Below the pieces are notes generated by a model that was given only the letters and a program-made list of their open reading frames with translations, had not been told where the DNA came from and did not search any database. The position numbers and the translations under genes are program-made. Source: Gemmatimonas sp. (GTDB lineage: Bacteria; Gemmatimonadota; Gemmatimonadetes; Gemmatimonadales; Gemmatimonadaceae). From it: DNA of 64,000 nt. Position 1 is the first letter of the stretch; each line of letters starts with the position of its first letter. This document shows positions 1 to 64,000 of the stretch, in pieces. The stretch spans positions 558,001 to 622,000 of the forward strand of contig NZ_JAPZSK010000006.1 in NCBI RefSeq assembly GCF_027531815.1, given 5' to 3'.

Positions 1-59
1 GCACCCGCGGCGTAGCCGCCGTAGGCGACGCGGGGCGCATCTTCGAAGCGCAGAACTGA
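1..59 (+). CDS. C-terminal end of an unidentified gene (cut by window edge)
   Basis: An open frame enters from the left edge (codons from base 3) and stops at TGA 57-59, giving about 18 residues ending GRIFEAQN. It would converge on the next gene, whose stop is only 6 bases away. The tail is too short to identify. It could be a chance open frame, although the codon choice (GCC, GGC, GCG) matches its neighbours. Confidence 0.3.
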   Translation, partial: TRGVAAVGDAGRIFEAQN

Positions 60-65
60 CGGCGC

Positions 66-614
66 TTACCCGCGCGGCGGGCGATAGTGCGCGCGGTACT
101 GCGCGAGGTGCGCCAGATGGTGATCCCCGTGCCACGCGTACATGGCCGCCACCTGATCGAGCGTCATGACGCCATTTTCCGGATGCATGAGGCGGCGCGC
201 GAACTGCTCGCCCTGCATGGACTCCAGCACCGCATGCAGACGAATGTGGGTGGCCGCAAAGAGCGCGACCGAAACATGGGGCGGCAGCGTGGTGGCGTCG
301 GCGAGCTGCACCCACGCGTCCTGGTCGTACGGCTTGATCGTCGGCTCGTCTTCGGTGAGGCCCAGCTTCACCCGGATGAAGGCATTGGCGTGGCTGTCGG
401 CCAGGTGATGCACCAGCTGCCCCACGGTCCAACCGCCAGGGCGGTACGGTGCGGCGAAATCGTGCTCGTCCAGCCCGTCGAGGACGGCGGCCAGCGTGCC
501 CGGCTGCGCGGCGAGGCGTGCCACATGCGCGGATCGCTCCGCGTGAGAGTACACGTCCTGCCGCACAAAGCGGCCGATCGGGTACCTGGGGTCGGAAGCC
601 GGGGACGGGTTCAT
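66..614 (-). CDS. DinB/YfiT-family putative metal-dependent hydrolase or thiol transferase
   Basis: A 182-residue protein of the DinB-like four-helix fold, closest by motif to YfiT/BstA proteins. The family's three metal-binding histidines appear as a His pair near residues 69-70 (QLVHHLADSH) and the WHGDHHLAH motif near 163-171. YfiT-like proteins bind Ni or Zn; some relatives transfer bacillithiol, but the thiol used by this lineage is unknown, so the substrate is not assigned. The length is normal for the family. There is no Shine-Dalgarno sequence; TAGCTT lies exactly six bases before the ATG, suggesting a leaderless transcript. Confidence 0.85.
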   Translation of the reverse strand: MNPSPASDPRYPIGRFVRQDVYSHAERSAHVARLAAQPGTLAAVLDGLDEHDFAAPYRPGGWTVGQLVHHLADSHANAFIRVKLGLTEDEPTIKPYDQDAWVQLADATTLPPHVSVALFAATHIRLHAVLESMQGEQFARRLMHPENGVMTLDQVAAMYAWHGDHHLAHLAQYRAHYRPPRG

Positions 615-620
615 GACCCC

Positions 621-626
621 AAGCTA
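621..626 (-). promoter_or_regulatory. Putative -10 box (TAGCTT) of a leaderless transcript for the YfiT-like gene
   Basis: On the minus strand TAGCTT is followed by six bases and then the ATG at 614. That spacing puts the transcription start at the start codon. No good -35 hexamer is visible. The same TANYTT-N6-ATG layout recurs before paaG, paaA, the gene at 52264 and the gene at 63447. Confidence 0.45.
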
Positions 627-847
627 CGGGTCCGGCACCGGACACGAAACAGGCATCCGGCCCACGGGTGCCGGCCCAACGCCAGCGTGTCGGACGCGTG
701 ACGCCTTCCGCCTTCCCGGTACGGGACATAGCATTGCCGGCAGCCCACCCCGCTCACGCCACCGTGAGCGACCACGGCGCGCCCACCACCGCGGCGCACG
801 ATTCCCAGGCACCGATCCGCCACGTTCGTATCCGGGAGCTGTTGCAG

Positions 848-2077
848 ATGAGCACGAAGGCACGGTTGTCGGTCATGATGTTCCTCCAGTACTTCGTCTG
901 GGGCTCCTGGTTCGTCACCATGGGCACGTACCTCGGACAGACCCGAGGGTTCTCCGATACCAATATCGGCGCCGCGTACGGCGCGACGGCCATCGCCGCG
1001 GTGGTCTCGCCGTTCTTCATGGGCATCGTGGCCGATCGGTTCTTCTCTTCGGAAAAGCTGCTCGCCATCCTGCACCTCGTGGGCGGCGGCCTGATGTACC
1101 TCATGGCGCAGCAGACCGAATGGAGCGGCTTCTACCTGTTCCTGCTCGCCTACGCGTTCTGCTACATGCCCACGCTGTCGCTGACCAACTCCATCTCGTT
1201 CCACCACATCACCGACTCGGCGCGCGATTTCCCACTCATCCGGGTGCTGGGCACGATCGGCTGGATTGCGGCGGGCATCATGGTGGGCAAGGTGCTGCAG
1301 GCGGACAAGTCCAACCTGCCCATGCTGTTGGCGGCGGGCGGTTCGATGGCGCTCGGGCTCTTCTCCTTCCTGCTTCCCCCCACGCCGCCGCGGGCGGCGG
1401 GCGCCCCCTTCAGCGTGCGTGACGCTCTCGGGCTCGACGCGCTGCAACTGCTGCGGCACCGCGACTTCCTGATCTTCACGCTGGGCTCGTTCTTCCTCTG
1501 TATTCCGTTGCAGTTCTACTACGCCTTCGCCAACCCCTACCTGAACGAGATCGGCGCGCCAGAGCCCGCCTTCATTCAGACGTTCGGGCAGATGAGCGAG
1601 ATCGGGTTCATGCTGCTCCTCCCGCTGGCGCTGCGGAAGCTCGGCATCAAGTGGATCATGCTCGTGGGGATGCTGGCGTGGGGGCTGCGCTACTTCGCTT
1701 TCGGCTACGGCACCGGTAGCGGCACGCCGGTGATGCCCCTCGTGTACCTCGGCATCCTGCTGCACGGCATCTGCTACGACTTCTTCTTTGTGGCGGGACA
1801 GATCTACACCGATGAGCGCGCCGGCCCCACGATTCGCGCGGCGGCGCAGGGGTTCCTCAACCTCGTCACCAACGGCGTGGGCTACTTCGTGGGGGCGTCG
1901 GTGTCAGGGAGCGTGGTGAACCGCTACGCCACGACGACCGCCGCGGGCGCGCCGTCGCACGACTGGCTACAGATCTGGCAGACCGCGGCGATCGGTGCAC
2001 TGGTCGTCTTTGCCGTCTTCCTCTTCCTGTTCCGCCCGTCGGCATCGGCCAACGCCGCCCCCACCTCGGCGCTCTGA
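848..2077 (+). CDS. Major facilitator transporter, nucleoside:H+ symporter (NupG-like) family
   Basis: A polytopic inner-membrane protein of 409 residues with about twelve hydrophobic segments. The opening helix ([20 protein letters not shown]) and the conserved stretch around [23 protein letters not shown] are characteristic of the nucleoside-H+ symporter branch of the MFS, which imports nucleosides with protons. The frame is open further upstream, but ATG 848 is preceded by GGGAG at a good distance and gives a normal N-terminus. CutC follows 9 bases downstream and is probably cotranscribed. Nucleoside specificity is inferred from family resemblance. Confidence 0.85.
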
Positions 2078-2086
2078 GTGGTTCCC

Positions 2087-2785
2087 ATGTCCGCCACGTC
2101 CGCTGACGCCCCGCCGCCGGCACCGCACTTCGGCGCCGTGCTGGTGGAAGCATGCTGCGACTCCGTCTACACGGCCGTGGCCGCGCAGGAGGCGGGAGCC
2201 GGCCGTATCGAGCTGTGCGGCCCCGGCGACGGCGGCACGACACCGTCGCTGGGCCTCATGGCCCGCTGCCGTGACGTCATCACCGTGCCGCTGCATGTCA
2301 TGATCCGGCCGCATACGCGCGATTTCGTGTATCACGACGACGAGCTCGACGTGATGGCAAACGACATCGTCACCGCGCGCACGCTCGGCATGGACGGTGT
2401 GGTCTTCGGACCGCTGCAGCGCGACGACGCCGTGGACACGCGGCATCTGATGGAACTCACGCAACTGGCGCGTCCCATGGCCGTGGCGTTTCATCGCGCC
2501 TTCGACCGCACTCCCGATCCGTTCGCGGCACTCCATACGCTCATCCACGCCGGCGTGACGCACGTGCTGACCAGCGGCCAGGCCACCACCGCCCTCGATG
2601 GCGCCGCCACCCTGTCGGCGCTCCGGCAACGCGCCGGCGACCGGCTCACGATCCTCGCCGGTGGAGGTATCCGCGGCCCGCACGTGCGGGAGTTGGTGCA
2701 GCGTTCGTCGGTGCGCCAGGTGCACGCGCGCGGGACGGACCCGGGGATCATTCGGGACGTGGTGCGGTCGCTGCGAGAGGGATAG
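2087..2785 (+). CDS. cutC: CutC family protein (copper homeostasis protein CutC)
   Basis: A 232-residue TIM-barrel protein with the CutC signatures: RIELCG early, VMIRPHTRDFVY, AFHRAFDR, VLTSGQATTA and ILAGGGIRGPHV near the end. CutC was named for a copper-tolerance phenotype in E. coli, but its biochemical role is unsettled. A GTG directly after the MFS stop (2078) is a possible alternative start; ATG 2087 aligns better with the family. The gene is followed by a repeat-filled convergent junction. Confidence 0.88.
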   Translation: MSATSADAPPPAPHFGAVLVEACCDSVYTAVAAQEAGAGRIELCGPGDGGTTPSLGLMARCRDVITVPLHVMIRPHTRDFVYHDDELDVMANDIVTARTLGMDGVVFGPLQRDDAVDTRHLMELTQLARPMAVAFHRAFDRTPDPFAALHTLIHAGVTHVLTSGQATTALDGAATLSALRQRAGDRLTILAGGGIRGPHVRELVQRSSVRQVHARGTDPGIIRDVVRSLREG

Positions 2786-2796
2786 CGGGCGTTCTG

Positions 2797-2873
2797 CCTG
2801 CGACCTGCTGCCTGCTGCCTACCCCCTGCCACCTGCTCCCTGCTGCCTGCCCCCTTCCCCCTGCCCCCTGCGC
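2797..2873 (+). repeat. Eleven-unit heptad array, CCTGCNN family
   Basis: Eleven consecutive 7-bp units on the consensus CCTGCNN, with CCTG(C/A) intact in nearly all and only the last two bases varying (GA, TG, TG, CC, CA, TC, TG, CC, CC, CC, GC). The array starts 11 bases after the cutC stop, in the gap between convergent genes. The same unit recurs at 20796-20953. Confidence 0.9.
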
Positions 2874-2882
2874 TCCAAAACA

Positions 2883-3008
2883 GCAGACGGCAGACGGCAG
2901 GAACGACCGTGGGCAGTTGGCAGGGAAGTGGAAGGTGCGGGCGCGCCCGTATCGTTCTCCCGCATCCCTGCGGTCTGCGTTCTGTGGTTCCTGCCGTCTG
3001 CCAACTGC
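2883..3008. repeat. Inverted GCAG/CTGC heptads forming a long hairpin
   Basis: Left arm: GCAG at 2883, 2890, 2897, 2913 and 2920. Right arm: CTGC at 2975, 2991, 2998 and 3005, with CTGT at 2982. Spacing is mostly seven. The 15-bp segment at 2890-2904 (GCAGACGGCAGGAAC) is exactly complementary to 2987-3001, and 2913-2923 to 2998-3008. A GGGCGCGCCC palindrome lies in the loop. It fills the rest of the cutC/dehydrogenase junction and may act as a two-way terminator. Confidence 0.85.
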
Positions 3009-3041
3009 GGTTGAACCGTCGTCAGACCGCGCCAAAGCCTG

Positions 3042-4277
3042 CTACGGCTTCCACGTCCCCTGCCCCACCTGCGGCACGAACTTGTCCACGCCGTGCTCCT
3101 TGTACTCCAGCGTCTTGCCCGACTCCGCGCTCTTGTACGCGTGCATGAGAATGCGCACCACGTCGAGCCCATCGTGCCAGGTGAGCAGCGGCTTCTCCTT
3201 GCCGAGGAACGCACGTACGAAGTGCTTGTTCTCGGCTTCGTAGCCGTAGGCAATCGCTTCGTTCACCACCACGGGCATCTGCCCCTGCTCGGCCATCTGC
3301 TTCTCCACGATGTCTTCGCCCGTCTTTCCCTTCACGGCGCGTGAGAAGAAGAGATTGAGCCCGCTGTCGAGACTGTTCCACTTCATCGAGTACTCGGGGC
3401 CGAGCAATTCGGCACTGAGACGCAGGCCCGGGCCCACGAAACTCCACGAGGTGGTAGCCTCGCCAATGGCGATACGGCCTTCCGGCGTCTCGAACTCGAT
3501 GTGGACGCTCGCGAAATCCTCCGATGGCGACTTGAGATAGTCGACCTTCATGTCGCGCTTGAGCTGCGCCGCATACTCCTTGCGCGTCCACTTGAGCGAG
3601 GCGATGTGGCCGGTGATGCGCTTGACCTTGAGATCGCCGAGCGGCTTGCCGGGCTCGGACAGCAGCTGGCGCACGACGAGCGCCGAGTGGCACATCATGT
3701 CGTTGAGCACGCCGCCACCCTGCTGAATGCCATTCCAGAACCACGGGCCATGCGGACCGCTGTGCTCTTCGGCTGCGCGCGCCAGATAAGGGCGCCCGGT
3801 GGAAAACGCGCCCCGCTTCCACAGAATATCGTGGCCGGCGCTCACCTGCGGCGAAAAGAACTGGTTCTCGAGGTAGCCGTGCATAATGCCGGCCTTCTCG
3901 ACCAGCTTGAGGATGTGCTTGGCCTCGGCCACCGTGCGCCCCAGCGGTTTCTCGCAGGCGATGCCCTTGAGCATCCCCTTGCCACTGGTAACCGCATGGA
4001 CGATCTCCTCGACGTTCTCGATGCGCGCGTGATTGGGGCCGTTCAACCAGATCGCGTCAATGTGTGGATCGGCGACCATGTCGGCGATGGTCTTGTACGC
4101 CTTGGCTTCGCCGACATCCAGCTCACGCGCATACTGCGCGGCCGACGCCGCATTCTTGGCATTGGGACTCCACACACCGAGCACATCGGCGTCGCGCACA
4201 TGGCGAAAGGCCTGCATGTGGAAACGCGCGTTGAAGCCGGAGCCGATGAAGCCGATACCGAGACGATTTCCTGGCAT
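3042..4277 (-). CDS. Gfo/Idh/MocA-family NAD(P)-dependent oxidoreductase
   Basis: About 411 residues. An N-terminal Rossmann domain has the dinucleotide loop GIGFIGSGFNARFH and the family's catalytic CEKPLGRT (EKP) motif near residue 125. The C-terminal alpha/beta domain is typical of Gfo/Idh/MocA enzymes, which oxidise or reduce sugars, inositols and keto-sugars. The frame extends to 4316, but the second methionine (4277) sits directly before the Rossmann strand and is preferred; neither start has a clear ribosome site. There is no export signal, so it is probably cytoplasmic. The nearby GMC oxidoreductase and sugar isomerase suggest a keto-sugar substrate (inference). Confidence 0.85.
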   Translation of the reverse strand: MPGNRLGIGFIGSGFNARFHMQAFRHVRDADVLGVWSPNAKNAASAAQYARELDVGEAKAYKTIADMVADPHIDAIWLNGPNHARIENVEEIVHAVTSGKGMLKGIACEKPLGRTVAEAKHILKLVEKAGIMHGYLENQFFSPQVSAGHDILWKRGAFSTGRPYLARAAEEHSGPHGPWFWNGIQQGGGVLNDMMCHSALVVRQLLSEPGKPLGDLKVKRITGHIASLKWTRKEYAAQLKRDMKVDYLKSPSEDFASVHIEFETPEGRIAIGEATTSWSFVGPGLRLSAELLGPEYSMKWNSLDSGLNLFFSRAVKGKTGEDIVEKQMAEQGQMPVVVNEAIAYGYEAENKHFVRAFLGKEKPLLTWHDGLDVVRILMHAYKSAESGKTLEYKEHGVDKFVPQVGQGTWKP

Positions 4278-4379
4278 TGCGGTGAGGTGTTCAGGGGAAG
4301 TCGAGGGGGAGGGCACGCGTGGAACGTCGAAGCTACCACCGGGCGCGCCAGGGTGTACGCCCCCCCCCGCGACCTGGCT

Positions 4380-5963
4380 TCACCCCGCCCGCGCCCGCTC
4401 CCGCTCCACGAGCAGGCGGCGCAGGATCTTGCCGGAGGGTGACTTGGGAATCGCCTCCACGAACTCCACCTGACGCACTTTCTTGTAGGGCGACACACGC
4501 TCGGCCACCCAAGCCATGATCTGGTCGGCGTCTGTCTCTCCCCGCTTCACCACGAAGGCCTTGGGGATCTCACCGGCGTCTTCATCCGGCACCGGAATCA
4601 CCGCCGCGTCGGCCACCTGCGGGTTGGACAGCAGCAGGGCCTCCAGCTCCGCCGGCGCCACTTGCAGCCCCTTGTACTTGATCAGCTCCTTCACGCGATC
4701 GACGATGCGGAACCACCCGGCCTCTTCCACCGCCACATCGCCGGTCTTGAACCATTCATCGGCGGTGAGGCACGCCGCCGTGGCCTCGGGCTTGTTGAAG
4801 TACCCCTTCATGACCTGCGGGCCGCGAATCCAGAGCTCGCCGCGCTCACCGGCCGGCACATCGATCGCGGTGTCGCTGTCCACGAGACGGCATTCTGTGT
4901 TTGGAACCGCGGGCCCCACCGAGCCGCCGTCCACGCGCTCACCCGTGAAGGGATGAAAGTGCGTCACCGGGCTCGTTTCGGTGAGGCCATAGCCCTGACG
5001 CACGAGGCACCCGAGGCGTGCGGCACAACTGTCCGCAAGATCGGCCCCGAGCGGAGCGGCACCGCTCATGATGGTGCGGACACTGCGCAGATCGTACGAC
5101 GCCACCAGCGGATGCTTGGCCAGCGCGAGGATGATCGGCGGCACCAGGTTCATGTAGCTCACGCGGAACTGCTGGATGGTGCCGAGGAACTGCTCGAGAT
5201 CGAAGCGCGGGAGGCTCACGATGGTCGCCCCCTGCCGCAACGTGCCACCCAGTACCACCACCATGCCGTAGATGTGAAAGAACGGCAGCACACCAATGAC
5301 TGTGTCCGTGGAGAGGATTCCCACGCCGGCCGCTTCGCACTGCAGGAGGTTGGCCACGAGGTTGCGGTGCGTGAGCATGACGCCCTTGGGCACACCCGAG
5401 GTCCCACTCGAATACGGCAGGGCGCACACGTCCGTGGCCGGGTCGATGGACACGGTCGGTGCCGCATCGCCGTGCGCGAACAGCGCGGCGTACGGCGTGG
5501 CGCCGGGCGGGGTGGTGCCAAGCACGACGATCTCGCGCACGGTGCTGGCGAGTCGTGCCGCTGTTGTGCACTTCTCGTACAGGTCGGCAATCGTCACCAG
5601 CATCACCGCTTCGCTGTCGGCGAACTGCGCGCCGATCTCCTCGGCGGTGGCAATGGGGTTTACCGTAGAGCAGATCGCGCCGAGAGTGGTCACGGCATAG
5701 AAGACCACCGCAAAGTCCGGGAGATTGGGGCTCACCAGCCCCACCACGTCGCCCTTGCGAATGCCCTTGGCATGCAGACCGGCCGCCACCTGACGGATGG
5801 CGCGATCCAGCTCGCTGTAGGTGAGCTGCCGCCCGGTGGCAGCACAAATGATGGCCGGCTTGTCCGGATGCACTGCCGCGCGGTGCATGACGAACGGGAC
5901 GAGCGGTAGGTCGGGAATCTCGATGTCGGGATACGGGCTGCGCACTACACGCGCGTCATTCAT
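4380..5963 (-). CDS. Acyl-CoA synthetase / 4-coumarate-CoA ligase-like AMP-binding enzyme
   Basis: A 527-residue ANL-superfamily enzyme that adenylates a carboxylic acid and transfers it to CoA. The ATP-binding loop YSSGTSGVPKG is at about residues 184-194, the YGLTETSP motif near 330, and the catalytic C-terminal lysine in SPSGKILRR at about residue 512. The overall pattern is that of 4-coumarate-CoA ligase-like enzymes (medium-chain or aromatic acids). It is not the PaaK type of phenylacetate-CoA ligase, which is shorter and has different motifs. The ATG is preceded by CCGGAGC. Substrate unknown. Confidence 0.88.
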   Translation of the reverse strand: MNDARVVRSPYPDIEIPDLPLVPFVMHRAAVHPDKPAIICAATGRQLTYSELDRAIRQVAAGLHAKGIRKGDVVGLVSPNLPDFAVVFYAVTTLGAICSTVNPIATAEEIGAQFADSEAVMLVTIADLYEKCTTAARLASTVREIVVLGTTPPGATPYAALFAHGDAAPTVSIDPATDVCALPYSSGTSGVPKGVMLTHRNLVANLLQCEAAGVGILSTDTVIGVLPFFHIYGMVVVLGGTLRQGATIVSLPRFDLEQFLGTIQQFRVSYMNLVPPIILALAKHPLVASYDLRSVRTIMSGAAPLGADLADSCAARLGCLVRQGYGLTETSPVTHFHPFTGERVDGGSVGPAVPNTECRLVDSDTAIDVPAGERGELWIRGPQVMKGYFNKPEATAACLTADEWFKTGDVAVEEAGWFRIVDRVKELIKYKGLQVAPAELEALLLSNPQVADAAVIPVPDEDAGEIPKAFVVKRGETDADQIMAWVAERVSPYKKVRQVEFVEAIPKSPSGKILRRLLVERERARAG

Positions 5964-5995
5964 GCGGAAGCTCCGGCGGGAGGGGACAACGGGAT

Positions 5996-6682
5996 CTACT
6001 CGAGACCGATCTGCTTGCGGACTGCCGCGTTGGGCCCCTCGAAGGTGGGGAGCGCCACGTTGCCGATATACCCGAGATCCTTCCAGCCGGCCGGGGTAGT
6101 GTAGAACGCCGTGGCCGTCTGGTCGCGAATGGTATCGAAAAACTGCGCGGCGAACTGGTGCTCCGGCTTGGCCTTGGGCAGGTAGCAGATCTCGTCACAG
6201 ATCTGCGTGCGCTGCGCGTGGGTCGCCAAATGGAACCGCGTGCCGAACCGCGCTTGGGCTTCGCGGTCGAGCCAGGCCAGCCCCCCCCGCACACGGACCA
6301 GCGAGGCCTCACCACCGGGGCGACTCGCCCATTCGTTGATGTAGCCCGGTGCGCCTACCGCCGATGCCGATGGACTCTTGGCGTCGGCCGGGATGATCAT
6401 GTCGCACAGCGCGCCGAGAGTGGTGAGCTCACGCAGTGAGAGCTTCATGGGCCAGTCGGCCCTGGCCACCTGCAGGACGGGGTCACTGGGCGTGCCGCGC
6501 GGGCCTATGCGCTTTACCGGGCGCTGCTGCTCGTCGAGCAACGGCAACGGCTCGCGTGAGACCGGCGCGGGCGCCGCCTCGACCGTGTCGGGGAGCATGG
6601 GCACCACGGCGGCTGCCGCCATGACTTTGAGCGCATCGCGGCGCCCCACGCCGCTTGCGAGGTTCGTGCTGTCGTCGCTCAT
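5996..6682 (-). CDS. Gluconate 2-dehydrogenase subunit 3-like protein, Tat-exported
   Basis: A 228-residue protein of the gluconate 2-dehydrogenase subunit 3 family, the small partner of membrane or periplasmic GMC flavo-dehydrogenases. The N-terminus has a twin-arginine signal (GRRDALKVMAAAAVV, Arg14-Arg15), so it is likely exported folded, carrying the GMC subunit with it. Its ATG shares one base with the stop of the upstream GMC gene, a strong sign of translational coupling and a 1:1 complex. No cytochrome c subunit is encoded nearby. Confidence 0.85.
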   Translation of the reverse strand: MSDDSTNLASGVGRRDALKVMAAAAVVPMLPDTVEAAPAPVSREPLPLLDEQQRPVKRIGPRGTPSDPVLQVARADWPMKLSLRELTTLGALCDMIIPADAKSPSASAVGAPGYINEWASRPGGEASLVRVRGGLAWLDREAQARFGTRFHLATHAQRTQICDEICYLPKAKPEHQFAAQFFDTIRDQTATAFYTTPAGWKDLGYIGNVALPTFEGPNAAVRKQIGLE

Positions 6683-8481
6683 CAGATGTTCCCCTTCTTC
6701 AGTTCATCCACCAGATAGTCGCAGCTGCGCCACGCCAGCGCGAGGATGGAGAGCGTGGGGTTCTTGTCGGCGTTCGATACGAACGTGGCACCATCGGTGA
6801 CGAACAGGTTCTTCACTTCCCACGCCTGACCGAACTCGTTGAGCACCGACTTCTTCGGGTCGGTCCCCATGCGCACGGTCCCCACTTCGTGGATGATCGA
6901 CCCACCGGCGGCAATGGCCTTGTTGCCGTCGGTCTGCACCGTGCCCTGTACCTTGCCGCCCATCTGTGCGACGATCTCGGCGAAGGTCTTGTGCATGTGC
7001 GCGGCCTGATCGATCTCGTGCTGCGACCACTTCCAGTGGAAGCGCAGCACCGGGATGCCCCACTGGTCCACCGCGACCGGATCGATCTCGCAGTAGGAGT
7101 CTTCATTGGGGATCATCTCGCCGCGCCCATCGAACCACATGAACGAGCCGTAGTACCGGCGCGCCTCTTCCTTGAACTTCTTGCCGTAGGCGCCGCCGGT
7201 GACCGACTCGAGGCCGCCGAAGATGCCGGGTCCGGGCATGCTGCGTCCGCCGCCGAACTCGATGTGATAGCCGCGCGCGAAGCTCATCTTGCCCGACGCC
7301 TGATCGCCGTACAGCCACCACGGCATGTACATGTGGATGCCGGCCGTGCCGTCTTCGTTGATGGGCGGCAGCCCCTCGAGCCGCGGGATCTGCGCCGACA
7401 GGCCGGCACCGACCGTATCCATGAGGTACTTGCCCACCACGCCGCTGCCGTTGGCGATGCCATTGGGAAAGAGCGCGCTCTTGCTGTTGAGCATGATGCG
7501 CGATGTCTCGCACGCGCTGGCCGCCAGCACCACCACCTTGGCCGTCACGTGATGATCGACGCGCGTGAGCTTATCGATGAAGTGCACCCCACTCGCCCGC
7601 CCCTGCGTGTCGACCGTCACCTCGCGCACCATCGCATCGGTAATGAGCGTGACGTTCCCGGTGGCCATGGCCGGCGGGATGAGCACCGTGGTGCTCTGGA
7701 AGTTGGCCTTGATGGAGCAGCCGCGCCCGCAGTCGGTAGCGTAGAAGCACGCCATGCGCTGGTCCATGCTTTGCTTGAGCACGCGCTGCGCCAGCCGGTT
7801 GCCCGGGTGCAGCCGCTGCGGCAGGCGCGCGGAGTCCTGTCGCCTGGTGAGCACCGCCCGGTGCGCAGGAATGACCGGAATCTTGAGATGATCGCAGGCC
7901 TGCTTGGTGAGCAGCTCGTAGGTGCGCGCCGCCGGCGGCGGCTGCAGCACGCCGGGCGATGACCGCGGCGTGTTCTCGAGATCCTCGTCGCCGCCGTACA
8001 CGCCGATCAGCAGCTCCGTCTTGTCGTAGTACGGCGCCATCGTCTCGTACGTCATGGGCCAGTCTTCTCCCAGGCCGTCGCGCGACTTGGGCTTGAAGTC
8101 GTAGGGGCCCATGCGGAGCGAAATGCGCCCCCAGTGGTTGGTGCGGCCGCCCAGCATGCGCGCCCGCCACCACTGGAACTGCGAGCCGGGGGCCGTCGTG
8201 AAGGGCTCTCCCGGCACCCGCCAGCCGCCGTCCACCGTGGCATCGTAGAAGCCGAACGGCTTGTCGGCGCCACCCGCACCACGCAGCGGCGCATCCTTGG
8301 GCGTCTGGAACATGGGCGTCTCGGTCACCGGGTCGTAGTCACGACCGGCCTCGAGCAACAGCACCTTGAGTCCTTGCACCGACAGCTGGTAGGCGGCCAT
8401 GCCGCCACCGGCACCCGAGCCCACCACGATTACATCGTACTGCGGAGCCACCTTCGAACTGCGAGCGGACACGCGGATCAC
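6682..8481 (-). CDS. GMC-family FAD oxidoreductase (sugar or alcohol dehydrogenase large subunit)
   Basis: A 599-residue flavoprotein of the glucose-methanol-choline family. The FAD-binding loop VVGSGAGGGMAA is at residues 19-30 and the C-terminal GMC domain carries HEVGTVRMG and SNADKNPTLSI, which supply the conserved active-site His and Asn. There is no signal peptide, which fits co-export with the Tat-tagged subunit 3 encoded immediately downstream. Homologous pairs oxidise hydroxyls of gluconate, sugars or glycosides (for example glucoside 3-dehydrogenases). The likely start is GTG 8481; no clear ribosome site is seen. Confidence 0.87.
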   Translation of the reverse strand: MIRVSARSSKVAPQYDVIVVGSGAGGGMAAYQLSVQGLKVLLLEAGRDYDPVTETPMFQTPKDAPLRGAGGADKPFGFYDATVDGGWRVPGEPFTTAPGSQFQWWRARMLGGRTNHWGRISLRMGPYDFKPKSRDGLGEDWPMTYETMAPYYDKTELLIGVYGGDEDLENTPRSSPGVLQPPPAARTYELLTKQACDHLKIPVIPAHRAVLTRRQDSARLPQRLHPGNRLAQRVLKQSMDQRMACFYATDCGRGCSIKANFQSTTVLIPPAMATGNVTLITDAMVREVTVDTQGRASGVHFIDKLTRVDHHVTAKVVVLAASACETSRIMLNSKSALFPNGIANGSGVVGKYLMDTVGAGLSAQIPRLEGLPPINEDGTAGIHMYMPWWLYGDQASGKMSFARGYHIEFGGGRSMPGPGIFGGLESVTGGAYGKKFKEEARRYYGSFMWFDGRGEMIPNEDSYCEIDPVAVDQWGIPVLRFHWKWSQHEIDQAAHMHKTFAEIVAQMGGKVQGTVQTDGNKAIAAGGSIIHEVGTVRMGTDPKKSVLNEFGQAWEVKNLFVTDGATFVSNADKNPTLSILALAWRSCDYLVDELKKGNI

Positions 8482-8515
8482 TCCATGGAGGGGGTCAGAG
8501 CGAACTCTTGGCGAA

Positions 8516-9391
8516 TCAGAGCTTCTTCAGCGCCGCAGCGCTGGCGGTGATGGACGCAATGGGATCGGCCGGGTTGTCGTGCTCGATGAACCAGTGCTGC
8601 AGTCCCTGCTTGCGCCCCGTGGCGAGGATGGTCTTGAAGTCGATGGTGCCCGCGCCCACTTCCGTCATCGTGCGCTCGGGGGCGGGACCCGCGTCCTTCA
8701 CGTGCACGGCCACGATACGATTGGGCCAGCGCTTCACGAGGGCCAGCGGGTCCTGCGCCGCCTTCACGGTCCAGTACAGATCGAGCTCGAGCTTCACCGC
8801 GTTGGCATCGGTTTGGGTGGTGATGATCTCGTAGCCGGTCGTGCCGTCGACCGGCGCAAACTCGAAGTCGTGGTTGTGATACGCGAACTGCAGCCCCGCC
8901 GCCTTGGCCTTCTGGGCGCCGGTATTGAGTCGCTCGGCGAGCCGCTGCCAGTTGGCCTTGTTGCCGCGGTACTCGTCCCCCACGTACGGTACCACCACCA
9001 GCTTGTGCCCCATGCCGTGGGCGCGCTCGAAGATGGGGCCCCAGTCGTTGTCGGTCTTGGGGAGCGCTTCGTGGCTGGAAGGCGCAGTGAGGTTGTGCTT
9101 CTTGAGCAGCGCGTTCCACCACACCACATCCTTGCCGAACGGATTGAAGAACTCGAGCTCCGTAATGCCGGCCTTTGCAATGGCGGCAATCGTGCCTTCG
9201 ATGTCTTTGGCCAGCGCTGCCCGCACGGTGTACAGCTGCAGCCCCATCCGCTCGATACGGGGCAGTACGGTGGCATCGGTCGCCGCCGCGGACGCGGCCT
9301 GCGCGAGATGCGGCAGCAGCGTGCTGCCGGCGACACCAGCCGTGAGAAGCCGCAGGACTTCGCGGCGCGACAGCGGAGCAGGGTGCGTCAT
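8516..9391 (-). CDS. Tat-exported sugar phosphate isomerase/epimerase-like TIM-barrel protein
   Basis: A 291-residue protein with a Tat-type leader (SRREVLRLLTAG, Arg9-Arg10, ending near LAQAASA) followed by an AP-endonuclease-2/xylose-isomerase-like barrel. Metal-ligand motifs are visible: YHNHDFEF, KLELDLYW, AVHVKDAG and HWFIEHDN. Such exported barrels are common beside GMC and Gfo/Idh dehydrogenases and are thought to act on keto-sugars or polyols. The ATG starts one base after the stop of the GNAT gene, with a GAGAG ribosome site inside that gene, so the two are coupled. Confidence 0.83.
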   Translation of the reverse strand: MTHPAPLSRREVLRLLTAGVAGSTLLPHLAQAASAAATDATVLPRIERMGLQLYTVRAALAKDIEGTIAAIAKAGITELEFFNPFGKDVVWWNALLKKHNLTAPSSHEALPKTDNDWGPIFERAHGMGHKLVVVPYVGDEYRGNKANWQRLAERLNTGAQKAKAAGLQFAYHNHDFEFAPVDGTTGYEIITTQTDANAVKLELDLYWTVKAAQDPLALVKRWPNRIVAVHVKDAGPAPERTMTEVGAGTIDFKTILATGRKQGLQHWFIEHDNPADPIASITASAAALKKL

Positions 9392-9392
9392 G

Positions 9393-9884
9393 TCAGCTCT
9401 CTCCAGAGGCAAGATGCGTCAGGGCCTCGCCCGTGACACGGTAAACGGTCCATGCATCCTGGGCGCGTGCGCCCAGCTTCTCGTAAAACCGAATGGCATC
9501 CACGTTCCAGTCCAGCACCGACCACTCGAGTCGTCCGCAACCGCGCTGCACGGCCACGTGCGCCAGATGAACGAGCAGCGCCGTGCCAATGCCGTGCCCC
9601 CGGAGCGCGGGACGCACGAAAAGATCTTCCAGATAGATCCCCGGCTTCGCCAGAAACGTGGAGAAGTTGTGGAAGAACAGCGCGAACCCGGCCACCTGCC
9701 CTTCCCACTCCGCCAGCACCACCTCGGCGTACGGTCGCTCGCCGAACAGCGATGCCTGCAGCAGGGCGTCGGTCGCCTGGCACGCATGCCGCAGCTGCTC
9801 ATACTCGGCGAGCCCCTCGATCAGCTCACGGATGACGGGGACATCGGCCGGCGTGGCCGGGCGCAGGAGGGGGGACGACGGCAC
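9393..9884 (-). CDS. GNAT-family N-acetyltransferase
   Basis: About 163 residues with the complete GNAT fold. The acetyl-CoA-binding loop is RGHGIGTALL near residue 100, preceded by the beta4 strand YLEDLFVRPALRG. The HFNFSTFL-like segment (here FHNFSTFLAKPGIYLEDLF) and the DWNVDAIRFYEKLGA tail resemble diamine (spermidine/thialysine) acetyltransferases. The frame stays open upstream into the HDOD gene, but that part is not protein-like; the start is placed at GTG 9884, the first good candidate, without a clear ribosome site. Confidence 0.8.
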   Translation of the reverse strand: MPSSPLLRPATPADVPVIRELIEGLAEYEQLRHACQATDALLQASLFGERPYAEVVLAEWEGQVAGFALFFHNFSTFLAKPGIYLEDLFVRPALRGHGIGTALLVHLAHVAVQRGCGRLEWSVLDWNVDAIRFYEKLGARAQDAWTVYRVTGEALTHLASGES

Positions 9885-10026
9885 GGGGCGGGAGAGGGGG
9901 AGTGACCGGAGAGGCAACTCCGACAATGTACTGCGCGTCCGCCGCCACGGGTGGCGACGTCTGCCGACTTCCCCGCGCCCGGAGCCGCACTCGGCGCACG
10001 AGTTGGCGGCCGACGCGCACTGCGAC

Positions 10027-11628
10027 TCAGGCCCCGTTCGCCGCCGTTGGCCCGCCGGTCGAGGCGCGGTGCCGCGCAAACGCCGCAACCAACTGATCCC
10101 GCAGGTGTTGCATGAGCCGCCGAGACGTGTCAGTGGCCTCAATCGACTCGTGGATGCTATCGAAGTACAGGCAGCCAAGGAGCCGGTCCTCGAGTACAAG
10201 CGGCAGCAGGACGAACTGACTGGGATTGAACTCGCGTACCAGCCGATCGCGGCCATAGAGCTTGCCGTCCGCCCCCGTGAGCTGCACGAACAGGTCGGTA
10301 CGCGACTGCAGGGCCGCGCCGACAGGACCGAAGGTGGCGGAGGGCCGCGCCACAAAGCTGCGCACGAGTTCCGTACTGCCTTGCCCGAAGCCGACACGCC
10401 CCCGCACGAACTTGAAGTCCTCGGAGCTGATCGCCAGCACGCCGCGCTCGAACCCGGCCTCATGCGCGGCCCGCAGGGTGGCCTGCGTCACAAGCCCCAC
10501 GTCGTTGGGCGCCGCGGTATCCTGCCGGCGCTCCACGAGAGCAAGGACCGCCGCACGCAACCTGGCCTCGGTCACGGTGTCGTCTTCTCTGGACATCAGT
10601 TCTTCGCCCAGTCGCGCGAGGCCTTCTGCCTCTAGGTCGGAGTCGCCGGCGCCCGTAGTGTGCTGCTCGCGCCGAACCCTCGCCACATCCTGCAGATCGC
10701 GTCGCCCGCGAACCCAGGTGTCCACGTCCACGCGCATGGCGCGCAGCGTGGGTCCTGCCTCCTGCATCACCGCCTCCTGCAGGTCGGCAATCTCCTGAAC
10801 GGACAACGAAAGCCGATGCGCCCAGTCGGCACGCAAGGCGGCCAGAGCCTCATCACTGCCGGATGATACCGCGCCGAACTGCGCCCGCGTCACCTCGGCA
10901 CTGCATTGCGTGATCATGTGCAGCGTGGGGTCGCCGTCCGCGACGCCGCGGTAGGGGCGCATGGTACGCGCGACATCAGGGGGCATACCCCAACGCCGCG
11001 CCAGCGCCACCCCCACCTCCTCGAAGGTGAAGGCGAACACGGCCGCCTCATCCCCCTCACGGGGCGTCTGCTCCGACCGCGAGCGTTCAAGCCACACGAG
11101 GTACTGCTGGGGCCGGTAGCAGGCCACGAGCACCTCTCCCAAGCGCCGGAACAAGCCGCAGAGGTAGGCCAACTCAGGTTTGGCCCAGCCCGCAGCAAGT
11201 GAGAGTTGCAGTCCATGGTTGGCGGTGAGCAAAGACTCCACCAGCAGATCGTTGACCGCGGGCGAATCCTGTTCGATCTGTCGGAAGACGCTCGACGCTG
11301 ATGACAGATAGTGGACCCGATCGTACCCGAGCAGCATGATCGCCTGTTTCACGGAGGTGATCTGCTGCCGGCTGGAGGGATCGCCCCCCGGGCTACCGGT
11401 CAGCGCATTGGCGATCTTGAGAACCTTGGCGGTGAGTGTCACATCCTGCACGATGGCTTTCTCGAGCAGGGCCACCCGCGCGTCGAGGTTGCTGGCCATC
11501 TGGCCAATGGCGCGCACATTCTGCACGAACATGGGCAGGTTCGAGGCAGCGCCAACGGCGCGCACGAATGCCTCAGCCTCGGGCGAGAGGCTGTCGTGCG
11601 GCATCGTGTCGCCGTCTGACCCGGTCAT
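10027..11628 (-). CDS. HDOD-domain signalling protein with C-terminal GAF-like domain
   Basis: About 533 residues. The N-terminal half (roughly 10-230) is an HDOD domain, a degenerate HD phosphohydrolase fold found in bacterial signalling proteins, with the hallmark pattern AIVQDVTLTAKVLKIANAL ... ITSVKQAIMLLGYDRV ... AYLCGLFRRLGEVL. The HD metal ligands are not conserved, as usual for HDOD. The C-terminal third (about 340-520) looks like a GAF sensor domain. It is the last gene of a three-gene minus-strand operon. ATG 11628 is five bases after the upstream stop, with AGGA very close to it; ATG 11604 is an alternative start. Confidence 0.8.
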   Translation of the reverse strand: MTGSDGDTMPHDSLSPEAEAFVRAVGAASNLPMFVQNVRAIGQMASNLDARVALLEKAIVQDVTLTAKVLKIANALTGSPGGDPSSRQQITSVKQAIMLLGYDRVHYLSSASSVFRQIEQDSPAVNDLLVESLLTANHGLQLSLAAGWAKPELAYLCGLFRRLGEVLVACYRPQQYLVWLERSRSEQTPREGDEAAVFAFTFEEVGVALARRWGMPPDVARTMRPYRGVADGDPTLHMITQCSAEVTRAQFGAVSSGSDEALAALRADWAHRLSLSVQEIADLQEAVMQEAGPTLRAMRVDVDTWVRGRRDLQDVARVRREQHTTGAGDSDLEAEGLARLGEELMSREDDTVTEARLRAAVLALVERRQDTAAPNDVGLVTQATLRAAHEAGFERGVLAISSEDFKFVRGRVGFGQGSTELVRSFVARPSATFGPVGAALQSRTDLFVQLTGADGKLYGRDRLVREFNPSQFVLLPLVLEDRLLGCLYFDSIHESIEATDTSRRLMQHLRDQLVAAFARHRASTGGPTAANGA

Positions 11629-11633
11629 TCCTG

Positions 11634-11936
11634 TTATACCGTGGTGTCGCCGGGTGCCGATGAACAATCGACGAGGAGCTGCTGCAGCAGTGAGACCCCC
11701 TGTTGGCGCAGGAACGTTCCCACCGGCGAGTTCTGCGCGAAGAACGCGCTGATCGATGCGGGACTCACGCTGGTCCAACGCTGCGGCTCACGGCTCAGGT
11801 AGCGCGCAAACACGAACCCGTCGTCGACGCGCAACTCCAGCGCCCCGTCCTGCGGGCTGGTCACCCGCAGGACGGCGCCACGCTCCTCGAGGGTAGCCGT
11901 TGGCGGCGGCACCGGCACATTGACGGATTCACTCAT
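11634..11936 (-). CDS. Unknown 100-residue protein between two HDOD genes
   Basis: A soluble 100-residue protein with no signal peptide and no recognised motif. It has a beta-rich N-terminal half (AVLRVTSPQDGALELRVDDG) and an amphipathic helical C-terminus (SISAFFAQNSPVGTFLRQQG). It lies 21 bases after one HDOD gene and 5 bases before the other, so the three are almost certainly one transcript. The position suggests a partner or regulator of the HDOD proteins (inference). Confidence 0.65.
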   Translation of the reverse strand: MSESVNVPVPPPTATLEERGAVLRVTSPQDGALELRVDDGFVFARYLSREPQRWTSVSPASISAFFAQNSPVGTFLRQQGVSLLQQLLVDCSSAPGDTTV

Positions 11937-11957
11937 ACCGCGTTACTCGCCCTGGGT

Positions 11958-13484
11958 TTACGGAAGTCGACGGCGGGAAATGGCCTCCACCACGAGGTCC
12001 ACCACTGCCTGCGCGAACCGAATGGTTGCGCGGTCGGGTACGGAGTCTGATTGGACGCGCGCAAGCAATATACTGCCAATCACCTTGCCGAACACCACCA
12101 GGGGAAAGACACCGAACTGCGAAACGCCGAGGTCCTGCGCCCACCGTCGTTCCATCGGAGTCAGGGCCCGGTCGGCGGGCAGGTAGAGGGGCTGCCGATG
12201 GTGGGTGAGGGCCACCAGCGGCTCGTGGCGCGCGCCGGCGGGGTAGACAAGGCGCGGCAGCAGCGCCTCGACGCCTGGTCCCAGGCCGGAGCGCGCCTCA
12301 AGGCGCGAGAAGTCGGACGAGAAGAAGCTCACCACACCCCAGTCGAAGGGGCCGCTGCGAACAAGGATTTCAAGCGCCTGCACGACGACGGTACCAATGG
12401 TCGCCCCCGACTGGGCGGCAACCGATTGCTGCAAGTCACGCAGGAGCCGATTACGTGACGAGAGATCGGGGGGCAGGAGGCGGAGCGGCCCGTCGGCCTC
12501 CGGTAGCATCACCGCGCTGCCGAACACACCCTGCGCGACCTCCCGGAGCGCACGCAGATATCCTGCGCGCTCCGTGTCGCCCAGGGTCACGTCGTCATGG
12601 AAGACGGCGTGCGTTTCGGTCAAAGCCTCCGCCACGACCCTGGCCACTTGCGGGCGCGTGATGCCCAGCGTGGGCCGGTGCTGTTCCAGCAAGGCGTCGA
12701 GCCCGGCGCCGGCACTGACCCCCTCGGCGGGGCGATACAGCAGTTGCGTGAGGGCGCCGCTGAAGTCGGCAATGATCGCGGGACGCGACCGCACCTCCCC
12801 GGTGATCACGCGCATCGACTGGCCAATCACGGCGGGCAGGGCCCATTCCACGGCCACGGCGCTCCCGAGATGGGCGTAGCTGCACCCAAGCACCATCCGC
12901 AGGGCCTCGGCTTCACTGCGGCCGTCATCGCGCACAAGCGCCAGGATACGTTGGTACTCGTCGAGGAAGTAGCAGGCGGCGAGTACCTCACCAAGATTCC
13001 GGAACATGCCGCACAACTGGGCCAGTTCGGGATCCTCAAAGCCGAGCTGCCTCGCGATGGCACGCGCATGATGCGCGCTCAGCAAGGAGTCTTCCATGAG
13101 CCGGCGTAGCTCAGGGGAGCGACGGCGGAAATGCGCGAACAGCACCATGCTGCCGGCCATCTGACGGACGGCCTGAACCCCCAGGATCATGATGGCCTGG
13201 GTGGCGCTCTCCGTAGGAATTCCGCCCCGTCGGTGCTGGGCGGTGTTGGCCGCCCGCAGGACATTCATCGCCAGGCCGTACTCCCGCAGCACAACCTCCG
13301 TCAGCTGCTGGAGCGACCATTCGGCGTGGTCGACCGTCCCCAATACCTCGGCCACCTTCCGGGACAACAAGGGGAAGTCCCCCCCGGCCATGATGCGCGC
13401 CAGACGCGTACGAACGGCGAGGTCGCTCGAGGCATCCGGAAAGGTTCCGGGGGCGAGGGGAGCGGCGCTGGCGAGAGAAGACAT
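11958..13484 (-). CDS. HDOD-domain signalling protein with C-terminal GAF-like domain (paralogue)
   Basis: About 508 residues with the same architecture as the protein at 10027-11628. The HDOD part includes LSRKVAEVLGTVDHAEWSLQ, TQAIMILGVQAVRQMAGSM and LAQLCGMFRNLGEVLAACYF; a GAF-like C-terminus contains LVRSGPFDWGVVSFFSSDF. The two copies align over their whole length, indicating an old duplication. The frame is open to 13643, but ATG 13484 gives the sensible start; no Shine-Dalgarno sequence precedes it, and TACTCC lies six bases upstream. First gene of the operon. Confidence 0.8.
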   Translation of the reverse strand: MSSLASAAPLAPGTFPDASSDLAVRTRLARIMAGGDFPLLSRKVAEVLGTVDHAEWSLQQLTEVVLREYGLAMNVLRAANTAQHRRGGIPTESATQAIMILGVQAVRQMAGSMVLFAHFRRRSPELRRLMEDSLLSAHHARAIARQLGFEDPELAQLCGMFRNLGEVLAACYFLDEYQRILALVRDDGRSEAEALRMVLGCSYAHLGSAVAVEWALPAVIGQSMRVITGEVRSRPAIIADFSGALTQLLYRPAEGVSAGAGLDALLEQHRPTLGITRPQVARVVAEALTETHAVFHDDVTLGDTERAGYLRALREVAQGVFGSAVMLPEADGPLRLLPPDLSSRNRLLRDLQQSVAAQSGATIGTVVVQALEILVRSGPFDWGVVSFFSSDFSRLEARSGLGPGVEALLPRLVYPAGARHEPLVALTHHRQPLYLPADRALTPMERRWAQDLGVSQFGVFPLVVFGKVIGSILLARVQSDSVPDRATIRFAQAVVDLVVEAISRRRLP

Positions 13485-13682
13485 ACAGGAGGAGTATCGG
13501 CGGGTGGGGGTGGGGAGTTGAACGCGCGTACAGGGAGCCCGCGCCAATCGGGTCCCCCACTGCATGCCACACACGCGGCGCCGGCGCTGGTACGTGAGAC
13601 CTAACGTGACGGTGGCCGGCAGTCCCCGAGGTTGTACCTCCACGACCCCGAAGACGAGCGGCTCTTTGTTCCTCCGGCCAAA

Positions 13683-14840
13683 TCAGGCACGCGGATTGTC
13701 CGGGTAGTGAAGGGTGGCGCGCGCCAGTCGCTGCACGCCTTCGCGCAGCTGTTCGCTGTCGTAGTGCGCGAAGCTGAGTCGCAGCGCGTCATCGAACCGG
13801 TCACCATGCACGAAGCGCGGACCCGCATGGAACGCGACCCCTGCTTCACGCGCGAACGGCAGCAGCACATTCGCCGATATCCCCGGCTGCGTCACCCAGA
13901 CGAAGTAGCCGCCGCGTGGCGCCACGAATCGCGCGAATGGCAACTGCTCACGCAGCGCCCCACAAAGCGCGCGACTACGCTCGGCAAATACCGTTTTCAG
14001 CTCGTCCAGCACGCCGTCGGCGAGGCCGAGGGTGATGAGGGTGTGCATCACCCCCGACGTGAAGGGATTGAGCCCCCCGCCGCTCTGGACCAGCCCCGAC
14101 CGCATGATGCGCTCGAGCAGCTCCGGCGCCCCGTGTACCCACCCCAACCGCAGTCCGGGCGCGCAGATCTTGGAGAAAGAGCCAAGCGAGAGCACCCGGG
14201 CACCGCTTGCATAGGTGGCCAGCGACGGCGGCGGAGGCGCGCCGAAGTCGAGGAGTTGATACACCTCGTCGGCAATGACGAGGACATCGTGGGCGGCACA
14301 GATAGCCAGCAGCTGTTCCCGTCGCGCTGCCGACAGGGTGACCCCGGTCGGATTTTGAAACGACGGGATCGTGTAGAGGAGGGCCGGCCGATACCGCGCG
14401 ACGGCCTCGTGTAGCGCGTCGGTCTGCATCCCGTCATCGTCGATGGGGACGCCCACGACACGCAGCCCGTGATCCCGGAAGATGTCGAGCGCGAGAAAGT
14501 AGGTTGGCTCCTCCACGAGAATCGTGTCCCCCGGTCTGGTGAACAGGGCGCAGCAGAGATCGAGCGCCTGCGAGTTGCCGGCGGTCGTCATGAGCTGGGA
14601 GGCGTGGACCGGCACGGCGTAGCGGCGCGTGAGGAAGCCCGCCAGCGCGTCCAGAAAGGGCGCCTCTCCCCGATCGTCGCCGTACTGCAACCAGCTGGCC
14701 GGGTGCTGCGCCAGAAACCGCTCGCCCGCCGTTCGCAGCGCCGCTGTGGGCAGCAACCCCAGCGACGGTTGCCCCTTGCCGAGGTCGATGGTGGTGGGAA
14801 TCACGCGTCTCGCGAGGGGGATCGTGGCGTTCCTGAGCAC
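13683..14840 (-). CDS. PLP-dependent aminotransferase, class I/II (MocR/2-aminoadipate transaminase-like)
   Basis: A 385-residue fold-type I aminotransferase. Visible motifs: YGDDRGEAPFLDALAGFL (substrate entrance), SFQNPTGVTLS (PLP ring contact), VIADEVYQLLDF (Asp-Tyr) and LGSFSKICAPGLRLGW with the Schiff-base lysine. The pattern is that of the standalone aminotransferase domain related to MocR regulators and 2-aminoadipate/aromatic transaminases; no DNA-binding domain is attached. It starts at GTG 14840 without a clear ribosome site; a perfect TTGACA lies at 14867-14872 (minus strand), but no convincing -10 follows it. Confidence 0.86.
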   Translation of the reverse strand: MLRNATIPLARRVIPTTIDLGKGQPSLGLLPTAALRTAGERFLAQHPASWLQYGDDRGEAPFLDALAGFLTRRYAVPVHASQLMTTAGNSQALDLCCALFTRPGDTILVEEPTYFLALDIFRDHGLRVVGVPIDDDGMQTDALHEAVARYRPALLYTIPSFQNPTGVTLSAARREQLLAICAAHDVLVIADEVYQLLDFGAPPPPSLATYASGARVLSLGSFSKICAPGLRLGWVHGAPELLERIMRSGLVQSGGGLNPFTSGVMHTLITLGLADGVLDELKTVFAERSRALCGALREQLPFARFVAPRGGYFVWVTQPGISANVLLPFAREAGVAFHAGPRFVHGDRFDDALRLSFAHYDSEQLREGVQRLARATLHYPDNPRA

Positions 14841-14967
14841 ACGAGCTTCGTGTTCCGCCGGGGTCGTGTCAATGGGCTACGTCGGCCCTCGCGCCGGGCG
14901 TGCCGAACTGCGACGGCGGATGCTCCGCCACGCGGCGGATTCCCGCCACTGCCGCCTCGCGGGCAAT

Positions 14968-16131
14968 CTACGCTGTCGATGGCGAGGGGCGAAGCGGCAT
15001 ATCGGGACTCCATGCGTCGCCACGCAACAGCTGCGCGGGGCGATGGTCTCCATCGATCGCCGCCGCCGCCGCGGCGCGTGCCGCCAGCGCACCGATCACG
15101 TTGCCAGTGCCCGAGTAGCCGCCCAGCGCCCACACGTGGTCGCGGACCTGCGCGATGACCGGCAGCCCGGTCGTGGTGTAGCCCGCGCTGGCCGCCCACC
15201 GATGGGTGATGGGGGCCTGCACCTTGAGCGTCTCGCGCAGAAAGCGCTCGAGGTGCTGCTGCACGATCGCCGACGGGGCCCAGTCGTGCGTCCACTCGCC
15301 GTCGCCGCCCTTGTCGCGAAAGCCGCCGATCGCAATGCGCCCATCGGGCAGCTGCTGCCAGTACTCGAACCCGTCACGGTAGTACATGGGGCACGGTACC
15401 GTGATCTCGGCGGTGGGGGCCGTGGCCAGCATCTGCAGCCGCGCCGTCCGCACGCGGTCCCCCAGTTCCGGCAATAGCTGCTCGAGGCGCCCGTCCACCG
15501 CCACGAACACCCGCCCCGCATGCACGGTACCGTGCGGCGTGATCACCGCCGTGCCGTGAATGCCGGTCACCGGCGTGCGCGCGAACAGGGTGGCGCCCTC
15601 GTCACGGGCCGCTCGCGCCAGCAACCGACAGCGGGTCAGCGGATCGAACGCCCCATCGGTGGGAAGCAGGAGCCCCGTCCCATCCGCACCCTCGTACCAT
15701 TCGCAGGGCCAGCCATCGGCACGCAGCGCGTCGAACTGCACGCGGCAGTCTTCAACCTCCGCCGCCGTGGCGGCGATGCGCTTGGACCCGACGAAGCGCA
15801 CCGTGCCTGGCGCCTCTTCGGCCAGACGTGCCATCTCGGCGAGCGTAGCGCCGTAAATGGCGCGTGCGCGGTCGTGGCCGTGCCGAGTGATGGCGTCGTG
15901 GTAGAAGTCGTATGTGCCCGCCAGCAGAAATCCGCCATTGCGGCCGGCGGCGCCCCCCCCCACGTCGGTGGCGTCGAGGCCAATGACTCGCTCGTCGCGG
16001 CGCAGCAGTTCACTGATGAGCGTCAGCCCCGAACCGCCCAGGCCGATGACACAGGCGTCGGCGCTCACATGGCCCTGCAGGGATGGCAACGGCGCCCACG
16101 CGCCGTCATCCCACACGGGCACGTTGGCCAT
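14968..16131 (-). CDS. FAD-dependent amine/amino-acid oxidase-like oxidoreductase (DAO family)
   Basis: About 387 residues of the DAO family that includes sarcosine, glycine and gamma-glutamylputrescine oxidases. The FAD loop ACVIGLGGSGLTLISELLRR is near residues 26-45, followed by GGGAAGRNGGFLLAGT, typical of these oxidases. The C-terminal substrate domain has YYRDGFEYWQQLPDGRIAIGG, and the second FAD motif is WALGGYSGTGNVIGA. The start is ATG 16131, preceded by GGAAG; ATG 16161 is also in frame. Upstream S41 and downstream aminotransferase genes run the same way, suggesting amino-acid or amine catabolism. Confidence 0.83.
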   Translation of the reverse strand: MANVPVWDDGAWAPLPSLQGHVSADACVIGLGGSGLTLISELLRRDERVIGLDATDVGGGAAGRNGGFLLAGTYDFYHDAITRHGHDRARAIYGATLAEMARLAEEAPGTVRFVGSKRIAATAAEVEDCRVQFDALRADGWPCEWYEGADGTGLLLPTDGAFDPLTRCRLLARAARDEGATLFARTPVTGIHGTAVITPHGTVHAGRVFVAVDGRLEQLLPELGDRVRTARLQMLATAPTAEITVPCPMYYRDGFEYWQQLPDGRIAIGGFRDKGGDGEWTHDWAPSAIVQQHLERFLRETLKVQAPITHRWAASAGYTTTGLPVIAQVRDHVWALGGYSGTGNVIGALAARAAAAAAIDGDHRPAQLLRGDAWSPDMPLRPSPSTA

Positions 16132-16186
16132 CGCCGCTTCCGGACGCGCCTCGTGAATCATGGGCGACAGCGCAATTCTGCGCGGA

Positions 16187-17374
16187 TCACCGTGGCGGCG
16201 CGAACACGTCGCGCGGCGGGATGCGATCGCGCGCGTCCGCTGGCCGGTCGGTGATCCCCTCCAGCTGCCGCAATGTCGCCGGTTCGCTGAGCGCCGGGGC
16301 AATGCGGTAGACGCCCGTGCGCTCGCCGAGGAGTCCCACGGCCGCGTCAATGAGCGGGTCGCGCGCGCTGTCGTAGTGCGAGGGATTCCACGCGATCGCG
16401 AGGTGCGGTGCCACACCGCGCCACTCGATGGGCTGCCGGTCGGGGCCGTACTCGAGCCACCGCGGCACGGTATGCTGCCAGCCGTTCCCCAACGAGTAGG
16501 TGGCCGGGTTCCCCGAGGCACCGCCGGTGGTGTCGCCGATGACCGTGACCTGCGGCAGCGTGCGCATGGCGGCCACGAAACTTTCGGTGGCGCTGAATCC
16601 GCCGCGGCCACTGATCACCACGACCGGCCGCGTGAATTGCCATACGCCCTTGGGCGCGATGGTGCGCGCGAGCGGCATCTCCACGCCCGTGACGCGGGGG
16701 TCGGTGTTGATGCGCACGTACGACGCGGCGAACGCCTTGCGCGTGAAGCGGCCGGCAAAGGCGAGCGCCAGCGCGTCACTGCCGCCCGCGTTCGTGCGTA
16801 CGTCGATGATGAGTCCCTGGGCGTCACGCGCGCGCTGCAGCATGCTTTCGAGCAGGTCATCGTCGAGAGGCGCCTTCCAGGTGCCGATGTGGAAGTACGC
16901 GTAGCCTCCCACCATGCCATCCCCCACCGCCGGGGCGCGCACGAGGTAGTTGGCGTCGCGCAGCGCCTGCGTCCAGCGGCGCTGATCGAAGTTCACCACG
17001 CGTGACGGCTTGTAGGAGGGCACCACCTGCCCGCGCGGATCGACGAGCCAGATGTGCAGGTCGCGCAGCGGCGCGAGCATGGCCAGCAGCACCGCGACCA
17101 GTTCATCCTGCGAGCGCGCGCGTTCAGCACGCGGCCGAAAACGCGCCCGCTGCGCGCGCCAGTCGATCTGCTTGTACGCGAACGAGGGGTACACGGTCTC
17201 GAAGCGCGACCAGAGCGAATCGAACTGCGCAACGTACGGGGCGCCGTGCGGCGCGACGTGCGAGGCCGGACCAGGCAGGGGCGGTGCCGACGGGCGCACG
17301 CAGGAGGTTGCTACGGTCGTGGTCGCCAGCAGCGCGATCACGGTCGCAGCCAGGGAGTGCCCTGCGCGGTGCAT
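16187..17374 (-). CDS. S41-family (tail-specific/tricorn-like) serine peptidase, exported
   Basis: About 395 residues starting with a signal peptide (MHRAGHSLAATVIALLAT) ending in a possible lipobox at Cys25. The C-terminal S41 domain contains the GLIIDVRTNAGGSDALALAF strand, a serine-bearing loop RGGFSATESF with the likely nucleophile around residue 260, and IGDTTGGASGNP. No PDZ domain is evident. It is probably a periplasmic or lipid-anchored peptidase. The frame is open to 17470, but ATG 17374 is required for the leader peptide. Confidence 0.8.
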   Translation of the reverse strand: MHRAGHSLAATVIALLATTTVATSCVRPSAPPLPGPASHVAPHGAPYVAQFDSLWSRFETVYPSFAYKQIDWRAQRARFRPRAERARSQDELVAVLLAMLAPLRDLHIWLVDPRGQVVPSYKPSRVVNFDQRRWTQALRDANYLVRAPAVGDGMVGGYAYFHIGTWKAPLDDDLLESMLQRARDAQGLIIDVRTNAGGSDALALAFAGRFTRKAFAASYVRINTDPRVTGVEMPLARTIAPKGVWQFTRPVVVISGRGGFSATESFVAAMRTLPQVTVIGDTTGGASGNPATYSLGNGWQHTVPRWLEYGPDRQPIEWRGVAPHLAIAWNPSHYDSARDPLIDAAVGLLGERTGVYRIAPALSEPATLRQLEGITDRPADARDRIPPRDVFAPPR

Positions 17375-17451
17375 ACCATTAGCATGGCGCACGGACCGGC
17401 GAAGGTCCAGACCAACGGTCCGTCCCGTCCCGAAAAACCGGCGTCTCGCTG

Positions 17452-17501
17452 CCCGAAACCCGATGCCCATACCAGATGAGTTTCGGGTTCCGGGTTCGGG
17501 T
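17452..17501. repeat. Small inverted heptad hairpin (TTCGGGT family)
   Basis: On the plus strand TTCGGGT, TCCGGGT and TCGGGT follow one another at 17482-17501. The left arm CCCGAAACCCGA (17452-17463) is complementary to 17483-17494 with one mismatch. It sits in the 152-bp gap between two minus-strand genes, just before the S41 gene. It resembles the arrays at convergent junctions but is much smaller. Confidence 0.6.
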
Positions 17502-17526
17502 CTTGAGGGCAGTTGAGTGGTTCGGC

Positions 17527-18015
17527 CTACCCCGCCACCACCGCGGCAACCTGCCTCGCCAGCACCGCCAGACCGGGGGAATGCTGCAGGGCGTCGGCGT
17601 ACAGCCGCTGAAAAGAGTCCCCCTCCGGATCGGCCCGCAACAGGTCGCGGGCACGGTCGAGCAGCGCGCGCCCTTCCTCTTCGCCCAGCGGCGATTTCCG
17701 GTCGGAGGCACGCTCATCGATGAGCAGGACCATCTGCGCCATGGGGCGCAGCCAATCGAACCACGGATCGTTGATGACCAACTGCAGGAAGGCGCTGTTG
17801 TTGGCGATGCGTCCCCGCGCTTTCTCGTAGCGTACGCGTTCGGCTTCAAGCAGGGCGCGGTGCACCTTGAGCAGCAGGGTGCGCGCCACCTCCAATCGCT
17901 CCCGGAGCGCCGGGGAAGCGGACGGCGTTTCCACTGGCAGCGCGCCGTCACCCACGGTGCTGGTGTCGATCGTGGGGGAGGTGCCGGGGTCCGGGGTGCC
18001 GGCCGGTTCGGTCAT
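17527..18015 (-). CDS. Unknown 162-residue cytoplasmic protein
   Basis: The N-terminal 50 residues are low-complexity and proline/threonine-rich; the rest is helical (LRERLEVARTLLLKVHRALLEAERVRYEKARGR ... WFDWLRPMAQMVLLIDERAS). No known domain is recognised with certainty; the pattern recalls small conserved helical proteins of proteobacteria and Gemmatimonadota. ATG 18015 has AGGAG nine bases upstream, so the start is well supported even though the frame is open to 18267. It is divergent from the S9 peptidase gene. Confidence 0.7.
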   Translation of the reverse strand: MTEPAGTPDPGTSPTIDTSTVGDGALPVETPSASPALRERLEVARTLLLKVHRALLEAERVRYEKARGRIANNSAFLQLVINDPWFDWLRPMAQMVLLIDERASDRKSPLGEEEGRALLDRARDLLRADPEGDSFQRLYADALQHSPGLAVLARQVAAVVAG

Positions 18016-18118
18016 GCGACATGCTCCTGCAGGGAATTGGGCGACAAGCGCGGGATCGTGCTGTAAGCTATGTGGGTACCCCGACCCCGTCCCCCCCTCC
18101 GTTTCGAGGCCGTCCTCC

Positions 18119-20782
18119 GTGCCGAAGCCCTCCATTGAGTCCCTGCGCCTGCTCGCCCTCTCGGGGTTGCTGGCGCTCCCGTTTACGGCCACCCGGCCGC
18201 TGGCGGCGCAGAACACCGGTGCCGCGACCAATACGGCCGGCCCCGGCGCGAGCGCCACGAGTGCCAAGGGTGAGCTGATCGCCGACGAAGGCTACGTGAC
18301 GCCCCCCGAGGCCATCACGAAGCTCGTCACGACGCCTCGCGACCGGAACGTGAGCTTCACGAACCCGAGCCCCGGTGCCCGGCAGTACTTCATGCGGCCG
18401 CTCAGTGACGGGCTGCCACAGCTCAGGTATGTGGGGAAGGCACACCACAATCTGGGCGGCTTCCAGGTGGATCACCTCGGCAACCGCGAGCGGGCGCTCA
18501 CCATGCGCAGCAGTGTGGGCTTCGAGGTCACCGAGTGGAGCACAGGCCGCAAGGTCTCGGTGAACGCCCCCGCGGGCGCGCGCGTGGCGGCCCCCACCTG
18601 GTCGCCGGAGGGCAAGGAGATCGCCTTCTTCGCCTTGTACGATGATGCGACGCAGCTGTGGGTGGCTGATGCCGCCACCGGCAAGGCGCGCGCCGTCTCG
18701 CCGCGCACGGTGCTCGCGACGGCGGTGACGGCGCCCGAGTGGACGGCCGACGGCCAGTCGCTGATCACGGTGCTCGTGCCCGATGGCCGCGGCCCCGAAC
18801 CGAAGGAACCGGTCCTCGCGAGCGGGCCCATGGTGCGCGTGAACGAGGGTGCCAAGCTCAAGACACGCACGTACGCCGACCTCGTCATGACGCCGTACGA
18901 GAAGGAACTGCTCGCCTATCACATGAACGGCCAGCTGGCCGTCGTGAACACGAAGACGCGCGCGGTGAAGAAGATCGGCGCCCCCGGATTCATTCGCGGG
19001 ATCGACGCATCGCCCGATGGCCAGTACTTCAAGGTCACGTATGTGGAGAAGCCTTTCTCGTACGTGCTGCAGGTGAACGAGTTCGGTACGCGCGACGTAG
19101 TGCTCGATGCCGCCGGCACCGTGGTGCGCGAGGTGGCGAAGCGCGCCATGCGCACCGGCGAGGAGCCGAGTGATGCTGCAGGCCGTGGCCGCCCGGCGGT
19201 GGACACCAGCAAGCGCGACCTCAAGTGGCACCCCAACGCTCCGGGGCTGCTGTACCTGCAGATCGCGCCGGCCCAGGCACGTCGCAATGGCGCGACCGGT
19301 AACGCCCCCGCGGGCGCTACGCCGGCCGCCCGCGGCGACAGCGCGGCGGCCGGGCGCCGCAATGACCGCGTGATGCACTGGAAGGCTCCGTTCGACTCGA
19401 CGAGCGCCGCGGTGCTCTACGAAACCGCCAATCGCATCACGACCACGCGCTTCAACGATGCCGGCACCATCCTCTTCGTGACCGAACAGGGCACGGGCGG
19501 CACGTTCGAGCAGGCGGTCTTCCTCACCGAGAACAACGCCAAGTACACCGTGGTCACGCCGCGGCGCGGCGCCGATACCACACAGGTGCGTGGCGGCTTC
19601 GGCGGTCGCAACGCCGACGGGCTCGTTACCCGCCCCGGCAAGAAGGGGGCACCGGTGGTGGTGGTGTCCACCGATGGCAAGTTCGTCTTCCGCATCGGCA
19701 CGGCCGCCGACACCGCCAAGGTGCAGAATACCTGGGTGGAGAAGATCGAAATCAAGACGGGGAGTATTGCCCGCCTGTACGAGAGCGACGGCAGCGTGGT
19801 GGAGTCCATCTCGGCGCCGCTCGATGACGATTTCTCCAAGGCCGTGATTCAGCGCGAAAGCGCGAGCATGGTGCCGCAGTCGTACGTGCTGACGCTGACC
19901 GGCAAGGACGCAAAGCAGCTCACGAGCAACGTGGACCTCATGCCGGAGCTGTCGGCGGCGGTGAAGAAGACGGTGATTGCCCGCCGCGCCGATGGATTCC
20001 AGTTCAACGTGAGGGTGACGCTGCCGGCCGGCTACAAGGAGGGCACGCGCCTGCCGGCGATGTTCTGGTTCTATCCGTACGAGTACGAGAACCAGGCCGG
20101 CTACGATCGCGCCGCCGCGCAGAACGCCGCCCGCGAGCGCCGCTTCCCCACGTACGGGCCGCGCTCGCTCGCGTTCCTGGTCACCCAGGGCTACGCCGTC
20201 GTGGAGCCCGACGCGCCCATCTTCGCCAGCGAAGGGCAGCTGCCGAACGACAACTACGTGGTGGACCTGCGCAACAATCTGTCGGCCATCATCGACGCGC
20301 TTGACACCCTCGCCATCATCGACCGCCATCGCCTCGGTCTGGGCGGACACAGCTACGGTGCATTCAGCACGGTGAACGCCATGGTGCACACGCCGTTCTT
20401 CAAGGCCGGTATTGCCGGCGACGGCGCCTACAACCGCACGCTCACCCCGAACGGCTTCCAGAGTGAGCGCCGCGACCTGTGGCAGGGGCGACAGACGTAT
20501 CTGGAGATGTCGCCGTTCCTCTATGCCGACCAGCTGAACGGCGCGCTACTCATGTACCACAGCACCGAAGACCAGAACGTGGGCACCGCCCCGATCAATT
20601 CGGAGCGCCTGTACCACGCCCTGATGGGCCTCGGCAAGACGACATCGCTGTACATGTACCCGTACGAGGACCACGGCCCGATCGCGCGCGAGACGGTGCT
20701 CGACCAGTGGGCCCGCTGGGTCGCGTGGCTGGACAAGTACGTGAAGAACGCCAACCAGCAGAAGGCGCCGAAGGCGATGTAA
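18119..20782 (+). CDS. Secreted S9-family prolyl oligopeptidase-like peptidase
   Basis: About 887 residues. A signal peptide (LRLLALSGLLALPF ... PLAAQ) is followed by a long beta-propeller region (to about residue 600) with WD40-like strands such as WSPEGKEIAFFA and WTADGQSLITVL. The C-terminal alpha/beta-hydrolase domain carries the triad: Ser745 in GGHSYGAF, Asp in STEDQNVGT, His in YEDHGPI. These enzymes cleave short peptides, often after proline or acyl-amino acids. The start is taken as GTG 18119, which gives the leader peptide directly; GAGG lies somewhat far upstream. Confidence 0.86.
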   Translation: MPKPSIESLRLLALSGLLALPFTATRPLAAQNTGAATNTAGPGASATSAKGELIADEGYVTPPEAITKLVTTPRDRNVSFTNPSPGARQYFMRPLSDGLPQLRYVGKAHHNLGGFQVDHLGNRERALTMRSSVGFEVTEWSTGRKVSVNAPAGARVAAPTWSPEGKEIAFFALYDDATQLWVADAATGKARAVSPRTVLATAVTAPEWTADGQSLITVLVPDGRGPEPKEPVLASGPMVRVNEGAKLKTRTYADLVMTPYEKELLAYHMNGQLAVVNTKTRAVKKIGAPGFIRGIDASPDGQYFKVTYVEKPFSYVLQVNEFGTRDVVLDAAGTVVREVAKRAMRTGEEPSDAAGRGRPAVDTSKRDLKWHPNAPGLLYLQIAPAQARRNGATGNAPAGATPAARGDSAAAGRRNDRVMHWKAPFDSTSAAVLYETANRITTTRFNDAGTILFVTEQGTGGTFEQAVFLTENNAKYTVVTPRRGADTTQVRGGFGGRNADGLVTRPGKKGAPVVVVSTDGKFVFRIGTAADTAKVQNTWVEKIEIKTGSIARLYESDGSVVESISAPLDDDFSKAVIQRESASMVPQSYVLTLTGKDAKQLTSNVDLMPELSAAVKKTVIARRADGFQFNVRVTLPAGYKEGTRLPAMFWFYPYEYENQAGYDRAAAQNAARERRFPTYGPRSLAFLVTQGYAVVEPDAPIFASEGQLPNDNYVVDLRNNLSAIIDALDTLAIIDRHRLGLGGHSYGAFSTVNAMVHTPFFKAGIAGDGAYNRTLTPNGFQSERRDLWQGRQTYLEMSPFLYADQLNGALLMYHSTEDQNVGTAPINSERLYHALMGLGKTTSLYMYPYEDHGPIARETVLDQWARWVAWLDKYVKNANQQKAPKAM

Positions 20783-20795
20783 GGGGCGGGAGGGG

Positions 20796-20953
20796 GGGCA
20801 GGGGGCAGGCAGCAGGTAGCAGGGGGCAGGGGGCAGGGAGCAGACGATTCTGCTTCCGGCCCCCTGCTTTCTGCTTCCTGCTTCCTGCTTCCTGCTTCCT
20901 GCTTCCTGCTTCCTGCTTCCTGCTTCCTGCTTCCTGCTTCCTGCTTCCCGCTT
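20796..20953. repeat. Head-to-head heptad array, NNGCAGG then CCTGCTT
   Basis: Seven units of NNGCAGG run from 20796 to 20844 and, after an 18-bp spacer, thirteen units of CCTGCTT run from 20863 to 20953, eleven of them identical. The two halves are reverse complements of the same consensus (CCTGCNN), so the transcript of either strand can form a long imperfect stem. It fills nearly all of the 188-bp gap between the convergent S9 and M28 peptidase genes. Confidence 0.92.
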
Positions 20954-20970
20954 CCTTGATGTGCCTGCTG

Positions 20971-22779
20971 TTACGGCACGATGACCTTCGGCTTTGCCGG
21001 CTTGGTGCCATTCAGCCGCGGGCGCGGGCCGTTGGCCACGTCCACGGCGATGTCGCGAATGTAGTTCGTGATGCGCGCGTAGTGCGGGTAGTCGATCCAC
21101 TCCGGCTCGTCGGTGCGCTGGTGGTAGTCACCATGCAGCCCCGTGAAGAAGAAGGCGATGGGGACACCCTGCTGCGCGTAGCGGAAGTGATCGCTGCGCC
21201 CGTAGATGTTGTTGTAGCCGGCCCAGGCGATGGGTTCGTCCATCTTGTAGTCGAGGGCGAGCGGCCGGGGCTGCTTCGTGTTCACGCGCGCGACGGTCTC
21301 GCCGAGATCCTTCGAATCGAACATGGAGCCGATGACGGCCACGTAGTCGTCGCTCCCTCCAGGCAGGTCCTCGCCACGTCCGCGACCGATCATGTCGATG
21401 TTGAGCTGGGCGACGATGGAGTCGATGGGCACCGTGGGGTGGCGCGTGAAGTGCGCCGCGCCGAGCAGCCCGGCTTCCTCACCGGTGTGCCACACGAAGA
21501 TCAGGGAGCGCTTGGGCTTCACGGCCATGGCCATGACCGCTTCGGCAATCTCGAGCACGCCCATGGAGCCCGACCCGTCGTCGTCGGCCCCGTTGTTGAT
21601 GGAGTCGAGACGCGGGGTGGGGTGGACACGGCGGATGCTGTCCATGTTCACGCGGATCTGCGCCATCTGCTCGGGGCCCAGCGGCTTCATGTCGTTGGCG
21701 AGCAGCAGGCGATTGCGCGCATCGTTGAACGCCTTGAGGGAGTCCTTGTCGACCGGTGTCGTGAAGCCCACGTGATCGTTGTGGGCACCAATGGCGACAT
21801 ACTGCGCCTTGAGGATGGGATCGCTACCGGGAATGATCCCGATGACATTGCGCGCCCAGTCGGTGGGGAGTTCCACGAATTCGAGTGAGGCGGTGACCAC
21901 GCCGCCGCGCGCACCGGGGGCAAGCGCCTCGACAGGCTGCCCCTTGAAGAGCTGCGCGGCGCCCTCACGGGTGAGCCGGAACGCGCCTTGTGGTTGCGCC
22001 GCCGCGAGCTCGCGTCGGAGCAGCCCGATGGAATCCGCCGGTGAGACGGCGCCCGCGCCGGTGGGCGCCGCTCCACGCGGCGGAGCCACCTGCTGCGCCA
22101 CGGTGGGCTCGTTGATGGCTACGCGCTGCGCGGGGGAGAGGTTGTCGAGATCGACAATCGCGACCGCCGCCGCGTCGGCGAAGCGGGAGGGAGGCGGCGT
22201 GAACCCCGGACGCACCGCGAACCCTTGCCCCTGCCCTCCGCGCCCGCCCGGTTGCGGCAGCAGCACGACGAACTTGCCCACCGCCGCGCTTGCAGGGATC
22301 TGCAGGGTGGTATCGCCCTGGGTGCCACCGAACACCACCTCGGCATCGGTCACCGGCCGCGGTGCCCGCAGTCCCGGCACCGCCACCACATGGGTGTTCC
22401 ACGCCATCGGATTGCCGTCGACCGTCACGCGTGAATGTTCCGTGAACTTGCGCAGGTGGAACGGCAGATTCTGGAAGTACGTGCCGTTCACGCCGCCCGG
22501 CACGAGACCAAGTCGCTTGAGTTCAGCAGCGATGAAGTCGGTGCCCTTGCGATTGCCCACCCGCCCCACCTGGCGCCCCTGCATGGAGTCGTCCGCAAAC
22601 TGGTAGAGGCGAATCTGCAGGTCGCGCGGTGTGATCTGCGCCGTGGTGGGCGCGGGCTTGAGCTTCTCGGGATTGCCGAAGCGATTGACCCGCGACGCGC
22701 CCTGCGACGAGGCGGTCGCGGCGAATGCGGGGAGCAGGCACGCACCGAGCGCAATGCGTGAAAGTCGGGGGAATGACAT
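20971..22779 (-). CDS. Secreted M28-family zinc aminopeptidase with PA domain
   Basis: A 602-residue protein with a signal peptide (LSRIALGACLLPAFAATASSQ). Between about 120 and 320 is a protease-associated insertion. The M28 zinc-ligand motifs follow in order: AIGAHNDHVGF (about 331), NGADDDGSGSMG (about 395) and VWHTGEEAGLLGAAHF with the catalytic Glu-Glu pair (about 433), then RSDHFRYAQQGVP near the end. Family members remove N-terminal residues or process peptides outside the cytoplasm. GGAG precedes the ATG. It is divergent from the HEAT-cyclophilin gene. Confidence 0.88.
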   Translation of the reverse strand: MSFPRLSRIALGACLLPAFAATASSQGASRVNRFGNPEKLKPAPTTAQITPRDLQIRLYQFADDSMQGRQVGRVGNRKGTDFIAAELKRLGLVPGGVNGTYFQNLPFHLRKFTEHSRVTVDGNPMAWNTHVVAVPGLRAPRPVTDAEVVFGGTQGDTTLQIPASAAVGKFVVLLPQPGGRGGQGQGFAVRPGFTPPPSRFADAAAVAIVDLDNLSPAQRVAINEPTVAQQVAPPRGAAPTGAGAVSPADSIGLLRRELAAAQPQGAFRLTREGAAQLFKGQPVEALAPGARGGVVTASLEFVELPTDWARNVIGIIPGSDPILKAQYVAIGAHNDHVGFTTPVDKDSLKAFNDARNRLLLANDMKPLGPEQMAQIRVNMDSIRRVHPTPRLDSINNGADDDGSGSMGVLEIAEAVMAMAVKPKRSLIFVWHTGEEAGLLGAAHFTRHPTVPIDSIVAQLNIDMIGRGRGEDLPGGSDDYVAVIGSMFDSKDLGETVARVNTKQPRPLALDYKMDEPIAWAGYNNIYGRSDHFRYAQQGVPIAFFFTGLHGDYHQRTDEPEWIDYPHYARITNYIRDIAVDVANGPRPRLNGTKPAKPKVIVP

Positions 22780-22877
22780 GGGAGTCTCCGGAGGGGTCAG
22801 GGCAGTCCGGGAAAGTTACGCGCGGTCGGCGCGCCGGGCATATTGGCGCAGGCCTTTCTTCCTTCCCGGATATTCCC

Positions 22878-24824
22878 ATGTGGTCATTTGCCTTCCTGCT
22901 GCTCCAGGGTGCCACGCCGGCCCCGCCTTCCCCCACCGCGTACGAGGTACTGCGCGCCGAACATGCGCGCGGGGCCGACATGCACACGTTGCGTGCCGCA
23001 CTCCAGCGGGGAGATACCCTCGTCCAGCGGTTGGCGGTGCGCGCCGTGGGGCGCATGGAGCGCGAGGCGCTGATGGGGGAGCTCATGCCGCTGCTGCAGT
23101 CACCGGCCGCGTCGGTACGCCGCGAGGTGCTGCTGGCGAGCGCGCAGATGCGGGTTGCGGGAATCGGTTGGACCGTGCTGTCGGCCCCACGGCCGGAACC
23201 TGATGCCAGCGTACGCGCTGCCGCGTACGCCACGATGGGGCGGTCGGCACCGCCGACGGCCGAATGGGAGGCCCGTATTGCCGCCGGCCTGCGCGACGAG
23301 GCGTCGGCAGCGAGGCTTGGCGCCGCCCGTGGCCTCGAGGTGTTCTATCGCCGGCATCGTCGCGCCCTGGTGCCCGCTGACTCGGTGACGCGCGCGCTGG
23401 AGCGACTGCAGGAGCCACGCGGCGAGGCAGACAGTGCGCTGCCCTTGCTCGTGGCGCTGGCCCGCCACGCAGCGCTGTTGGCCAGCCCCGCCGGCAGCGT
23501 CCCGTCGGCGTCATGGCTGGCGGCGCTGCGCGCCCACCCGGACCCGCAGGTGCGCCGCGTCGCCGTGCTCGTCCAACCGACTGCCGACGCCCTGCGCGAT
23601 CCGTCGCCGCTCGTGCGCATGGAGATGCTGCGCCCCACGGTGCCGCTCACCACAGCGCAACTGACCACCGCCCTGAGCGATACGGACGATCATGTGCGGC
23701 TGATGGCGATCGACCGTCTCCCGCGCGCCGAGGGCGCGGCCGCCCTGCTGCGCCCGCTGCTGCAGCCGCAGCGCGACTGGCGAACCCGCGCGCATGCGGT
23801 GGCCGCGCTGGTGCGCGTACACGCCGACAGTGCCCGTCCGCACATTGTCCGGCTGGCGCGCGACCCGGTATGGCAGGCGCGCGCGTGGGCAGCGCGGGCG
23901 GCGATGGTGGCGCGTGACAGTGTCACGCTGCGCCTGCTCGCCCGCGACCCCAACCCGAACGTGCAGCTCGAGGCCATCGTGACCGCAGAGGACGCGGTGC
24001 GTGCGCTGGGGCGCGACCATGCCGGCCTCGTGCTCGCCGGTGCCACCTTCCTTGCCAAGGCGGCCGACGGCGGCGCCATGGATGCGCGCCACGCCGATGC
24101 GGCCGCGCGCGCACTCGAACGCATCAGCCGTACGCACCCCGTGACCTGGCGCGACCCGCGGGTCGCGCTGCTGCGCTACGTCGTGCGTTTCCGCGATGTG
24201 CACCCGCCGGTGAGTGGACTGTGGCTGGGCCAGTGGCTGCGCGACGCCGATCCGGAGATGCAGCGGATTGCCGGGGAGGCACTGCCTGGATGGACCACCA
24301 CGGCCAACCCGTACGTGCCGCCGCCGTTTGCGGGCGAGGCGGAGCTGCGGGCGCTGCGTGGCGCCACGGTGGAGATGCGCATTCGGGGCAAGGGACGCAT
24401 GCTGATGGCGCTGCAACCCGACAGTGCCCCCATGGCGGTGGTGTCGTTCGTGCGGCTGGCTGAGCGGGGCGACTTCGCGACGCGCACGCTGCACCGGGTC
24501 GTGCCCAACTTCGTGGTGCAGGGCGGCAGTCCGGGGGCCGACGAATACGATCCGGCCACGTCGTACTTCATGCGCGACGAGGTGGGCGCCAGCAATCGGC
24601 GAGGGACCCTCGGCATCTCCACGCGTGGGCGAGACACCGGCGACGGCCAGATCTACTTCAACCTCATCGACAACGTGCGTCTCGATTTCGATTACACGGT
24701 ATTCGCGTCCGTGGTTGAGGGACTCGAGGTGATGGACCGCATCCAGGAAGGCGACGTGATCGAGTCGGTGCGCGTCGTGCGCACAGCGTCGGCGGCGCGC
24801 CGCAGCACGGGGGGCGTTCGCTGA
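22878..24824 (+). CDS. HEAT-repeat protein fused to a cyclophilin-type peptidyl-prolyl isomerase
   Basis: About 648 residues. A short hydrophobic N-terminus (MWSFAFLLLQGATPAPP) may be a signal peptide. Residues 30-490 are Arg/Ala/Asp-rich helical repeats of the HEAT type (AHAVAALVRVHADSARPHIV, AWAARAAMVARDSVTLRLL). The last 150 residues are a cyclophilin domain with HRVVPNFVVQGGSP, GTLGISTRGRDTGDGQIYFN and DYTVFASVVEGLEVMDRI. Several active-site positions are retained only approximately. It probably assists folding of exported proteins while the HEAT part binds a partner (inference). The stop overlaps the next start by one base. Confidence 0.82.
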   Translation: MWSFAFLLLQGATPAPPSPTAYEVLRAEHARGADMHTLRAALQRGDTLVQRLAVRAVGRMEREALMGELMPLLQSPAASVRREVLLASAQMRVAGIGWTVLSAPRPEPDASVRAAAYATMGRSAPPTAEWEARIAAGLRDEASAARLGAARGLEVFYRRHRRALVPADSVTRALERLQEPRGEADSALPLLVALARHAALLASPAGSVPSASWLAALRAHPDPQVRRVAVLVQPTADALRDPSPLVRMEMLRPTVPLTTAQLTTALSDTDDHVRLMAIDRLPRAEGAAALLRPLLQPQRDWRTRAHAVAALVRVHADSARPHIVRLARDPVWQARAWAARAAMVARDSVTLRLLARDPNPNVQLEAIVTAEDAVRALGRDHAGLVLAGATFLAKAADGGAMDARHADAAARALERISRTHPVTWRDPRVALLRYVVRFRDVHPPVSGLWLGQWLRDADPEMQRIAGEALPGWTTTANPYVPPPFAGEAELRALRGATVEMRIRGKGRMLMALQPDSAPMAVVSFVRLAERGDFATRTLHRVVPNFVVQGGSPGADEYDPATSYFMRDEVGASNRRGTLGISTRGRDTGDGQIYFNLIDNVRLDFDYTVFASVVEGLEVMDRIQEGDVIESVRVVRTASAARRSTGGVR

Positions 24825-27745
24825 TGGTGCGTTTCAGGCGCGGGGCACATATGGCGGCGACGCTGCTCGGGCTGTCGTTGGGGGTGCGCCCCCAGACGAT
24901 CCCCGCTCAGGTGGCACCCACCCCCCGTGAGCAGCCGCCGACCGCTGACTCGCTGCTGGTGGGGGGGCGTCGTCCGGCCGCATCTCGTCTCGGGGTGCTG
25001 GTCTTTCAGCGGGAAGGGCACCTTTTCGCGCAGCGCGCGGGCGAGCCGGCCACGCGCCTCACCGGTGGCAGTGCTTTTCATCGGGACCCGTCGTGGCAGT
25101 ACGACACCCTCTACTGGGCCAGCGATTCGCTTGGGCAGTACGACATCCTGACCAGCGTGGTGAGCCCCGATGGGCGGCAGTTACTTGGTGCCACACGACG
25201 CATCACCACCAGCACGGCGCACGACGTGTTTCCCGTTGCGGCTGGTGGACGCATGCTCTTCCAGCGCGGCCTCGGCAACGAGTCGCGCATCTGGACGATC
25301 GAGGCCGGTAGCGGTACCGAGCGTCGGCTGAGCAAGCGGGAGCAGACGGAGAAGCGCCCGCGTCTCAGTGCCGACGGGTCGGTCACGGCGTACATCGTTC
25401 ACACCGAGAGCACCCGCAGCGTGGTCGTGAACGATCGTGTGGTATACAGCGACGCCAGCATCGAGGACATCGCCCTCTCGCCCGATGGCACGCGTGTGGC
25501 CGTCTCGATGCGCACGGGCGTGGTGATCGTGCCGGCCACCGGGACCAGCTATACCAACCTGTTGTCGCGTCGTCACGGGGAGCTCGATTGGTCGCCCGAT
25601 GGCGCGCTGGTGACGATCGCGGAAATCCGCGACGTGGCGGTGAGCTACAATGGCGACCCCGACCGCGGCGTGGATCGTACCGCGCACGAGCGCGCCGTGC
25701 TGCAGCAGGGGCTCGGCCCGGCGCGCATGATCCGCCTGCCGGCGCCGCTGGCGCCGGATGTCGGACAGATTGCCGTAGCGGGGCCGGTGGCCACCGACCG
25801 AGCAGCGGCCAACGCGGCAGCGTTCGATCGGGTATGGGAGCGCAGTGCGCGTCTCTACTTCGGCGACGACGCGCCTGCGTCGTCACGGGCAGCGTGGCAA
25901 GAGGCGCGGAGCCGTTTCCGTGCACAGGCCATTGCCGCACCCACCGACAGTGCGCGCGACGCCGTGATTCACGCGCTGCTTACCGCGAGACCGCCGCTGC
26001 GAGCCGATGCCACCGGCCGGGCCGCGGTGTCGAGTGCGCACCCGGTGGCCACCGAGGCGGGGCTCGAGATGTTCCGGCGCGGCGGCAACGTGATCGACGC
26101 GGCGGTGGCCGTGAGCTTTGCGCTGGGCGTGGTGGAGCCCGATGCGAGCGGTATTGGCGGCTACGGCGAGATGGTGATTGCGCTCAAGGGCAAGCAGCCC
26201 ACGCTCATCGAGTTCATGAGTCGGGTGCCCGAAGAGGGGGGGCTCTCGAACACGTCGTTGCTGGTGAACGGGCGGTATCCCAGCGACGGGCCAGTGCTCG
26301 TGAATGTGCCGGGCACCGTGGCGGGGATGCATCTCGCCTGGCAGCGGTACGGCAGCCGCACGCTCCCGTGGGCCGCCCTGCTCGAGCCGGCCATTCGCGC
26401 GGCGCGCAACGGATATGCCGTGAGCGATGGACTGGCCACCACGCTGGCCACGGAGCGTGAGCACTTTGCCAAGTACGACGGCAGCCGCGCACTCTTCTTC
26501 CGCAATGGAGAGCCGCTGCAGCGCGGCGACACCATTCGGAACCCCGACCTGGCGTGGGTGCTCGAGCAGATCGCGGCGAAGGGCGCCGACGGCTTCTACA
26601 AGGGCGAGGTGGCCAGCAAGTATGCGGGCGACCTGCGGGCCAAGGGGAACGCCATGAAGGTGAGCGACCTCGCGCGCTACTTCGCCAATGAGCGCGAACC
26701 GGTGTGCGGTACCTACCGCCGCTTTCGGTTGTGCTCGGGGGCGCCGCCGGTGAGCGGGGGCGCCGACCTCGTGGCGCGACTCAACCTGCTCGAACAGTTC
26801 GCCGCGCCGCGCAGCTACGTGAGCAATGCCGCCACACTGCACGCGATGCTCTCCGCCTGGTTCCTCACGCCTTCATCGCGCACCCGCATTGCCGATCCGG
26901 CCATGTGGCCGGTGGACGTGGCCAGCATCGTGGACAAGGACACGGCCCGCGTGCGCTGGCAATGCCACGACGCCGAACGGGCGCTCACGCCGCGTCTGGT
27001 GCGTGGCGACACCTTGGAGTGTCTCAAGCAGCGCGCGGCCGCTCCGGCGCCGGCTGCCGTGCCGGCGCGCAGCGATACCGCCGCCGTGGGTGACGCCAGC
27101 CCGTGCGGCGACGATCACGCACACGAGATGACGGTGTGCCATGCCGCGGGCACCACCGCCTACACGGTGGCCGACGCCGACGGCAATGCCGTGGCGGTGA
27201 CGCAAACGCTGGGGACCTGGGGTGGCAACTTCTACGTGACGCCGGGGCTCGGTTTCCTGAGCAACGACAAGCTCACGAGCTATGGCACCGACCCCACGCA
27301 ATACGGGTCGCGGCTGCCCTTTGCGCGGCACGGCAGCACACTGGCCCCCACCATTGCGTTCGAGGGGTCACGTCCGGTGTTCGCTGTGGGCGCGGCCGGC
27401 AACGCGTGGATCACCAGCGCCGTGTACCAGTCGCTCATTGGCGCGCTCGACTTCGGGCTGGGCGCGCAGGCGGCGCTCGAGTTGCCGCGCTTTCTGCCCG
27501 GCGGCGGCGGCTTTGCGCCCCCCGGCGCGGCGGGGGCCGTGTCGCCGCCCTTCACGCTGCAGCTGGAAGACGGCTTCGCCCCGCACGTCGTGAGCCGCCT
27601 GCGCGCGCTGGGATACGATCTCAGCTTCGTGTCGGCGCGCGGCGAACTGCGCGAGGGCTACGGCGCCGCCATTCGCCTGGGGCGCGGCACCGTGACCGCC
27701 GGCGCCGACCCGCGACGGGCGGGCGCGGCGGGGGCGGTCAAGTAG
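24824..27745 (+). CDS. Beta-propeller protein fused to a gamma-glutamyltranspeptidase-like domain
   Basis: A 973-residue fusion. Residues 50-370 form a TolB/PD40-like propeller (HRDPSWQYDTLYWASD, ALSPDGTRVAVSMRTG, LDWSPDGALVTIAE). Residues 400-970 match gamma-glutamyltranspeptidase, a self-cleaving Ntn hydrolase that removes gamma-glutamyl groups: AVSSAHPVATEAGLEMFRRG, GIGGYGEMVIAL, and TTAYTVADADGNAVAVTQTL with the probable autocleavage Thr777. Differences from the classical enzyme: TTH is TTA, the oxyanion GG is GN in VGAAGNAWI, and the substrate-binding Arg region is changed. It is probably exported, though the leader is atypical. Coupled to the upstream gene (TGATG). Confidence 0.82.
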   Translation: MVRFRRGAHMAATLLGLSLGVRPQTIPAQVAPTPREQPPTADSLLVGGRRPAASRLGVLVFQREGHLFAQRAGEPATRLTGGSAFHRDPSWQYDTLYWASDSLGQYDILTSVVSPDGRQLLGATRRITTSTAHDVFPVAAGGRMLFQRGLGNESRIWTIEAGSGTERRLSKREQTEKRPRLSADGSVTAYIVHTESTRSVVVNDRVVYSDASIEDIALSPDGTRVAVSMRTGVVIVPATGTSYTNLLSRRHGELDWSPDGALVTIAEIRDVAVSYNGDPDRGVDRTAHERAVLQQGLGPARMIRLPAPLAPDVGQIAVAGPVATDRAAANAAAFDRVWERSARLYFGDDAPASSRAAWQEARSRFRAQAIAAPTDSARDAVIHALLTARPPLRADATGRAAVSSAHPVATEAGLEMFRRGGNVIDAAVAVSFALGVVEPDASGIGGYGEMVIALKGKQPTLIEFMSRVPEEGGLSNTSLLVNGRYPSDGPVLVNVPGTVAGMHLAWQRYGSRTLPWAALLEPAIRAARNGYAVSDGLATTLATEREHFAKYDGSRALFFRNGEPLQRGDTIRNPDLAWVLEQIAAKGADGFYKGEVASKYAGDLRAKGNAMKVSDLARYFANEREPVCGTYRRFRLCSGAPPVSGGADLVARLNLLEQFAAPRSYVSNAATLHAMLSAWFLTPSSRTRIADPAMWPVDVASIVDKDTARVRWQCHDAERALTPRLVRGDTLECLKQRAAAPAPAAVPARSDTAAVGDASPCGDDHAHEMTVCHAAGTTAYTVADADGNAVAVTQTLGTWGGNFYVTPGLGFLSNDKLTSYGTDPTQYGSRLPFARHGSTLAPTIAFEGSRPVFAVGAAGNAWITSAVYQSLIGALDFGLGAQAALELPRFLPGGGGFAPPGAAGAVSPPFTLQLEDGFAPHVVSRLRALGYDLSFVSARGELREGYGAAIRLGRGTVTAGADPRRAGAAGAVK

Positions 27746-27751
27746 CCCGCG

Positions 27752-27829
27752 AATCACGACTCACAACTCACGACTCGAACTCACGACCCGTCACTGGTCA
27801 GTTCTGAGTCGTGAGTCCGAGTTGTGAGT
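27752..27829. repeat. Head-to-head heptad array, ACTCACG/CGTGAGT family
   Basis: ACTC (or AATC) cores at 27752, 27759, 27766, 27773 and 27779 are mirrored by GAGT at 27806, 27813, 27819 and 27826, mostly seven bases apart. ACTCACAACTC (27759-27769) pairs perfectly with 27819-27829, and ACTCACGACTC (27766-27776) with 27806-27816. The array fills the 99-bp gap between two convergent genes. The repeat unit is unrelated to the CCTGCNN family, but the design is the same. Confidence 0.88.
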
Positions 27830-27844
27830 AATGGGTTGCGCTAT

Positions 27845-30124
27845 TCAACGCGGCGCCGGCGGCGTCTCGCGGTTCCACACGAATCGCTTGAGGAACACGC
27901 CCATGCGGTCGAAGGTGTCGATCCAGTTGGCGTGCAGCATGCTCTCGTGCAGGTCGTCGGGCACCACCATGAGCTCGTGGTACACGTTGCGTGCGCGCAG
28001 CAGCTGCACCAGCCCTACCGTCTGCGCGAAGTCCACGTTGCGGTCGTCATCGCCGTGCACGAGCAGCACGGGGCTCTTCCACTGGTCGATGGCGCCGATG
28101 GCCGCCGAGCGGAACGCGGAGCTGGTGCTGTCGAGCGAGTAGTCGTAGTGGTGCACACCCGCCATGTCCACGCCGGCCACGAAAATGTCGCTGTTGCGCG
28201 CCAGCGCCTGCGCCGCCAGCAGGCCGCCATACGACAGCCCCCAGATGCCCACGCGCGCGGCGTCCACGTCGGAGCGCTGCTGGAGGTACTTCGCACCGGC
28301 TACCACGTCGAGGTACTCGCTGTTGCCGCGGTCGCGCGCGTTGGGCGCATCGCGGAAGCTCTTGCCGTAGCCAACGCCACGCCGATAGTTGACGGAGAGC
28401 ACCACGTACCCCTGATCGGCGAGCCACTGGTTGGCGGCGTACGACCAGTGATAGAACTGCATGTAGTGGTACGCCGGCAGCATCTGCCGGCGCGGACCGC
28501 CGTGCACGAACACGATGGCCGGCCGCTTTTCGCCGGGCTTGAGGTCGCGCGGCAGGAACAGCTGGTTGCTGATCTCGAGGCCGTCCTCGGCGCGCGTCTT
28601 CACGATCTCCGGCGTTACGTGGGCGCTGGTGGGGAAGTCGCGCGGCAGCGTGGGATAGATGATGCGCGGAGCGCCACCGCCCGCCGGCACCAACGCCACC
28701 GACGCCGGAGTACGGGCACCGAAGTACAGCACCGCCACCTGCTTGCCGCTCGCGAGCGGCTGCGGGTGCGTTTCCACACCGTCGCCGGTGCTGATGCGCA
28801 CCGGGGGCGAACCGCCATCGCTGGGAACGGCCCAGATGTGGCGGCGCTCGATGTCGCCGGCGTTGGTGGTGTAGTACATGGTGCGCCCGCCGTCGCGCGA
28901 CCACGCCACGCTGGTGGCATCTTCGATCAACCCATCGGTGGTGGTGAGGCGCACGGGCGATCCACCCGTGGCGGGTACCGCGTACCAACGCTCCCACTCG
29001 TCTTTCGGCACGTTCACCGGAAAGGCAATGGAGTTGCCCGCCCAGGTCATGTTGGCCAGCGACGTGAACACCGAATCCCCCACGGCATTGTGCCAGACTT
29101 CGCGCGCGGGGATCTGCGCCATTACGAGCGGCGACGTGATGTTTTTCGCCCCGCCCACGTCGGCGACCATGAGCGCAAGGCGGTAGCCGCCCGGCAGCAT
29201 CGAGGTGAAGAACCCGGGCGCGCGCACGAGGTTGCTCTGCCCCTCGGTCACGGCAACGGACGCCGGCGCACCGAAGCCGGTGCCACATCCCACGGCGGGA
29301 TTGGCGTTGCCCGGTGGGGTGCGACGCTGCAGGCCGAACGGGGTGCCCGGCGTGCGGGCAAAGGCGAGGTAACGCCCGTCGGGTGACCAGGTGGGCGCGC
29401 CGTCGCAATCGACGCCGGGGGCCACATACTGCACGGTGCGCGAGGCGACATCGTACACCGTCACGAAGCTGTGGTGCTCACGCTCGCTCACGAAGGCGAT
29501 GCGCTTGCCGTCGGGCGACCAGCGCGGCGCACCATTGCGCCCCCACAGGCGAATGAGGGGCATGCCGCCGGTGTCGGAGACGGCGAGCGGGCGCGCCCGC
29601 GACACGCGCGCGCGGTGGATCTGCCCGTCGCGCGTGAACAGCACCCAACGTCCGTCCGGTGACAGCTCGGGCGACGCGCCCGTGGCCACCCGCCATGCCG
29701 GGCCACCGGCCGTCAGCACGGCCCAGATGGCCCGATCACCACCGGCCGGGTCGTGGTTGGGATTCGCCACCCACCCCCAGCGATTCGGCGCCGAGCCGCG
29801 CACGAACACCACCACGCGCCCGTCGTCGGAGATCTTCACATCGGTGAGATCGATGCCATCATCATCGAGGAACCGGGTGAGCGGCCGTGGCGCGTAATCA
29901 GGGGCCGCCGCCGTGTACACGTTGCGCTGCCCCTTCTCGTACACCATGAACGCGAGGCGATCGGCCTTCTTCGCCGACACGAGAGTGAGCGGCGAGGGTG
30001 GCGACATCCACGGCGCGATGCTCGGCGATGCCGTGACCTGCGCGGTGACCTGCGCGGTCGCTGCCGCACTGGTGAAGGCGAGCCCGAGAAGACCGGCCGC
30101 AAGACGCCGCCCTGTCTGAATCAC
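27845..30124 (-). CDS. Secreted S9-family peptidase (DPP IV/acylaminoacyl-peptidase-like) with propeller
   Basis: About 759 residues. A signal peptide (MIQTGRRLAAGLLGLAFTSAAATAQ) leads into a PD40 beta-propeller (KISDDGRVVVFVRG, WSPDGKRIAFVSERE, WSPDGRYLAFARTP). A C-terminal peptidase domain follows: Ser631 in WGLSYGGLLAA, Asp in VHGDDDRNVDF and His in PDDLHESML. It probably trims oligopeptides in the periplasm. GTG 30124 is chosen because GAGG lies six bases upstream and it opens the signal peptide; the frame extends to 30178 only through a 12-bp tandem repeat. Confidence 0.87.
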   Translation of the reverse strand: MIQTGRRLAAGLLGLAFTSAAATAQVTAQVTASPSIAPWMSPPSPLTLVSAKKADRLAFMVYEKGQRNVYTAAAPDYAPRPLTRFLDDDGIDLTDVKISDDGRVVVFVRGSAPNRWGWVANPNHDPAGGDRAIWAVLTAGGPAWRVATGASPELSPDGRWVLFTRDGQIHRARVSRARPLAVSDTGGMPLIRLWGRNGAPRWSPDGKRIAFVSEREHHSFVTVYDVASRTVQYVAPGVDCDGAPTWSPDGRYLAFARTPGTPFGLQRRTPPGNANPAVGCGTGFGAPASVAVTEGQSNLVRAPGFFTSMLPGGYRLALMVADVGGAKNITSPLVMAQIPAREVWHNAVGDSVFTSLANMTWAGNSIAFPVNVPKDEWERWYAVPATGGSPVRLTTTDGLIEDATSVAWSRDGGRTMYYTTNAGDIERRHIWAVPSDGGSPPVRISTGDGVETHPQPLASGKQVAVLYFGARTPASVALVPAGGGAPRIIYPTLPRDFPTSAHVTPEIVKTRAEDGLEISNQLFLPRDLKPGEKRPAIVFVHGGPRRQMLPAYHYMQFYHWSYAANQWLADQGYVVLSVNYRRGVGYGKSFRDAPNARDRGNSEYLDVVAGAKYLQQRSDVDAARVGIWGLSYGGLLAAQALARNSDIFVAGVDMAGVHHYDYSLDSTSSAFRSAAIGAIDQWKSPVLLVHGDDDRNVDFAQTVGLVQLLRARNVYHELMVVPDDLHESMLHANWIDTFDRMGVFLKRFVWNRETPPAPR

Positions 30125-30138
30125 GCACCACCTCGAAA

Positions 30139-30174
30139 CTGAGGGTGAAGCTGGGAGTGAAGCTGGGAGTGAAG
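30139..30174. repeat. Triple 12-bp tandem repeat in the leader of the S9 gene
   Basis: Three adjacent 12-bp units, CTGAGGGTGAAG once and CTGGGAGTGAAG twice on the plus strand, lie immediately upstream of the ribosome site (GAGG at 30131-30134, minus strand) of the peptidase gene starting at 30124. A unit length of 12 keeps any frame open, so the repeat can also be read as an ASLP-type N-terminal extension. Confidence 0.75.
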
Positions 30175-30204
30175 CCACGCCGCATTCGGGATCACGGCGC
30201 CGCG

Positions 30205-31182
30205 TCAGCGCGGCGCCGTGGAGACGAGGCGCAGCATCACCTTCTGGCGTGCTGGTTCGACGCGCACGGCCGCCCGATAGCGCAGACGCAGCGTCACGTG
30301 CCCCGTCCGCTGCGCGACCACCGTCGTGGTGACCGCCTTGCCGGCGACGGCCTGCCCCGGCCCCTGCTCATCAAAGTACATGCTGACCTCGCCGGTGGGG
30401 GTCACCACGTGCACGGTGATTTCTTCGCCGTTCGCGGCGAGGATGCGAACTGGCTTGTCCACGGCGGACGCCAGCGACACCGCGAACGTTGCATCGCCGC
30501 ACGCCGGTGTGAAGCCCACCGGAAAGAGGGGCACCAGCGGCGCGAGTCTCACGGCGCGCGCGACCACGACCGACTCCACCGGCAGGCGAAGGCCGCGCCA
30601 CCCGGTGCGGCTCGCGGTATCGCTGCGGCGCAGCCGCATCACGAGCGTGTCGAGTGCCTTGGGAGAAGGTGTGAGCGCGGCCTCGATCTCGCTGTCGGTG
30701 GCATCGCCGGGGACACTGCGCCCGGAGCGCACCGGCCACCGGAAGCTCACCCGAGTCGACCCGTCGATCGTGAATCCCTCGAAGCGGTACTCCGAGTTCA
30801 CGCCGGGAACGACCACCCGGTACCCACTCACGTCGGGGCCATGGACCAGCTGCGGCACCAGCAGCGGGACCGTGGAATCCACGGGCCACGCAAAGGGCAG
30901 CGACTCCACGGATCGACTCCGCGCGATGATGACACTACAGAGCCGGGCCTCCGCCTCGTCGTCGGTACGGAGGGCTGTGCGCAGACGGACCTGGTTGCCG
31001 TCGACGGTCACCCCGACCTGCGCCGCGCCATCGTGGCGCAGCGTGAGCGACGGCGAGTCCGCGGGCGGCAGGTGCAAACGAGTAACGGATGTTGGGCGGG
31101 CCGTCGGAGTGTCGGAATCGGCGCACGCCGCCACGAACGCGAGCAACGGCACCACGAGGAGCTCGATCAGCCGAGGGAACAT
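30205..31182 (-). CDS. Unknown lipoprotein, about 325 residues
   Basis: The N-terminus MFPRLIELLVVPLLAFVAAC is a lipoprotein signal with Cys20. The mature part is beta-rich, with two cysteines (one near LCSVII, one near PACGDATF) and an Ig-like C-terminus (VTTTVVAQRTGHVTLRLRYR). No family is recognised. Dialanine rather than Asp after the Cys suggests outer-membrane sorting. ATG 31182 has AGGA upstream; the frame is open to 31212. It lies 80 bp upstream of the S9 peptidase and may be cotranscribed with it. Confidence 0.7.
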   Translation of the reverse strand: MFPRLIELLVVPLLAFVAACADSDTPTARPTSVTRLHLPPADSPSLTLRHDGAAQVGVTVDGNQVRLRTALRTDDEAEARLCSVIIARSRSVESLPFAWPVDSTVPLLVPQLVHGPDVSGYRVVVPGVNSEYRFEGFTIDGSTRVSFRWPVRSGRSVPGDATDSEIEAALTPSPKALDTLVMRLRRSDTASRTGWRGLRLPVESVVVARAVRLAPLVPLFPVGFTPACGDATFAVSLASAVDKPVRILAANGEEITVHVVTPTGEVSMYFDEQGPGQAVAGKAVTTTVVAQRTGHVTLRLRYRAAVRVEPARQKVMLRLVSTAPR

Positions 31183-31345
31183 GATCCTGAGACGGAGCCG
31201 GAAGCGGAGCACGGGGCGGACCTGGCGGTGTTGGACCGACCGGATAAATGGCGGACCATGGAACGGGGGGAACGGCAGAGAGGCCCGGCATTGCTGCCAG
31301 GCCTCTCCGGGGTATGCCCTAGAGCTTAATGCCTGAGGCGCCCGA

Positions 31346-32944
31346 TCACGGGGGGGTGGGGCTGTTGGCCGCCCCCGTGCCGCCGAAGGTGTAGAAGGGG
31401 TCGCCCTTCACACCCAGCTCCTTGGCTGGCACCGGCATCTCGCGCGGCGTCCCGGCGAGCAGGCCGTTCGGGACCCGGCGGCGCTGATAGTACGAGACCG
31501 GACCCAGGCCGAGGAGCTCGACCTCCTGCTCGTAGACGAGCTTCGCCACGAGCGAGGCCACGCCTTCTCCGGCCGTCGCGGCGGAGAGGCCACCACGATC
31601 AACGCGCGTCTTGTTGATGAGGGCCGCGGCGTTGGCGAGGTTGCCGCCCGACCGGCGGAGCTCGGCCTCCGCCCACAGCAGATCGTTCTGATGCCGCGAC
31701 ATCACTGGCGCCACGCCGAAGCCCCCGTAGATCCCATTGGGCGACTGCTCACCCGACCGGTCGTAGCGAATGTGGCCGATGTTCGACTGGTGGTACATGC
31801 CACGATCGGGGCGGAAGATCTCCTCGCGCGAATACACGAAGTCGGTCCCGGCCCTGCTGGTCTTGGGATTGGTGCCGAAGTAGCCGGCGAAGTCCTCGTC
31901 GTCGGGACCGAAGGAGCCATCACCGAGACGCCGGTCCGGCGAGTTCGGCTGGCTGTTGCCGCCACTCGGATACGGATGACGCTGTGTCACCGGATCGAGC
32001 AGCGCCCCCACGCGCGTGCTCACACGGCCGCCATCGAACGCATTGAACCAGTAGAGGATCTCGTGGCACCACGAGTTGCAGCCGTCGCCGGTGAAGTTGA
32101 AGTCGAAGGCCGTGCCGGACGAGATGCCTTGCGAGGCGAGCTGCTGCACCTTGTTCCAGTCCACCTGGTCGTTCTCGGCCGCGGACCGCGGGTAATACGC
32201 CAGCGTCATCGCCGCCATCGTCCGTGCGATCTGGGCGATCTGCGTGTTGGTGTATGACGTGCCGTTGGTCCAGCCGGACGGCGTGGTGAAGGTGTTGGCC
32301 GCCGCGAGGGTGGCGGCCCGTTCGAGCGAGGCGACCGCGGCGTCACGCACCTCCTTGCGCGTCTTGTACGCGAGGGTGGCGAGATCGGTGGTTTCGTCGA
32401 TCACGTAGCCCTTGTCGTAGTTGAGCGCGATACCCATGAGGGCGGCCCCGTGCATGAACTGCGCCACGGTCTCGGCGCGCTTGGTGTTGGCGGCGTTGCT
32501 GATGACGAGGTTGTTCTTGCGGACGGCGGTGAGCACATCGACCGCCGAGGAGAGCGTGGAATAGAAGCCCTCCCAGTACCCGATCATGGTAGTGCGACCC
32601 GCCGACGCCAGATCGTTTTGGTAGGCGCGGGAGTTGCGAGTGCCGTCGCCGTCGATCGAACTGTAGAAGTTCATGTTGAAGTTGTTCCACGACGCGCTGT
32701 AGGTCTGCGCCATGGTGACCAGCGGGCCGCCGCCCTCCATACCGTCCCAGGTGTTGAACCAGGAACGCAACGTGCCGCCGGCCACCGCCTCGACGGCGGC
32801 GGGATCGCTGAGGGCACGGCTGGCGTCGGCGGCGTTCGGGTTCTCCACGTCGAGAGAATTGCACGCGGTGAGCAGCACGGCGCCCATCGCCACGCCAACG
32901 GCGTGGCGGATCGAGCAGGCAAACTTCGGATCGAGGGGGCTCAC
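31346..32944 (-). CDS. SusD/RagB-family nutrient-binding outer-membrane lipoprotein
   Basis: A 532-residue lipoprotein (VGVAMGAVLLTAC, Cys28, then NSLDVENPN, typical of SusD-like proteins). The helical TPR-like core and C-terminal SusD region (SRHQNDLLWAEAELRRSGGN, AAALINKTRVDRGGL, YEQEVELLGLGPVSYYQRRR) fit the family. SusD proteins cap a TonB-dependent SusC barrel and capture glycans or peptides at the surface. It starts with GTG, overlapping the SusC stop by four bases (GTGA), so it is translated together with SusC. The substrate cannot be read from sequence; no glycosidase lies next to it. Confidence 0.88.
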   Translation of the reverse strand: MSPLDPKFACSIRHAVGVAMGAVLLTACNSLDVENPNAADASRALSDPAAVEAVAGGTLRSWFNTWDGMEGGGPLVTMAQTYSASWNNFNMNFYSSIDGDGTRNSRAYQNDLASAGRTTMIGYWEGFYSTLSSAVDVLTAVRKNNLVISNAANTKRAETVAQFMHGAALMGIALNYDKGYVIDETTDLATLAYKTRKEVRDAAVASLERAATLAAANTFTTPSGWTNGTSYTNTQIAQIARTMAAMTLAYYPRSAAENDQVDWNKVQQLASQGISSGTAFDFNFTGDGCNSWCHEILYWFNAFDGGRVSTRVGALLDPVTQRHPYPSGGNSQPNSPDRRLGDGSFGPDDEDFAGYFGTNPKTSRAGTDFVYSREEIFRPDRGMYHQSNIGHIRYDRSGEQSPNGIYGGFGVAPVMSRHQNDLLWAEAELRRSGGNLANAAALINKTRVDRGGLSAATAGEGVASLVAKLVYEQEVELLGLGPVSYYQRRRVPNGLLAGTPREMPVPAKELGVKGDPFYTFGGTGAANSPTPP

Positions 32945-35900
32945 AGTCCGAGCTCCAGCATGAACGTGAACGTCTTGAAGATGGGGTACGTGAAGTAGTC
33001 CACGCGGTAGGCGAAGGGATTCGCTCCGCCACCCGACACGTCGGGATCGTACCCGCTGTACTTGGTGCTGGTGAACAGGTTGCGGCCCACGATGCCGAAG
33101 CGGGCCGAGCGATCGGCGCTCATGCCGAAGCGCCGAGTGATGGCCTTGGGCACCTGGTAGTTGACGGCCAGCTCCCGCAGGCGCACGTAGCTGCCATCCT
33201 CGACGAAGTAGGTATTGGCGTCGAAGTTGTTGTAGAAGGTGGCATAGTAGGTGGTGGGCTTCTTCTCCGCCTCGGGCTTGTCGCGCTGGTCGAACGCCGG
33301 ATCACGCTGGTCGAAGAATGGCCACTGACGGGTGTAGTTGTAGATCTGCCCGCCCTGCACCCAATTCACCACCGCCGTCACGGAGAACTGCTTCCAGTTG
33401 AGCTGGGTGTTGAAGTTGAGGTTGAAGTCGGGGTTCACGTCGGCGATCTGGCGGAGCGCGTTGCCGTCAGCGTCGAGGAACTTGATGGGACGCTCGTTGA
33501 GGGTGCGCCACGCGTTCTTGGCCACGTAGTAGCCTTCCTCGTTCAGCACATAGTCGGCGGCGGTGCCTGTGAGCCGCTTCGACGCAATCATGGCGTCGAG
33601 CTGGGTTTGGCTCTGCACCCACGAGCTGCCGTAGACGATGCCGAACGGCTGCCCCGGGGCCAGCCGGAAGATGGTCGTGTTGGCGACCGGGCCCACGAGG
33701 AACGGCGGGACCGCGAGGCTGCGCACCGTCTGACGGGTGCGGTCGCCGGCGACGTTCACCGTCCAGACGAAGTCCTTCCGGGACGCGATAACGGCGCTCA
33801 GCAGCACCTCGTGGGTCTTGCCCTCCAGCGACCCGGCATTGAGCCACTGGTTGCGGAAGCCAGTGGCCGACGAGACCGGCACATTGAGGATCTGGTCGTC
33901 GGTGATCTTGCTGGAGTAGCTGTACTGGAGCTGAAAGTTCTTGGCGAAGGTGAGATCGAAGCCGCCTTCGATTTCGCGCGAGAACGCTGGGCGCAGGTTG
34001 GGATTGCCAAGCGTGATCTTCACCGGGCTGCCGCCCTCGATCGCGAACTGCTCGTACTGCGCATCGAACACGGGGCGCAGGCCGGCCTCCCCGTAGGACG
34101 CGCGCAGCTTGAACTCGTTCACGCCGGGGAGCGAGAGGTCCTCCGACACGCGCCACGCGCCCGACAGGCGCTTGAACAGCCTGGAGCGCTGATCCTCACC
34201 GAACAGCGACGACTGGTCCTGCCGGATCAGGCCGTCGATGATGTACTTGTCCTTGATGTCGAAGGTAGTGATGGCGAAGAAGTTCTGGTTGCGGATGGGC
34301 TGTGAGAACGACCCGGGGATGACCGGATTCTCGGGATCCCGCGACGCCGCCGAGAACTCGGTCACCCGCGGCACGGTGAGCGCCGTGGCGCGCACCGTCG
34401 TCTGCTGGTTCTCCTGATCCTCGTACACCCACGCCAGCCTGGTGGTGTTGGTGAACCACGAGGTGCTCTTCACGGCAGTCAGGGTCGTGCCGAGGTTGTA
34501 GGCGCGGGTGACATTCTCCCGGTTCGACAGGGAACCCTTGCTCACGGTGCCCGTGGAGCCGATGTAACCGAGCGGGACGAGGGACCGGAACGTGCCCGAG
34601 CCGCGGTCGAAGTTGGTGTTGGCCTCGGCCGTGAGCCACGTCGCGGGGCGATAGCGCACCTTGAGGAGCCCCGTGAAGCGGGCCCGGTCGTTGCTGTTCT
34701 GGATGTTCGACCAGTTGTAGAGCGGGTTGCTCACGTTGCCCGACGCCGGCGATTGCCGGATCGCCGCCAGATACGGCGTCCCGTTGGGGTTCTTGTCGTT
34801 CAGGTTGATGTTCGGCTCGAGGAAGCGAAGGCCGAAGAAGGCATCACCGGAACTGTCATCGGCCTGATCGGCGCGCGACTGGCCGTAGAACGCGCCCGTC
34901 TGGAAGTCCAGCTTGGGGTGCAACTCCATGTCGAGGTTGAGGCGGAAGTTCTGGCGGGAGTAGCCGCTCAGCAGGTTCGCGATGCCCTGATCCTTCGCGT
35001 TCTCGAACGAGGCGTTGAAGTTCGAGTTGGCGTTGCGCTGCCCGATGGAGATGTAGTTGGTCATGAACTGTCCGGAGCGGAAGACGTCTCCGAGCTGGTC
35101 GTACACGACCGGGTACGAGTTGTCCGAAATGCGGTCGTCTTCCTGGATGCGGTTGCCATTGGCATCGCGCAGGAACTTGCCGCTCGCGTCCAGCTTGTAG
35201 GGGTGCGAGAAGTTGTTGGGGATCGTCTTGCGGAGATCGTTCGAGCCGAATTCGTTGCGCACGATGATCTGCGTCTGGCCAGTGGCCAGCGAGGCCCCGC
35301 GCTTGGTGAAAATCTGGACCACGCCGTTGGCGGCATCGGAACCGTAGAGCGAGCTGGCGGCGGCGCCCTTGATGACCTCGATGCGCTCGATGTCCTGCGC
35401 GTTGATGTCGGCGAGGGAGAGGCGGCTAATCGTGCCGTCGACAATGATGAGGGGATCCTGCGAGCCGGTGAGGGACGTGGGGCCACGCAGGCGGATACGC
35501 GGCGCCGACCCCGGCTCACCGTTCACGGCGGTGACGCTGGCACCGGCGACGCGGCCGCTGAGCGCGCCAAGCGGGGACGATGCCGGCGCTTCCTTGATCT
35601 GGGCGTTGTTCACCGCGGCCACCGCAAAGGTGGTCTTCTTCTGGGACGTGGCGTCAGACACCCCGGTGGTAACGATGGCCTCGAGGTTGAGGACATCTTT
35701 TTCGAGGTCGAAGTTCTGCTCGAGCCGTCCCGCCGTGAGCGTGACGAGATGCTTCACCGGCCGGTAGCCGATGGTGCGCGCGAGGACGGTCACTTGCTTG
35801 CCGCCAGCGCGGGCGGGATCCACCGTGAAGGTGAAGCGCCCTTGGGCGTCCGTCACACTGCCGACGCCCAGTTCGACGATCCCGACCTGGGCGCCGCCGA

Positions 35901-36021
35901 GCGGAGCGCCGGCCGAGGTGACCCGGCCGGTCACGGTGGTACTCTGTTGGGCGGCTAGTCCGAACCCGGGTAAGGCGGCGAGAACAGCGGCGGCGATCAA
36001 CCGACGCAGGTGGTGAAGCAT
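32941..36021 (-). CDS. SusC/RagA-family TonB-dependent outer-membrane receptor
   Basis: A 1026-residue receptor. Signal peptide (LIAAAVLAALPGFGLAAQ), then a carboxypeptidase-like regulatory domain (TTVTGRVTSAGAPLGGAQV, about 28-110), a plug domain (LGALSGRVAGASVTAVNGEP, IRLRGPTSLTGSQDPLIIVD, IEVIKGAAASSLYGSDAANG, about 130-250) and a 22-strand barrel ending in an aromatic-rich strand (TYPIFKTFTFMLELGL). It imports large substrates with energy from TonB. AGGAG precedes the ATG by six bases. A 19-bp palindrome lies 18 bases upstream. SusD follows with a four-base overlap. Confidence 0.9.
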   Translation of the reverse strand: MLHHLRRLIAAAVLAALPGFGLAAQQSTTVTGRVTSAGAPLGGAQVGIVELGVGSVTDAQGRFTFTVDPARAGGKQVTVLARTIGYRPVKHLVTLTAGRLEQNFDLEKDVLNLEAIVTTGVSDATSQKKTTFAVAAVNNAQIKEAPASSPLGALSGRVAGASVTAVNGEPGSAPRIRLRGPTSLTGSQDPLIIVDGTISRLSLADINAQDIERIEVIKGAAASSLYGSDAANGVVQIFTKRGASLATGQTQIIVRNEFGSNDLRKTIPNNFSHPYKLDASGKFLRDANGNRIQEDDRISDNSYPVVYDQLGDVFRSGQFMTNYISIGQRNANSNFNASFENAKDQGIANLLSGYSRQNFRLNLDMELHPKLDFQTGAFYGQSRADQADDSSGDAFFGLRFLEPNINLNDKNPNGTPYLAAIRQSPASGNVSNPLYNWSNIQNSNDRARFTGLLKVRYRPATWLTAEANTNFDRGSGTFRSLVPLGYIGSTGTVSKGSLSNRENVTRAYNLGTTLTAVKSTSWFTNTTRLAWVYEDQENQQTTVRATALTVPRVTEFSAASRDPENPVIPGSFSQPIRNQNFFAITTFDIKDKYIIDGLIRQDQSSLFGEDQRSRLFKRLSGAWRVSEDLSLPGVNEFKLRASYGEAGLRPVFDAQYEQFAIEGGSPVKITLGNPNLRPAFSREIEGGFDLTFAKNFQLQYSYSSKITDDQILNVPVSSATGFRNQWLNAGSLEGKTHEVLLSAVIASRKDFVWTVNVAGDRTRQTVRSLAVPPFLVGPVANTTIFRLAPGQPFGIVYGSSWVQSQTQLDAMIASKRLTGTAADYVLNEEGYYVAKNAWRTLNERPIKFLDADGNALRQIADVNPDFNLNFNTQLNWKQFSVTAVVNWVQGGQIYNYTRQWPFFDQRDPAFDQRDKPEAEKKPTTYYATFYNNFDANTYFVEDGSYVRLRELAVNYQVPKAITRRFGMSADRSARFGIVGRNLFTSTKYSGYDPDVSGGGANPFAYRVDYFTYPIFKTFTFMLELGL

Positions 36022-36039
36022 TCGCGCTCCTGAGGCTTT

Positions 36040-36058
36040 GGGACAAACAGTTCGTCCC
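36040..36058. promoter_or_regulatory. 19-bp imperfect palindrome upstream of susC (possible operator)
   Basis: GGGACAAACAGTTCGTCCC is symmetrical at 16 of 19 positions (consensus GGGACRAACWGTTYGTCCC). It lies between the susC ribosome site and the rest of the 186-bp divergent region, so it could be a repressor site or an mRNA hairpin. No regulator gene is adjacent. Confidence 0.4.
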
Positions 36059-36207
36059 GGTCTGTTGCCACTGGACGACCCGCCCAGTCGACGTGTCCCA
36101 TTCTGCTGCGCGTCGTTTCAAATTGCAACACGTTCACACCTCGTCGCGTCTGCGGGACGGCCCATTGGTCCCAGTCCCCTTGTCCATTTCCTTTTCCGCT
36201 ATCTGAG

Positions 36208-37071
36208 ATGCTGCGGGGTCGAATCTTCCATGGCACAGGGCACGCACGGGTGGCCTCGCTGGCGGCCGTGGTCTTGACGCTAGGCGTGGCGGTGCCCGCC
36301 GGCGCGCAGACCGCCGAGTTGCGCGGCCGCGTGCTCGACGCCGTGACAGGGCGCGGCATTGCCGGCGCCACGATCACCGTGACCACCACGGGCACCGGGG
36401 TGCGCACGGATTCAGCCGGCGCGTACCGCGTGGCGGGCCTGCCGGTGGGCATTCACCGGTTTCTGGTATCCGCGCCCGGATTTGCCCGCGGCGCGGTGAG
36501 CCTGGCCTTCGCGGCCAATGAGCGCATGGAGCGAGACCTCGAACTCGAACCGCGCGCGCTCGCCGACTCCGTGGCCGCCGCCGCACGGGCCGCCGGATCC
36601 GCTGGCACGCCCGCGGTGACTGGCGCCCTGGCCGGCGGCGGTCGCGATTCGGCGCAGACACTGCCGGAAGTGGGCGTGACGGCCGCGGCACCAATGGGAC
36701 GGCGATTCGTCGATTTCGAGCGCCGCCGGGTCATGGGCCGAGGGCAGTATCGGACCCGCGAGGAGCTGGAGGCCGCCCACGTCTACACGCTGCAGGACGC
36801 CATGCGCAGCATGCGGGGCATCCGCTTCAACTGCGCCGGCGGGACGTGCCGGGCGCAGATGGTGCGCGCGCCCCTGGGCTGCGCGCCGGAATACATCGTG
36901 GACGAGCGCGTGGATAATGCGTTCGGGCCGGTGATCCCGATTCGCGACATCATGGGCCTCGAGGTCTACACCGGCGCCGCCGATGTGCCGGGGGAATTCG
37001 CCGGGCGCAATTCCGGGTGCGGCGTCATCGTGATCTGGACTACGGCGGGACGCGAGCCGCGGCGGAAATAG
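36208..37071 (+). CDS. Exported carboxypeptidase-like regulatory domain plus short plug-like domain protein
   Basis: 287 residues. Signal peptide (VASLAAVVLTLGVAVPAGAQ), then a CarboxypepD_reg-like beta-sandwich (LRGRVLDAVTGRGIAGATIT, about 35-115). After an Ala/Gly-rich linker comes a plug-like segment (LQDAMRSMRGIRFNCAGGTC ... PEYIVDERVDNAF ... IRDIMGLEVYTGAADVPGEF ... GCGVIVIWT). No beta-barrel follows, so this is not a receptor. Two cysteine pairs may form disulfides. Such barrel-less proteins recur beside SusC genes; they may interact with TonB or receptors (inference). Divergent from susC. Confidence 0.75.
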   Translation: MLRGRIFHGTGHARVASLAAVVLTLGVAVPAGAQTAELRGRVLDAVTGRGIAGATITVTTTGTGVRTDSAGAYRVAGLPVGIHRFLVSAPGFARGAVSLAFAANERMERDLELEPRALADSVAAAARAAGSAGTPAVTGALAGGGRDSAQTLPEVGVTAAAPMGRRFVDFERRRVMGRGQYRTREELEAAHVYTLQDAMRSMRGIRFNCAGGTCRAQMVRAPLGCAPEYIVDERVDNAFGPVIPIRDIMGLEVYTGAADVPGEFAGRNSGCGVIVIWTTAGREPRRK

Positions 37072-37149
37072 GAACGCGCGCTGCAGAACCGCTGGCCTGC
37101 CGCCGGCGCCCCGCCCCCTCCGTCGCGACGAACCCGGCCGGAACTGCCG

Positions 37150-38562
37150 TCAGCGGGCACCCACGCCAAGCGTGATCCCGCGCCACTTCCCCTGCTCGAA
37201 GCGCCACACGCTGAGCAGGCATCGGGTGGCGTGCCCAATCACGATGGCGAGCCAGATGTGCCAGGTTTCCAGCGTTCGCGTGGCCTCGAGCGCGGTGAGC
37301 ATGCCAATGGGCAGCGCGAACTGCGAGACGAGCGTGATGTACAGCGGGCTGCGCGTATCACCGGTGCCCTGCAGCCCGCCCGTGAAAGTGAGCGCCACCG
37401 TGATGAACAGGCCGGAGATGCTCAGGAAGCGCAGCAGCTCACGGCCAATGCGCAGCACCTCGGGCTCCCGCATGCCGAAGAGCCCCAGCAGCGCGTCGGG
37501 GATGGTGACGAAGAGCAGCCCCACGAAGATGGCGATCGCCAGGCCGAAGCGTGCTGCCACGCGCACGGCGGCGCGACTCCGGTCGGGGTGCCCGGCGCCA
37601 AGGTTCTGTCCGGCAACGGTGGCGGCCGCGCCCATGAGCCCCACCGACGTCCAGGTGACCAGTGAGAAAAGCTCCGTATACCCCACCGCGTACGCGGCCT
37701 GCGCCTCGGCGCTCTGCGCCGTGCTGCCGATGAAGCGCAGCAACAAGACCCCGGCGATGTTCATGGCGATCCCCTGCACCCCCGTGGGGAGGCCGAACCG
37801 GAACAGCGCGCGAATGATCTCCCAGTCGGGTTTCCACGACATGCCGCGGAAGTCGATCACCCACGATCCGCTGAAGAGCTTCACCACGGCATACACGGCC
37901 ACGAGGGCACTCGAGATCATGATGCCCGCAGCGGCGCCGGCCGTGCCCATCTCCGGGAAGGGTCCGTAGCCGCGAATGAGCAGCACGTTGAAGACGATGT
38001 TGCCCACCGTGAGCGCCACGCCGAGACGCAGTGGCGTCTTGGCGTCACCCGCACTGCGCAGCGCACCGCCCAGCATGAAGAACATCATCATGCCGAAGCC
38101 GAACACGAACATGATGCGCAGATACGGCAGCGCTTCGCGCTGCACATCGGGCGTCGCCTTCACGAGTCCGAGCAGCGTGGGCGCCAGCACATACCCCAGC
38201 GGGGCGAGCACGCCCAGCGACAGCATGAGCGCCAGCAGAAACGCCTGCGACGCTGCCCGGTTCACGCCGGCCTCGTCACCGGCCCCGGCAAAGCGGGCGA
38301 CCAGCACGCCCATGCCGCTGAACAGCGACGACACGAACACCATGACCACCAGAAAGATCTGGAAACCCACCCCAATGGCGGCGTTGCCGGCAAAGCCGAC
38401 GAAGTGCCCCACCAGCGCGTGGTCGATCATCCCCTGCACGCCACTGATGACGTTCTGCAGCACCGTGGGCCACGCCACCTTCCACACCGCCGGACCAATG
38501 GGCCCCTCGACGATGGACCGATCGAGCTTGCGCGGGGAGGAACTCGAAGACGACGTGGTCAC
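37150..38562 (-). CDS. MATE-family multidrug/toxin efflux transporter
   Basis: A 470-residue inner-membrane protein with twelve hydrophobic segments and MATE/NorM features: VAWPTVLQNVISGVQGMIDH in the first helix, LVARFAGAGDE, and the repeated second half with TVAGQNLGAGHPDRSRAAVR. It exports cationic compounds in exchange for H+ or Na+. It starts at GTG 38562, 15 bases after the paaZ stop and on the same strand, so it is probably the last gene of the phenylacetate operon and may remove toxic intermediates (inference). Confidence 0.87.
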   Translation of the reverse strand: MTTSSSSSSPRKLDRSIVEGPIGPAVWKVAWPTVLQNVISGVQGMIDHALVGHFVGFAGNAAIGVGFQIFLVVMVFVSSLFSGMGVLVARFAGAGDEAGVNRAASQAFLLALMLSLGVLAPLGYVLAPTLLGLVKATPDVQREALPYLRIMFVFGFGMMMFFMLGGALRSAGDAKTPLRLGVALTVGNIVFNVLLIRGYGPFPEMGTAGAAAGIMISSALVAVYAVVKLFSGSWVIDFRGMSWKPDWEIIRALFRFGLPTGVQGIAMNIAGVLLLRFIGSTAQSAEAQAAYAVGYTELFSLVTWTSVGLMGAAATVAGQNLGAGHPDRSRAAVRVAARFGLAIAIFVGLLFVTIPDALLGLFGMREPEVLRIGRELLRFLSISGLFITVALTFTGGLQGTGDTRSPLYITLVSQFALPIGMLTALEATRTLETWHIWLAIVIGHATRCLLSVWRFEQGKWRGITLGVGAR

Positions 38563-38577
38563 CGGGGTGGAGGGCCG

Positions 38578-40653
38578 TCAGGCCGCGTGTGTCGTCGCGA
38601 CGGGAGCGACGTCCCCGCGCCGCACCAGCGTGAGGATGGAGTAGACCGCCACCGGCTCGCCGTGCTGGTTGATGACCTCCACGTCCCACTCGACCACCCC
38701 CTGCGGAATGGTGCCCTCCGGCGTGTCCTTGGCGGTCTTCTGCTTCACCGTGAGCCGCACATGGATGGTGTCGCCGGGGTACACGGGCTTGGTGAAGCGC
38801 AGCTTCTCGAGGCCGTAGTTGGCGAGCACGGGGCCCAGATCGGGGTCGACGAACAGGCCGGCCGCGGCCGACACCACGAAGTACCCGTGCGCCACGCGCC
38901 CCTCGAAGACGCCGTTGCTGCGCGCGTCCTCGTCGTTCATGTGCGCGTAGAACGTATCCCCACTCAGCTTCGCGAACGCTTCCACGTCGTCGAGCGTGAT
39001 CGTGCGCGATTTCGTGATGAGGGTGTCGCCCACCGCCAGCTGATCGAACGTCTTCCGGAACGGATGCACCACATCCTGCTTCTCTTCGGCGCCCTTGGTC
39101 CACTCACGGGTGATGGCGGTGAGCATGCTGGGGCTCCCCTGCAGCGCCACGCGCTGCAGATAGTGCGTCACACCGCGCGCGCCTCCCATCTCCTCGCCAC
39201 CACCGGCACGGCCAGGACCACCATGCACCAGATTGGGCAGTGGCGACCCGTGACCCGTGCTTTCCTTGGCACTGGTGCGATCGAGCACCAGCATGCGCCC
39301 ATGGAAGCAGGCAGCACCGAGGATCACCTCCTGGGCCACCTTCGGGTCGTGCGTAATGAGCGAACCCACCAGCGAGCCGCGTCCCATGCGCGCCAGCTGC
39401 ACGGCTTCGCCGAGATCGCGGTACGGCATGACCGTATTCACAGGGCCGAAGGCTTCGATGTCGTGCGGCTCGAGACGATGAAGCGGATCCGCACAGTAGA
39501 GCAGCTCCGGCGCGAAGAACGCGCCCTTGTCGCGATCGGCACCCACCACCGCGAAGTCGCCGCCGCCATACACGCGCTCGGCCGCCGCGCGGATGGCCTC
39601 CGCGCTCGAGGCCACGCTCTTCATCTGCCCTCGGGATGCGAGCGGTCCCATGCGAACGCCCTCCGCCGTGGGGTCACCAATGGTGGTGCTGCCAAGGCGC
39701 TTCGCGAGGGCCGCGATGACCGCGTCCTCGAGTCCCGCGGGTACGATCGTGCGACGAATGGCGGTGCACTTCTGCCCGGCCTTCGACGTCATCTCGCGCG
39801 TGACCTCCTTGATGAAGAGGTCGAACTCCTCGGTGCCGGGGACGGCGTCGGGGCCGAGAATGGAGCAGTTGAGCGAATCGGCTTCCATGTTGAAGCGCAC
39901 CGAGTGCTGCAGGATGCTGGGCGCGCTCTTGAGCTTCTGTCCGGTGGCCGCCGAGCCGGTGAAGGCCACGATGTCCTGCTCTTCCACGTGCTCGAGCAGC
40001 GTACGCGCCTCGCCGCAAATGAGCTGCAGCGCACCTGTGGGCAACTCGCCGGTGTCGAGGATGGCCTTGAACACCGCGTGCGTGAGATGACTGCCGGTGG
40101 TGCTGGGCTTGACGATACAGGGCACCCCGGCCAGCAGCGCCGGGGCCAGCTTCTCCAGCATGCCCCAAACGGGGAAGTTGAAGGCGTTGATGTGTACCGC
40201 CGCCCCTTCCATGGGCACCAGGATGTGGCGCCCCACGAACGTGCCGTGCTTGGACAGCGGTTCCGTGGGCCCTTCCACATGGAAGCGCTCGTTGGTGAAC
40301 TCCCGACGACCGCGACTGGCGTAGGCGAAGAAGGTGCCGATCCCGCCCTCGATGTCCACCCACGAATCGGCGCGCGTGGCGCCCGTCATGGAGGAGAGCG
40401 GGTAGAACTCTTCCTTGCGCTCCATGAGCGCAATGGCGATGCGCTTGAGCATCATCGCCCGCTGATGGAAGGTGTAGGCGCGCAGCGCCGGCCCGCCGAC
40501 CCGGCGTGCGTACTGCAGCATGGCCTTGAAGTCGAGACCATGGCTCGACGCCTCACCGATCTTCTCGCCGGTCACGGCGTGCATGAGATCGGTCTTGGGG
40601 CCGGCACCCTCCACCCACTCGCCGAGCGCAAAGTTCTGCAGGATGAACATCAT
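38578..40653 (-). CDS. paaZ: PaaZ: oxepin-CoA hydrolase / 3-oxo-5,6-dehydrosuberyl-CoA semialdehyde dehydrogenase
   Basis: A 691-residue bifunctional enzyme of aerobic phenylacetate catabolism. The N-terminal aldehyde dehydrogenase (about 1-520) has the catalytic cysteine in SKAGQKCTAIRRT and the Glu region IVKPSTTGSHLTHAV. The C-terminal MaoC-type hydratase (about 540-685) has the hydratase signature SGDTFYAHMNDEDAR ... VAHGYFVVSAAAGLF. It opens the oxepin ring and oxidises the resulting aldehyde. The length matches E. coli PaaZ. Its ATG overlaps the paaY stop by three bases, showing translational coupling. Confidence 0.92.
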   Translation of the reverse strand: MMFILQNFALGEWVEGAGPKTDLMHAVTGEKIGEASSHGLDFKAMLQYARRVGGPALRAYTFHQRAMMLKRIAIALMERKEEFYPLSSMTGATRADSWVDIEGGIGTFFAYASRGRREFTNERFHVEGPTEPLSKHGTFVGRHILVPMEGAAVHINAFNFPVWGMLEKLAPALLAGVPCIVKPSTTGSHLTHAVFKAILDTGELPTGALQLICGEARTLLEHVEEQDIVAFTGSAATGQKLKSAPSILQHSVRFNMEADSLNCSILGPDAVPGTEEFDLFIKEVTREMTSKAGQKCTAIRRTIVPAGLEDAVIAALAKRLGSTTIGDPTAEGVRMGPLASRGQMKSVASSAEAIRAAAERVYGGGDFAVVGADRDKGAFFAPELLYCADPLHRLEPHDIEAFGPVNTVMPYRDLGEAVQLARMGRGSLVGSLITHDPKVAQEVILGAACFHGRMLVLDRTSAKESTGHGSPLPNLVHGGPGRAGGGEEMGGARGVTHYLQRVALQGSPSMLTAITREWTKGAEEKQDVVHPFRKTFDQLAVGDTLITKSRTITLDDVEAFAKLSGDTFYAHMNDEDARSNGVFEGRVAHGYFVVSAAAGLFVDPDLGPVLANYGLEKLRFTKPVYPGDTIHVRLTVKQKTAKDTPEGTIPQGVVEWDVEVINQHGEPVAVYSILTLVRRGDVAPVATTHAA

Positions 40654-41285
40654 CGAGTCTCCGTACGGGTGGTCTCGGACATCGCCGGCGCCTGACGCTG
40701 CGTGTCCTTCCAGTTCCTGAGCATCGCGGATTGCACCGGTCGGTCGGCCGGTACCTCGCGCAGCGGATCCACGGCGCGCCAGCTGGCGCGCATGGCACTC
40801 GGCAACTGCTGGTACAGCGCGGTGCCGTCACTCTTCCACGCGAGCATCTCGTCGCTCACGTCCTTCACGATCTTCGCCGGGTTCCCCACCGCGACCTTGC
40901 GGTCGGGGATCACCATGTCGGTGGGCACGAAGCAGAGGGCGCCCACGATGCACCCCTGCCCCACCACGGCGTTGTCCATGATCACCGCGTTCATGCCAAT
41001 GAGGCTGTTCGCCCCGATGCGGGCGCCGTGCACGATGGCGCCGTGCCCGATATGCGCACCGGCTTCGAGCGTCACGACGACGCCCGGGAACATGTGAATG
41101 GTGCAGTTCTCCTGGACGTTGCAGCCGTCTTCGATGACGATGCCGCCCCAGTCGCCCCGAATGGCGGCCCCGGGGCCCACGTACACGTTGCGGCCGATGA
41201 TGACGTTGCCGGTGACGGCGGCCTGCGGGTGCACGAACGCGCTCTCGTGCACCACGGGGATGAAGTCCTCGAACGCGTAGATCAT
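40650..41285 (-). CDS. paaY: PaaY: hexapeptide-repeat (gamma-carbonic anhydrase-like) thioesterase of the paa operon
   Basis: About 211 residues with a left-handed beta-helix of hexapeptide repeats (VIIGRNVYVGPGAAIRGDWG, HIGHGAIVHGARIGANSLIG) and the gamma-carbonic-anhydrase-type metal histidines. The C-terminal tail (LRNWKDTQRQ) is typical of PaaY. In E. coli PaaY hydrolyses dead-end CoA adducts. ATG 41285 lies just after the paaJ stop; the frame is open further but only across paaJ. Confidence 0.87.
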   Translation of the reverse strand: MIYAFEDFIPVVHESAFVHPQAAVTGNVIIGRNVYVGPGAAIRGDWGGIVIEDGCNVQENCTIHMFPGVVVTLEAGAHIGHGAIVHGARIGANSLIGMNAVIMDNAVVGQGCIVGALCFVPTDMVIPDRKVAVGNPAKIVKDVSDEMLAWKSDGTALYQQLPSAMRASWRAVDPLREVPADRPVQSAMLRNWKDTQRQAPAMSETTRTETR

Positions 41286-41295
41286 GCCGGGCGAC

Positions 41296-42525
41296 TCAAA
41301 CGCGCTCGAGCACGACGGCGAACCCCTGCCCCACCCCGATGCACATGGTGCACAAGGCATAGCGGCCACCGGTTGCACGCAACTGGTACGCCGCCGTGAG
41401 CGCGAGACGCGCGCCGCTCATCCCCAGCGGATGCCCGAGCGCAATGGCCCCGCCGTTGGGATTCACGCGGGGATCGTCATCGGCGACACCAAGTTCGCGC
41501 AGACAGGCGAGCCCCTGTGCGGCGAACGCCTCGTTGAGTTCGATGACGTCCATCTGGTCGAGGGTGAGCCCGGCGCGCTCGAGCACGAGGCGTGTGGCGG
41601 GTACGGGCCCCATGCCCATGATGCGCGGCTCCACGCCGGCCGCGGCGCTCGCCACTACGCGCGCGAGGGGTACGAGGCCGAATCGCGACAGTGCAGCCTC
41701 GCCGGCCAGCAGCAGCGCCGCCGCTCCGTCGTTGAGCCCACTGGCATTGCCGGCGGTCACGCTCCCCTGCCCGTCGTGCCGGAACGCCGGCTTGAGCTTG
41801 CCGAGCGTTTCGAGCGAGGTGTCGGGGCGCAGGAACTCGTCGTGCGCCACCAGCAGCGCCTCGCCCTTCTTCTGCGGAATGCTCACCGGCGCAATCTCGA
41901 GGGCCAGGCGGCCCGCGGTGCGCGCCGCGGCAGCCTTCTGCTGCGACCGGACGGCAAATGCATCCTGGTCGGCGCGGCTCACCCCATACTGGGCGGCCAC
42001 GTTCTCCGCGGTCTCGCCCATGCTGTCGGTGCCGTGCAGGCTCTTCATGCGCGCGTTCACGAAGCGCCATCCGAGGCTGGTGTCGAAGAGCTGGACATCG
42101 CGCGCGAACGGCGTGGCGCCCTTGCTCATCACGTACGGCGCGCGGGTCATGCTCTCCACGCCGCCGGCGATGTACACATCGCCCTCGCCGGCGCGAATGG
42201 CGCGCGCCGCGCCCGCCACCGCCGACAGCCCAGAGGCGCAGAGTCGATTGACCGTCTCGCCGGGCACCGTGACCGGCAAGCCGGCGAGCAGCGCCGCCAT
42301 GCGTGCCACGTTGCGGTTATCCTCGCCCGCCTGATTGGCGCAGCCGAGGATGACGTCGGCGATGGCGGCCGCATCGAACGACGGGCTCTGCGCCGTGATC
42401 CGCGCCATGAGCGCCACAATGGCGTGGGCCGCCAGGTCATCGGCGCGCACCGGGGCCAGGGCGCCGCCGAGGTTGCCAATGGGCGTGCGCACGCCGTCGA
42501 TGAGATAGGCCTGCTGACTGCTCAT
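41296..42525 (-). CDS. paaJ: PaaJ: 3-oxoadipyl-CoA / 3-oxo-5,6-dehydrosuberyl-CoA thiolase
   Basis: A 409-residue thiolase. The acyl-accepting Cys96 lies in NRLCASGLSAV; the catalytic His is in NPNGGAIALGHPLGMSGARL and the second Cys in CTMCIGVGQG at the C-terminus. The pattern is that of beta-ketoadipyl-CoA thiolases, and the position in the paa operon makes PaaJ the best call. It performs two thiolytic steps giving acetyl-CoA and succinyl-CoA. ATG 42525 gives the family N-terminus (AYLIDGVRTPIG). Confidence 0.9.
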   Translation of the reverse strand: MSSQQAYLIDGVRTPIGNLGGALAPVRADDLAAHAIVALMARITAQSPSFDAAAIADVILGCANQAGEDNRNVARMAALLAGLPVTVPGETVNRLCASGLSAVAGAARAIRAGEGDVYIAGGVESMTRAPYVMSKGATPFARDVQLFDTSLGWRFVNARMKSLHGTDSMGETAENVAAQYGVSRADQDAFAVRSQQKAAAARTAGRLALEIAPVSIPQKKGEALLVAHDEFLRPDTSLETLGKLKPAFRHDGQGSVTAGNASGLNDGAAALLLAGEAALSRFGLVPLARVVASAAAGVEPRIMGMGPVPATRLVLERAGLTLDQMDVIELNEAFAAQGLACLRELGVADDDPRVNPNGGAIALGHPLGMSGARLALTAAYQLRATGGRYALCTMCIGVGQGFAVVLERV

Positions 42526-42589
42526 GGGGATCATCCGAAATGGGCACCCGGCACGTGTGGCCGGGCGGCGTGTTGAACCGAACGCGGTG

Positions 42590-43786
42590 TCACGGGTACC
42601 GCCGCGGGTCGAGCAGCGAGGCCCCGGCCTGGACGGCGCGCCGCAGCCGTACGCTGGGGCGATAGCGATCGTCACCCGTTTCGTACTGCAGCGCCTGCAA
42701 CCGGGCCAGCACCGTGGCGCCCCCGATCTCGTCGCCCCAGGCCAGCAGGCCGCGCGGGTAGTTCACGCCCGTGGTCATGGCGAGTTCCACGTCGGCCACC
42801 GTGCAGATGCCGAGGTGCACCGCCTCCACGGCTTCGTTGACGAGCATGGCGAGCACCCGATCGGCGATTCCCTGCGCCAGCACGGGGTCTTCCACGGGCG
42901 CTGGCGTTTGGGCGCCTTCGGCATAGTCGTAGAAGCCGCGCCCCGACTTGCGCCCCAGCCATCCCGCTTCGAGCAGCCGCTGCTGGCGCAGGCTCGGGCG
43001 ATAGCGCGGGTCGTGGAACATGCCATCGAACACCGAGCGCGTGACCGCGAAGTTGACGTCGTGCCCGATGAAGTCCATGAGCTCGAACGGGCCCATGCGA
43101 AAGCCGCCCACCGTGCGCAGTGCCCAGTCGATGGTGGCGCAATCGGCCACCCCTTCCTCGAGCAGGCGCAGCGATTCGCCGTAGAACGGGCGCGCCACGC
43201 GATTCACGATGAAGCCCGGCGTATCCGACGCACGCACCGTGACCTTCTTCCAGCTGGCGGCGTGCGCCGTGGCGCGCGCCGTCACGTCGGGCGATGTGGT
43301 GATGGCGGGGATGATCTCCACCAGCGGCATCACCGGCGCCGGGTTGAAAAAGTGCACGCCGACCACGCGGGTCTTGTGCGCACACGCGCCGGCGAGCGCG
43401 GCGATCGAGAGCGATGACGTGTTGGAGGCCAGAATGGCGGACGGGGTCACGATGCCCTCGAGCGTGCGCAGCAGCGCCTGCTTCGCGTCCAGCTTCTCGA
43501 CGATGGCTTCGATCACCAGGTCGCACGGCGCGAGCGCGGCCAGCAACTCGGCGCTGACGCCCTCCACGTACGTGATGCGCGCAAGAACAGCGTCGGCAGC
43601 CTCGCGCGAGAGTCGCCCCTTCTCCACTTCGCGGGCCATGGCCTTGTCGTGCCCCGTGCGGGCGCGGGCAACTGCCGCCGGCATGGCATCGGCGAGCAGC
43701 ACCGGGTGCCCGTGTACGGCGGCCACCTGTGCGATGCCGGCCCCCATGGCGCCGGCGCCGACCACCCCAATCGATGCCGCCGCCAT
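42590..43786 (-). CDS. paaH: PaaH: 3-hydroxyadipyl-CoA dehydrogenase (3-hydroxyacyl-CoA dehydrogenase)
   Basis: About 398 residues. The NAD-binding loop IGVVGAGAMGAGIAQVAA is at residues 6-23; the catalytic His is in VVGVHFFNPAPVMPLVE. Two 3-hydroxyacyl-CoA dehydrogenase C-terminal domains follow (TPGFIVNRVARPFYGESLRL, then MLVNEAVEAVHLGICTVADV with TTGVNYPRGLLAWGDEIG). It oxidises 3-hydroxyadipyl-CoA. The ATG overlaps the paaG stop (ATGA), so expression is coupled. The duplicated C-terminal domain is usual for PaaH. Confidence 0.9.
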   Translation of the reverse strand: MAAASIGVVGAGAMGAGIAQVAAVHGHPVLLADAMPAAVARARTGHDKAMAREVEKGRLSREAADAVLARITYVEGVSAELLAALAPCDLVIEAIVEKLDAKQALLRTLEGIVTPSAILASNTSSLSIAALAGACAHKTRVVGVHFFNPAPVMPLVEIIPAITTSPDVTARATAHAASWKKVTVRASDTPGFIVNRVARPFYGESLRLLEEGVADCATIDWALRTVGGFRMGPFELMDFIGHDVNFAVTRSVFDGMFHDPRYRPSLRQQRLLEAGWLGRKSGRGFYDYAEGAQTPAPVEDPVLAQGIADRVLAMLVNEAVEAVHLGICTVADVELAMTTGVNYPRGLLAWGDEIGGATVLARLQALQYETGDDRYRPSVRLRRAVQAGASLLDPRRYP

Positions 43787-44583
43787 CACTTCCCCTGATA
43801 CACGGGGGCCCGCTTCTCGAGAAACGCGCGCACCCCTTCGGCGTAATCGGCGGTACGTCCGGCCTCGTGCATCGCCTGCGCTTCCACGTCGAGCTGGGCG
43901 TCCAGACCATTCGCGAAGCTCGCATTGAGCGCACGCTTGGTCAGACCGAAGCCGCGCGTGGCCTGGGAGGCGAGTTGCTCGGCGAGCGTCGTTACGGTTG
44001 CCATGAGCTCGGCCGCCGGGACCACATCCCAGATGAGCCCCCAATCCTTCGCCTTCGCCGCCGGCATCTTTTCGGCGAGGAAGAACATGCCCGTGGCGCG
44101 CTGCATCCCCACCAGGCGCGGCACGAAGAAGGTGCCGCTCGTGTCGGGAATGAGCCCCAGCTTGGCGAAGCTCTCCACAAAGCTTGCGCTGTCGGCGGCA
44201 ATCGTGAGATCGCAGGCGAAGGCGAGGTTGGCGCCGGCACCCGCGGCAATGCCGTTGACCGCGCACAGCACCGGCTTCTCCAGCGTGCGAATGGCGCGGA
44301 TGATGGGGTTGTAACACTCCGCGACGATCTCCCCGATGTCCGGGATCGGCCCACCATCGCGCGGCAGCGCCTCGGCGAGGTCCTGGCCGGCACAGAAGCC
44401 GCGCCCCGCACCGGTAATGACCACCGCCCGTACCGTGTCATCGGCGGCGGCCTCGGCGAGCGCCGCCTGCAGGGCAGCCGCCATGGTGCGGGTGAAGCTG
44501 TTGAGAACGTCGGGGCGGTTGAGCGTGAGCGTGAGGACGCCGTTCGCCCGGGCAACGAGGAGCGTGGGAGCGGGGGAGGTCAT
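43786..44583 (-). CDS. paaG: PaaG: 1,2-epoxyphenylacetyl-CoA isomerase
   Basis: A 265-residue crotonase-fold enzyme that turns the phenylacetyl-CoA epoxide into an oxepin. Seen: the oxyanion-hole region VVITGAGRGFCAGQDLAEAL, the second half AVNGIAAGAGANLAFACD, and GLIPDTSGTFFVPRLVG, where the PaaG-type Asp replaces the usual hydratase Glu. First gene of the block paaG-paaH-paaJ-paaY-paaZ-MATE. There is no Shine-Dalgarno sequence; TGCTACTTT lies six bases upstream of the ATG. Confidence 0.91.
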   Translation of the reverse strand: MTSPAPTLLVARANGVLTLTLNRPDVLNSFTRTMAAALQAALAEAAADDTVRAVVITGAGRGFCAGQDLAEALPRDGGPIPDIGEIVAECYNPIIRAIRTLEKPVLCAVNGIAAGAGANLAFACDLTIAADSASFVESFAKLGLIPDTSGTFFVPRLVGMQRATGMFFLAEKMPAAKAKDWGLIWDVVPAAELMATVTTLAEQLASQATRGFGLTKRALNASFANGLDAQLDVEAQAMHEAGRTADYAEGVRAFLEKRAPVYQGK

Positions 44584-44589
44584 GTGTCA

Positions 44590-44595
44590 AAAGTA
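44590..44595 (-). promoter_or_regulatory. Putative extended -10 (TGC-TACTTT) of the paaG operon, leaderless geometry
   Basis: TACTTT, with an upstream TGC that would make it an extended -10, ends exactly six bases before the paaG ATG. No ribosome site is present, so the transcript probably begins at the start codon. Confidence 0.5.
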
Positions 44596-44653
44596 GCATG
44601 GGGGTCCGGGTAGCGCCGATGGTGCCCCTCTCGCGCAATCGCGGTTCACACCG

Positions 44654-44659
44654 TACAAT
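44654..44659 (+). promoter_or_regulatory. Putative -10 box (TACAAT) for the small membrane protein/E1 unit
   Basis: TACAAT matches the -10 consensus at five of six positions and lies 35 bases before the ATG at 44695. A -35 hexamer at standard distance is not recognisable. The gene behind it has an ordinary ribosome site, GGAG. Confidence 0.35.
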
Positions 44660-44694
44660 CGGCCGGTGGTCCCACCTCCACTGGAGAACCGCGC

Positions 44695-44970
44695 ATGCTC
44701 ACGTCGCTGACGCACTGGTTGGGCAGTCTGGGTTGGACCGCATTCGCCGGGGCGCTGGGCGCCCTGCTGGTGCTCAACGTGGCGTCGATCACGGTCCTGC
44801 TCACGCGACGGGACCGGGAGCTGGTGCAGCGCTACACGGCGCTCTGGCTGGCCGCCAACCTGCTGCTTGTGGCCATCGGCGTGGGGATTCCGGCGATCAC
44901 CGCCGTGGCCCGTCTGACGCTCATGGGCATCGGCGCGGTGGTCCCCGATGTGGGGTCGATCGCCGGGTAA
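44695..44970 (+). CDS. Unknown small membrane protein, 91 residues, two transmembrane helices
   Basis: Two strongly hydrophobic segments (about 10-35, LGWTAFAGALGALLVLNVAS, and 48-75, ALWLAANLLLVAIGVGIPAI) separated by a charged loop (LTRRDRELVQRYT). ATG 44695 follows GGAGAA at good spacing. No family is recognised. It is divergent from paaG and 39 bases upstream of the E1 gene, with which it is probably cotranscribed. Confidence 0.65.
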   Translation: MLTSLTHWLGSLGWTAFAGALGALLVLNVASITVLLTRRDRELVQRYTALWLAANLLLVAIGVGIPAITAVARLTLMGIGAVVPDVGSIAG

Positions 44971-45009
44971 ACTCCCATCCGGGGGCGCGCACTGGCAGAT
45001 TACTGGTCT

Positions 45010-47151
45010 ATGCCTGCCAAGACTGCCGTGCGAGCGGCGCCCCGTGTGAGCGCTCCGCCTGTCGTAACTCCTCGCGCCGGGTTCGACTGGCGCCGCATTG
45101 CCTACCACACGCTGGTGTCGCGCGCCCTCGACGATGTCGAAGAGCAGACCAACAAGCAGCGTGCGACCGTCCCGCGCGAGCATCTGGTGCTCTATCAGTT
45201 CTCGGCGCGCGGTCACGACATGGCGCAGAGCATTCTGGGGTCGCTGCTCACCGGCACGCACGATGGCGCGGGCGCCTACTACCGGTCGCGCCCATTGCTC
45301 CTCTCGCTGGGGCTGAGCATCGAGGATGCGCTGGGGAGTCCGCTCGGACGCGCGGGGGGCTTCAGCGACGGGCGCGACATTGGCGTGGTGTGCAACCTGC
45401 CCAATCCTACGGGGTGCACGGTCCTTCCCATGGCCGGCGATGTGGGGTCGCAATACACGCCGGCGGCCGGGTGGGCGCAGAACATCGTGTACCATCGCGA
45501 TACGCTGGCTGACGCGAGCTACGCAAACTGCCTGAGCGTGGCGCTGGGCGGCGACGGATCGGTGGCCACCAACGGCTTCTGGGCCGCGCTCACCATGGCC
45601 ACGACGCTGTCGTTGCCCATGCTCTTCTACATCGAGGACAACGACCTCGGCATCAGCGTGCGCGGTGACATGCAGACCCCGGGAGGCGACATTGCGCGCA
45701 ATCTCGCGTCGTTCAGCAACCTGTACGTGCTGAACGGCGATGGCTGCGACCCGCACGATGCGTCAGCGAAGCTGGCCGAAGCGGTGGCCCATGTGCGCGG
45801 CGGCGGTGGCCCCGCGCTGGTGCGCCTGACGGTGCCGCGGCTGTCGAGTCATTCTGGGCCAGACAACCAGAAGGGGTATCGCACGGACGAGGAGATCGCG
45901 GCCGATCTGGCGCGCGATCCGCTCCCCAAGCTGCGCGAGTACCTGGTGCCGGCATTCATGAGCGCCGGTGAGTGGGCCGCGCTGGAGGGAGAAGTCGCGC
46001 GTGATGTGCAGGTGGCGCTTGAGGCGGCACGTGCCCGAGGGAACCCGGATCCCCGCACGGTGGCGCAGCATGTCTTTGCCGACGAGCACGCTCCGCACGA
46101 GGCGATGGGTGGGCTGTCGCGCGCCGAACGTGCCGCGCTGGGCGGCACGGATGTGCCACAGGAGGGGGGCGAGCTGCTGCGTTTCGCGGAAGCCATCCGC
46201 CGTACGCTGCGACACGAGCTCGCCACCAACCCCAAGGTGGTGGTGTTCGGCGAGGATGTGGGGCGCAAGGGTGGCGTGCACCTCGTGACCGAGGGACTGC
46301 AGAAGCAGTTCGGCGCAGCCCGCGTTTTCGATACGAGCTTGAGCGAAGAGGGGATCATCGGGCGCGCGGTGGCCATGGCCATTGGCGGGCTGGTGCCGGT
46401 CGCGGAGATCCAGTTCCGCAAGTACGCCGATCCGGCAGCGGAGCAGCTGAACAACTGCGGCACGATGCGCTGGCGCACGGCCAATCGATTTGCCGCCCCG
46501 ATCGTGGTGCGCATGCCTGGTGGCTTCGGCAAGGACGTGGGCGACCCGTGGCATTCGCTGAGCGACGAAGTGCGCTTTGCGCACGCGTACGGGTGGCAGG
46601 TGATCATGCCCTCCAACGCGGCCGACGCCGTGGGGCTGCTGCGCGCGGCGATGCGCAGCCCCAACCCCAGCATCTTCTTCGAGCACCGATCGTTGCTCAT
46701 GACGGGCGACGGCAGCGCGCGGTATCCCGGTGACGACTATGTGCTGCCGCTGGGCCGAGCGCGTGTGGTGCAGGCGGGAGACCGGATCACGCTGGTGACG
46801 TGGGGCGCGATGGTGCACCGGTGCGTGGACGCCGTGGGGCAGCTGGCGCAGGCGGAGGCGGTGGAGCTGCTCGATCTGCGCACCATCTCGCCCTGGGATC
46901 GCGAGGCGGTGCTGGCGAGCGTCCGGAAGACCGGGCGCTGCCTGATCGTGCACGAGGACAGCCTCACGGCCGGGTTCGGGGCGGAGATTGCGGGGACGCT
47001 GGCGCAGGAGGCCTTCTGGTATCTGGACGCGCCGGTGGAGCGGCTCGCTCCGCGCGACATTCCCGTGCCGTACCATCCCGACCTGCTCGACGCGGTGGTG
47101 CCCACGGCGGCACGGATTCGTGAGCGCCTGGAGGCGCTGCTCGCGATCTGA
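45010..47151 (+). CDS. Fused alpha-beta E1 component of a 2-oxoacid dehydrogenase
   Basis: A 713-residue thiamine-diphosphate enzyme with the E1-alpha part (about 1-340) and E1-beta part (about 380-713) in one chain. The ThDP/Mg motif LGGDGSVATNGFW ... IEDNDLGIS is near residues 180-215. The beta half shows VVFGEDVGRKGGVHLVT, FDTSLSEEGIIGRAVAMA and the Pyr/C-terminal transketolase folds (MPSNAADAVGLLRAAMR). The likely substrate is pyruvate or branched-chain 2-oxoacids. E2 and E3 are not encoded in the window. The fusion is known in some Bacteroidetes-like enzymes. The ATG is close to GATTAC but has no clear ribosome site. Confidence 0.85.
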   Translation: MPAKTAVRAAPRVSAPPVVTPRAGFDWRRIAYHTLVSRALDDVEEQTNKQRATVPREHLVLYQFSARGHDMAQSILGSLLTGTHDGAGAYYRSRPLLLSLGLSIEDALGSPLGRAGGFSDGRDIGVVCNLPNPTGCTVLPMAGDVGSQYTPAAGWAQNIVYHRDTLADASYANCLSVALGGDGSVATNGFWAALTMATTLSLPMLFYIEDNDLGISVRGDMQTPGGDIARNLASFSNLYVLNGDGCDPHDASAKLAEAVAHVRGGGGPALVRLTVPRLSSHSGPDNQKGYRTDEEIAADLARDPLPKLREYLVPAFMSAGEWAALEGEVARDVQVALEAARARGNPDPRTVAQHVFADEHAPHEAMGGLSRAERAALGGTDVPQEGGELLRFAEAIRRTLRHELATNPKVVVFGEDVGRKGGVHLVTEGLQKQFGAARVFDTSLSEEGIIGRAVAMAIGGLVPVAEIQFRKYADPAAEQLNNCGTMRWRTANRFAAPIVVRMPGGFGKDVGDPWHSLSDEVRFAHAYGWQVIMPSNAADAVGLLRAAMRSPNPSIFFEHRSLLMTGDGSARYPGDDYVLPLGRARVVQAGDRITLVTWGAMVHRCVDAVGQLAQAEAVELLDLRTISPWDREAVLASVRKTGRCLIVHEDSLTAGFGAEIAGTLAQEAFWYLDAPVERLAPRDIPVPYHPDLLDAVVPTAARIRERLEALLAI

Positions 47152-47177
47152 GGCACCGGCGGTCATCGCCGCGGACC

Positions 47178-47231
47178 TTTCCGAAATACGGAAACGAGCT
47201 GATCTGTGACGGTCAATAAGTCCGACCGTCA
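47178..47231. promoter_or_regulatory. Two perfect inverted repeats upstream of the OmpA-family gene
   Basis: TTTCCG-N5-CGGAAA at 47178-47194 and TGACGGTC-N9-GACCGTCA at 47207-47231 lie in the 206-bp gap after the E1 stop. Neither is followed by a T-run, so neither is a standard terminator. The second has the look of a dimeric operator. Function is inferred only. Confidence 0.35.
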
Positions 47232-47357
47232 AGCTGTCGTGACGTATCGCATGTGTGCGACATCACTTACTATTGCAGTGCTCCCCCCACGGCGAAGGGC
47301 CATCGGGCGAGCGTGGGCCACGACGGCCCGCTACTCAGGCTTAACCCAGAGGACGCC

Positions 47358-48947
47358 ATGAAGAACAAGCTGGTCGGATTTTCGCTGCTCGCGGCGGTCG
47401 CGGCGGTGCCGACGGCCCACGCTCAGGGCCTTGGTGAGCGGATCGAGATCGGTGCCTTCGGTCAGTTCACGAGGCTTGACGAGAAGATCAAGATGGACAA
47501 TGTCGCGGCCGTTGGCGGCATGTTCAGCGCGTCGGTATACAAGTGGTTCGGTGTGCAGGGCGACGTGCAGTTGGGGCCCACCAAGGCCACGCGCGCGCCG
47601 TTCGAGGACATCACCTATCGTCCGGCCCGTATTCTCGGCACGTTCACGCTGCCCCTCACGTCGTCCAAGAAGGCGGCGCTGGTGCTTGGCGCCGGCTACG
47701 TCAACTCGATCTACGACGGCCGTTCCACGGCCAACGAGTTCGAGGACGGCTTCTCGGCGCTCGCCGGCCTCAAGCTGTGCTCGAGCGGCAAGTGGGGCGC
47801 GCGCATCGACGGTCTCATGGACCGCAACCCGTCGCCGAACGAGCAGGATCTTTCGGGGACGTCGCGCAATCTCGGCATCCGCGCCGGCGTGACCTACGCC
47901 CTGCGCGGTGGGTGCGCGACCGTCGAGAAGTTCGACTGGGCGCTCAAGATCGACCCGGCCAGCGCCACGGTGAACCGCGGCGCCGACCGTCAGTTCGCGC
48001 TGAGCGCGGCGGATGCGAAGGGGAAGATGATTCAGCTGCGCAACGTGAAGGATCTGGCGTGCGCGTCGAGCGACGCCTCGGTGGCCACGGTGGACAACAC
48101 GGGCAAGGTGACGGCGGTCAAGTACGGCACGGCCACCATCACCTGCACGGGCACGCAGAAGAAGCTGCAGCGCACGGCGTCGGCCACCGTCACGGTGCCG
48201 CCGCCGGCGTGGACGCTTACGCTGACGCCGAAGAGCGGCTCGACCGATGTCAGCAAGACGCTCGGCTTCACGGCCAAGGCTGTCGACGCCGACAACGTGG
48301 ACCTCGGCGCGGTCACCTGGAGCTCGGCCAACGCGTCGATCGCCTCGGTGAACAACGGCACGGTGACGTGCAACGCCGGTGGCAGCACCACGATCACGGC
48401 GTCGAAGTCGGCGTACGGCAGTTCGAAGAGCGAGACGGCGTCGGTGGAGTGCGTGGCGCCGAAGGCGGTGAGCGTGGCGCTCGACCGGGCGCTGTTCGAC
48501 TTCGACCGGGCGACGGTGCTGAAGGCGGGCAACGACACGCTCAGGGTCGTGATCGAGGCCATGAAGCGCCTGCCGTCGTTGCGCATCTCGATCGAGGGGC
48601 ACACGGACCGCTACGGCTCGGAGGCGTACAACAGTGCGCTGGCGAAGAAGCGCGCCGAGGCGGTGATGAAGCAGCTGCTGCGTCTCGCCGGCAAGGATGC
48701 GGCGATGCTGAAGGACCGCATCGTGTGGTCGAGCTTCGGTGAGCAGTGCCTCGTGACGACGGCGGGAGCCGACGAGAGCGAGCCGCCGCCGGCGAACCGG
48801 GGTCGCATTGCCCGCGGCGACCGGGCGGCGCAGGCGGACAACCGCCGCGTCGAGATCTGGCAGCTGCTGGACGGCAAGAACGCGCCGACGGGCTGCCGTT
48901 CGGCAGACGAGCGCAACGGCCGACTCGGCTTCAAGGACCTCAAGTAA
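47358..48947 (+). CDS. OmpA-family outer-membrane protein with Ig-like (BIG2) domains
   Basis: About 529 residues. A signal peptide (KLVGFSLLAAVAAVPTAHAQ) is followed by an eight-strand-type barrel (about 22-205), two BIG2-like domains (KIDPASATVNRGADRQFALS ... VATVDNTGKVTAVKYGTATI; and LTPKSGSTDVSKTLGFTAKA ... about 205-385) and an OmpA C-terminal domain (about 395-529). The peptidoglycan-binding motif ISIEGHTDRYGSEAYNSALA retains the key Asp and Arg. It tethers the outer membrane to the wall. AGAGGA precedes the ATG. A perfect intrinsic terminator follows. Confidence 0.88.
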   Translation: MKNKLVGFSLLAAVAAVPTAHAQGLGERIEIGAFGQFTRLDEKIKMDNVAAVGGMFSASVYKWFGVQGDVQLGPTKATRAPFEDITYRPARILGTFTLPLTSSKKAALVLGAGYVNSIYDGRSTANEFEDGFSALAGLKLCSSGKWGARIDGLMDRNPSPNEQDLSGTSRNLGIRAGVTYALRGGCATVEKFDWALKIDPASATVNRGADRQFALSAADAKGKMIQLRNVKDLACASSDASVATVDNTGKVTAVKYGTATITCTGTQKKLQRTASATVTVPPPAWTLTLTPKSGSTDVSKTLGFTAKAVDADNVDLGAVTWSSANASIASVNNGTVTCNAGGSTTITASKSAYGSSKSETASVECVAPKAVSVALDRALFDFDRATVLKAGNDTLRVVIEAMKRLPSLRISIEGHTDRYGSEAYNSALAKKRAEAVMKQLLRLAGKDAAMLKDRIVWSSFGEQCLVTTAGADESEPPPANRGRIARGDRAAQADNRRVEIWQLLDGKNAPTGCRSADERNGRLGFKDLK

Positions 48948-48963
48948 TCGCTTTACCGCGCGC

Positions 48964-48998
48964 AAAAGGCCCCGCGAGTTCGTCTCGCGGGGCCTTTT
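48964..48998 (+). terminator. Strong Rho-independent terminator after the OmpA-family gene
   Basis: A perfect 15-bp stem, AAAAGGCCCCGCGAG paired with CTCGCGGGGCCTTTT, with a five-base loop (TTCGT), followed by GTTT, 16 bases after the stop codon. The A-run on the left arm would also let it work for transcripts coming from paaD on the other strand. Confidence 0.9.
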
Positions 48999-49000
48999 GT

Positions 49001-49575
49001 TTGGGTCGGGGTCGGGGTACCGCCACTGCAGTCTGGGTACCGCCACCGCGGTCGGGGTACCGCCACCACAGTCGGGGTCTTCCTCCAGTCGGGGTCTCCG
49101 TCGGGTCGGGGTCTTTACCGCAGTCGGGGGGTGGGCTCCGGTCTTGCCGACGCTGCGCTGGGCGTCTGGGGGTGGCAGTCGGGGGGTGGGCTCCGGTCTT
49201 GCCGACGCTGCGCTGGGCGTCTGGGGGTGGCAGTCGGGGGCGTGGGCTCCGGTCGGGCCTTCGCTGCGCTCGGCGCTTGGGCCCCGCCCTCGACCCCGAC
49301 GCGCCAGCGCAGCGTTGCGCCCCCCGACCGCGACCCGGACACTCGTCCTGCCGTCAGCGCGGAGTACAACATTCGCCGTCCGGGCCCCGACTGCCGCCCC
49401 CAGACGCCCAGCGCAGCGAAGGCCCGACCGGAGCCCCAACCCCGACTGCAGTGGAGACCCCGACCCGACACAGACCCTGACTGGAGGAAGACCCCGACTG
49501 TGGTGGCAGTGCCCAGACCGCGGTGGCAGTACCCAGACCGTGGTGGCAGTACCCCGACCCACCCACGACCCGCGC
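49001..49575. repeat. Giant imperfect palindrome built of GTCGGGGT modules
   Basis: This 575-bp block fills the gap between the OmpA gene and paaD. The left arm (about 49001-49280) consists of modules starting GTCGGGGT or GTCTGGGT: three with GTACCGCCAC, then three ending TCTTCCTCCA, TCTCCGTCGG and TCTTTACCGC, then two and a half copies of a 55-bp unit. The right arm (about 49385-49575) has the same modules in reverse order and orientation. 49063-49090 is exactly complementary to 49479-49506 (28 bp). The loop centre is near 49330-49380. No believable protein is encoded. Confidence 0.9.
49121..49230 (+). repeat. Perfect 55-bp tandem duplication inside the palindrome
   Basis: 49121-49175 and 49176-49230 are identical over 55 bp; a third, divergent copy begins at 49231. 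One reverse-complement copy lies in the right arm (about 49388-49445) and resembles the third copy more than the first two. The left arm therefore gained copies after the palindrome arose. Confidence 0.9.
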
Positions 49576-49589
49576 CACGACCCGCGCCG

Positions 49590-50078
49590 TTAGAGCGCCT
49601 TGAACTCGTCGAAGGGCGAGCCGCACGAACGGCATGTGTGGATGGCCTTGCACGCCGTCGACCCGAACTCCGACTGCAGCACCGTGTCGGTGGAACCGCA
49701 GAACGGACACGCCACCGCGGGCCGCGCGCGTGTGAGCGTGACGAAGCCGCCCTGATCGGCGCGCCCCGGCGGCGCAATGCCGTAGCGGCGCAGCTTCTCG
49801 CGCGCCTCCTCACCGATCCAGTCCGTCGTCCATGCCGGCGACAGCGTCATGTGCACCGTCACGTTCGGCACCCCGCGCGCCAGCAGCGCCGCCTTCACAT
49901 CGGCTTCCATCTCGCGCATCGCCGGACACCCCGAGTACGTGGGCGTCATCGTCACCGTCACCCCATCGGGAGTGATGTCGACGTCGCGCACCACCCCCAA
50001 CTCCACCACACTGATCACCGGCACTTCCGGGTCCGGCACCGTCTGCAGCACCGCGAAGACCTCGTCCCGCGTGAGCAT
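49590..50078 (-). CDS. paaD: PaaD: phenylacetyl-CoA epoxidase assembly/accessory protein
   Basis: 162 residues. The N-terminal MIP18/DUF59 domain (TVPDPEVPVISVVELGVVRD, TMTPTYSGCPAMREMEADVK) is followed by a C-terminal zinc ribbon (VACPFCGSTDT ... HTCRSCGSPFDEFKAL). PaaD is needed for a functional epoxidase, probably in metal-cofactor assembly. It starts five bases after the paaC stop. The usual next gene, paaE, is absent; instead the palindromic block begins 14 bases beyond the stop. Confidence 0.9.
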   Translation of the reverse strand: MLTRDEVFAVLQTVPDPEVPVISVVELGVVRDVDITPDGVTVTMTPTYSGCPAMREMEADVKAALLARGVPNVTVHMTLSPAWTTDWIGEEAREKLRRYGIAPPGRADQGGFVTLTRARPAVACPFCGSTDTVLQSEFGSTACKAIHTCRSCGSPFDEFKAL

Positions 50079-50083
50079 CACAC

Positions 50084-50932
50084 TCACCACGTGGCGCCGG
50101 GATGCGCGCGGGCGACGCTCTGCATGGTGGCGAGCATGTGCCCCAGCGCTTCGCCGTGGCGCCCCTGACGACCGCCGCGGCGCATCCCGCCGTCGGCGGG
50201 GCGCGTGAGCGTGGCGCGCTGCAGCACGTCGTTCACCAGCGTGTCCCACAGCGCCCGGATGGCCGCATGGTCCACGGCGATGCCCTGCTGCGCCACGGCG
50301 TCGTCCACCGCATCGCGATCGAACAGCTCGCCGGTGAAACGCCACAGCGCATCGAGCGCCGCCTGCGTCCGCGCGTGGCTCTCGTCGGTGCCGTCACCCA
50401 GGCGCACCACCCATTCGCTGCTGTGACGCAGGTGGTAGCGATCCTCCTTGAGCGACTTCGCGGCGATGGCCGCGAGCGGCGCGTGCGCGCACCGCGACAG
50501 CTGATCCCAGAGCAGCACACTGTACGCGTCGAACAGGAACTGACGCACCATGGTGACCGCAAAGTCCCCGTTGGGCTGTTCCACCAGCAGCGCGTTGCGA
50601 AACGCCGTGCCGTCGCGGAAGTACGCCAGCGCATCCTCATCGCGCCCCTGCCCCTCCACCGCGCCGGCGAGCGCGAGAATGCTCTGTGCGTGACCGATGA
50701 GGTCGAGGGCGATGTTGGAGAGTGCAATATCCTCTTCGAGGATGGGGCCGTGTCCGCACCATTCGCTCACGCGATGCCCCAGCACCAGGCGGTCGTCGCC
50801 GAGGCGCAGCAGGTACTCCGCCAGCGGATTGGCGATGGGGTATTGCCGCGGCGCCGCGATGGGGTAATCGGGCGCCTTGTTGATCACGCCGGCGCGTGTC
50901 GGGCCGGTGGATTCGGTGTCGTCGTGAGCCAC
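50084..50932 (-). CDS. paaC: PaaC: structural subunit of phenylacetyl-CoA 1,2-epoxidase
   Basis: About 282 residues of the ferritin-like PaaC family (NPLAEYLLRLGDDRLVLGHR, WCGHGPILEEDIALSNIALD, FLFDAYSVLLWDQLS, YHLRHSSEWVVRLGDG). It pairs with PaaA but does not itself bind the catalytic di-iron. GTG 50932, seven bases after the paaB stop and overlapping a GAGGCGGG ribosome site, is the probable start. Confidence 0.9.
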   Translation of the reverse strand: MAHDDTESTGPTRAGVINKAPDYPIAAPRQYPIANPLAEYLLRLGDDRLVLGHRVSEWCGHGPILEEDIALSNIALDLIGHAQSILALAGAVEGQGRDEDALAYFRDGTAFRNALLVEQPNGDFAVTMVRQFLFDAYSVLLWDQLSRCAHAPLAAIAAKSLKEDRYHLRHSSEWVVRLGDGTDESHARTQAALDALWRFTGELFDRDAVDDAVAQQGIAVDHAAIRALWDTLVNDVLQRATLTRPADGGMRRGGRQGRHGEALGHMLATMQSVARAHPGATW

Positions 50933-50939
50933 GCCCGCC

Positions 50940-51233
50940 TCAGAAAATGCGCACGCCGCGCGGCGCGACATAGAACTGCGGATGACGGTACGGCTTGTCG
51001 TTGCCCGGATCGAAGAACGGGCCAGCGTCGCTCGGCGCGGACGCGACGATCGCGTTGCTCGGCACCACCCAGAGGTTCACCGCCTCGCCGCGACGCGTAT
51101 ACACGTCACGCGCGTTCTGCATGGCGTGCTCCGCGTCGGCCGCATGCACGCTCCCGGCGTGTTCGAACGGTTCGCCGCGCGCGCCCTGCGTGAAGACTTC
51201 CCACAGTGGCCACTGACCGTCTGGCAGGCTCAT
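50940..51233 (-). CDS. paaB: PaaB: small subunit of phenylacetyl-CoA 1,2-epoxidase
   Basis: 97 residues with the PaaB pattern [20 protein letters not shown], followed by [13 protein letters not shown]. PaaB bridges PaaAC heterodimers. Its ATG overlaps the paaA stop by four bases (ATGA). Its length is normal for PaaB (about 95). Confidence 0.92.
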
Positions 51234-52201
51234 GCCGCCGCCGTGTCCTTGCGGGCGCGCTGCTTGTCCGCGTGCGCCGTGGCCGCGGCCCGCACCCACG
51301 CGCCGTCGTCGTGCGCCTTCCGACGCGCCGCCATGCGCTCGTGATTGCAGGGGCCGTTGCCCTTGAGCACCTCGTGGAACTCGCTCCAGTCGATCTCGCC
51401 GATCGCCCAGTTGCCGGTCGCCTCGTCGAAGCGCAGATCCGGATCGGGGAGCGTGATGCCGAGGGCAATGGCCTGCGGGACCGTGAGATTCACGAAGCGC
51501 GTACGCAGCTCGTCGTTCGTCTTGCGCTTCACGCGCCACTTGAGCAGCTCGGCGCTGTTGGGCGAGTTCGTGTCGCTGGGGCCGAACATCATGAGCGCCG
51601 GCCACCAGAAGCGGTTCACCGATTCCTGCAGCATCGCCTTCTGTGCCGGCGTGCCGTTGGCGAGCACCGTGCAGATCTCGTAGCCCTGGCGCTTGTGGAA
51701 GTTCTCTTCCTTGCAGATGCGCACCATGGCGCGCGCATACGGGCCGTAGCTGGCCTTGGCGAGCACCGTCTGGTTCACGATCGCCGCGCCATCCACCAAC
51801 CAGCCAATCACGCCCATGTCGGCCCACGAGAGCGTGGGATAGTTGAAGATGCTCGAGTACTTCGCCCGTCCGTCGAGCAGCTGCTCGACGAGTTCGTGAC
51901 GATCGACGCCCAGCGTCTCGGTGCCGCAGTAGATGTACAGGCCGTGGCCCGCTTCATCCTGCACCTTGGCGATGAGCGACAACTTGCGACGCAGGCTGGG
52001 CGCGCGCGTGATCCAGTTGCCTTCGGGGAGCATGCCCACCACTTCGGAGTGCGCATGCTGCGACATCATCCGGGTGAGCTGCTTGCGATAACGATCCGGC
52101 ATCCAGTCCTTCGGCTCGATACTCTCGCCAGCGGCGATGCGGGCTTCGAAGGCGGCCAGGAGGGCCGAATCCTCGGTGGGGACGGGCATGGTCTGGTCCA
52201 T
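51230..52201 (-). CDS. paaA: PaaA: catalytic subunit of phenylacetyl-CoA 1,2-epoxidase
   Basis: About 323 residues, ferritin-like di-iron oxygenase. The iron-ligand motifs [13 protein letters not shown] and [13 protein letters not shown] are both intact, so it should be active. It epoxidises the ring of phenylacetyl-CoA with O2 and electrons that normally come from PaaE. First gene of paaABCD. ATG 52201 lacks a ribosome site on this strand; TGGTACCTT lies six bases upstream. Confidence 0.92.
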
Positions 52202-52207
52202 GGAGGA

Positions 52208-52213
52208 AAGGTA
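52208..52213 (-). promoter_or_regulatory. Putative extended -10 (TGG-TACCTT) of paaABCD, leaderless geometry
   Basis: TACCTT ends exactly six bases before the paaA ATG; TTGTCG at 52232-52237 (minus strand) could be its -35 (18-bp spacing). The -35 sequences of this promoter and of the divergent one overlap around 52230-52237, so one bound regulator could control both directions. Confidence 0.5.
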
Positions 52214-52251
52214 CCAAGGCGCGACCGGCTTCGACAATTGGAACCGGGCGC

Positions 52252-52257
52252 TATCTT
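52252..52257 (+). promoter_or_regulatory. Putative -10 (TATCTT) of the hydratase operon, leaderless geometry
   Basis: TATCTT ends exactly six bases before ATG 52264. A weak -35-like TTCGAC lies at 52230-52235 (16-bp spacing). There is no ribosome site. It is divergent from paaA, with a 62-bp region shared. Confidence 0.5.
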
Positions 52258-52263
52258 CCCCGC

Positions 52264-53046
52264 ATGTCGCCCTTTTCCCCCATCGAATCCGGTCCGGATG
52301 GCTACGTCCGGACCCACGTCAGTGCTGGCGTCGGCCGCATCGAATTCCACCACCCGAAGAGCAATTCGCTCCCGAGCGCCGTGTTACAGGAACTGGCGGC
52401 CACGGTGACCGCGGTGAGCCGCACCCCCGACGTGCGGGTGATCGTCCTGCAGAGCGCCGGCAGCGGCCCCTTCTGTGCCGGCGCGTCCTTCGACGAACTG
52501 GCCGCCATCGAAGACCGCGAGCAGGGGCAGCGCTTCTTCAGCGGCTTCGCAGGGGTGATTCTGGCCATGATCCGCGCCCCGCAGTTCGTCGTGGCGCGCG
52601 TGCACGGCAAGGCCGCCGGCGGGGCGGTGGGGCTCATCGCCGCCTCCGACTTCGCCGTGGCCGTGGAGAAGGCCTCGGCCAAGCTCAGTGAACTGGCCGT
52701 GGGAATCGGCCCCTTCGTGGTCGGCCCGGTCATTGAAAAGAAGATCGGCCTCGCCAGCTTCAGCCAGATGGCGGTGGATGCCGATTGGCGCGACGCCGCG
52801 TGGTGCGAACGCCGCGGGCTGTACGCCAAGGTGGTGTCCGATGTGGCCGCGCTCGACAGCGCGGTGGACGCCCAGGCTGCCACGCTGGCGGCCGCGAATC
52901 CGGACGCCATGGCCATGATGAAGCAGGTGTTCTGGGCGGGCACCGAATCCTGGGATGCGCTGCTCGCCGAACGGGCCGGCATGAGCGGCACCCTCGTCCT
53001 GTCGGAGTTCACCCGTCGGGCCATCAGCAGCTTCAAGGGCAAATGA
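52264..53046 (+). CDS. Enoyl-CoA hydratase/isomerase of phenylacetate catabolism (possible PaaF)
   Basis: A 260-residue crotonase-fold protein. The oxyanion segments [20 protein letters not shown] and [17 protein letters not shown] are clear; the catalytic region [20 protein letters not shown] keeps one Glu. It is of the type found with paa genes in Bacteroidetes, and here it is transcribed divergently from paaABCD. The obvious missing step is hydration of 2,3-dehydroadipyl-CoA, the PaaF reaction, so that is the likely role; the name is not given because the sequence differs from E. coli PaaF. Confidence 0.8.
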
Positions 53047-53783
53047 CCGCCGCCACCCCGCTGGTGCCGGCGGTGGTGGTGGTCCACGGCGCGCTGGGCA
53101 GTGCCCGTCAGATGGCGCCGGTGGTGGAGGCGTTGCGCGCGCTTCGCCAGTTTGCCGACGTGGTGCCCATGGAATTGCCGGGACACGGCGAGACGGCGCT
53201 GGCGACGGGGCAGCCCTTCGACATGATCGTGCTGGCCGACGCCCTTGGCGAGGCCATCGCGCGTGCCGGCATCACGCGTCCGCTGGTGTTCGGCTATTCC
53301 ATGGGTGGCTACGTCGCGCTGGTGCGTGAACTGCGCGCGCCGGGGACGATTGGCGGCGTGGTGACACTGGGCACCATGCTGCACTGGACGCCGGCCATCG
53401 CCGCGCGAGCGGCCGCCCGGCTCGATGCCAACCTGATTCGCGAGAAAGTGCCGGCCTTTGCCGCCACCCTTGCGGAGCGGCACCAGGGCGCGGGCGGCTG
53501 GGACACGGTCCTCGCCCACACGGCACGGCTGTTGCGCCAACTGGGGGATGCCCCGGTGCTCACCGACGAGACGCTCGCCTTGATCCACTGCCCGGTGCAC
53601 CTGCTCGTGGGTGACCGCGACGACTCCGTGTCGCTCGAGGAAACCGCGCATGCCGCCTCGCGACTGCCGCATGCCAGAGCGTCGTTGCTCGCCGATACGC
53701 CGCATCCCATCGAGAAGGTGGATGTGGGGCTCATTGCCCGCGAGGTGCGTGACCTCGCACAGCGACTGTCCACCGGAGGCTGA
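53043..53783 (+). CDS. Alpha/beta-hydrolase fold protein
   Basis: 246 residues. Features: AVVVVHGALGSARQM (oxyanion HG motif), the nucleophile elbow FGYSMGGYVAL near residue 85, Asp in LLVGDRDDSVS and His in ADTPHPIEKV, a complete triad. The substrate is unknown; the four-base ATGA overlap with the hydratase gene suggests a CoA-thioester or ester substrate in the same pathway (inference). Confidence 0.82.
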   Translation: MTAATPLVPAVVVVHGALGSARQMAPVVEALRALRQFADVVPMELPGHGETALATGQPFDMIVLADALGEAIARAGITRPLVFGYSMGGYVALVRELRAPGTIGGVVTLGTMLHWTPAIAARAAARLDANLIREKVPAFAATLAERHQGAGGWDTVLAHTARLLRQLGDAPVLTDETLALIHCPVHLLVGDRDDSVSLEETAHAASRLPHARASLLADTPHPIEKVDVGLIAREVRDLAQRLSTGG

Positions 53784-53786
53784 GAG

Positions 53787-54854
53787 ATGTTCCGTGCCCT
53801 GCGCGTCCCCGAGCGGTTGTTCGCGATGGCCATGTGGGCCGTCTCACTGGTGTTCGCCTCGTTCCTGATCGGCCTGGGCGGCAAGATCGTGAGCGAGCTG
53901 CCAGGTGTCGATCGCGCGGTGTCGCTCACGGACTTCATCGAGCCCAGCAAGCTCGCGCCACTGCGCGCGCGGCGTGACTCGTTGCTGGAGGAGAACCGGC
54001 GCACCCAGGAGGCGCGCGACCGGGCCACGCAGGAACTGGCCGTCGCGCGCAACGGTTACGCCGCGGCGCGTGCGCAGTTCGACGCCTGGATCATCACGCG
54101 CACGGCGACGACCGATCCGCAGCAGGATCCGGAGGTGCTGCAGCGCACGCGAACGCTGGACTCGCTCAAGACCATCGAGCGCGAGGCGGAGCGCCGTGTC
54201 GAAGGGTACGATGCGACGCTGCTGGCGGTGGCGCAGGCGCAGGAGAACACGCGCACGGCGGAGGGCGACCTCGAGCGCGCCGCCACCGGGCCCTACGAGC
54301 GGGCGCGTTTCCGGCAGGAGTTGGCCACCTTCGCCATCCGCCTGGCGCTGACGCTGCCGCTGCTGCTCGTGGCCGGGTGGCTCGTGGCGCGCAAGCGGCA
54401 GAGTGAATACTGGCCGCTGCTGCGTGGCTTCGTGCTCTTCGCGGTGTTCGCCTTCTTCGTGGAGCTGGTGCCGTATCTGCCGAGCTATGGCGGCTACGTA
54501 CGCTATGGCGTGGGGATCGTGGCGTCGGGCGTTTGCGGCGTGTGGATCATTCGCGCCATGCGTCTCTACGTGGCGCGGCGGCAGCAGGTGGAGCAGCAGA
54601 GCGATGCCGAACGCCGGCGGGCCATGCCGTACGAAGCCGCCATCAAGCGCATCAATGGCGGCGTGTGCCCGGGATGTGAACGCGCCGTGAACAAGGGGCC
54701 GCAGGGGTTCGTGAACTTCTGCGTGCACTGCGGCCTGCGCCTCTTCGACAGCTGCGGAGCCTGCGGCGTACGCAAGAATGCGTTCTTCCCGTACTGTCCC
54801 GACTGCGGCGTGCCGGCGGCGCAGAGTACCGTTACTTCCGGCGTTCGCCCGTGA
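53787..54854 (+). CDS. Unknown membrane protein with coiled coil and C-terminal double zinc ribbon
   Basis: 355 residues. One hydrophobic helix at about 12-33 is followed by a coiled-coil-prone region (about 55-165, RRDSLLEENRRTQEARDRAT). Three membrane helices lie at about 178-260. The cytoplasmic tail has two zinc-ribbon-like CxxC pairs (VCPGCERAV / FCVHCGLRLF; SCGACGVRK / YCPDCGVP). It is 3 bases after the hydrolase stop. Its end overlaps the convergent downstream gene by 23 bases. The zinc ribbon may bind nucleic acid or protein; function unknown. Confidence 0.75.
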   Translation: MFRALRVPERLFAMAMWAVSLVFASFLIGLGGKIVSELPGVDRAVSLTDFIEPSKLAPLRARRDSLLEENRRTQEARDRATQELAVARNGYAAARAQFDAWIITRTATTDPQQDPEVLQRTRTLDSLKTIEREAERRVEGYDATLLAVAQAQENTRTAEGDLERAATGPYERARFRQELATFAIRLALTLPLLLVAGWLVARKRQSEYWPLLRGFVLFAVFAFFVELVPYLPSYGGYVRYGVGIVASGVCGVWIIRAMRLYVARRQQVEQQSDAERRRAMPYEAAIKRINGGVCPGCERAVNKGPQGFVNFCVHCGLRLFDSCGACGVRKNAFFPYCPDCGVPAAQSTVTSGVRP

Positions 54855-55221
54855 AGGTCGCGCCCCCCTGACCTCCGAAGTCCACATCGCCCTTCACCGT
54901 ATCGTTGTCCACGATAGTGCCGGCAAAGGTGAGCGTGGCGCCGCCGCTGGTGCTCACCGCGAAACTGAAGCTGTTCCCCTTGGTGGTGCCCTTGAAGGGG
55001 AGGGTGCCCATGCGCCCCGACTCGTAGGTGCCGGTGAGAGAATCACCCTGCTGCTTGATGGTGACGGTGGGCGTGCCCGTCCCGTTTTCCGTGACGACCT
55101 TGAAGTTCCAGATGCCCGAGAGATCGGTGGCGACACGCTGCGCCATGGCGGTGCCGACGGCAACGAACGAGGCAGCGGACAGGGCCAGGGCGGCCAGGGT
55201 ACGACGATGTGTGGTGATCAT
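54832..55221 (-). CDS. Unknown small secreted beta-rich protein, 129 residues
   Basis: Signal peptide (LAALALSAASFVAVGTAMAQ) and a mature part of repeated beta-hairpins (DLSGIWNFKVVTENGTGTPT, IKQQGDSLTGTYESGRMGTL, TFAGTIVDNDTVKGDVDFGG), resembling small lipocalin-like exported proteins. It lies 31 bases downstream of the GH3 gene on the same strand and overlaps tail-to-tail the zinc-ribbon gene by 23 bp. Confidence 0.72.
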   Translation of the reverse strand: MITTHRRTLAALALSAASFVAVGTAMAQRVATDLSGIWNFKVVTENGTGTPTVTIKQQGDSLTGTYESGRMGTLPFKGTTKGNSFSFAVSTSGGATLTFAGTIVDNDTVKGDVDFGGQGGATFTGERRK

Positions 55222-55252
55222 GCGAATGCGCCCGGTGAGGCGACCGTGAGAG

Positions 55253-57154
55253 TCAGCGGGTCAGTCCGGCGCCGTATGCGGCGACACCGGGAAGGGTGAT
55301 GGGCAGCTTGCCGGTGATCGGCGCGCGCCCCAGCAGCGCCCGCGCCGCGGCGCGTTGTGACGCGGTCCACGGGCTCCAGGCCAGCAGATGCGCCTCGGTG
55401 AGCGGCAGCCCAAGCTGCAGGTACGGGTTGTTGAAGCTCACCAGCACCACCTTGGTGCTGGCGGCGCGCAGCCCGTTCAGCAGCTCCGGCAATCCCTTGG
55501 TTGGCACCATGCTCGCCGTGTTCGTCGCCGCACCGATGTAACTGGACACCAGCACGAGGTCGGCCCCTCGCGCAATGGCCAGCGCGTTCTCCACCGAGGC
55601 GGGGAGGATGGTGGGATCAGGGGTAATGCGATACCCCCCCGTATTGCCGGCGGCGGCACCGGCGGTGGCTTCGGCCACCACCTCGGGGGTGAGCGTGAGC
55701 GAGAGCAGGTTGGGGTACGCACTGCGCAGCTCCGCGTCGAAGCTGCGGCCGGCGCTCAAGTCCACGCGCGACGACACCGTGATGCTCACCACACGCGCCG
55801 TACGAGCCAGCGTGAACGGCACCAGCGAGAGCGAATCGCGCACGAGCGTGATGGCCTTGGCGGCGGCGTCACGCGCCGGTGTCTGGTTGGCGGTGGACCC
55901 GACCGTCGTGCGCACCGCCTCGACATCGACCAGACGACTGCGGTGCAAGCCGAACTCGTGCTTGGCCGCGAGCAACTTGCGCACGGACTCGTCGAGACGC
56001 GCTTCAGTGATGCGTCCCGTGGCCACCGCCTCGACCACGGCGTCGATGCTCACCTTGGCATCGGTGGGCATGAGCAGGACATCGTTCCCCGCCTCGACCG
56101 CGCGCAGCGTGGCCTCGCCCATGGTCATGTTGCCCAGCACGCCGTTCATGTCCAGCGCATCGGTGACCAGCAATCCGCTGAACTTCATCTCGTTCTTCAG
56201 CAGGTCGGTCATGACCCGGCGGCTGAGCGTGGCGGCCGTCTTCGTGGTGTCGAGAGCGGGCAGATCGCCATGAAAGGTCATCATGCCGCGCAGCCCGGCG
56301 TCGATGGCCGCCTGGAACGGGCGCAGCTCCACGCTGTCGAGGCGCGCGCGTGACACGTTCACGCGTGACAGTTCGAGGTGCGAGTTCTGCTCCGTGTCGC
56401 CGTGCCCCGGAAAGTGCTTACCCGTGGCGAGCATGCCGTGCTCCTGGATGCCACGCATCAGGGCCACGCCCATCTCCGACACGAGTCCCGGATCCTCACC
56501 AAACGAGCGGGCGCTGATGACCGGGTTCTTGGGGTTGTTGTTCACGTCGAGCACGGGGGCGAACGCCATGTGAATGCCCATGGCCCGCCCCTCCACCGCC
56601 GTGACCCGTCCCATTTCGTAGGCAAGCTTCGGGTCACGCGTGGCACCGATACCCATTTGATAGGGGAACGACGTGGCCCCGCCCAGCTCGATGGCGTTGG
56701 GAAGGAACCAGCCTCCGCGCGCACGGAACGCCGCGCCCGTCTCGAGATCGGCGCCCACGAGCAGCGGCAGCCTGGCAGCGCGCTGGAGCGCGTTGAGCTT
56801 GGTGGCGATGTCCATGGGACCGCCCACCGACACGATGACGCCGCCGAGTTCGAGATCGGTGATCTGGCGGGCAATGGCGGCGAACGCGGGCGCATCGGCC
56901 GCCGTGTAGTCGCCCAGCGTCCACACCCACACCATCTGGGCCGCCTTCTGGCGCACGCTCAGCGTGGCGAGCACCGAATCGACCCACTCGGCGCGTGTCG
57001 TGGTGGCGCGAGCGGCGGCAGCCGGCGCGGCAGCCATCGCCCCGGCCGCGGGAGCGGCGGCCGGTGCGGCAGGAACGGTGGAGCTACGCGAGCCGGCGGC
57101 GGCACAACCGACCGCCAGCACGGTGCTCAGGGGCAGAAACCAGGCACGCGCCAT
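55253..57154 (-). CDS. Glycoside hydrolase family 3 beta-N-acetylhexosaminidase (NagZ-like), exported
   Basis: About 633 residues. A signal peptide with possible lipobox (LSTVLAVGC, Cys17) and an Ala-rich linker lead into a GH3 TIM-barrel. KHFPGHGDTEQNSH, with the NagZ-type His acid/base dyad, is near residue 246; the Asp nucleophile is in VTDALDMNGVLG near 331. A second GH3 C-terminal domain follows, as in the two-domain NagZ of Bacillus. It probably releases N-acetylglucosamine from muropeptides or chitin fragments. ATG 57154 gives the leader peptide; there is no clear ribosome site. Confidence 0.86.
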   Translation of the reverse strand: MARAWFLPLSTVLAVGCAAAGSRSSTVPAAPAAAPAAGAMAAAPAAAARATTTRAEWVDSVLATLSVRQKAAQMVWVWTLGDYTAADAPAFAAIARQITDLELGGVIVSVGGPMDIATKLNALQRAARLPLLVGADLETGAAFRARGGWFLPNAIELGGATSFPYQMGIGATRDPKLAYEMGRVTAVEGRAMGIHMAFAPVLDVNNNPKNPVISARSFGEDPGLVSEMGVALMRGIQEHGMLATGKHFPGHGDTEQNSHLELSRVNVSRARLDSVELRPFQAAIDAGLRGMMTFHGDLPALDTTKTAATLSRRVMTDLLKNEMKFSGLLVTDALDMNGVLGNMTMGEATLRAVEAGNDVLLMPTDAKVSIDAVVEAVATGRITEARLDESVRKLLAAKHEFGLHRSRLVDVEAVRTTVGSTANQTPARDAAAKAITLVRDSLSLVPFTLARTARVVSITVSSRVDLSAGRSFDAELRSAYPNLLSLTLTPEVVAEATAGAAAGNTGGYRITPDPTILPASVENALAIARGADLVLVSSYIGAATNTASMVPTKGLPELLNGLRAASTKVVLVSFNNPYLQLGLPLTEAHLLAWSPWTASQRAAARALLGRAPITGKLPITLPGVAAYGAGLTR

Positions 57155-57290
57155 GGTGAACAAAACGGAGGGAAATGTGTGCCGCAGTCGGGGGCTGCGC
57201 CCAGGGACTCCGGCGTGCGTTGACAATCTACACTACCCCGGACGCCGGGTCCCCGGAAACGCCAACGCTCACAGCGAGAGCACTCACGTC

Positions 57291-59186
57291 TTACGGCACC
57301 GCGCGCGAGAGCGCCGCCTTGCCGCCAACCACCGGAAGCACCAGGGCCGTGGCATCGAGATCCACACGCAGCTGCGTGCCAGCGCTGGGCCAGAGCGTGA
57401 ACTCCTTGTCGCTCGAGAAGATCATGAAGCCCAGGCGCTTGCCCGCGGGAATGATCTGGTCGTCGGGCTCGAGGTCGAAGGTGAGCGACACCGGCTCGTC
57501 GGCGCGCAGCGGGGCGCTGCTGCGCAGCGACTTGGTGTTTTGCGGATCGGCCCAGCCGCGGGTCACGATACCGCGCGGATCCATCGCCCCGTTGGTGCCG
57601 GCGGGATACGGCAGTTCCACGAGCCACACCGACAGGTTGGCCGCCGCCTTCGTGGAGGACACGCGGATCGTCACGCGCGCGGTGCCGCTGATGTGCACCG
57701 GCTGCGCGAACGTGGGCAATGCGTAGAGCAGGCGATGGGGCGACGACGCGGCCATGGCGAGTTGCGCGCCACTCTGGGACACATCGTCGGTGAGCGTTTC
57801 GCTCCCCTGCCCGGCCGGCCGCGCGAAGCCGAGCCCGCCAATCTGGGCGCCGCCCTTCAGGGGGTACAGCTCCACCGGCGCGCTCTCGGGGTGCGGATAC
57901 GCCGCATAGGGCGTGGGGCTCTGACGGGACGCGCCTTCGCGCACCACGAAGGACCGGGGGTCCTGCTCCACCCCGTTCTGTACCCCCAGCAGGTAGCGCG
58001 TGAACCACCGGTTCATCATGGCCAGCGGCGGCTCGCCACCATGTCCACCCTGATGGAAATACATCTGCACCGGCACGCCGTTGGCCCGCACCGCCTCCGC
58101 CATGATCGTGGTGTGCGACGGCATCACGTTCCAGTCGTTGAAGCCGTGCGCCGTGAGCATGGCGGCGCGGATCCCCTTCGCCTGCGCGATGTAGTCGCGC
58201 TTCACCCACCAGTCGCTCAGGTCACCACTGCGACGATCGATGCTGCGCATGATGTCGTCGCGCACGCGCGCGTGGCAGAGCGCCCGCCGGGCCGTGTCGC
58301 CACTTTGCACGAAGTCGTACAGCACGTCCACGTCTTCACCGAGATAGCCGCCGGGGCTGCGCACCAACCCGTTCGACCGGTAGTAGCGGTAGTAGGAATT
58401 GTTCGGTGACACGGGAATGATGGCCTCGAGCCCCTTCACGCCCGTCGTGGCCACCGCCACCGGCAGCGTGCCATTGAACGACGTGCCGGTCATCCCCACC
58501 TTGCCCGTCGCCCAGGTCGCCGTCACTTCCGTACCGCCGGTGGCGGTCGTGTATCCCTTGGCGCGCCCGTTGAGCCAGTCGATGACGGCCTTCGGGGCGA
58601 GCGATTCATTCATCCCGCCAATGGTGACGCACCCCTGGCTGAGCCCCGTGCCCGGCGACTCAGAGTGCACCACCGCGAAGCCGCGCGGCACCCAGATGCG
58701 CACCTGCGAGTTTGAGATGCGGGCGCGATCCCCACGGTACGGCGCCCCCTTGCCCAGCGTCCGCGACGGCGGCGGCGCCCCCAGCTCCTGCTTCACGGGC
58801 CAGAAGATGTCCTCGTTGGGGTCCGTCCCCGCAAAGTAGGGGCTGGTTTCGTACACCACCGGCACCTTGAGGCCGCTCGCCGTAGGGCCCGGCCGGGTCA
58901 CGTCCACGTGTACCCGGTCCTTCTGGCCGTCATAGTCGGAGTCGAACTCCGTTTCCACCCACAGGCGCTCCCGCACCCACTGCGAGGAATCGGCAAAGGC
59001 GGGGGTCACCTGGGACTGCCCGTCGGTAATGACGTAGGGGGCGGGTACGGTCCCGCCGGAGGCCGGCGTACTGCCGGCCGGCAGACTGCCCGCCGGCCCG
59101 CCGCTGGAACGACAGGCACTCACGATCCCCGCCAGCAGCAGGGGGGCAACCAGACGAACTCGCAACGTGGAACGCGCGGCAGGCAT
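57291..59186 (-). CDS. S15-family Xaa-Pro dipeptidyl-peptidase-like lipoprotein
   Basis: About 631 residues. A lipoprotein signal ([16 protein letters not shown], Cys25) is followed by the alpha/beta-hydrolase core with the Ser nucleophile in [14 protein letters not shown] (about residue 235). The catalytic Asp/His region is [12 protein letters not shown] ... [12 protein letters not shown], and the C-terminal jelly-roll is typical of S15 enzymes ([20 protein letters not shown]). It cleaves Xaa-Pro dipeptides, or related esters/amides as in cocaine esterase. ATG 59186 supplies the leader peptide. Confidence 0.85.
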
Positions 59187-59343
59187 GTGGCAGGGTGCGG
59201 AGGGAGGAGTGCGGCGAGCACAGCGGGCGCTGGTGGCGGAATCTATCATCCGCCCATCCTGACGCCCGGCGGTGCCACCGTCGAGCCCGCCGCGGCGCAG
59301 TCGCCGGGGTGGCCGGGGTGGCCGGGGGGCCAAAGGGACCGCT

Positions 59344-59412
59344 ACTGGCGACATCCCGCTCCGCCAGTGATTTTCCGCGGGATACCCCCGAACCGGCCGC
59401 CCTCCGGCCGGT
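59344..59412 (+). promoter_or_regulatory. Structured leader with a possible H-type pseudoknot upstream of the H+-PPase gene
   Basis: Stem 1 pairs ACTGGCG (59344-59350) with CGCCAGT (59362-59368). Stem 2 pairs ATCCCGC (59353-59359, inside the loop of stem 1) with GCGGGAT (59377-59383). Loops of 2, 2 and 8 bases give the geometry of a classic H-type pseudoknot, or two mutually exclusive hairpins. A third stem, ACCGGCCG/CGGCCGGT (59392-59412), lies 26 bases before the GTG. It does not match the full fluoride (crcB) riboswitch. Function unproven. Confidence 0.4.
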
Positions 59413-59438
59413 CTGCCATTCCTCCCACCCACCCACAC

Positions 59439-61478
59439 GTGCTCGAGCAGTACGCCATTTTCCTCGCGCTCGGCTGCGCGGCCATCGCCATCGTTTACGG
59501 CATCGTGTCGGCGCGCTGGATCGTTGCCCAGCCTGCCGGCAACGAACGCATGCAAGAGATCGCCGGCGCGATTCGGGAAGGCGCCGATGCCTACCTGAAG
59601 CGTCAGTACACCACCATCGCCATGGTCGGCGTGGTCCTCTTCCTTGCCGTCGGCCTCGGCCTCGGCAGCTGGCTCACCGCCATCGGCTTCGCCATCGGGG
59701 CGATTCTGTCGGGCGTGGCCGGGTTCATCGGCATGTTCGTGTCGGTACGCGCCAATTCGCGTACCGCGCAGGCGGCGACGAAGGGCCTCAATGCGGCGCT
59801 GAACATCAGCTTCAAGGGCGGTGCGATCACCGGCATGCTGGTGGTGGGACTTGGTCTGCTGGGCGTGGCCGGCTTCTACATGGTGGCCATCGGCGATGCC
59901 ACGGGCGAGGAGGCGGTGAAGCACGCGCTGGAGCCCATGGTCGGCCTGGCCTTCGGCTCGTCGCTCATCTCCATCTTCGCCCGCCTCGGCGGCGGCATCT
60001 TCACGAAGGGCGCCGACGTGGGCGCCGACCTAGTGGGCAAGGTCGAAGCGGGGATCCCGGAAGACGATCCGCGCAACCCCGCGGTAATCGCGGACAACGT
60101 GGGCGACAACGTCGGTGACTGCGCCGGTATGGCGGCCGACCTGTTCGAGACGTATGCGGTCACCGTGATCGCCGCGATGCTCGTGGCGGGGCTCGGCTAC
60201 TCCACGTACGGCAACACGGGTGTGCTGTATCCGCTCGTGCTTGGCGCGGTGTCCATCCCCGCGTCGATCATCGGCACGTTCTTCGTGAGCGTGAAGCCGG
60301 GCGGCAAGATCATGAACGCGCTGTACCGCGGCCTCATCGTGTCGGGGGTGCTGGCGGCGATTGCGTTCTTCTTCGTGACGCAGAGCATGTTCCCCGGCGA
60401 GCAGGGCACGAACCTGTTCCTCTGTGCGATGGTCGGTCTCGTGCTTACCGCGGCACTCGTGGTGATCACCGAGTACTACACGGCCACGGAGTACGGGCCG
60501 GTGCGGGAAATTGCGAAGGCGTCGGAAACGGGGCACGGCACCAACGTGATCGCCGGTCTCGCGGTGTCCATGCGTTCGACGGCGGCACCGGTGCTGGTGG
60601 TGGCCGGCGCCATCTACGCCTGCTACCAGTTCGCGGGCCTCTACGGTGTGGCCATCGCCGCCACCTCAATGCTCTCGATGGCCGGTATGATCGTGGCGCT
60701 CGACGCGTACGGCCCCATCACGGACAACGCCGGTGGTATCGCCGAGATGAGCCATCTCGGCCCCGAGATCCGCAAGACCACCGACGCGCTCGACGCCGTG
60801 GGCAACACGACGAAGGCCGTGACCAAGGGCTACGCGATCGGCTCGGCCGGTCTCGCGGCGCTGGTGCTCTTCGCCGACTACAGCAGCAAGCTCGGTGAGC
60901 ACCTCGGCGCGCCGGTGAACTTCTCCATCGACGACCCGAAGGTCGTCATTGGTCTGCTTATCGGCGGCATGATTCCGTACCTGTTCGGCGCGTCGGCCAT
61001 GACCGCTGTTGGTCGTGCGGCGGGTGCCGTCGTACAGGAAGTGCGTCGTCAGTTCAAGGAACTGCCCGGCATCATGAAGGGCACGCAGAAGCCGCAGTAC
61101 GATCGCGCGGTGGACCTGCTCACCAAGGCGGCCATCCGCGAGATGATTCTTCCCTCGCTGCTGCCACTCGTGATTCCGGCCATCGTGGGTCTCGTGCTTG
61201 GCGGCGCCGCGCTCGGCGGCCTGCTCATGGGAACCATCGTGACCGGTCTGTTCGTGGCCATCTCGATGTGCACCGGTGGTGGTGCCTGGGACAACGCGAA
61301 GAAGTACATCGAAGAAGGACATCATGGCGGCAAGGGCAGCGATGCCCACAAGGCCGCGGTCACGGGTGATACGGTGGGTGATCCGTACAAGGATACGGCC
61401 GGCCCCGCGATCAACCCGCTCATCAAGATCATCAACATCGTGGCCCTCCTGCTCATTCCGCTGCTCTCCAAGGCTTGA
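59439..61478 (+). CDS. hppA: K+-independent membrane proton-translocating pyrophosphatase (H+-PPase)
   Basis: About 679 residues with 16 predicted membrane helices. It pumps protons using PPi hydrolysis. Seen: the PPi-site motif [20 protein letters not shown], the repeated acidic motifs [14 protein letters not shown] and [17 protein letters not shown], and [16 protein letters not shown]. Lys459 in [10 protein letters not shown] occupies the position that is Ala in K+-dependent enzymes, so it should be K+-independent. GTG 59439 is the first start preceding helix 1 ([17 protein letters not shown]); no ribosome site is seen. APC permease follows 4 bases on. Confidence 0.9.
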
Positions 61479-61482
61479 TCTA

Positions 61483-62802
61483 GTGACAGCATCTTCAGCA
61501 GCGTCGCCGCGCGGACCGGAACTGGTCCGCGCGGTTGGCGTTTGGGCCCTGGCGGCCAGCATCTTCAACGTCACCGTGGGTGGCGGCATCTTCCGTCTCC
61601 CCGCCGGTGCCGCCGCGGCGGCTGGTGCCGCGGCGCCGTTCGTGTACCTCATCTGCGCGGCGGTGATGGGCTTCGTGGTGCTCTGCTTCGCGGAAGCGGG
61701 CAGCCGCATCACGCTGACCGGCGGTCCGTATGCGTACGTGGAAGCGGTCTTTGGCCGCTATGTGGGCTTTCTCGCCGGCGTGCTGTTGTGGATGCTGGGG
61801 ACTACCGCCGTGGCCGGGGTGGCCTCGGCCTTTGCCGAGGGGCTGGGGGCGCTCTTCGGCCTGCCGTCCATCCGTGTGCCGGTCATCGTGGCCATGTTCC
61901 TGCTGCTTGCGTGGGTGAACATCCGCGGCGTGGAGCAGGGCACGAAGCTCATTGTCGTGGCCAGTGTGGCCAAGCTGCTGCCGCTCATCGCGTTCGTCGC
62001 CATCGGCGTGTTCTTCATTCAGCCGGACAACCTCGCCATTCGCGACATGCCCGGGCCGTCGAGTCTGGCCCGCGCGGCCATCGTGCTGGTGTTCGCGTTC
62101 AGTGGTGTGGAGACGGCGCTGGTACCAAGCGGCGAGATTCGCGATCCCGCACGTACGGTGCCGCGCGCACTCGCCATTGCCATGATTGGTGTGACGCTGC
62201 TCTACCTGGCGGTGCATCTGGTGGCGGCGGGGCTGCTCGGTAACGCGCTCGCCACGAGCACGGCGGCGCCGCTGGCCTTTGCGGCAGAGAGCTTCCTCGG
62301 CACCCCGGGGCGCCTGCTGCTGCTCGTAGGTGCCTCCATTTCGATGTTCGGCTACGTGAGCGGCATGACGCTCGCCGTGCCGCGGGCCCTCTTCCGTTTC
62401 GCCGAGGATGGCCTGCTGCCCAAGGTGGTGGGCGCCGTGCATCCGAGCTACCGCACCCCGCACGTGGCCATTGTCATCCAGACCACGCTGGTGGGCGCCC
62501 TCGCCGTGTTCAACTCGTTCGAACAGCTGGCGGTGATCTCCAATCTCGCCGCGCTGCTGCTGTATGCCGGGTGTGCCGCGGCCACGTTCATGCTGCGCAA
62601 GCGTGGCATCCGGCAGGAGGGCGCTGTCCCCTTCTCGGTACCGGGCGGGCCGCTGGTGCCCTTCATCACGATCGCGCTCATTGCCTGGTTGCTCACGAGC
62701 ATTACGCAGGCCGAGTGGACCGTGCTGCTGCTGACCATCGGTGCCGCATCGCTGTTCTACCTGGTGGCGGCGCGGGCGGGGAAGCGGGTGGGGGTGGCGT
62801 AG
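61483..62802 (+). CDS. APC-family amino acid permease
   Basis: About 439 residues with twelve hydrophobic segments. The first helix has the unwound substrate-binding motif FNVTVGGGIFRLPAGAAAAAG; further family marks are TLTGGPYAYVEAVFGRYVGF and FAFSGVETALVPSGEIRDPA. It imports amino acids, with protons in most relatives. It starts at GTG 61483, four bases after the hppA stop, so it may use the same transcript and the proton gradient to which the pyrophosphatase contributes (inference). Confidence 0.85.
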   Translation: MTASSAASPRGPELVRAVGVWALAASIFNVTVGGGIFRLPAGAAAAAGAAAPFVYLICAAVMGFVVLCFAEAGSRITLTGGPYAYVEAVFGRYVGFLAGVLLWMLGTTAVAGVASAFAEGLGALFGLPSIRVPVIVAMFLLLAWVNIRGVEQGTKLIVVASVAKLLPLIAFVAIGVFFIQPDNLAIRDMPGPSSLARAAIVLVFAFSGVETALVPSGEIRDPARTVPRALAIAMIGVTLLYLAVHLVAAGLLGNALATSTAAPLAFAAESFLGTPGRLLLLVGASISMFGYVSGMTLAVPRALFRFAEDGLLPKVVGAVHPSYRTPHVAIVIQTTLVGALAVFNSFEQLAVISNLAALLLYAGCAAATFMLRKRGIRQEGAVPFSVPGGPLVPFITIALIAWLLTSITQAEWTVLLLTIGAASLFYLVAARAGKRVGVA

Positions 62803-62807
62803 GGGTC

Positions 62808-63004
62808 TGCGTCGGGGTCTTGGGCGCGGTCGAGGTTCGGGTCGCGAACAGCGTGCACACCGAGCTCACGGAGGGGAGTGAGGGCACGGAGAACAGCACA
62901 TGCTTTGCGTGTCCGGTGCGCGGCAGACCTCTGTGCCCTCGACCGCCTCGGTGCGCTCGGAGCGGGCGCGTTGCCGACCCCGACTCCGACATCGACCCCG
63001 ACCG
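62808..63004. repeat. Nested inverted repeats with GTCGGGGT outer arms
   Basis: The outer left arm holds GTCGGGGTC and GGTTCGGGTCG (62811-62844); the right arm is CCGACCCCGAC and ATCGACCCCGACC (62974-63003). Inner arms: CACCGAG (62858-62864) with CTCGGTG (62947-62953), and GAGGGCACGGAG (62880-62891) with CTCTGTGCCCTC (62929-62940, one G-T). It fills the 204-bp gap between the convergent permease and the unknown gene and shares the GTCGGGGT motif with the block at 49001-49575. Confidence 0.8.
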
Positions 63005-63006
63005 CT

Positions 63007-63447
63007 TCAGTCCGCGGAGGTGAGGCTGACGGACATCTCGAGTTGCGCCATGGGCCCAAGCAGCGAGCGGAGTCCGTCGCGGTCGATATGCACGACCGAG
63101 AGTGGCGCGGTTGGCGCGGCGAGCTCGAGGGAGTGCCACCCGGCTGCGGATCCAGCGTGCACACGCAACTGCATGCCGGGGACACCGAGCGTGACCAGCT
63201 GCAGGAGATGCTCACGCCACGCCGGCATATCCGCCGCTGGCGGCAACGTCAGCGCGCCGCTTCGTGAGTAGCACAGCGGCCTTACCTCATGCGGCAGTTC
63301 GAGATGCCAGACGCCGGGCACCGTGACCGTACCGTGGTCGCTGGTAATGCGCACCTGCCCCGCCCAGGCGCGCGCGTGCGCGGTGGCACGTTGCCGCTCG
63401 ATGAGATGCGACTCGGGGGTGGTGCGCGTGCGGGCGTGCTCGGACAT
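63007..63447 (-). CDS. Unknown 146-residue cytoplasmic protein
   Basis: No signal peptide, no membrane segment and no recognised family. Alternating beta-strands are apparent (VRITSDHGTVTVPGVWHLEL, MQLRVHAGSAAGWHSLELAA). It is probably a single-domain beta-rich protein. TATCTT lies exactly six bases before the ATG. It is divergent from the amidase gene. Confidence 0.65.
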   Translation of the reverse strand: MSEHARTRTTPESHLIERQRATAHARAWAGQVRITSDHGTVTVPGVWHLELPHEVRPLCYSRSGALTLPPAADMPAWREHLLQLVTLGVPGMQLRVHAGSAAGWHSLELAAPTAPLSVVHIDRDGLRSLLGPMAQLEMSVSLTSAD

Positions 63448-63453
63448 GCAGTA

Positions 63454-63459
63454 AAGATA
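63454..63459 (-). promoter_or_regulatory. Putative -10 (TATCTT), leaderless geometry, for the gene at 63447
   Basis: TATCTT-N6-ATG on the minus strand, the same hexamer as before the hydratase gene at 52264. No ribosome site intervenes. No convincing -35. Confidence 0.45.
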
Positions 63460-63515
63460 GTCACGAGACCGCGACGGACTGGCCGGGCAACAGTACCGCG
63501 GCGCATACTTGCGCC

Positions 63516-64000
63516 ATGTCCATCCTCGACCGCGACTCGCACAACGCCTTCTGTCGTCACACGCACGTCGAACTGCCTCCCACGGCGTCAGGTCCGCTCG
63601 ACGGGCTCACCTTCGGCCTGAAGGACCTCTTCGACGTTGCCGGTCATCGCACTGGCTTCGGCAGCCCGGACTGGCTGCGCACGCACCCGGCGGCTGACGC
63701 GCATGCGCCGGTGCTGTCGGCGCTGCTTGCCGCCGGCGCGCGCCTGGTTGGCAAGACACACACCGAGGAGATGGCCTTCAGCCTCACGGGTGAGAATGCC
63801 CACTACGGTACGCCGGTCAATCCCGCAGCCCCCGATCGGGTACCGGGGGGATCGTCGAGCGGCTCCGCGTCGGCCGTGGCGGGCGGCCTGGTGGACTTCG
63901 CCATTGGCAGTGATACCGGCGGGTCGGTGCGCGCGCCGGCGAGCTTCTGCGGCATTTACGGCATACGGCCAACACATGGCCGCATCTCGTTGCAGGGCGC
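63516..64000 (+). CDS. Amidase-signature family amidase (N-terminal 161 residues, cut by window edge)
   Basis: The reading frame starts at ATG 63516 and runs off the right edge without a stop. All elements of the Ser-cisSer-Lys triad are visible: Lys36 in FGLKDLFD, the cis-Ser in PGGSSSGSASA (113-115) and the nucleophile Ser137 in GSDTGGSVRAPASFCG. Amidase-signature enzymes hydrolyse amides such as indoleacetamide, allophanate or Glu-tRNA amide donors; the compact N-terminus suggests a short amidase rather than GatA. CATACT lies six bases before the ATG, close to the leaderless pattern. Confidence 0.9.
   Translation, partial: MSILDRDSHNAFCRHTHVELPPTASGPLDGLTFGLKDLFDVAGHRTGFGSPDWLRTHPAADAHAPVLSALLAAGARLVGKTHTEEMAFSLTGENAHYGTPVNPAAPDRVPGGSSSGSASAVAGGLVDFAIGSDTGGSVRAPASFCGIYGIRPTHGRISLQG

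Follow-up and report, generated by a model that had tools for sequence, protein, structure and literature searches.

What does a gamma-glutamyltransferase (GGT) core act on when it carries a changed active site and stands behind a beta-propeller? This question is raised by a gene in a 64,000-nucleotide stretch of Gemmatimonas sp. DNA (contig NZ_JAPZSK010000006.1, positions 558,001 to 622,000 of the forward strand), referred to here as the window; all coordinates are those of the window. The gene, its parts and its upstream neighbour are listed below, with counts taken from 50 sequences and with residues of E. coli GGT marked EcGGT.

22725..24824, forward strand, HEAT-repeat/cyclophilin gene directly upstream (Pro_isomerase 1e-25, HEAT_2 1.3e-14).
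24824..27745, forward strand, propeller-C1-GGT fusion gene (open reading frame of 973 aa).
24824..24910, forward strand, probable export signal (about residues 1-29), predicted from the sequence, with Met1 or Met10 as possible start.
24953..25750, forward strand, TolB-like beta-propeller (residues ~44-309), placed by PD40 in orthologues and by the TolB fold match of the model.
25646..25678, forward strand, Y275-N-G-D-P-x-R...R285, the best-conserved propeller stretch (7 of the 13 invariant residues of 44-309).
25799..25993, forward strand, Tricorn_C1-like helical segment (residues ~326-390), placed by PF14684 in orthologues and by a profile of the segment.
26018..26959, forward strand, GGT large-subunit part (residues 399-712), placed by Pfam, alignment and fold match.
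26216..26224, forward strand, M465-S466-R467, with M465 in place of EcGGT R114 (Met in 47 sequences, Leu in 3).
26960..27151, forward strand, variable linker preceding the nucleophile, with conserved Cys 714, 733, 761 and 772 and invariant G776.
27152..27742, forward strand, predicted small subunit from nucleophile T777 (TTA); T777 and T778 are each found in 50/50, and residue 779 is Ala in 41 and Ser in 9.
27218..27238, forward strand, W799-G-G-N-F-Y-V805, in place of EcGGT TTFGTGI(V).
27269..27280, forward strand, K816 (EcGGT Q430) to S819 (EcGGT D433); Lys in 50/50 at the first, Ser in 49 and Thr in 1 at the last.
27398..27403, forward strand, G859-N860 oxyanion pair (EcGGT G483-G484); Gly and Asn each in 50/50.

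The Pfam match of the window protein to the GGT family (PF01019) spans residues 415-967 with an E-value of 5.1e-101, and the complete GGT/Ntn core covers residues 399-967, with T777 as the predicted nucleophile. Motifs start at T777 (TTAYTV), 856 (GAAGN) and 466 (SRVPEE). Many orthologues have a short hydrophobic stretch at the N-terminus, and the fusion protein is probably exported. Since the identical fusion recurs in many contigs and genomes, an assembly or frame artefact was ruled out.

A sequence-only reading of this gene had placed a TolB-like propeller in front of the core, and both the orthologues and the structure model bear this out. While the window protein has a single weak PD40 match (22.2 bits against a cut-off of 20.9), PD40 was detected in all 34 aligned orthologues at E ≤ 1. 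A first structure model, from the window protein and 14 orthologues, reached a pLDDT of 59.5; a second, built with the window protein, 13 orthologues and a further 12 GGT-like proteins taken from viral contigs, had a pLDDT of 80.1 and a pTM of 0.65. In the second model the core matched the E. coli GGT precursor (2e0w; Z 46.7, rmsd 2.1, 482 residues aligned), although this fold may be partly imposed by the 12 added proteins. The front part matched TolB (1c5k; Z 24.3, rmsd 2.4, 216 residues aligned) and the propeller matched the designed six-bladed Pizza (Z 23.1). The domain junction and the linker are of low confidence, and pLDDT falls below 50 at residues 272-289, which include the YNGDPxR stretch. 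A viral structure library gave no usable match.

Between propeller and core lies a Tricorn_C1-related segment, an addition to the architecture described earlier. At E ≤ 1, PF14684 (Tricorn_C1) matched 18 of the 34 orthologues, the strongest reaching 1.1e-8 and 35 bits (cut-off 24); the window protein itself gave no direct Pfam match. When eight members were scanned individually, C1 appeared at E ≤ 0.1 in four and passed the Pfam cut-off in one (L060); the match is weak in most fusion members. A profile of the segment derived from the orthologues matched three of the four C1-bearing proteins of the genome: the S41 peptidase at 16187-17470 scored 30 bits and two further proteins scored 23 and 17 bits, while the fourth (L082) scored 2 bits and the remaining frames at most 3 bits in total. 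The S41 peptidase, encoded on the reverse strand 7 kb from the fusion gene, carries Tricorn_C1 by Pfam and has no PD40 match; its C1 is the top match to the fusion profile among the four C1-bearing proteins.

A propeller followed by a C1-like segment suggests that the front half is built like the tricorn-type proteases, with the head swapped for GGT. At the family level, this order is shared with tricorn protease and the tricorn-like S41 peptidases. Tricorn has two propellers. The fusion, in contrast, has one, no match to a PDZ/S41 catalytic core was found in the window protein or the aligned orthologues, and an Ntn hydrolase serves as catalytic head. The S9 enzymes (prolyl oligopeptidase, DPP IV), to which the propeller had earlier been compared, also carry an N-terminal propeller before the catalytic domain, but the fusion has another nucleophile, and the alpha/beta-hydrolase domain of S9 was found neither in the fusion protein nor in the aligned orthologues. 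The closest architectural parallel is tricorn, not S9. No tricorn entry appeared among the best 50 fold matches of the model; as that list is filled by GGT and TolB, the absence says nothing against C1.

Active-site and substrate-site positions were compared in 50 distinct full-length sequences, the window protein included, with identical reading frames counted once. Genes that are cut or split (L018, L022, L025, L027, L061) were left out, as was L054, whose BLAST match stopped at residue 891 and whose sequence is the same as L021 in alignments A1 and A2. Alignment A2 contains 34 of the available sequences, picked for diversity. A script was used to check EcGGT numbering (R114, T409, N411, Q430, D433, S462, S463) against the letters of the chain.

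All 50 sequences keep the equivalents of T391 (T777), T409 (T795) and G483 (G859), in agreement with the earlier proposal that the catalytic Thr is retained. T777 is in register with the Thr of the Bacillus GGTs, and the small subunit aligned without gaps to the B. subtilis and B. licheniformis GGT small chains over residues 777-891. This shows no register shift in the small-subunit part, so that the odd residues there are genuine substitutions. The H393 position is Ala in 41 sequences and Ser in 9, the N411 position is Gly in 50/50, and G484, Q430 and D433 are replaced as listed above. Including the loss of R114 in the large subunit, the three changes pointed out in the sequence-only reading (TTH to TTA, GG to GN, and the substrate-Arg region) recur across the 50 sequences, with TTS in place of TTA in nine. 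The residue preceding the nucleophile (EcGGT Q390) is Gly in every sequence. At the S462 position we found Ser in 47 and Thr in 3 sequences, and at the S463 position Thr in 44, Ser in 4 and Ile in 2. A "shifted" R114 at R467, two residues past the R114 position, was rejected, as this residue corresponds to the second Arg of the RERAP form, as in BlGGT and paralogue L002.

Between the D433 and R459 positions, where E. coli GGT has its lid loop, 50/50 sequences have 15 residues, compared to 25 in E. coli GGT and in paralogues L002 and L004. Paralogues L005 and L006 likewise have 15, and BsGGT and BlGGT are described as being without a lid loop (PMC8062742). Replacement of GG by GN need not disable the oxyanion hole, since this is formed by backbone amides and since the G484A change occurs in an E. 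coli variant whose acylase activity is raised (PMC8062742).

Conservation is highest in the GGT parts, with 78/314 invariant residues in the large and 52/191 in the small subunit, compared to 13/266 in the propeller, 4/65 in C1 and 3/64 in the linker (n = 50). The linker varies between 42 and 92 residues in length (between 712 and 777), and its Cys at 714, 733, 761 and 772 are present in 50, 50, 46 and 48 of the 50 sequences, a pattern that would fit an oxidising compartment and perhaps two disulfides. Compared to classical GGT (E. coli, B. subtilis, B. licheniformis; PF01019, MEROPS T03), the fusion has the same Ntn fold, nucleophilic Thr, T409 equivalent, first oxyanion Gly and order of large and small parts. 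It differs in the replaced gamma-Glu site (R114, N411, Q430, D433), in TTA or TTS for TTH, in GN for GG, in the Cys-bearing linker and in the propeller and C1 in front.

The family was found at E ≤ 1e-100 in 67 of 395 sampled genomes of the phylum and in 16 of 138 genera; these are 24/24 genomes of the own genus, 39 from other genera of the family, 2 from the order and 2 from the class. An exact 8-residue pattern search of contigs returned 18 loci, 17 of them Gemmatimonad by title and one titled "bacterium". Of the 733 plasmid records that matched the query, none covered 80% of it in one place, and no whole fusion was found among them. Among the literature matches listed, no title deals with a propeller-GGT fusion.

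We also searched the 395 genomes for DNA encoding WGGxFYV, the block at residues 799-805. It occurred in 63 genomes, once in each, while a reversed control pattern occurred in two. By-eye comparison with the gene matches placed 61 of the 63 inside a fusion-gene interval; the other two (G089 and G258) lie 235 and 99 bases past the C-terminal end of the interval, on the same strand. For G296 and G372, where the gene match begins only at residue 664 or 392, the front half was not seen, probably because of contig ends. Four of the 67 genomes (G294, G302, G352 and G390) have the gene and not the exact pattern. The block was found in no gene known to lack the propeller in the 395 genomes.

In a tree of 32 rows, 14 fusion cores formed one clade with support of 100/100, and the stem leading to it has 1.92 changes per column; of the 17 fusion rows picked, three had dropped out because their names were removed as duplicates. 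The tree neighbours of the clade are classical GGTs that include the paralogues L002 and L004 of the own genome, a placement with support of 91/92, which is below the starred level, and with long branches around it. The genome carries eight GGT-family genes. One of these, L003, is another altered GGT, with 67 residues preceding the nucleophile, TSH at the nucleophile and Gly-Ser at the oxyanion place.

Coupling of the fusion gene to the HEAT-cyclophilin gene, also proposed previously, holds at this locus, where the two genes overlap by TGATG, but not across the family. A HEAT-cyclophilin gene is the same-strand upstream neighbour at 15 of 34 loci within 8 kb, in the own genus and in relatives near genus g8 (15 of 36 loci in a first pass over 6 kb), and at 0 of 19 loci from other genera. 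It was therefore rejected as an obligate partner. Among the clusters listed, none of the 14 largest neighbour clusters is common to the 19 other-genus loci.

Several peptidase genes surround the fusion gene in the window: S9 genes flank it on either side (17867-20782 and 27845-30178), and an M28 gene (20971-22779) and the S41 gene lie nearby. These neighbours weakly favour a peptide substrate.

Other features of the window were also recorded. Between the convergent fusion and S9 genes, positions 27748-27840 contain direct repeats of 13 nt in three copies (AACTCACGACTCG-like) together with long inverted repeats that are imperfect; they may represent a terminator or else a small repeat element. 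Between the S9 and M28 genes lie 7-nt tandem repeats (20794-20956; CTGCTTC in 15 copies, GGGGGCA in 7 copies), and a CCTGC-type array lies at 2794-2872. The region 31346-36021 (reverse strand) encodes a TonB-dependent receptor and an adjoining 532-aa protein that has no Pfam match at 0.001 and, judged by its sequence, looks SusD-like.

Considering these data together, we find it somewhat probable that the fusion protein is an active, self-cleaving, exported Ntn amidohydrolase that has lost gamma-glutamyl recognition, with the propeller-C1 part selecting or gating the substrate. A GGT-superfamily Ntn hydrolase precursor would be exported and would cleave itself at the G776-T777 bond. Once free, T777 would attack an amide, assisted by T795 and by the backbone amides of G859-N860. 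Because R114, N411, Q430 and D433, which grip the gamma-glutamyl group, are exchanged for other residues and there is no lid loop, the accepted acyl group is probably not gamma-glutamyl. The propeller with C1 would most likely select, dock or gate the substrate, probably an amide, such as a peptide, that exceeds glutathione in size. The change of substrate suggested previously gains support from substrate-site positions that are replaced alike in nearly all 50 sequences.

Published work on GGT has precedents for other substrates being reached by changing such residues, and indicates that G484 can be changed without killing the enzyme. BlGGT R109M and R109L lose transpeptidation and keep 4-5% of hydrolysis, and EcGGT D433N loses transpeptidation, keeps 82% of hydrolysis and gains cephalosporin acylase activity, which is raised further with Y444A and G484A (PMC8062742). 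LmbA and Ant6 are GGT homologues that cut a C-C bond (PMC5519988). Other reports count against the favoured reading. Enzymes mutated at D433 alone still hydrolyse gamma-glutamyl substrates, and the name GGT is still used for some extremophile proteins that have Ser at R114 (PMC8062742). Furthermore, three of four BlGGT E398 mutants process poorly, showing that the residue preceding the Thr, which is Gly in the fusion, can matter (PMC8062742).

A rather unlikely alternative, though the one that best survives, is that the core is a small-molecule amidase or acylase and that the propeller only docks to the envelope or to a partner, as TolB does to Pal, with no gate. The propeller is closest to TolB among the fold matches listed and is far less conserved than the core, as a scaffold would be, and HpxW (5hft) is also among the fold matches. 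Class IV cephalosporin acylases, which share the GGT fold, differ from GGT at D433, and it is this activity that E. coli D433N gains (PMC8062742). However, the fusion has Ser or Thr where these acylases have Asn, carries further pocket changes and has a propeller. In addition, the confinement of the altered WGGxFYV block to the propeller family in the 395 genomes suggests that propeller and core cooperate.

It is improbable that the protein is an ordinary gamma-glutamyl enzyme with a tolerant pocket. The GGT Pfam match is far over its cut-off, the S462 and S463 positions are largely Ser or Thr, and R114 and S462/S463 vary in some extremophile GGTs (PMC8062742). Against this, R114, N411, Q430 and D433 are all replaced together, and the window protein scores 307.7 bits with TIGR00066, missing the NCBIfam equivalog cut-off of 357.85. 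Moreover, paralogues L002 and L004 of the same genome keep TTH, Arg, Asp and GG, so ordinary gamma-glutamyl work is likely covered elsewhere.

A pseudoenzyme retained for binding would account for the several altered neighbours of the active site, but we consider it very improbable given that T777, T795 and G859 are found in 50/50 sequences and that the GGT parts are the best conserved. Least probable of all is a GGT fold with other chemistry like that of the C-C-cutting LmbA and Ant6, for which there is superfamily precedent without gamma-glutamyl activity (PMC5519988) and a high-ranking fold match (LmbA2991, Z 40.6, among the best), but the similarity is one of fold, LmbA2991 retains the His two residues past the nucleophile (T-C-H, in TCHLDVV), belongs to actinobacterial biosynthesis (PMC5519988) and has no propeller part in the matched solved chain, and no biosynthetic cluster was noticed among the inspected neighbours of the fusion.

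Returning to the self-cleaving amidohydrolase with a selecting or gating propeller, a more specific form of it can be put forward tentatively. A tricorn-like chassis of propeller and C1 may have had its S41 head exchanged for a self-cleaving Ntn threonine hydrolase. The outcome could be a periplasmic threonine peptidase that is gated by its propeller and has both a new substrate class and a new pocket (K816, W799-GG-F803-Y804, N860). If true, propeller-C1 would be a portable gate that can be placed before an unrelated catalytic fold, and the GGT fold would be the source of one more enzyme that does not act on glutathione and has a fixed new pocket. Because of the strong PF01019 match, automatic annotation likely labels such proteins gamma-glutamyltransferase, and the altered residue set provides a simple rule that separates the fusion proteins from that enzyme.
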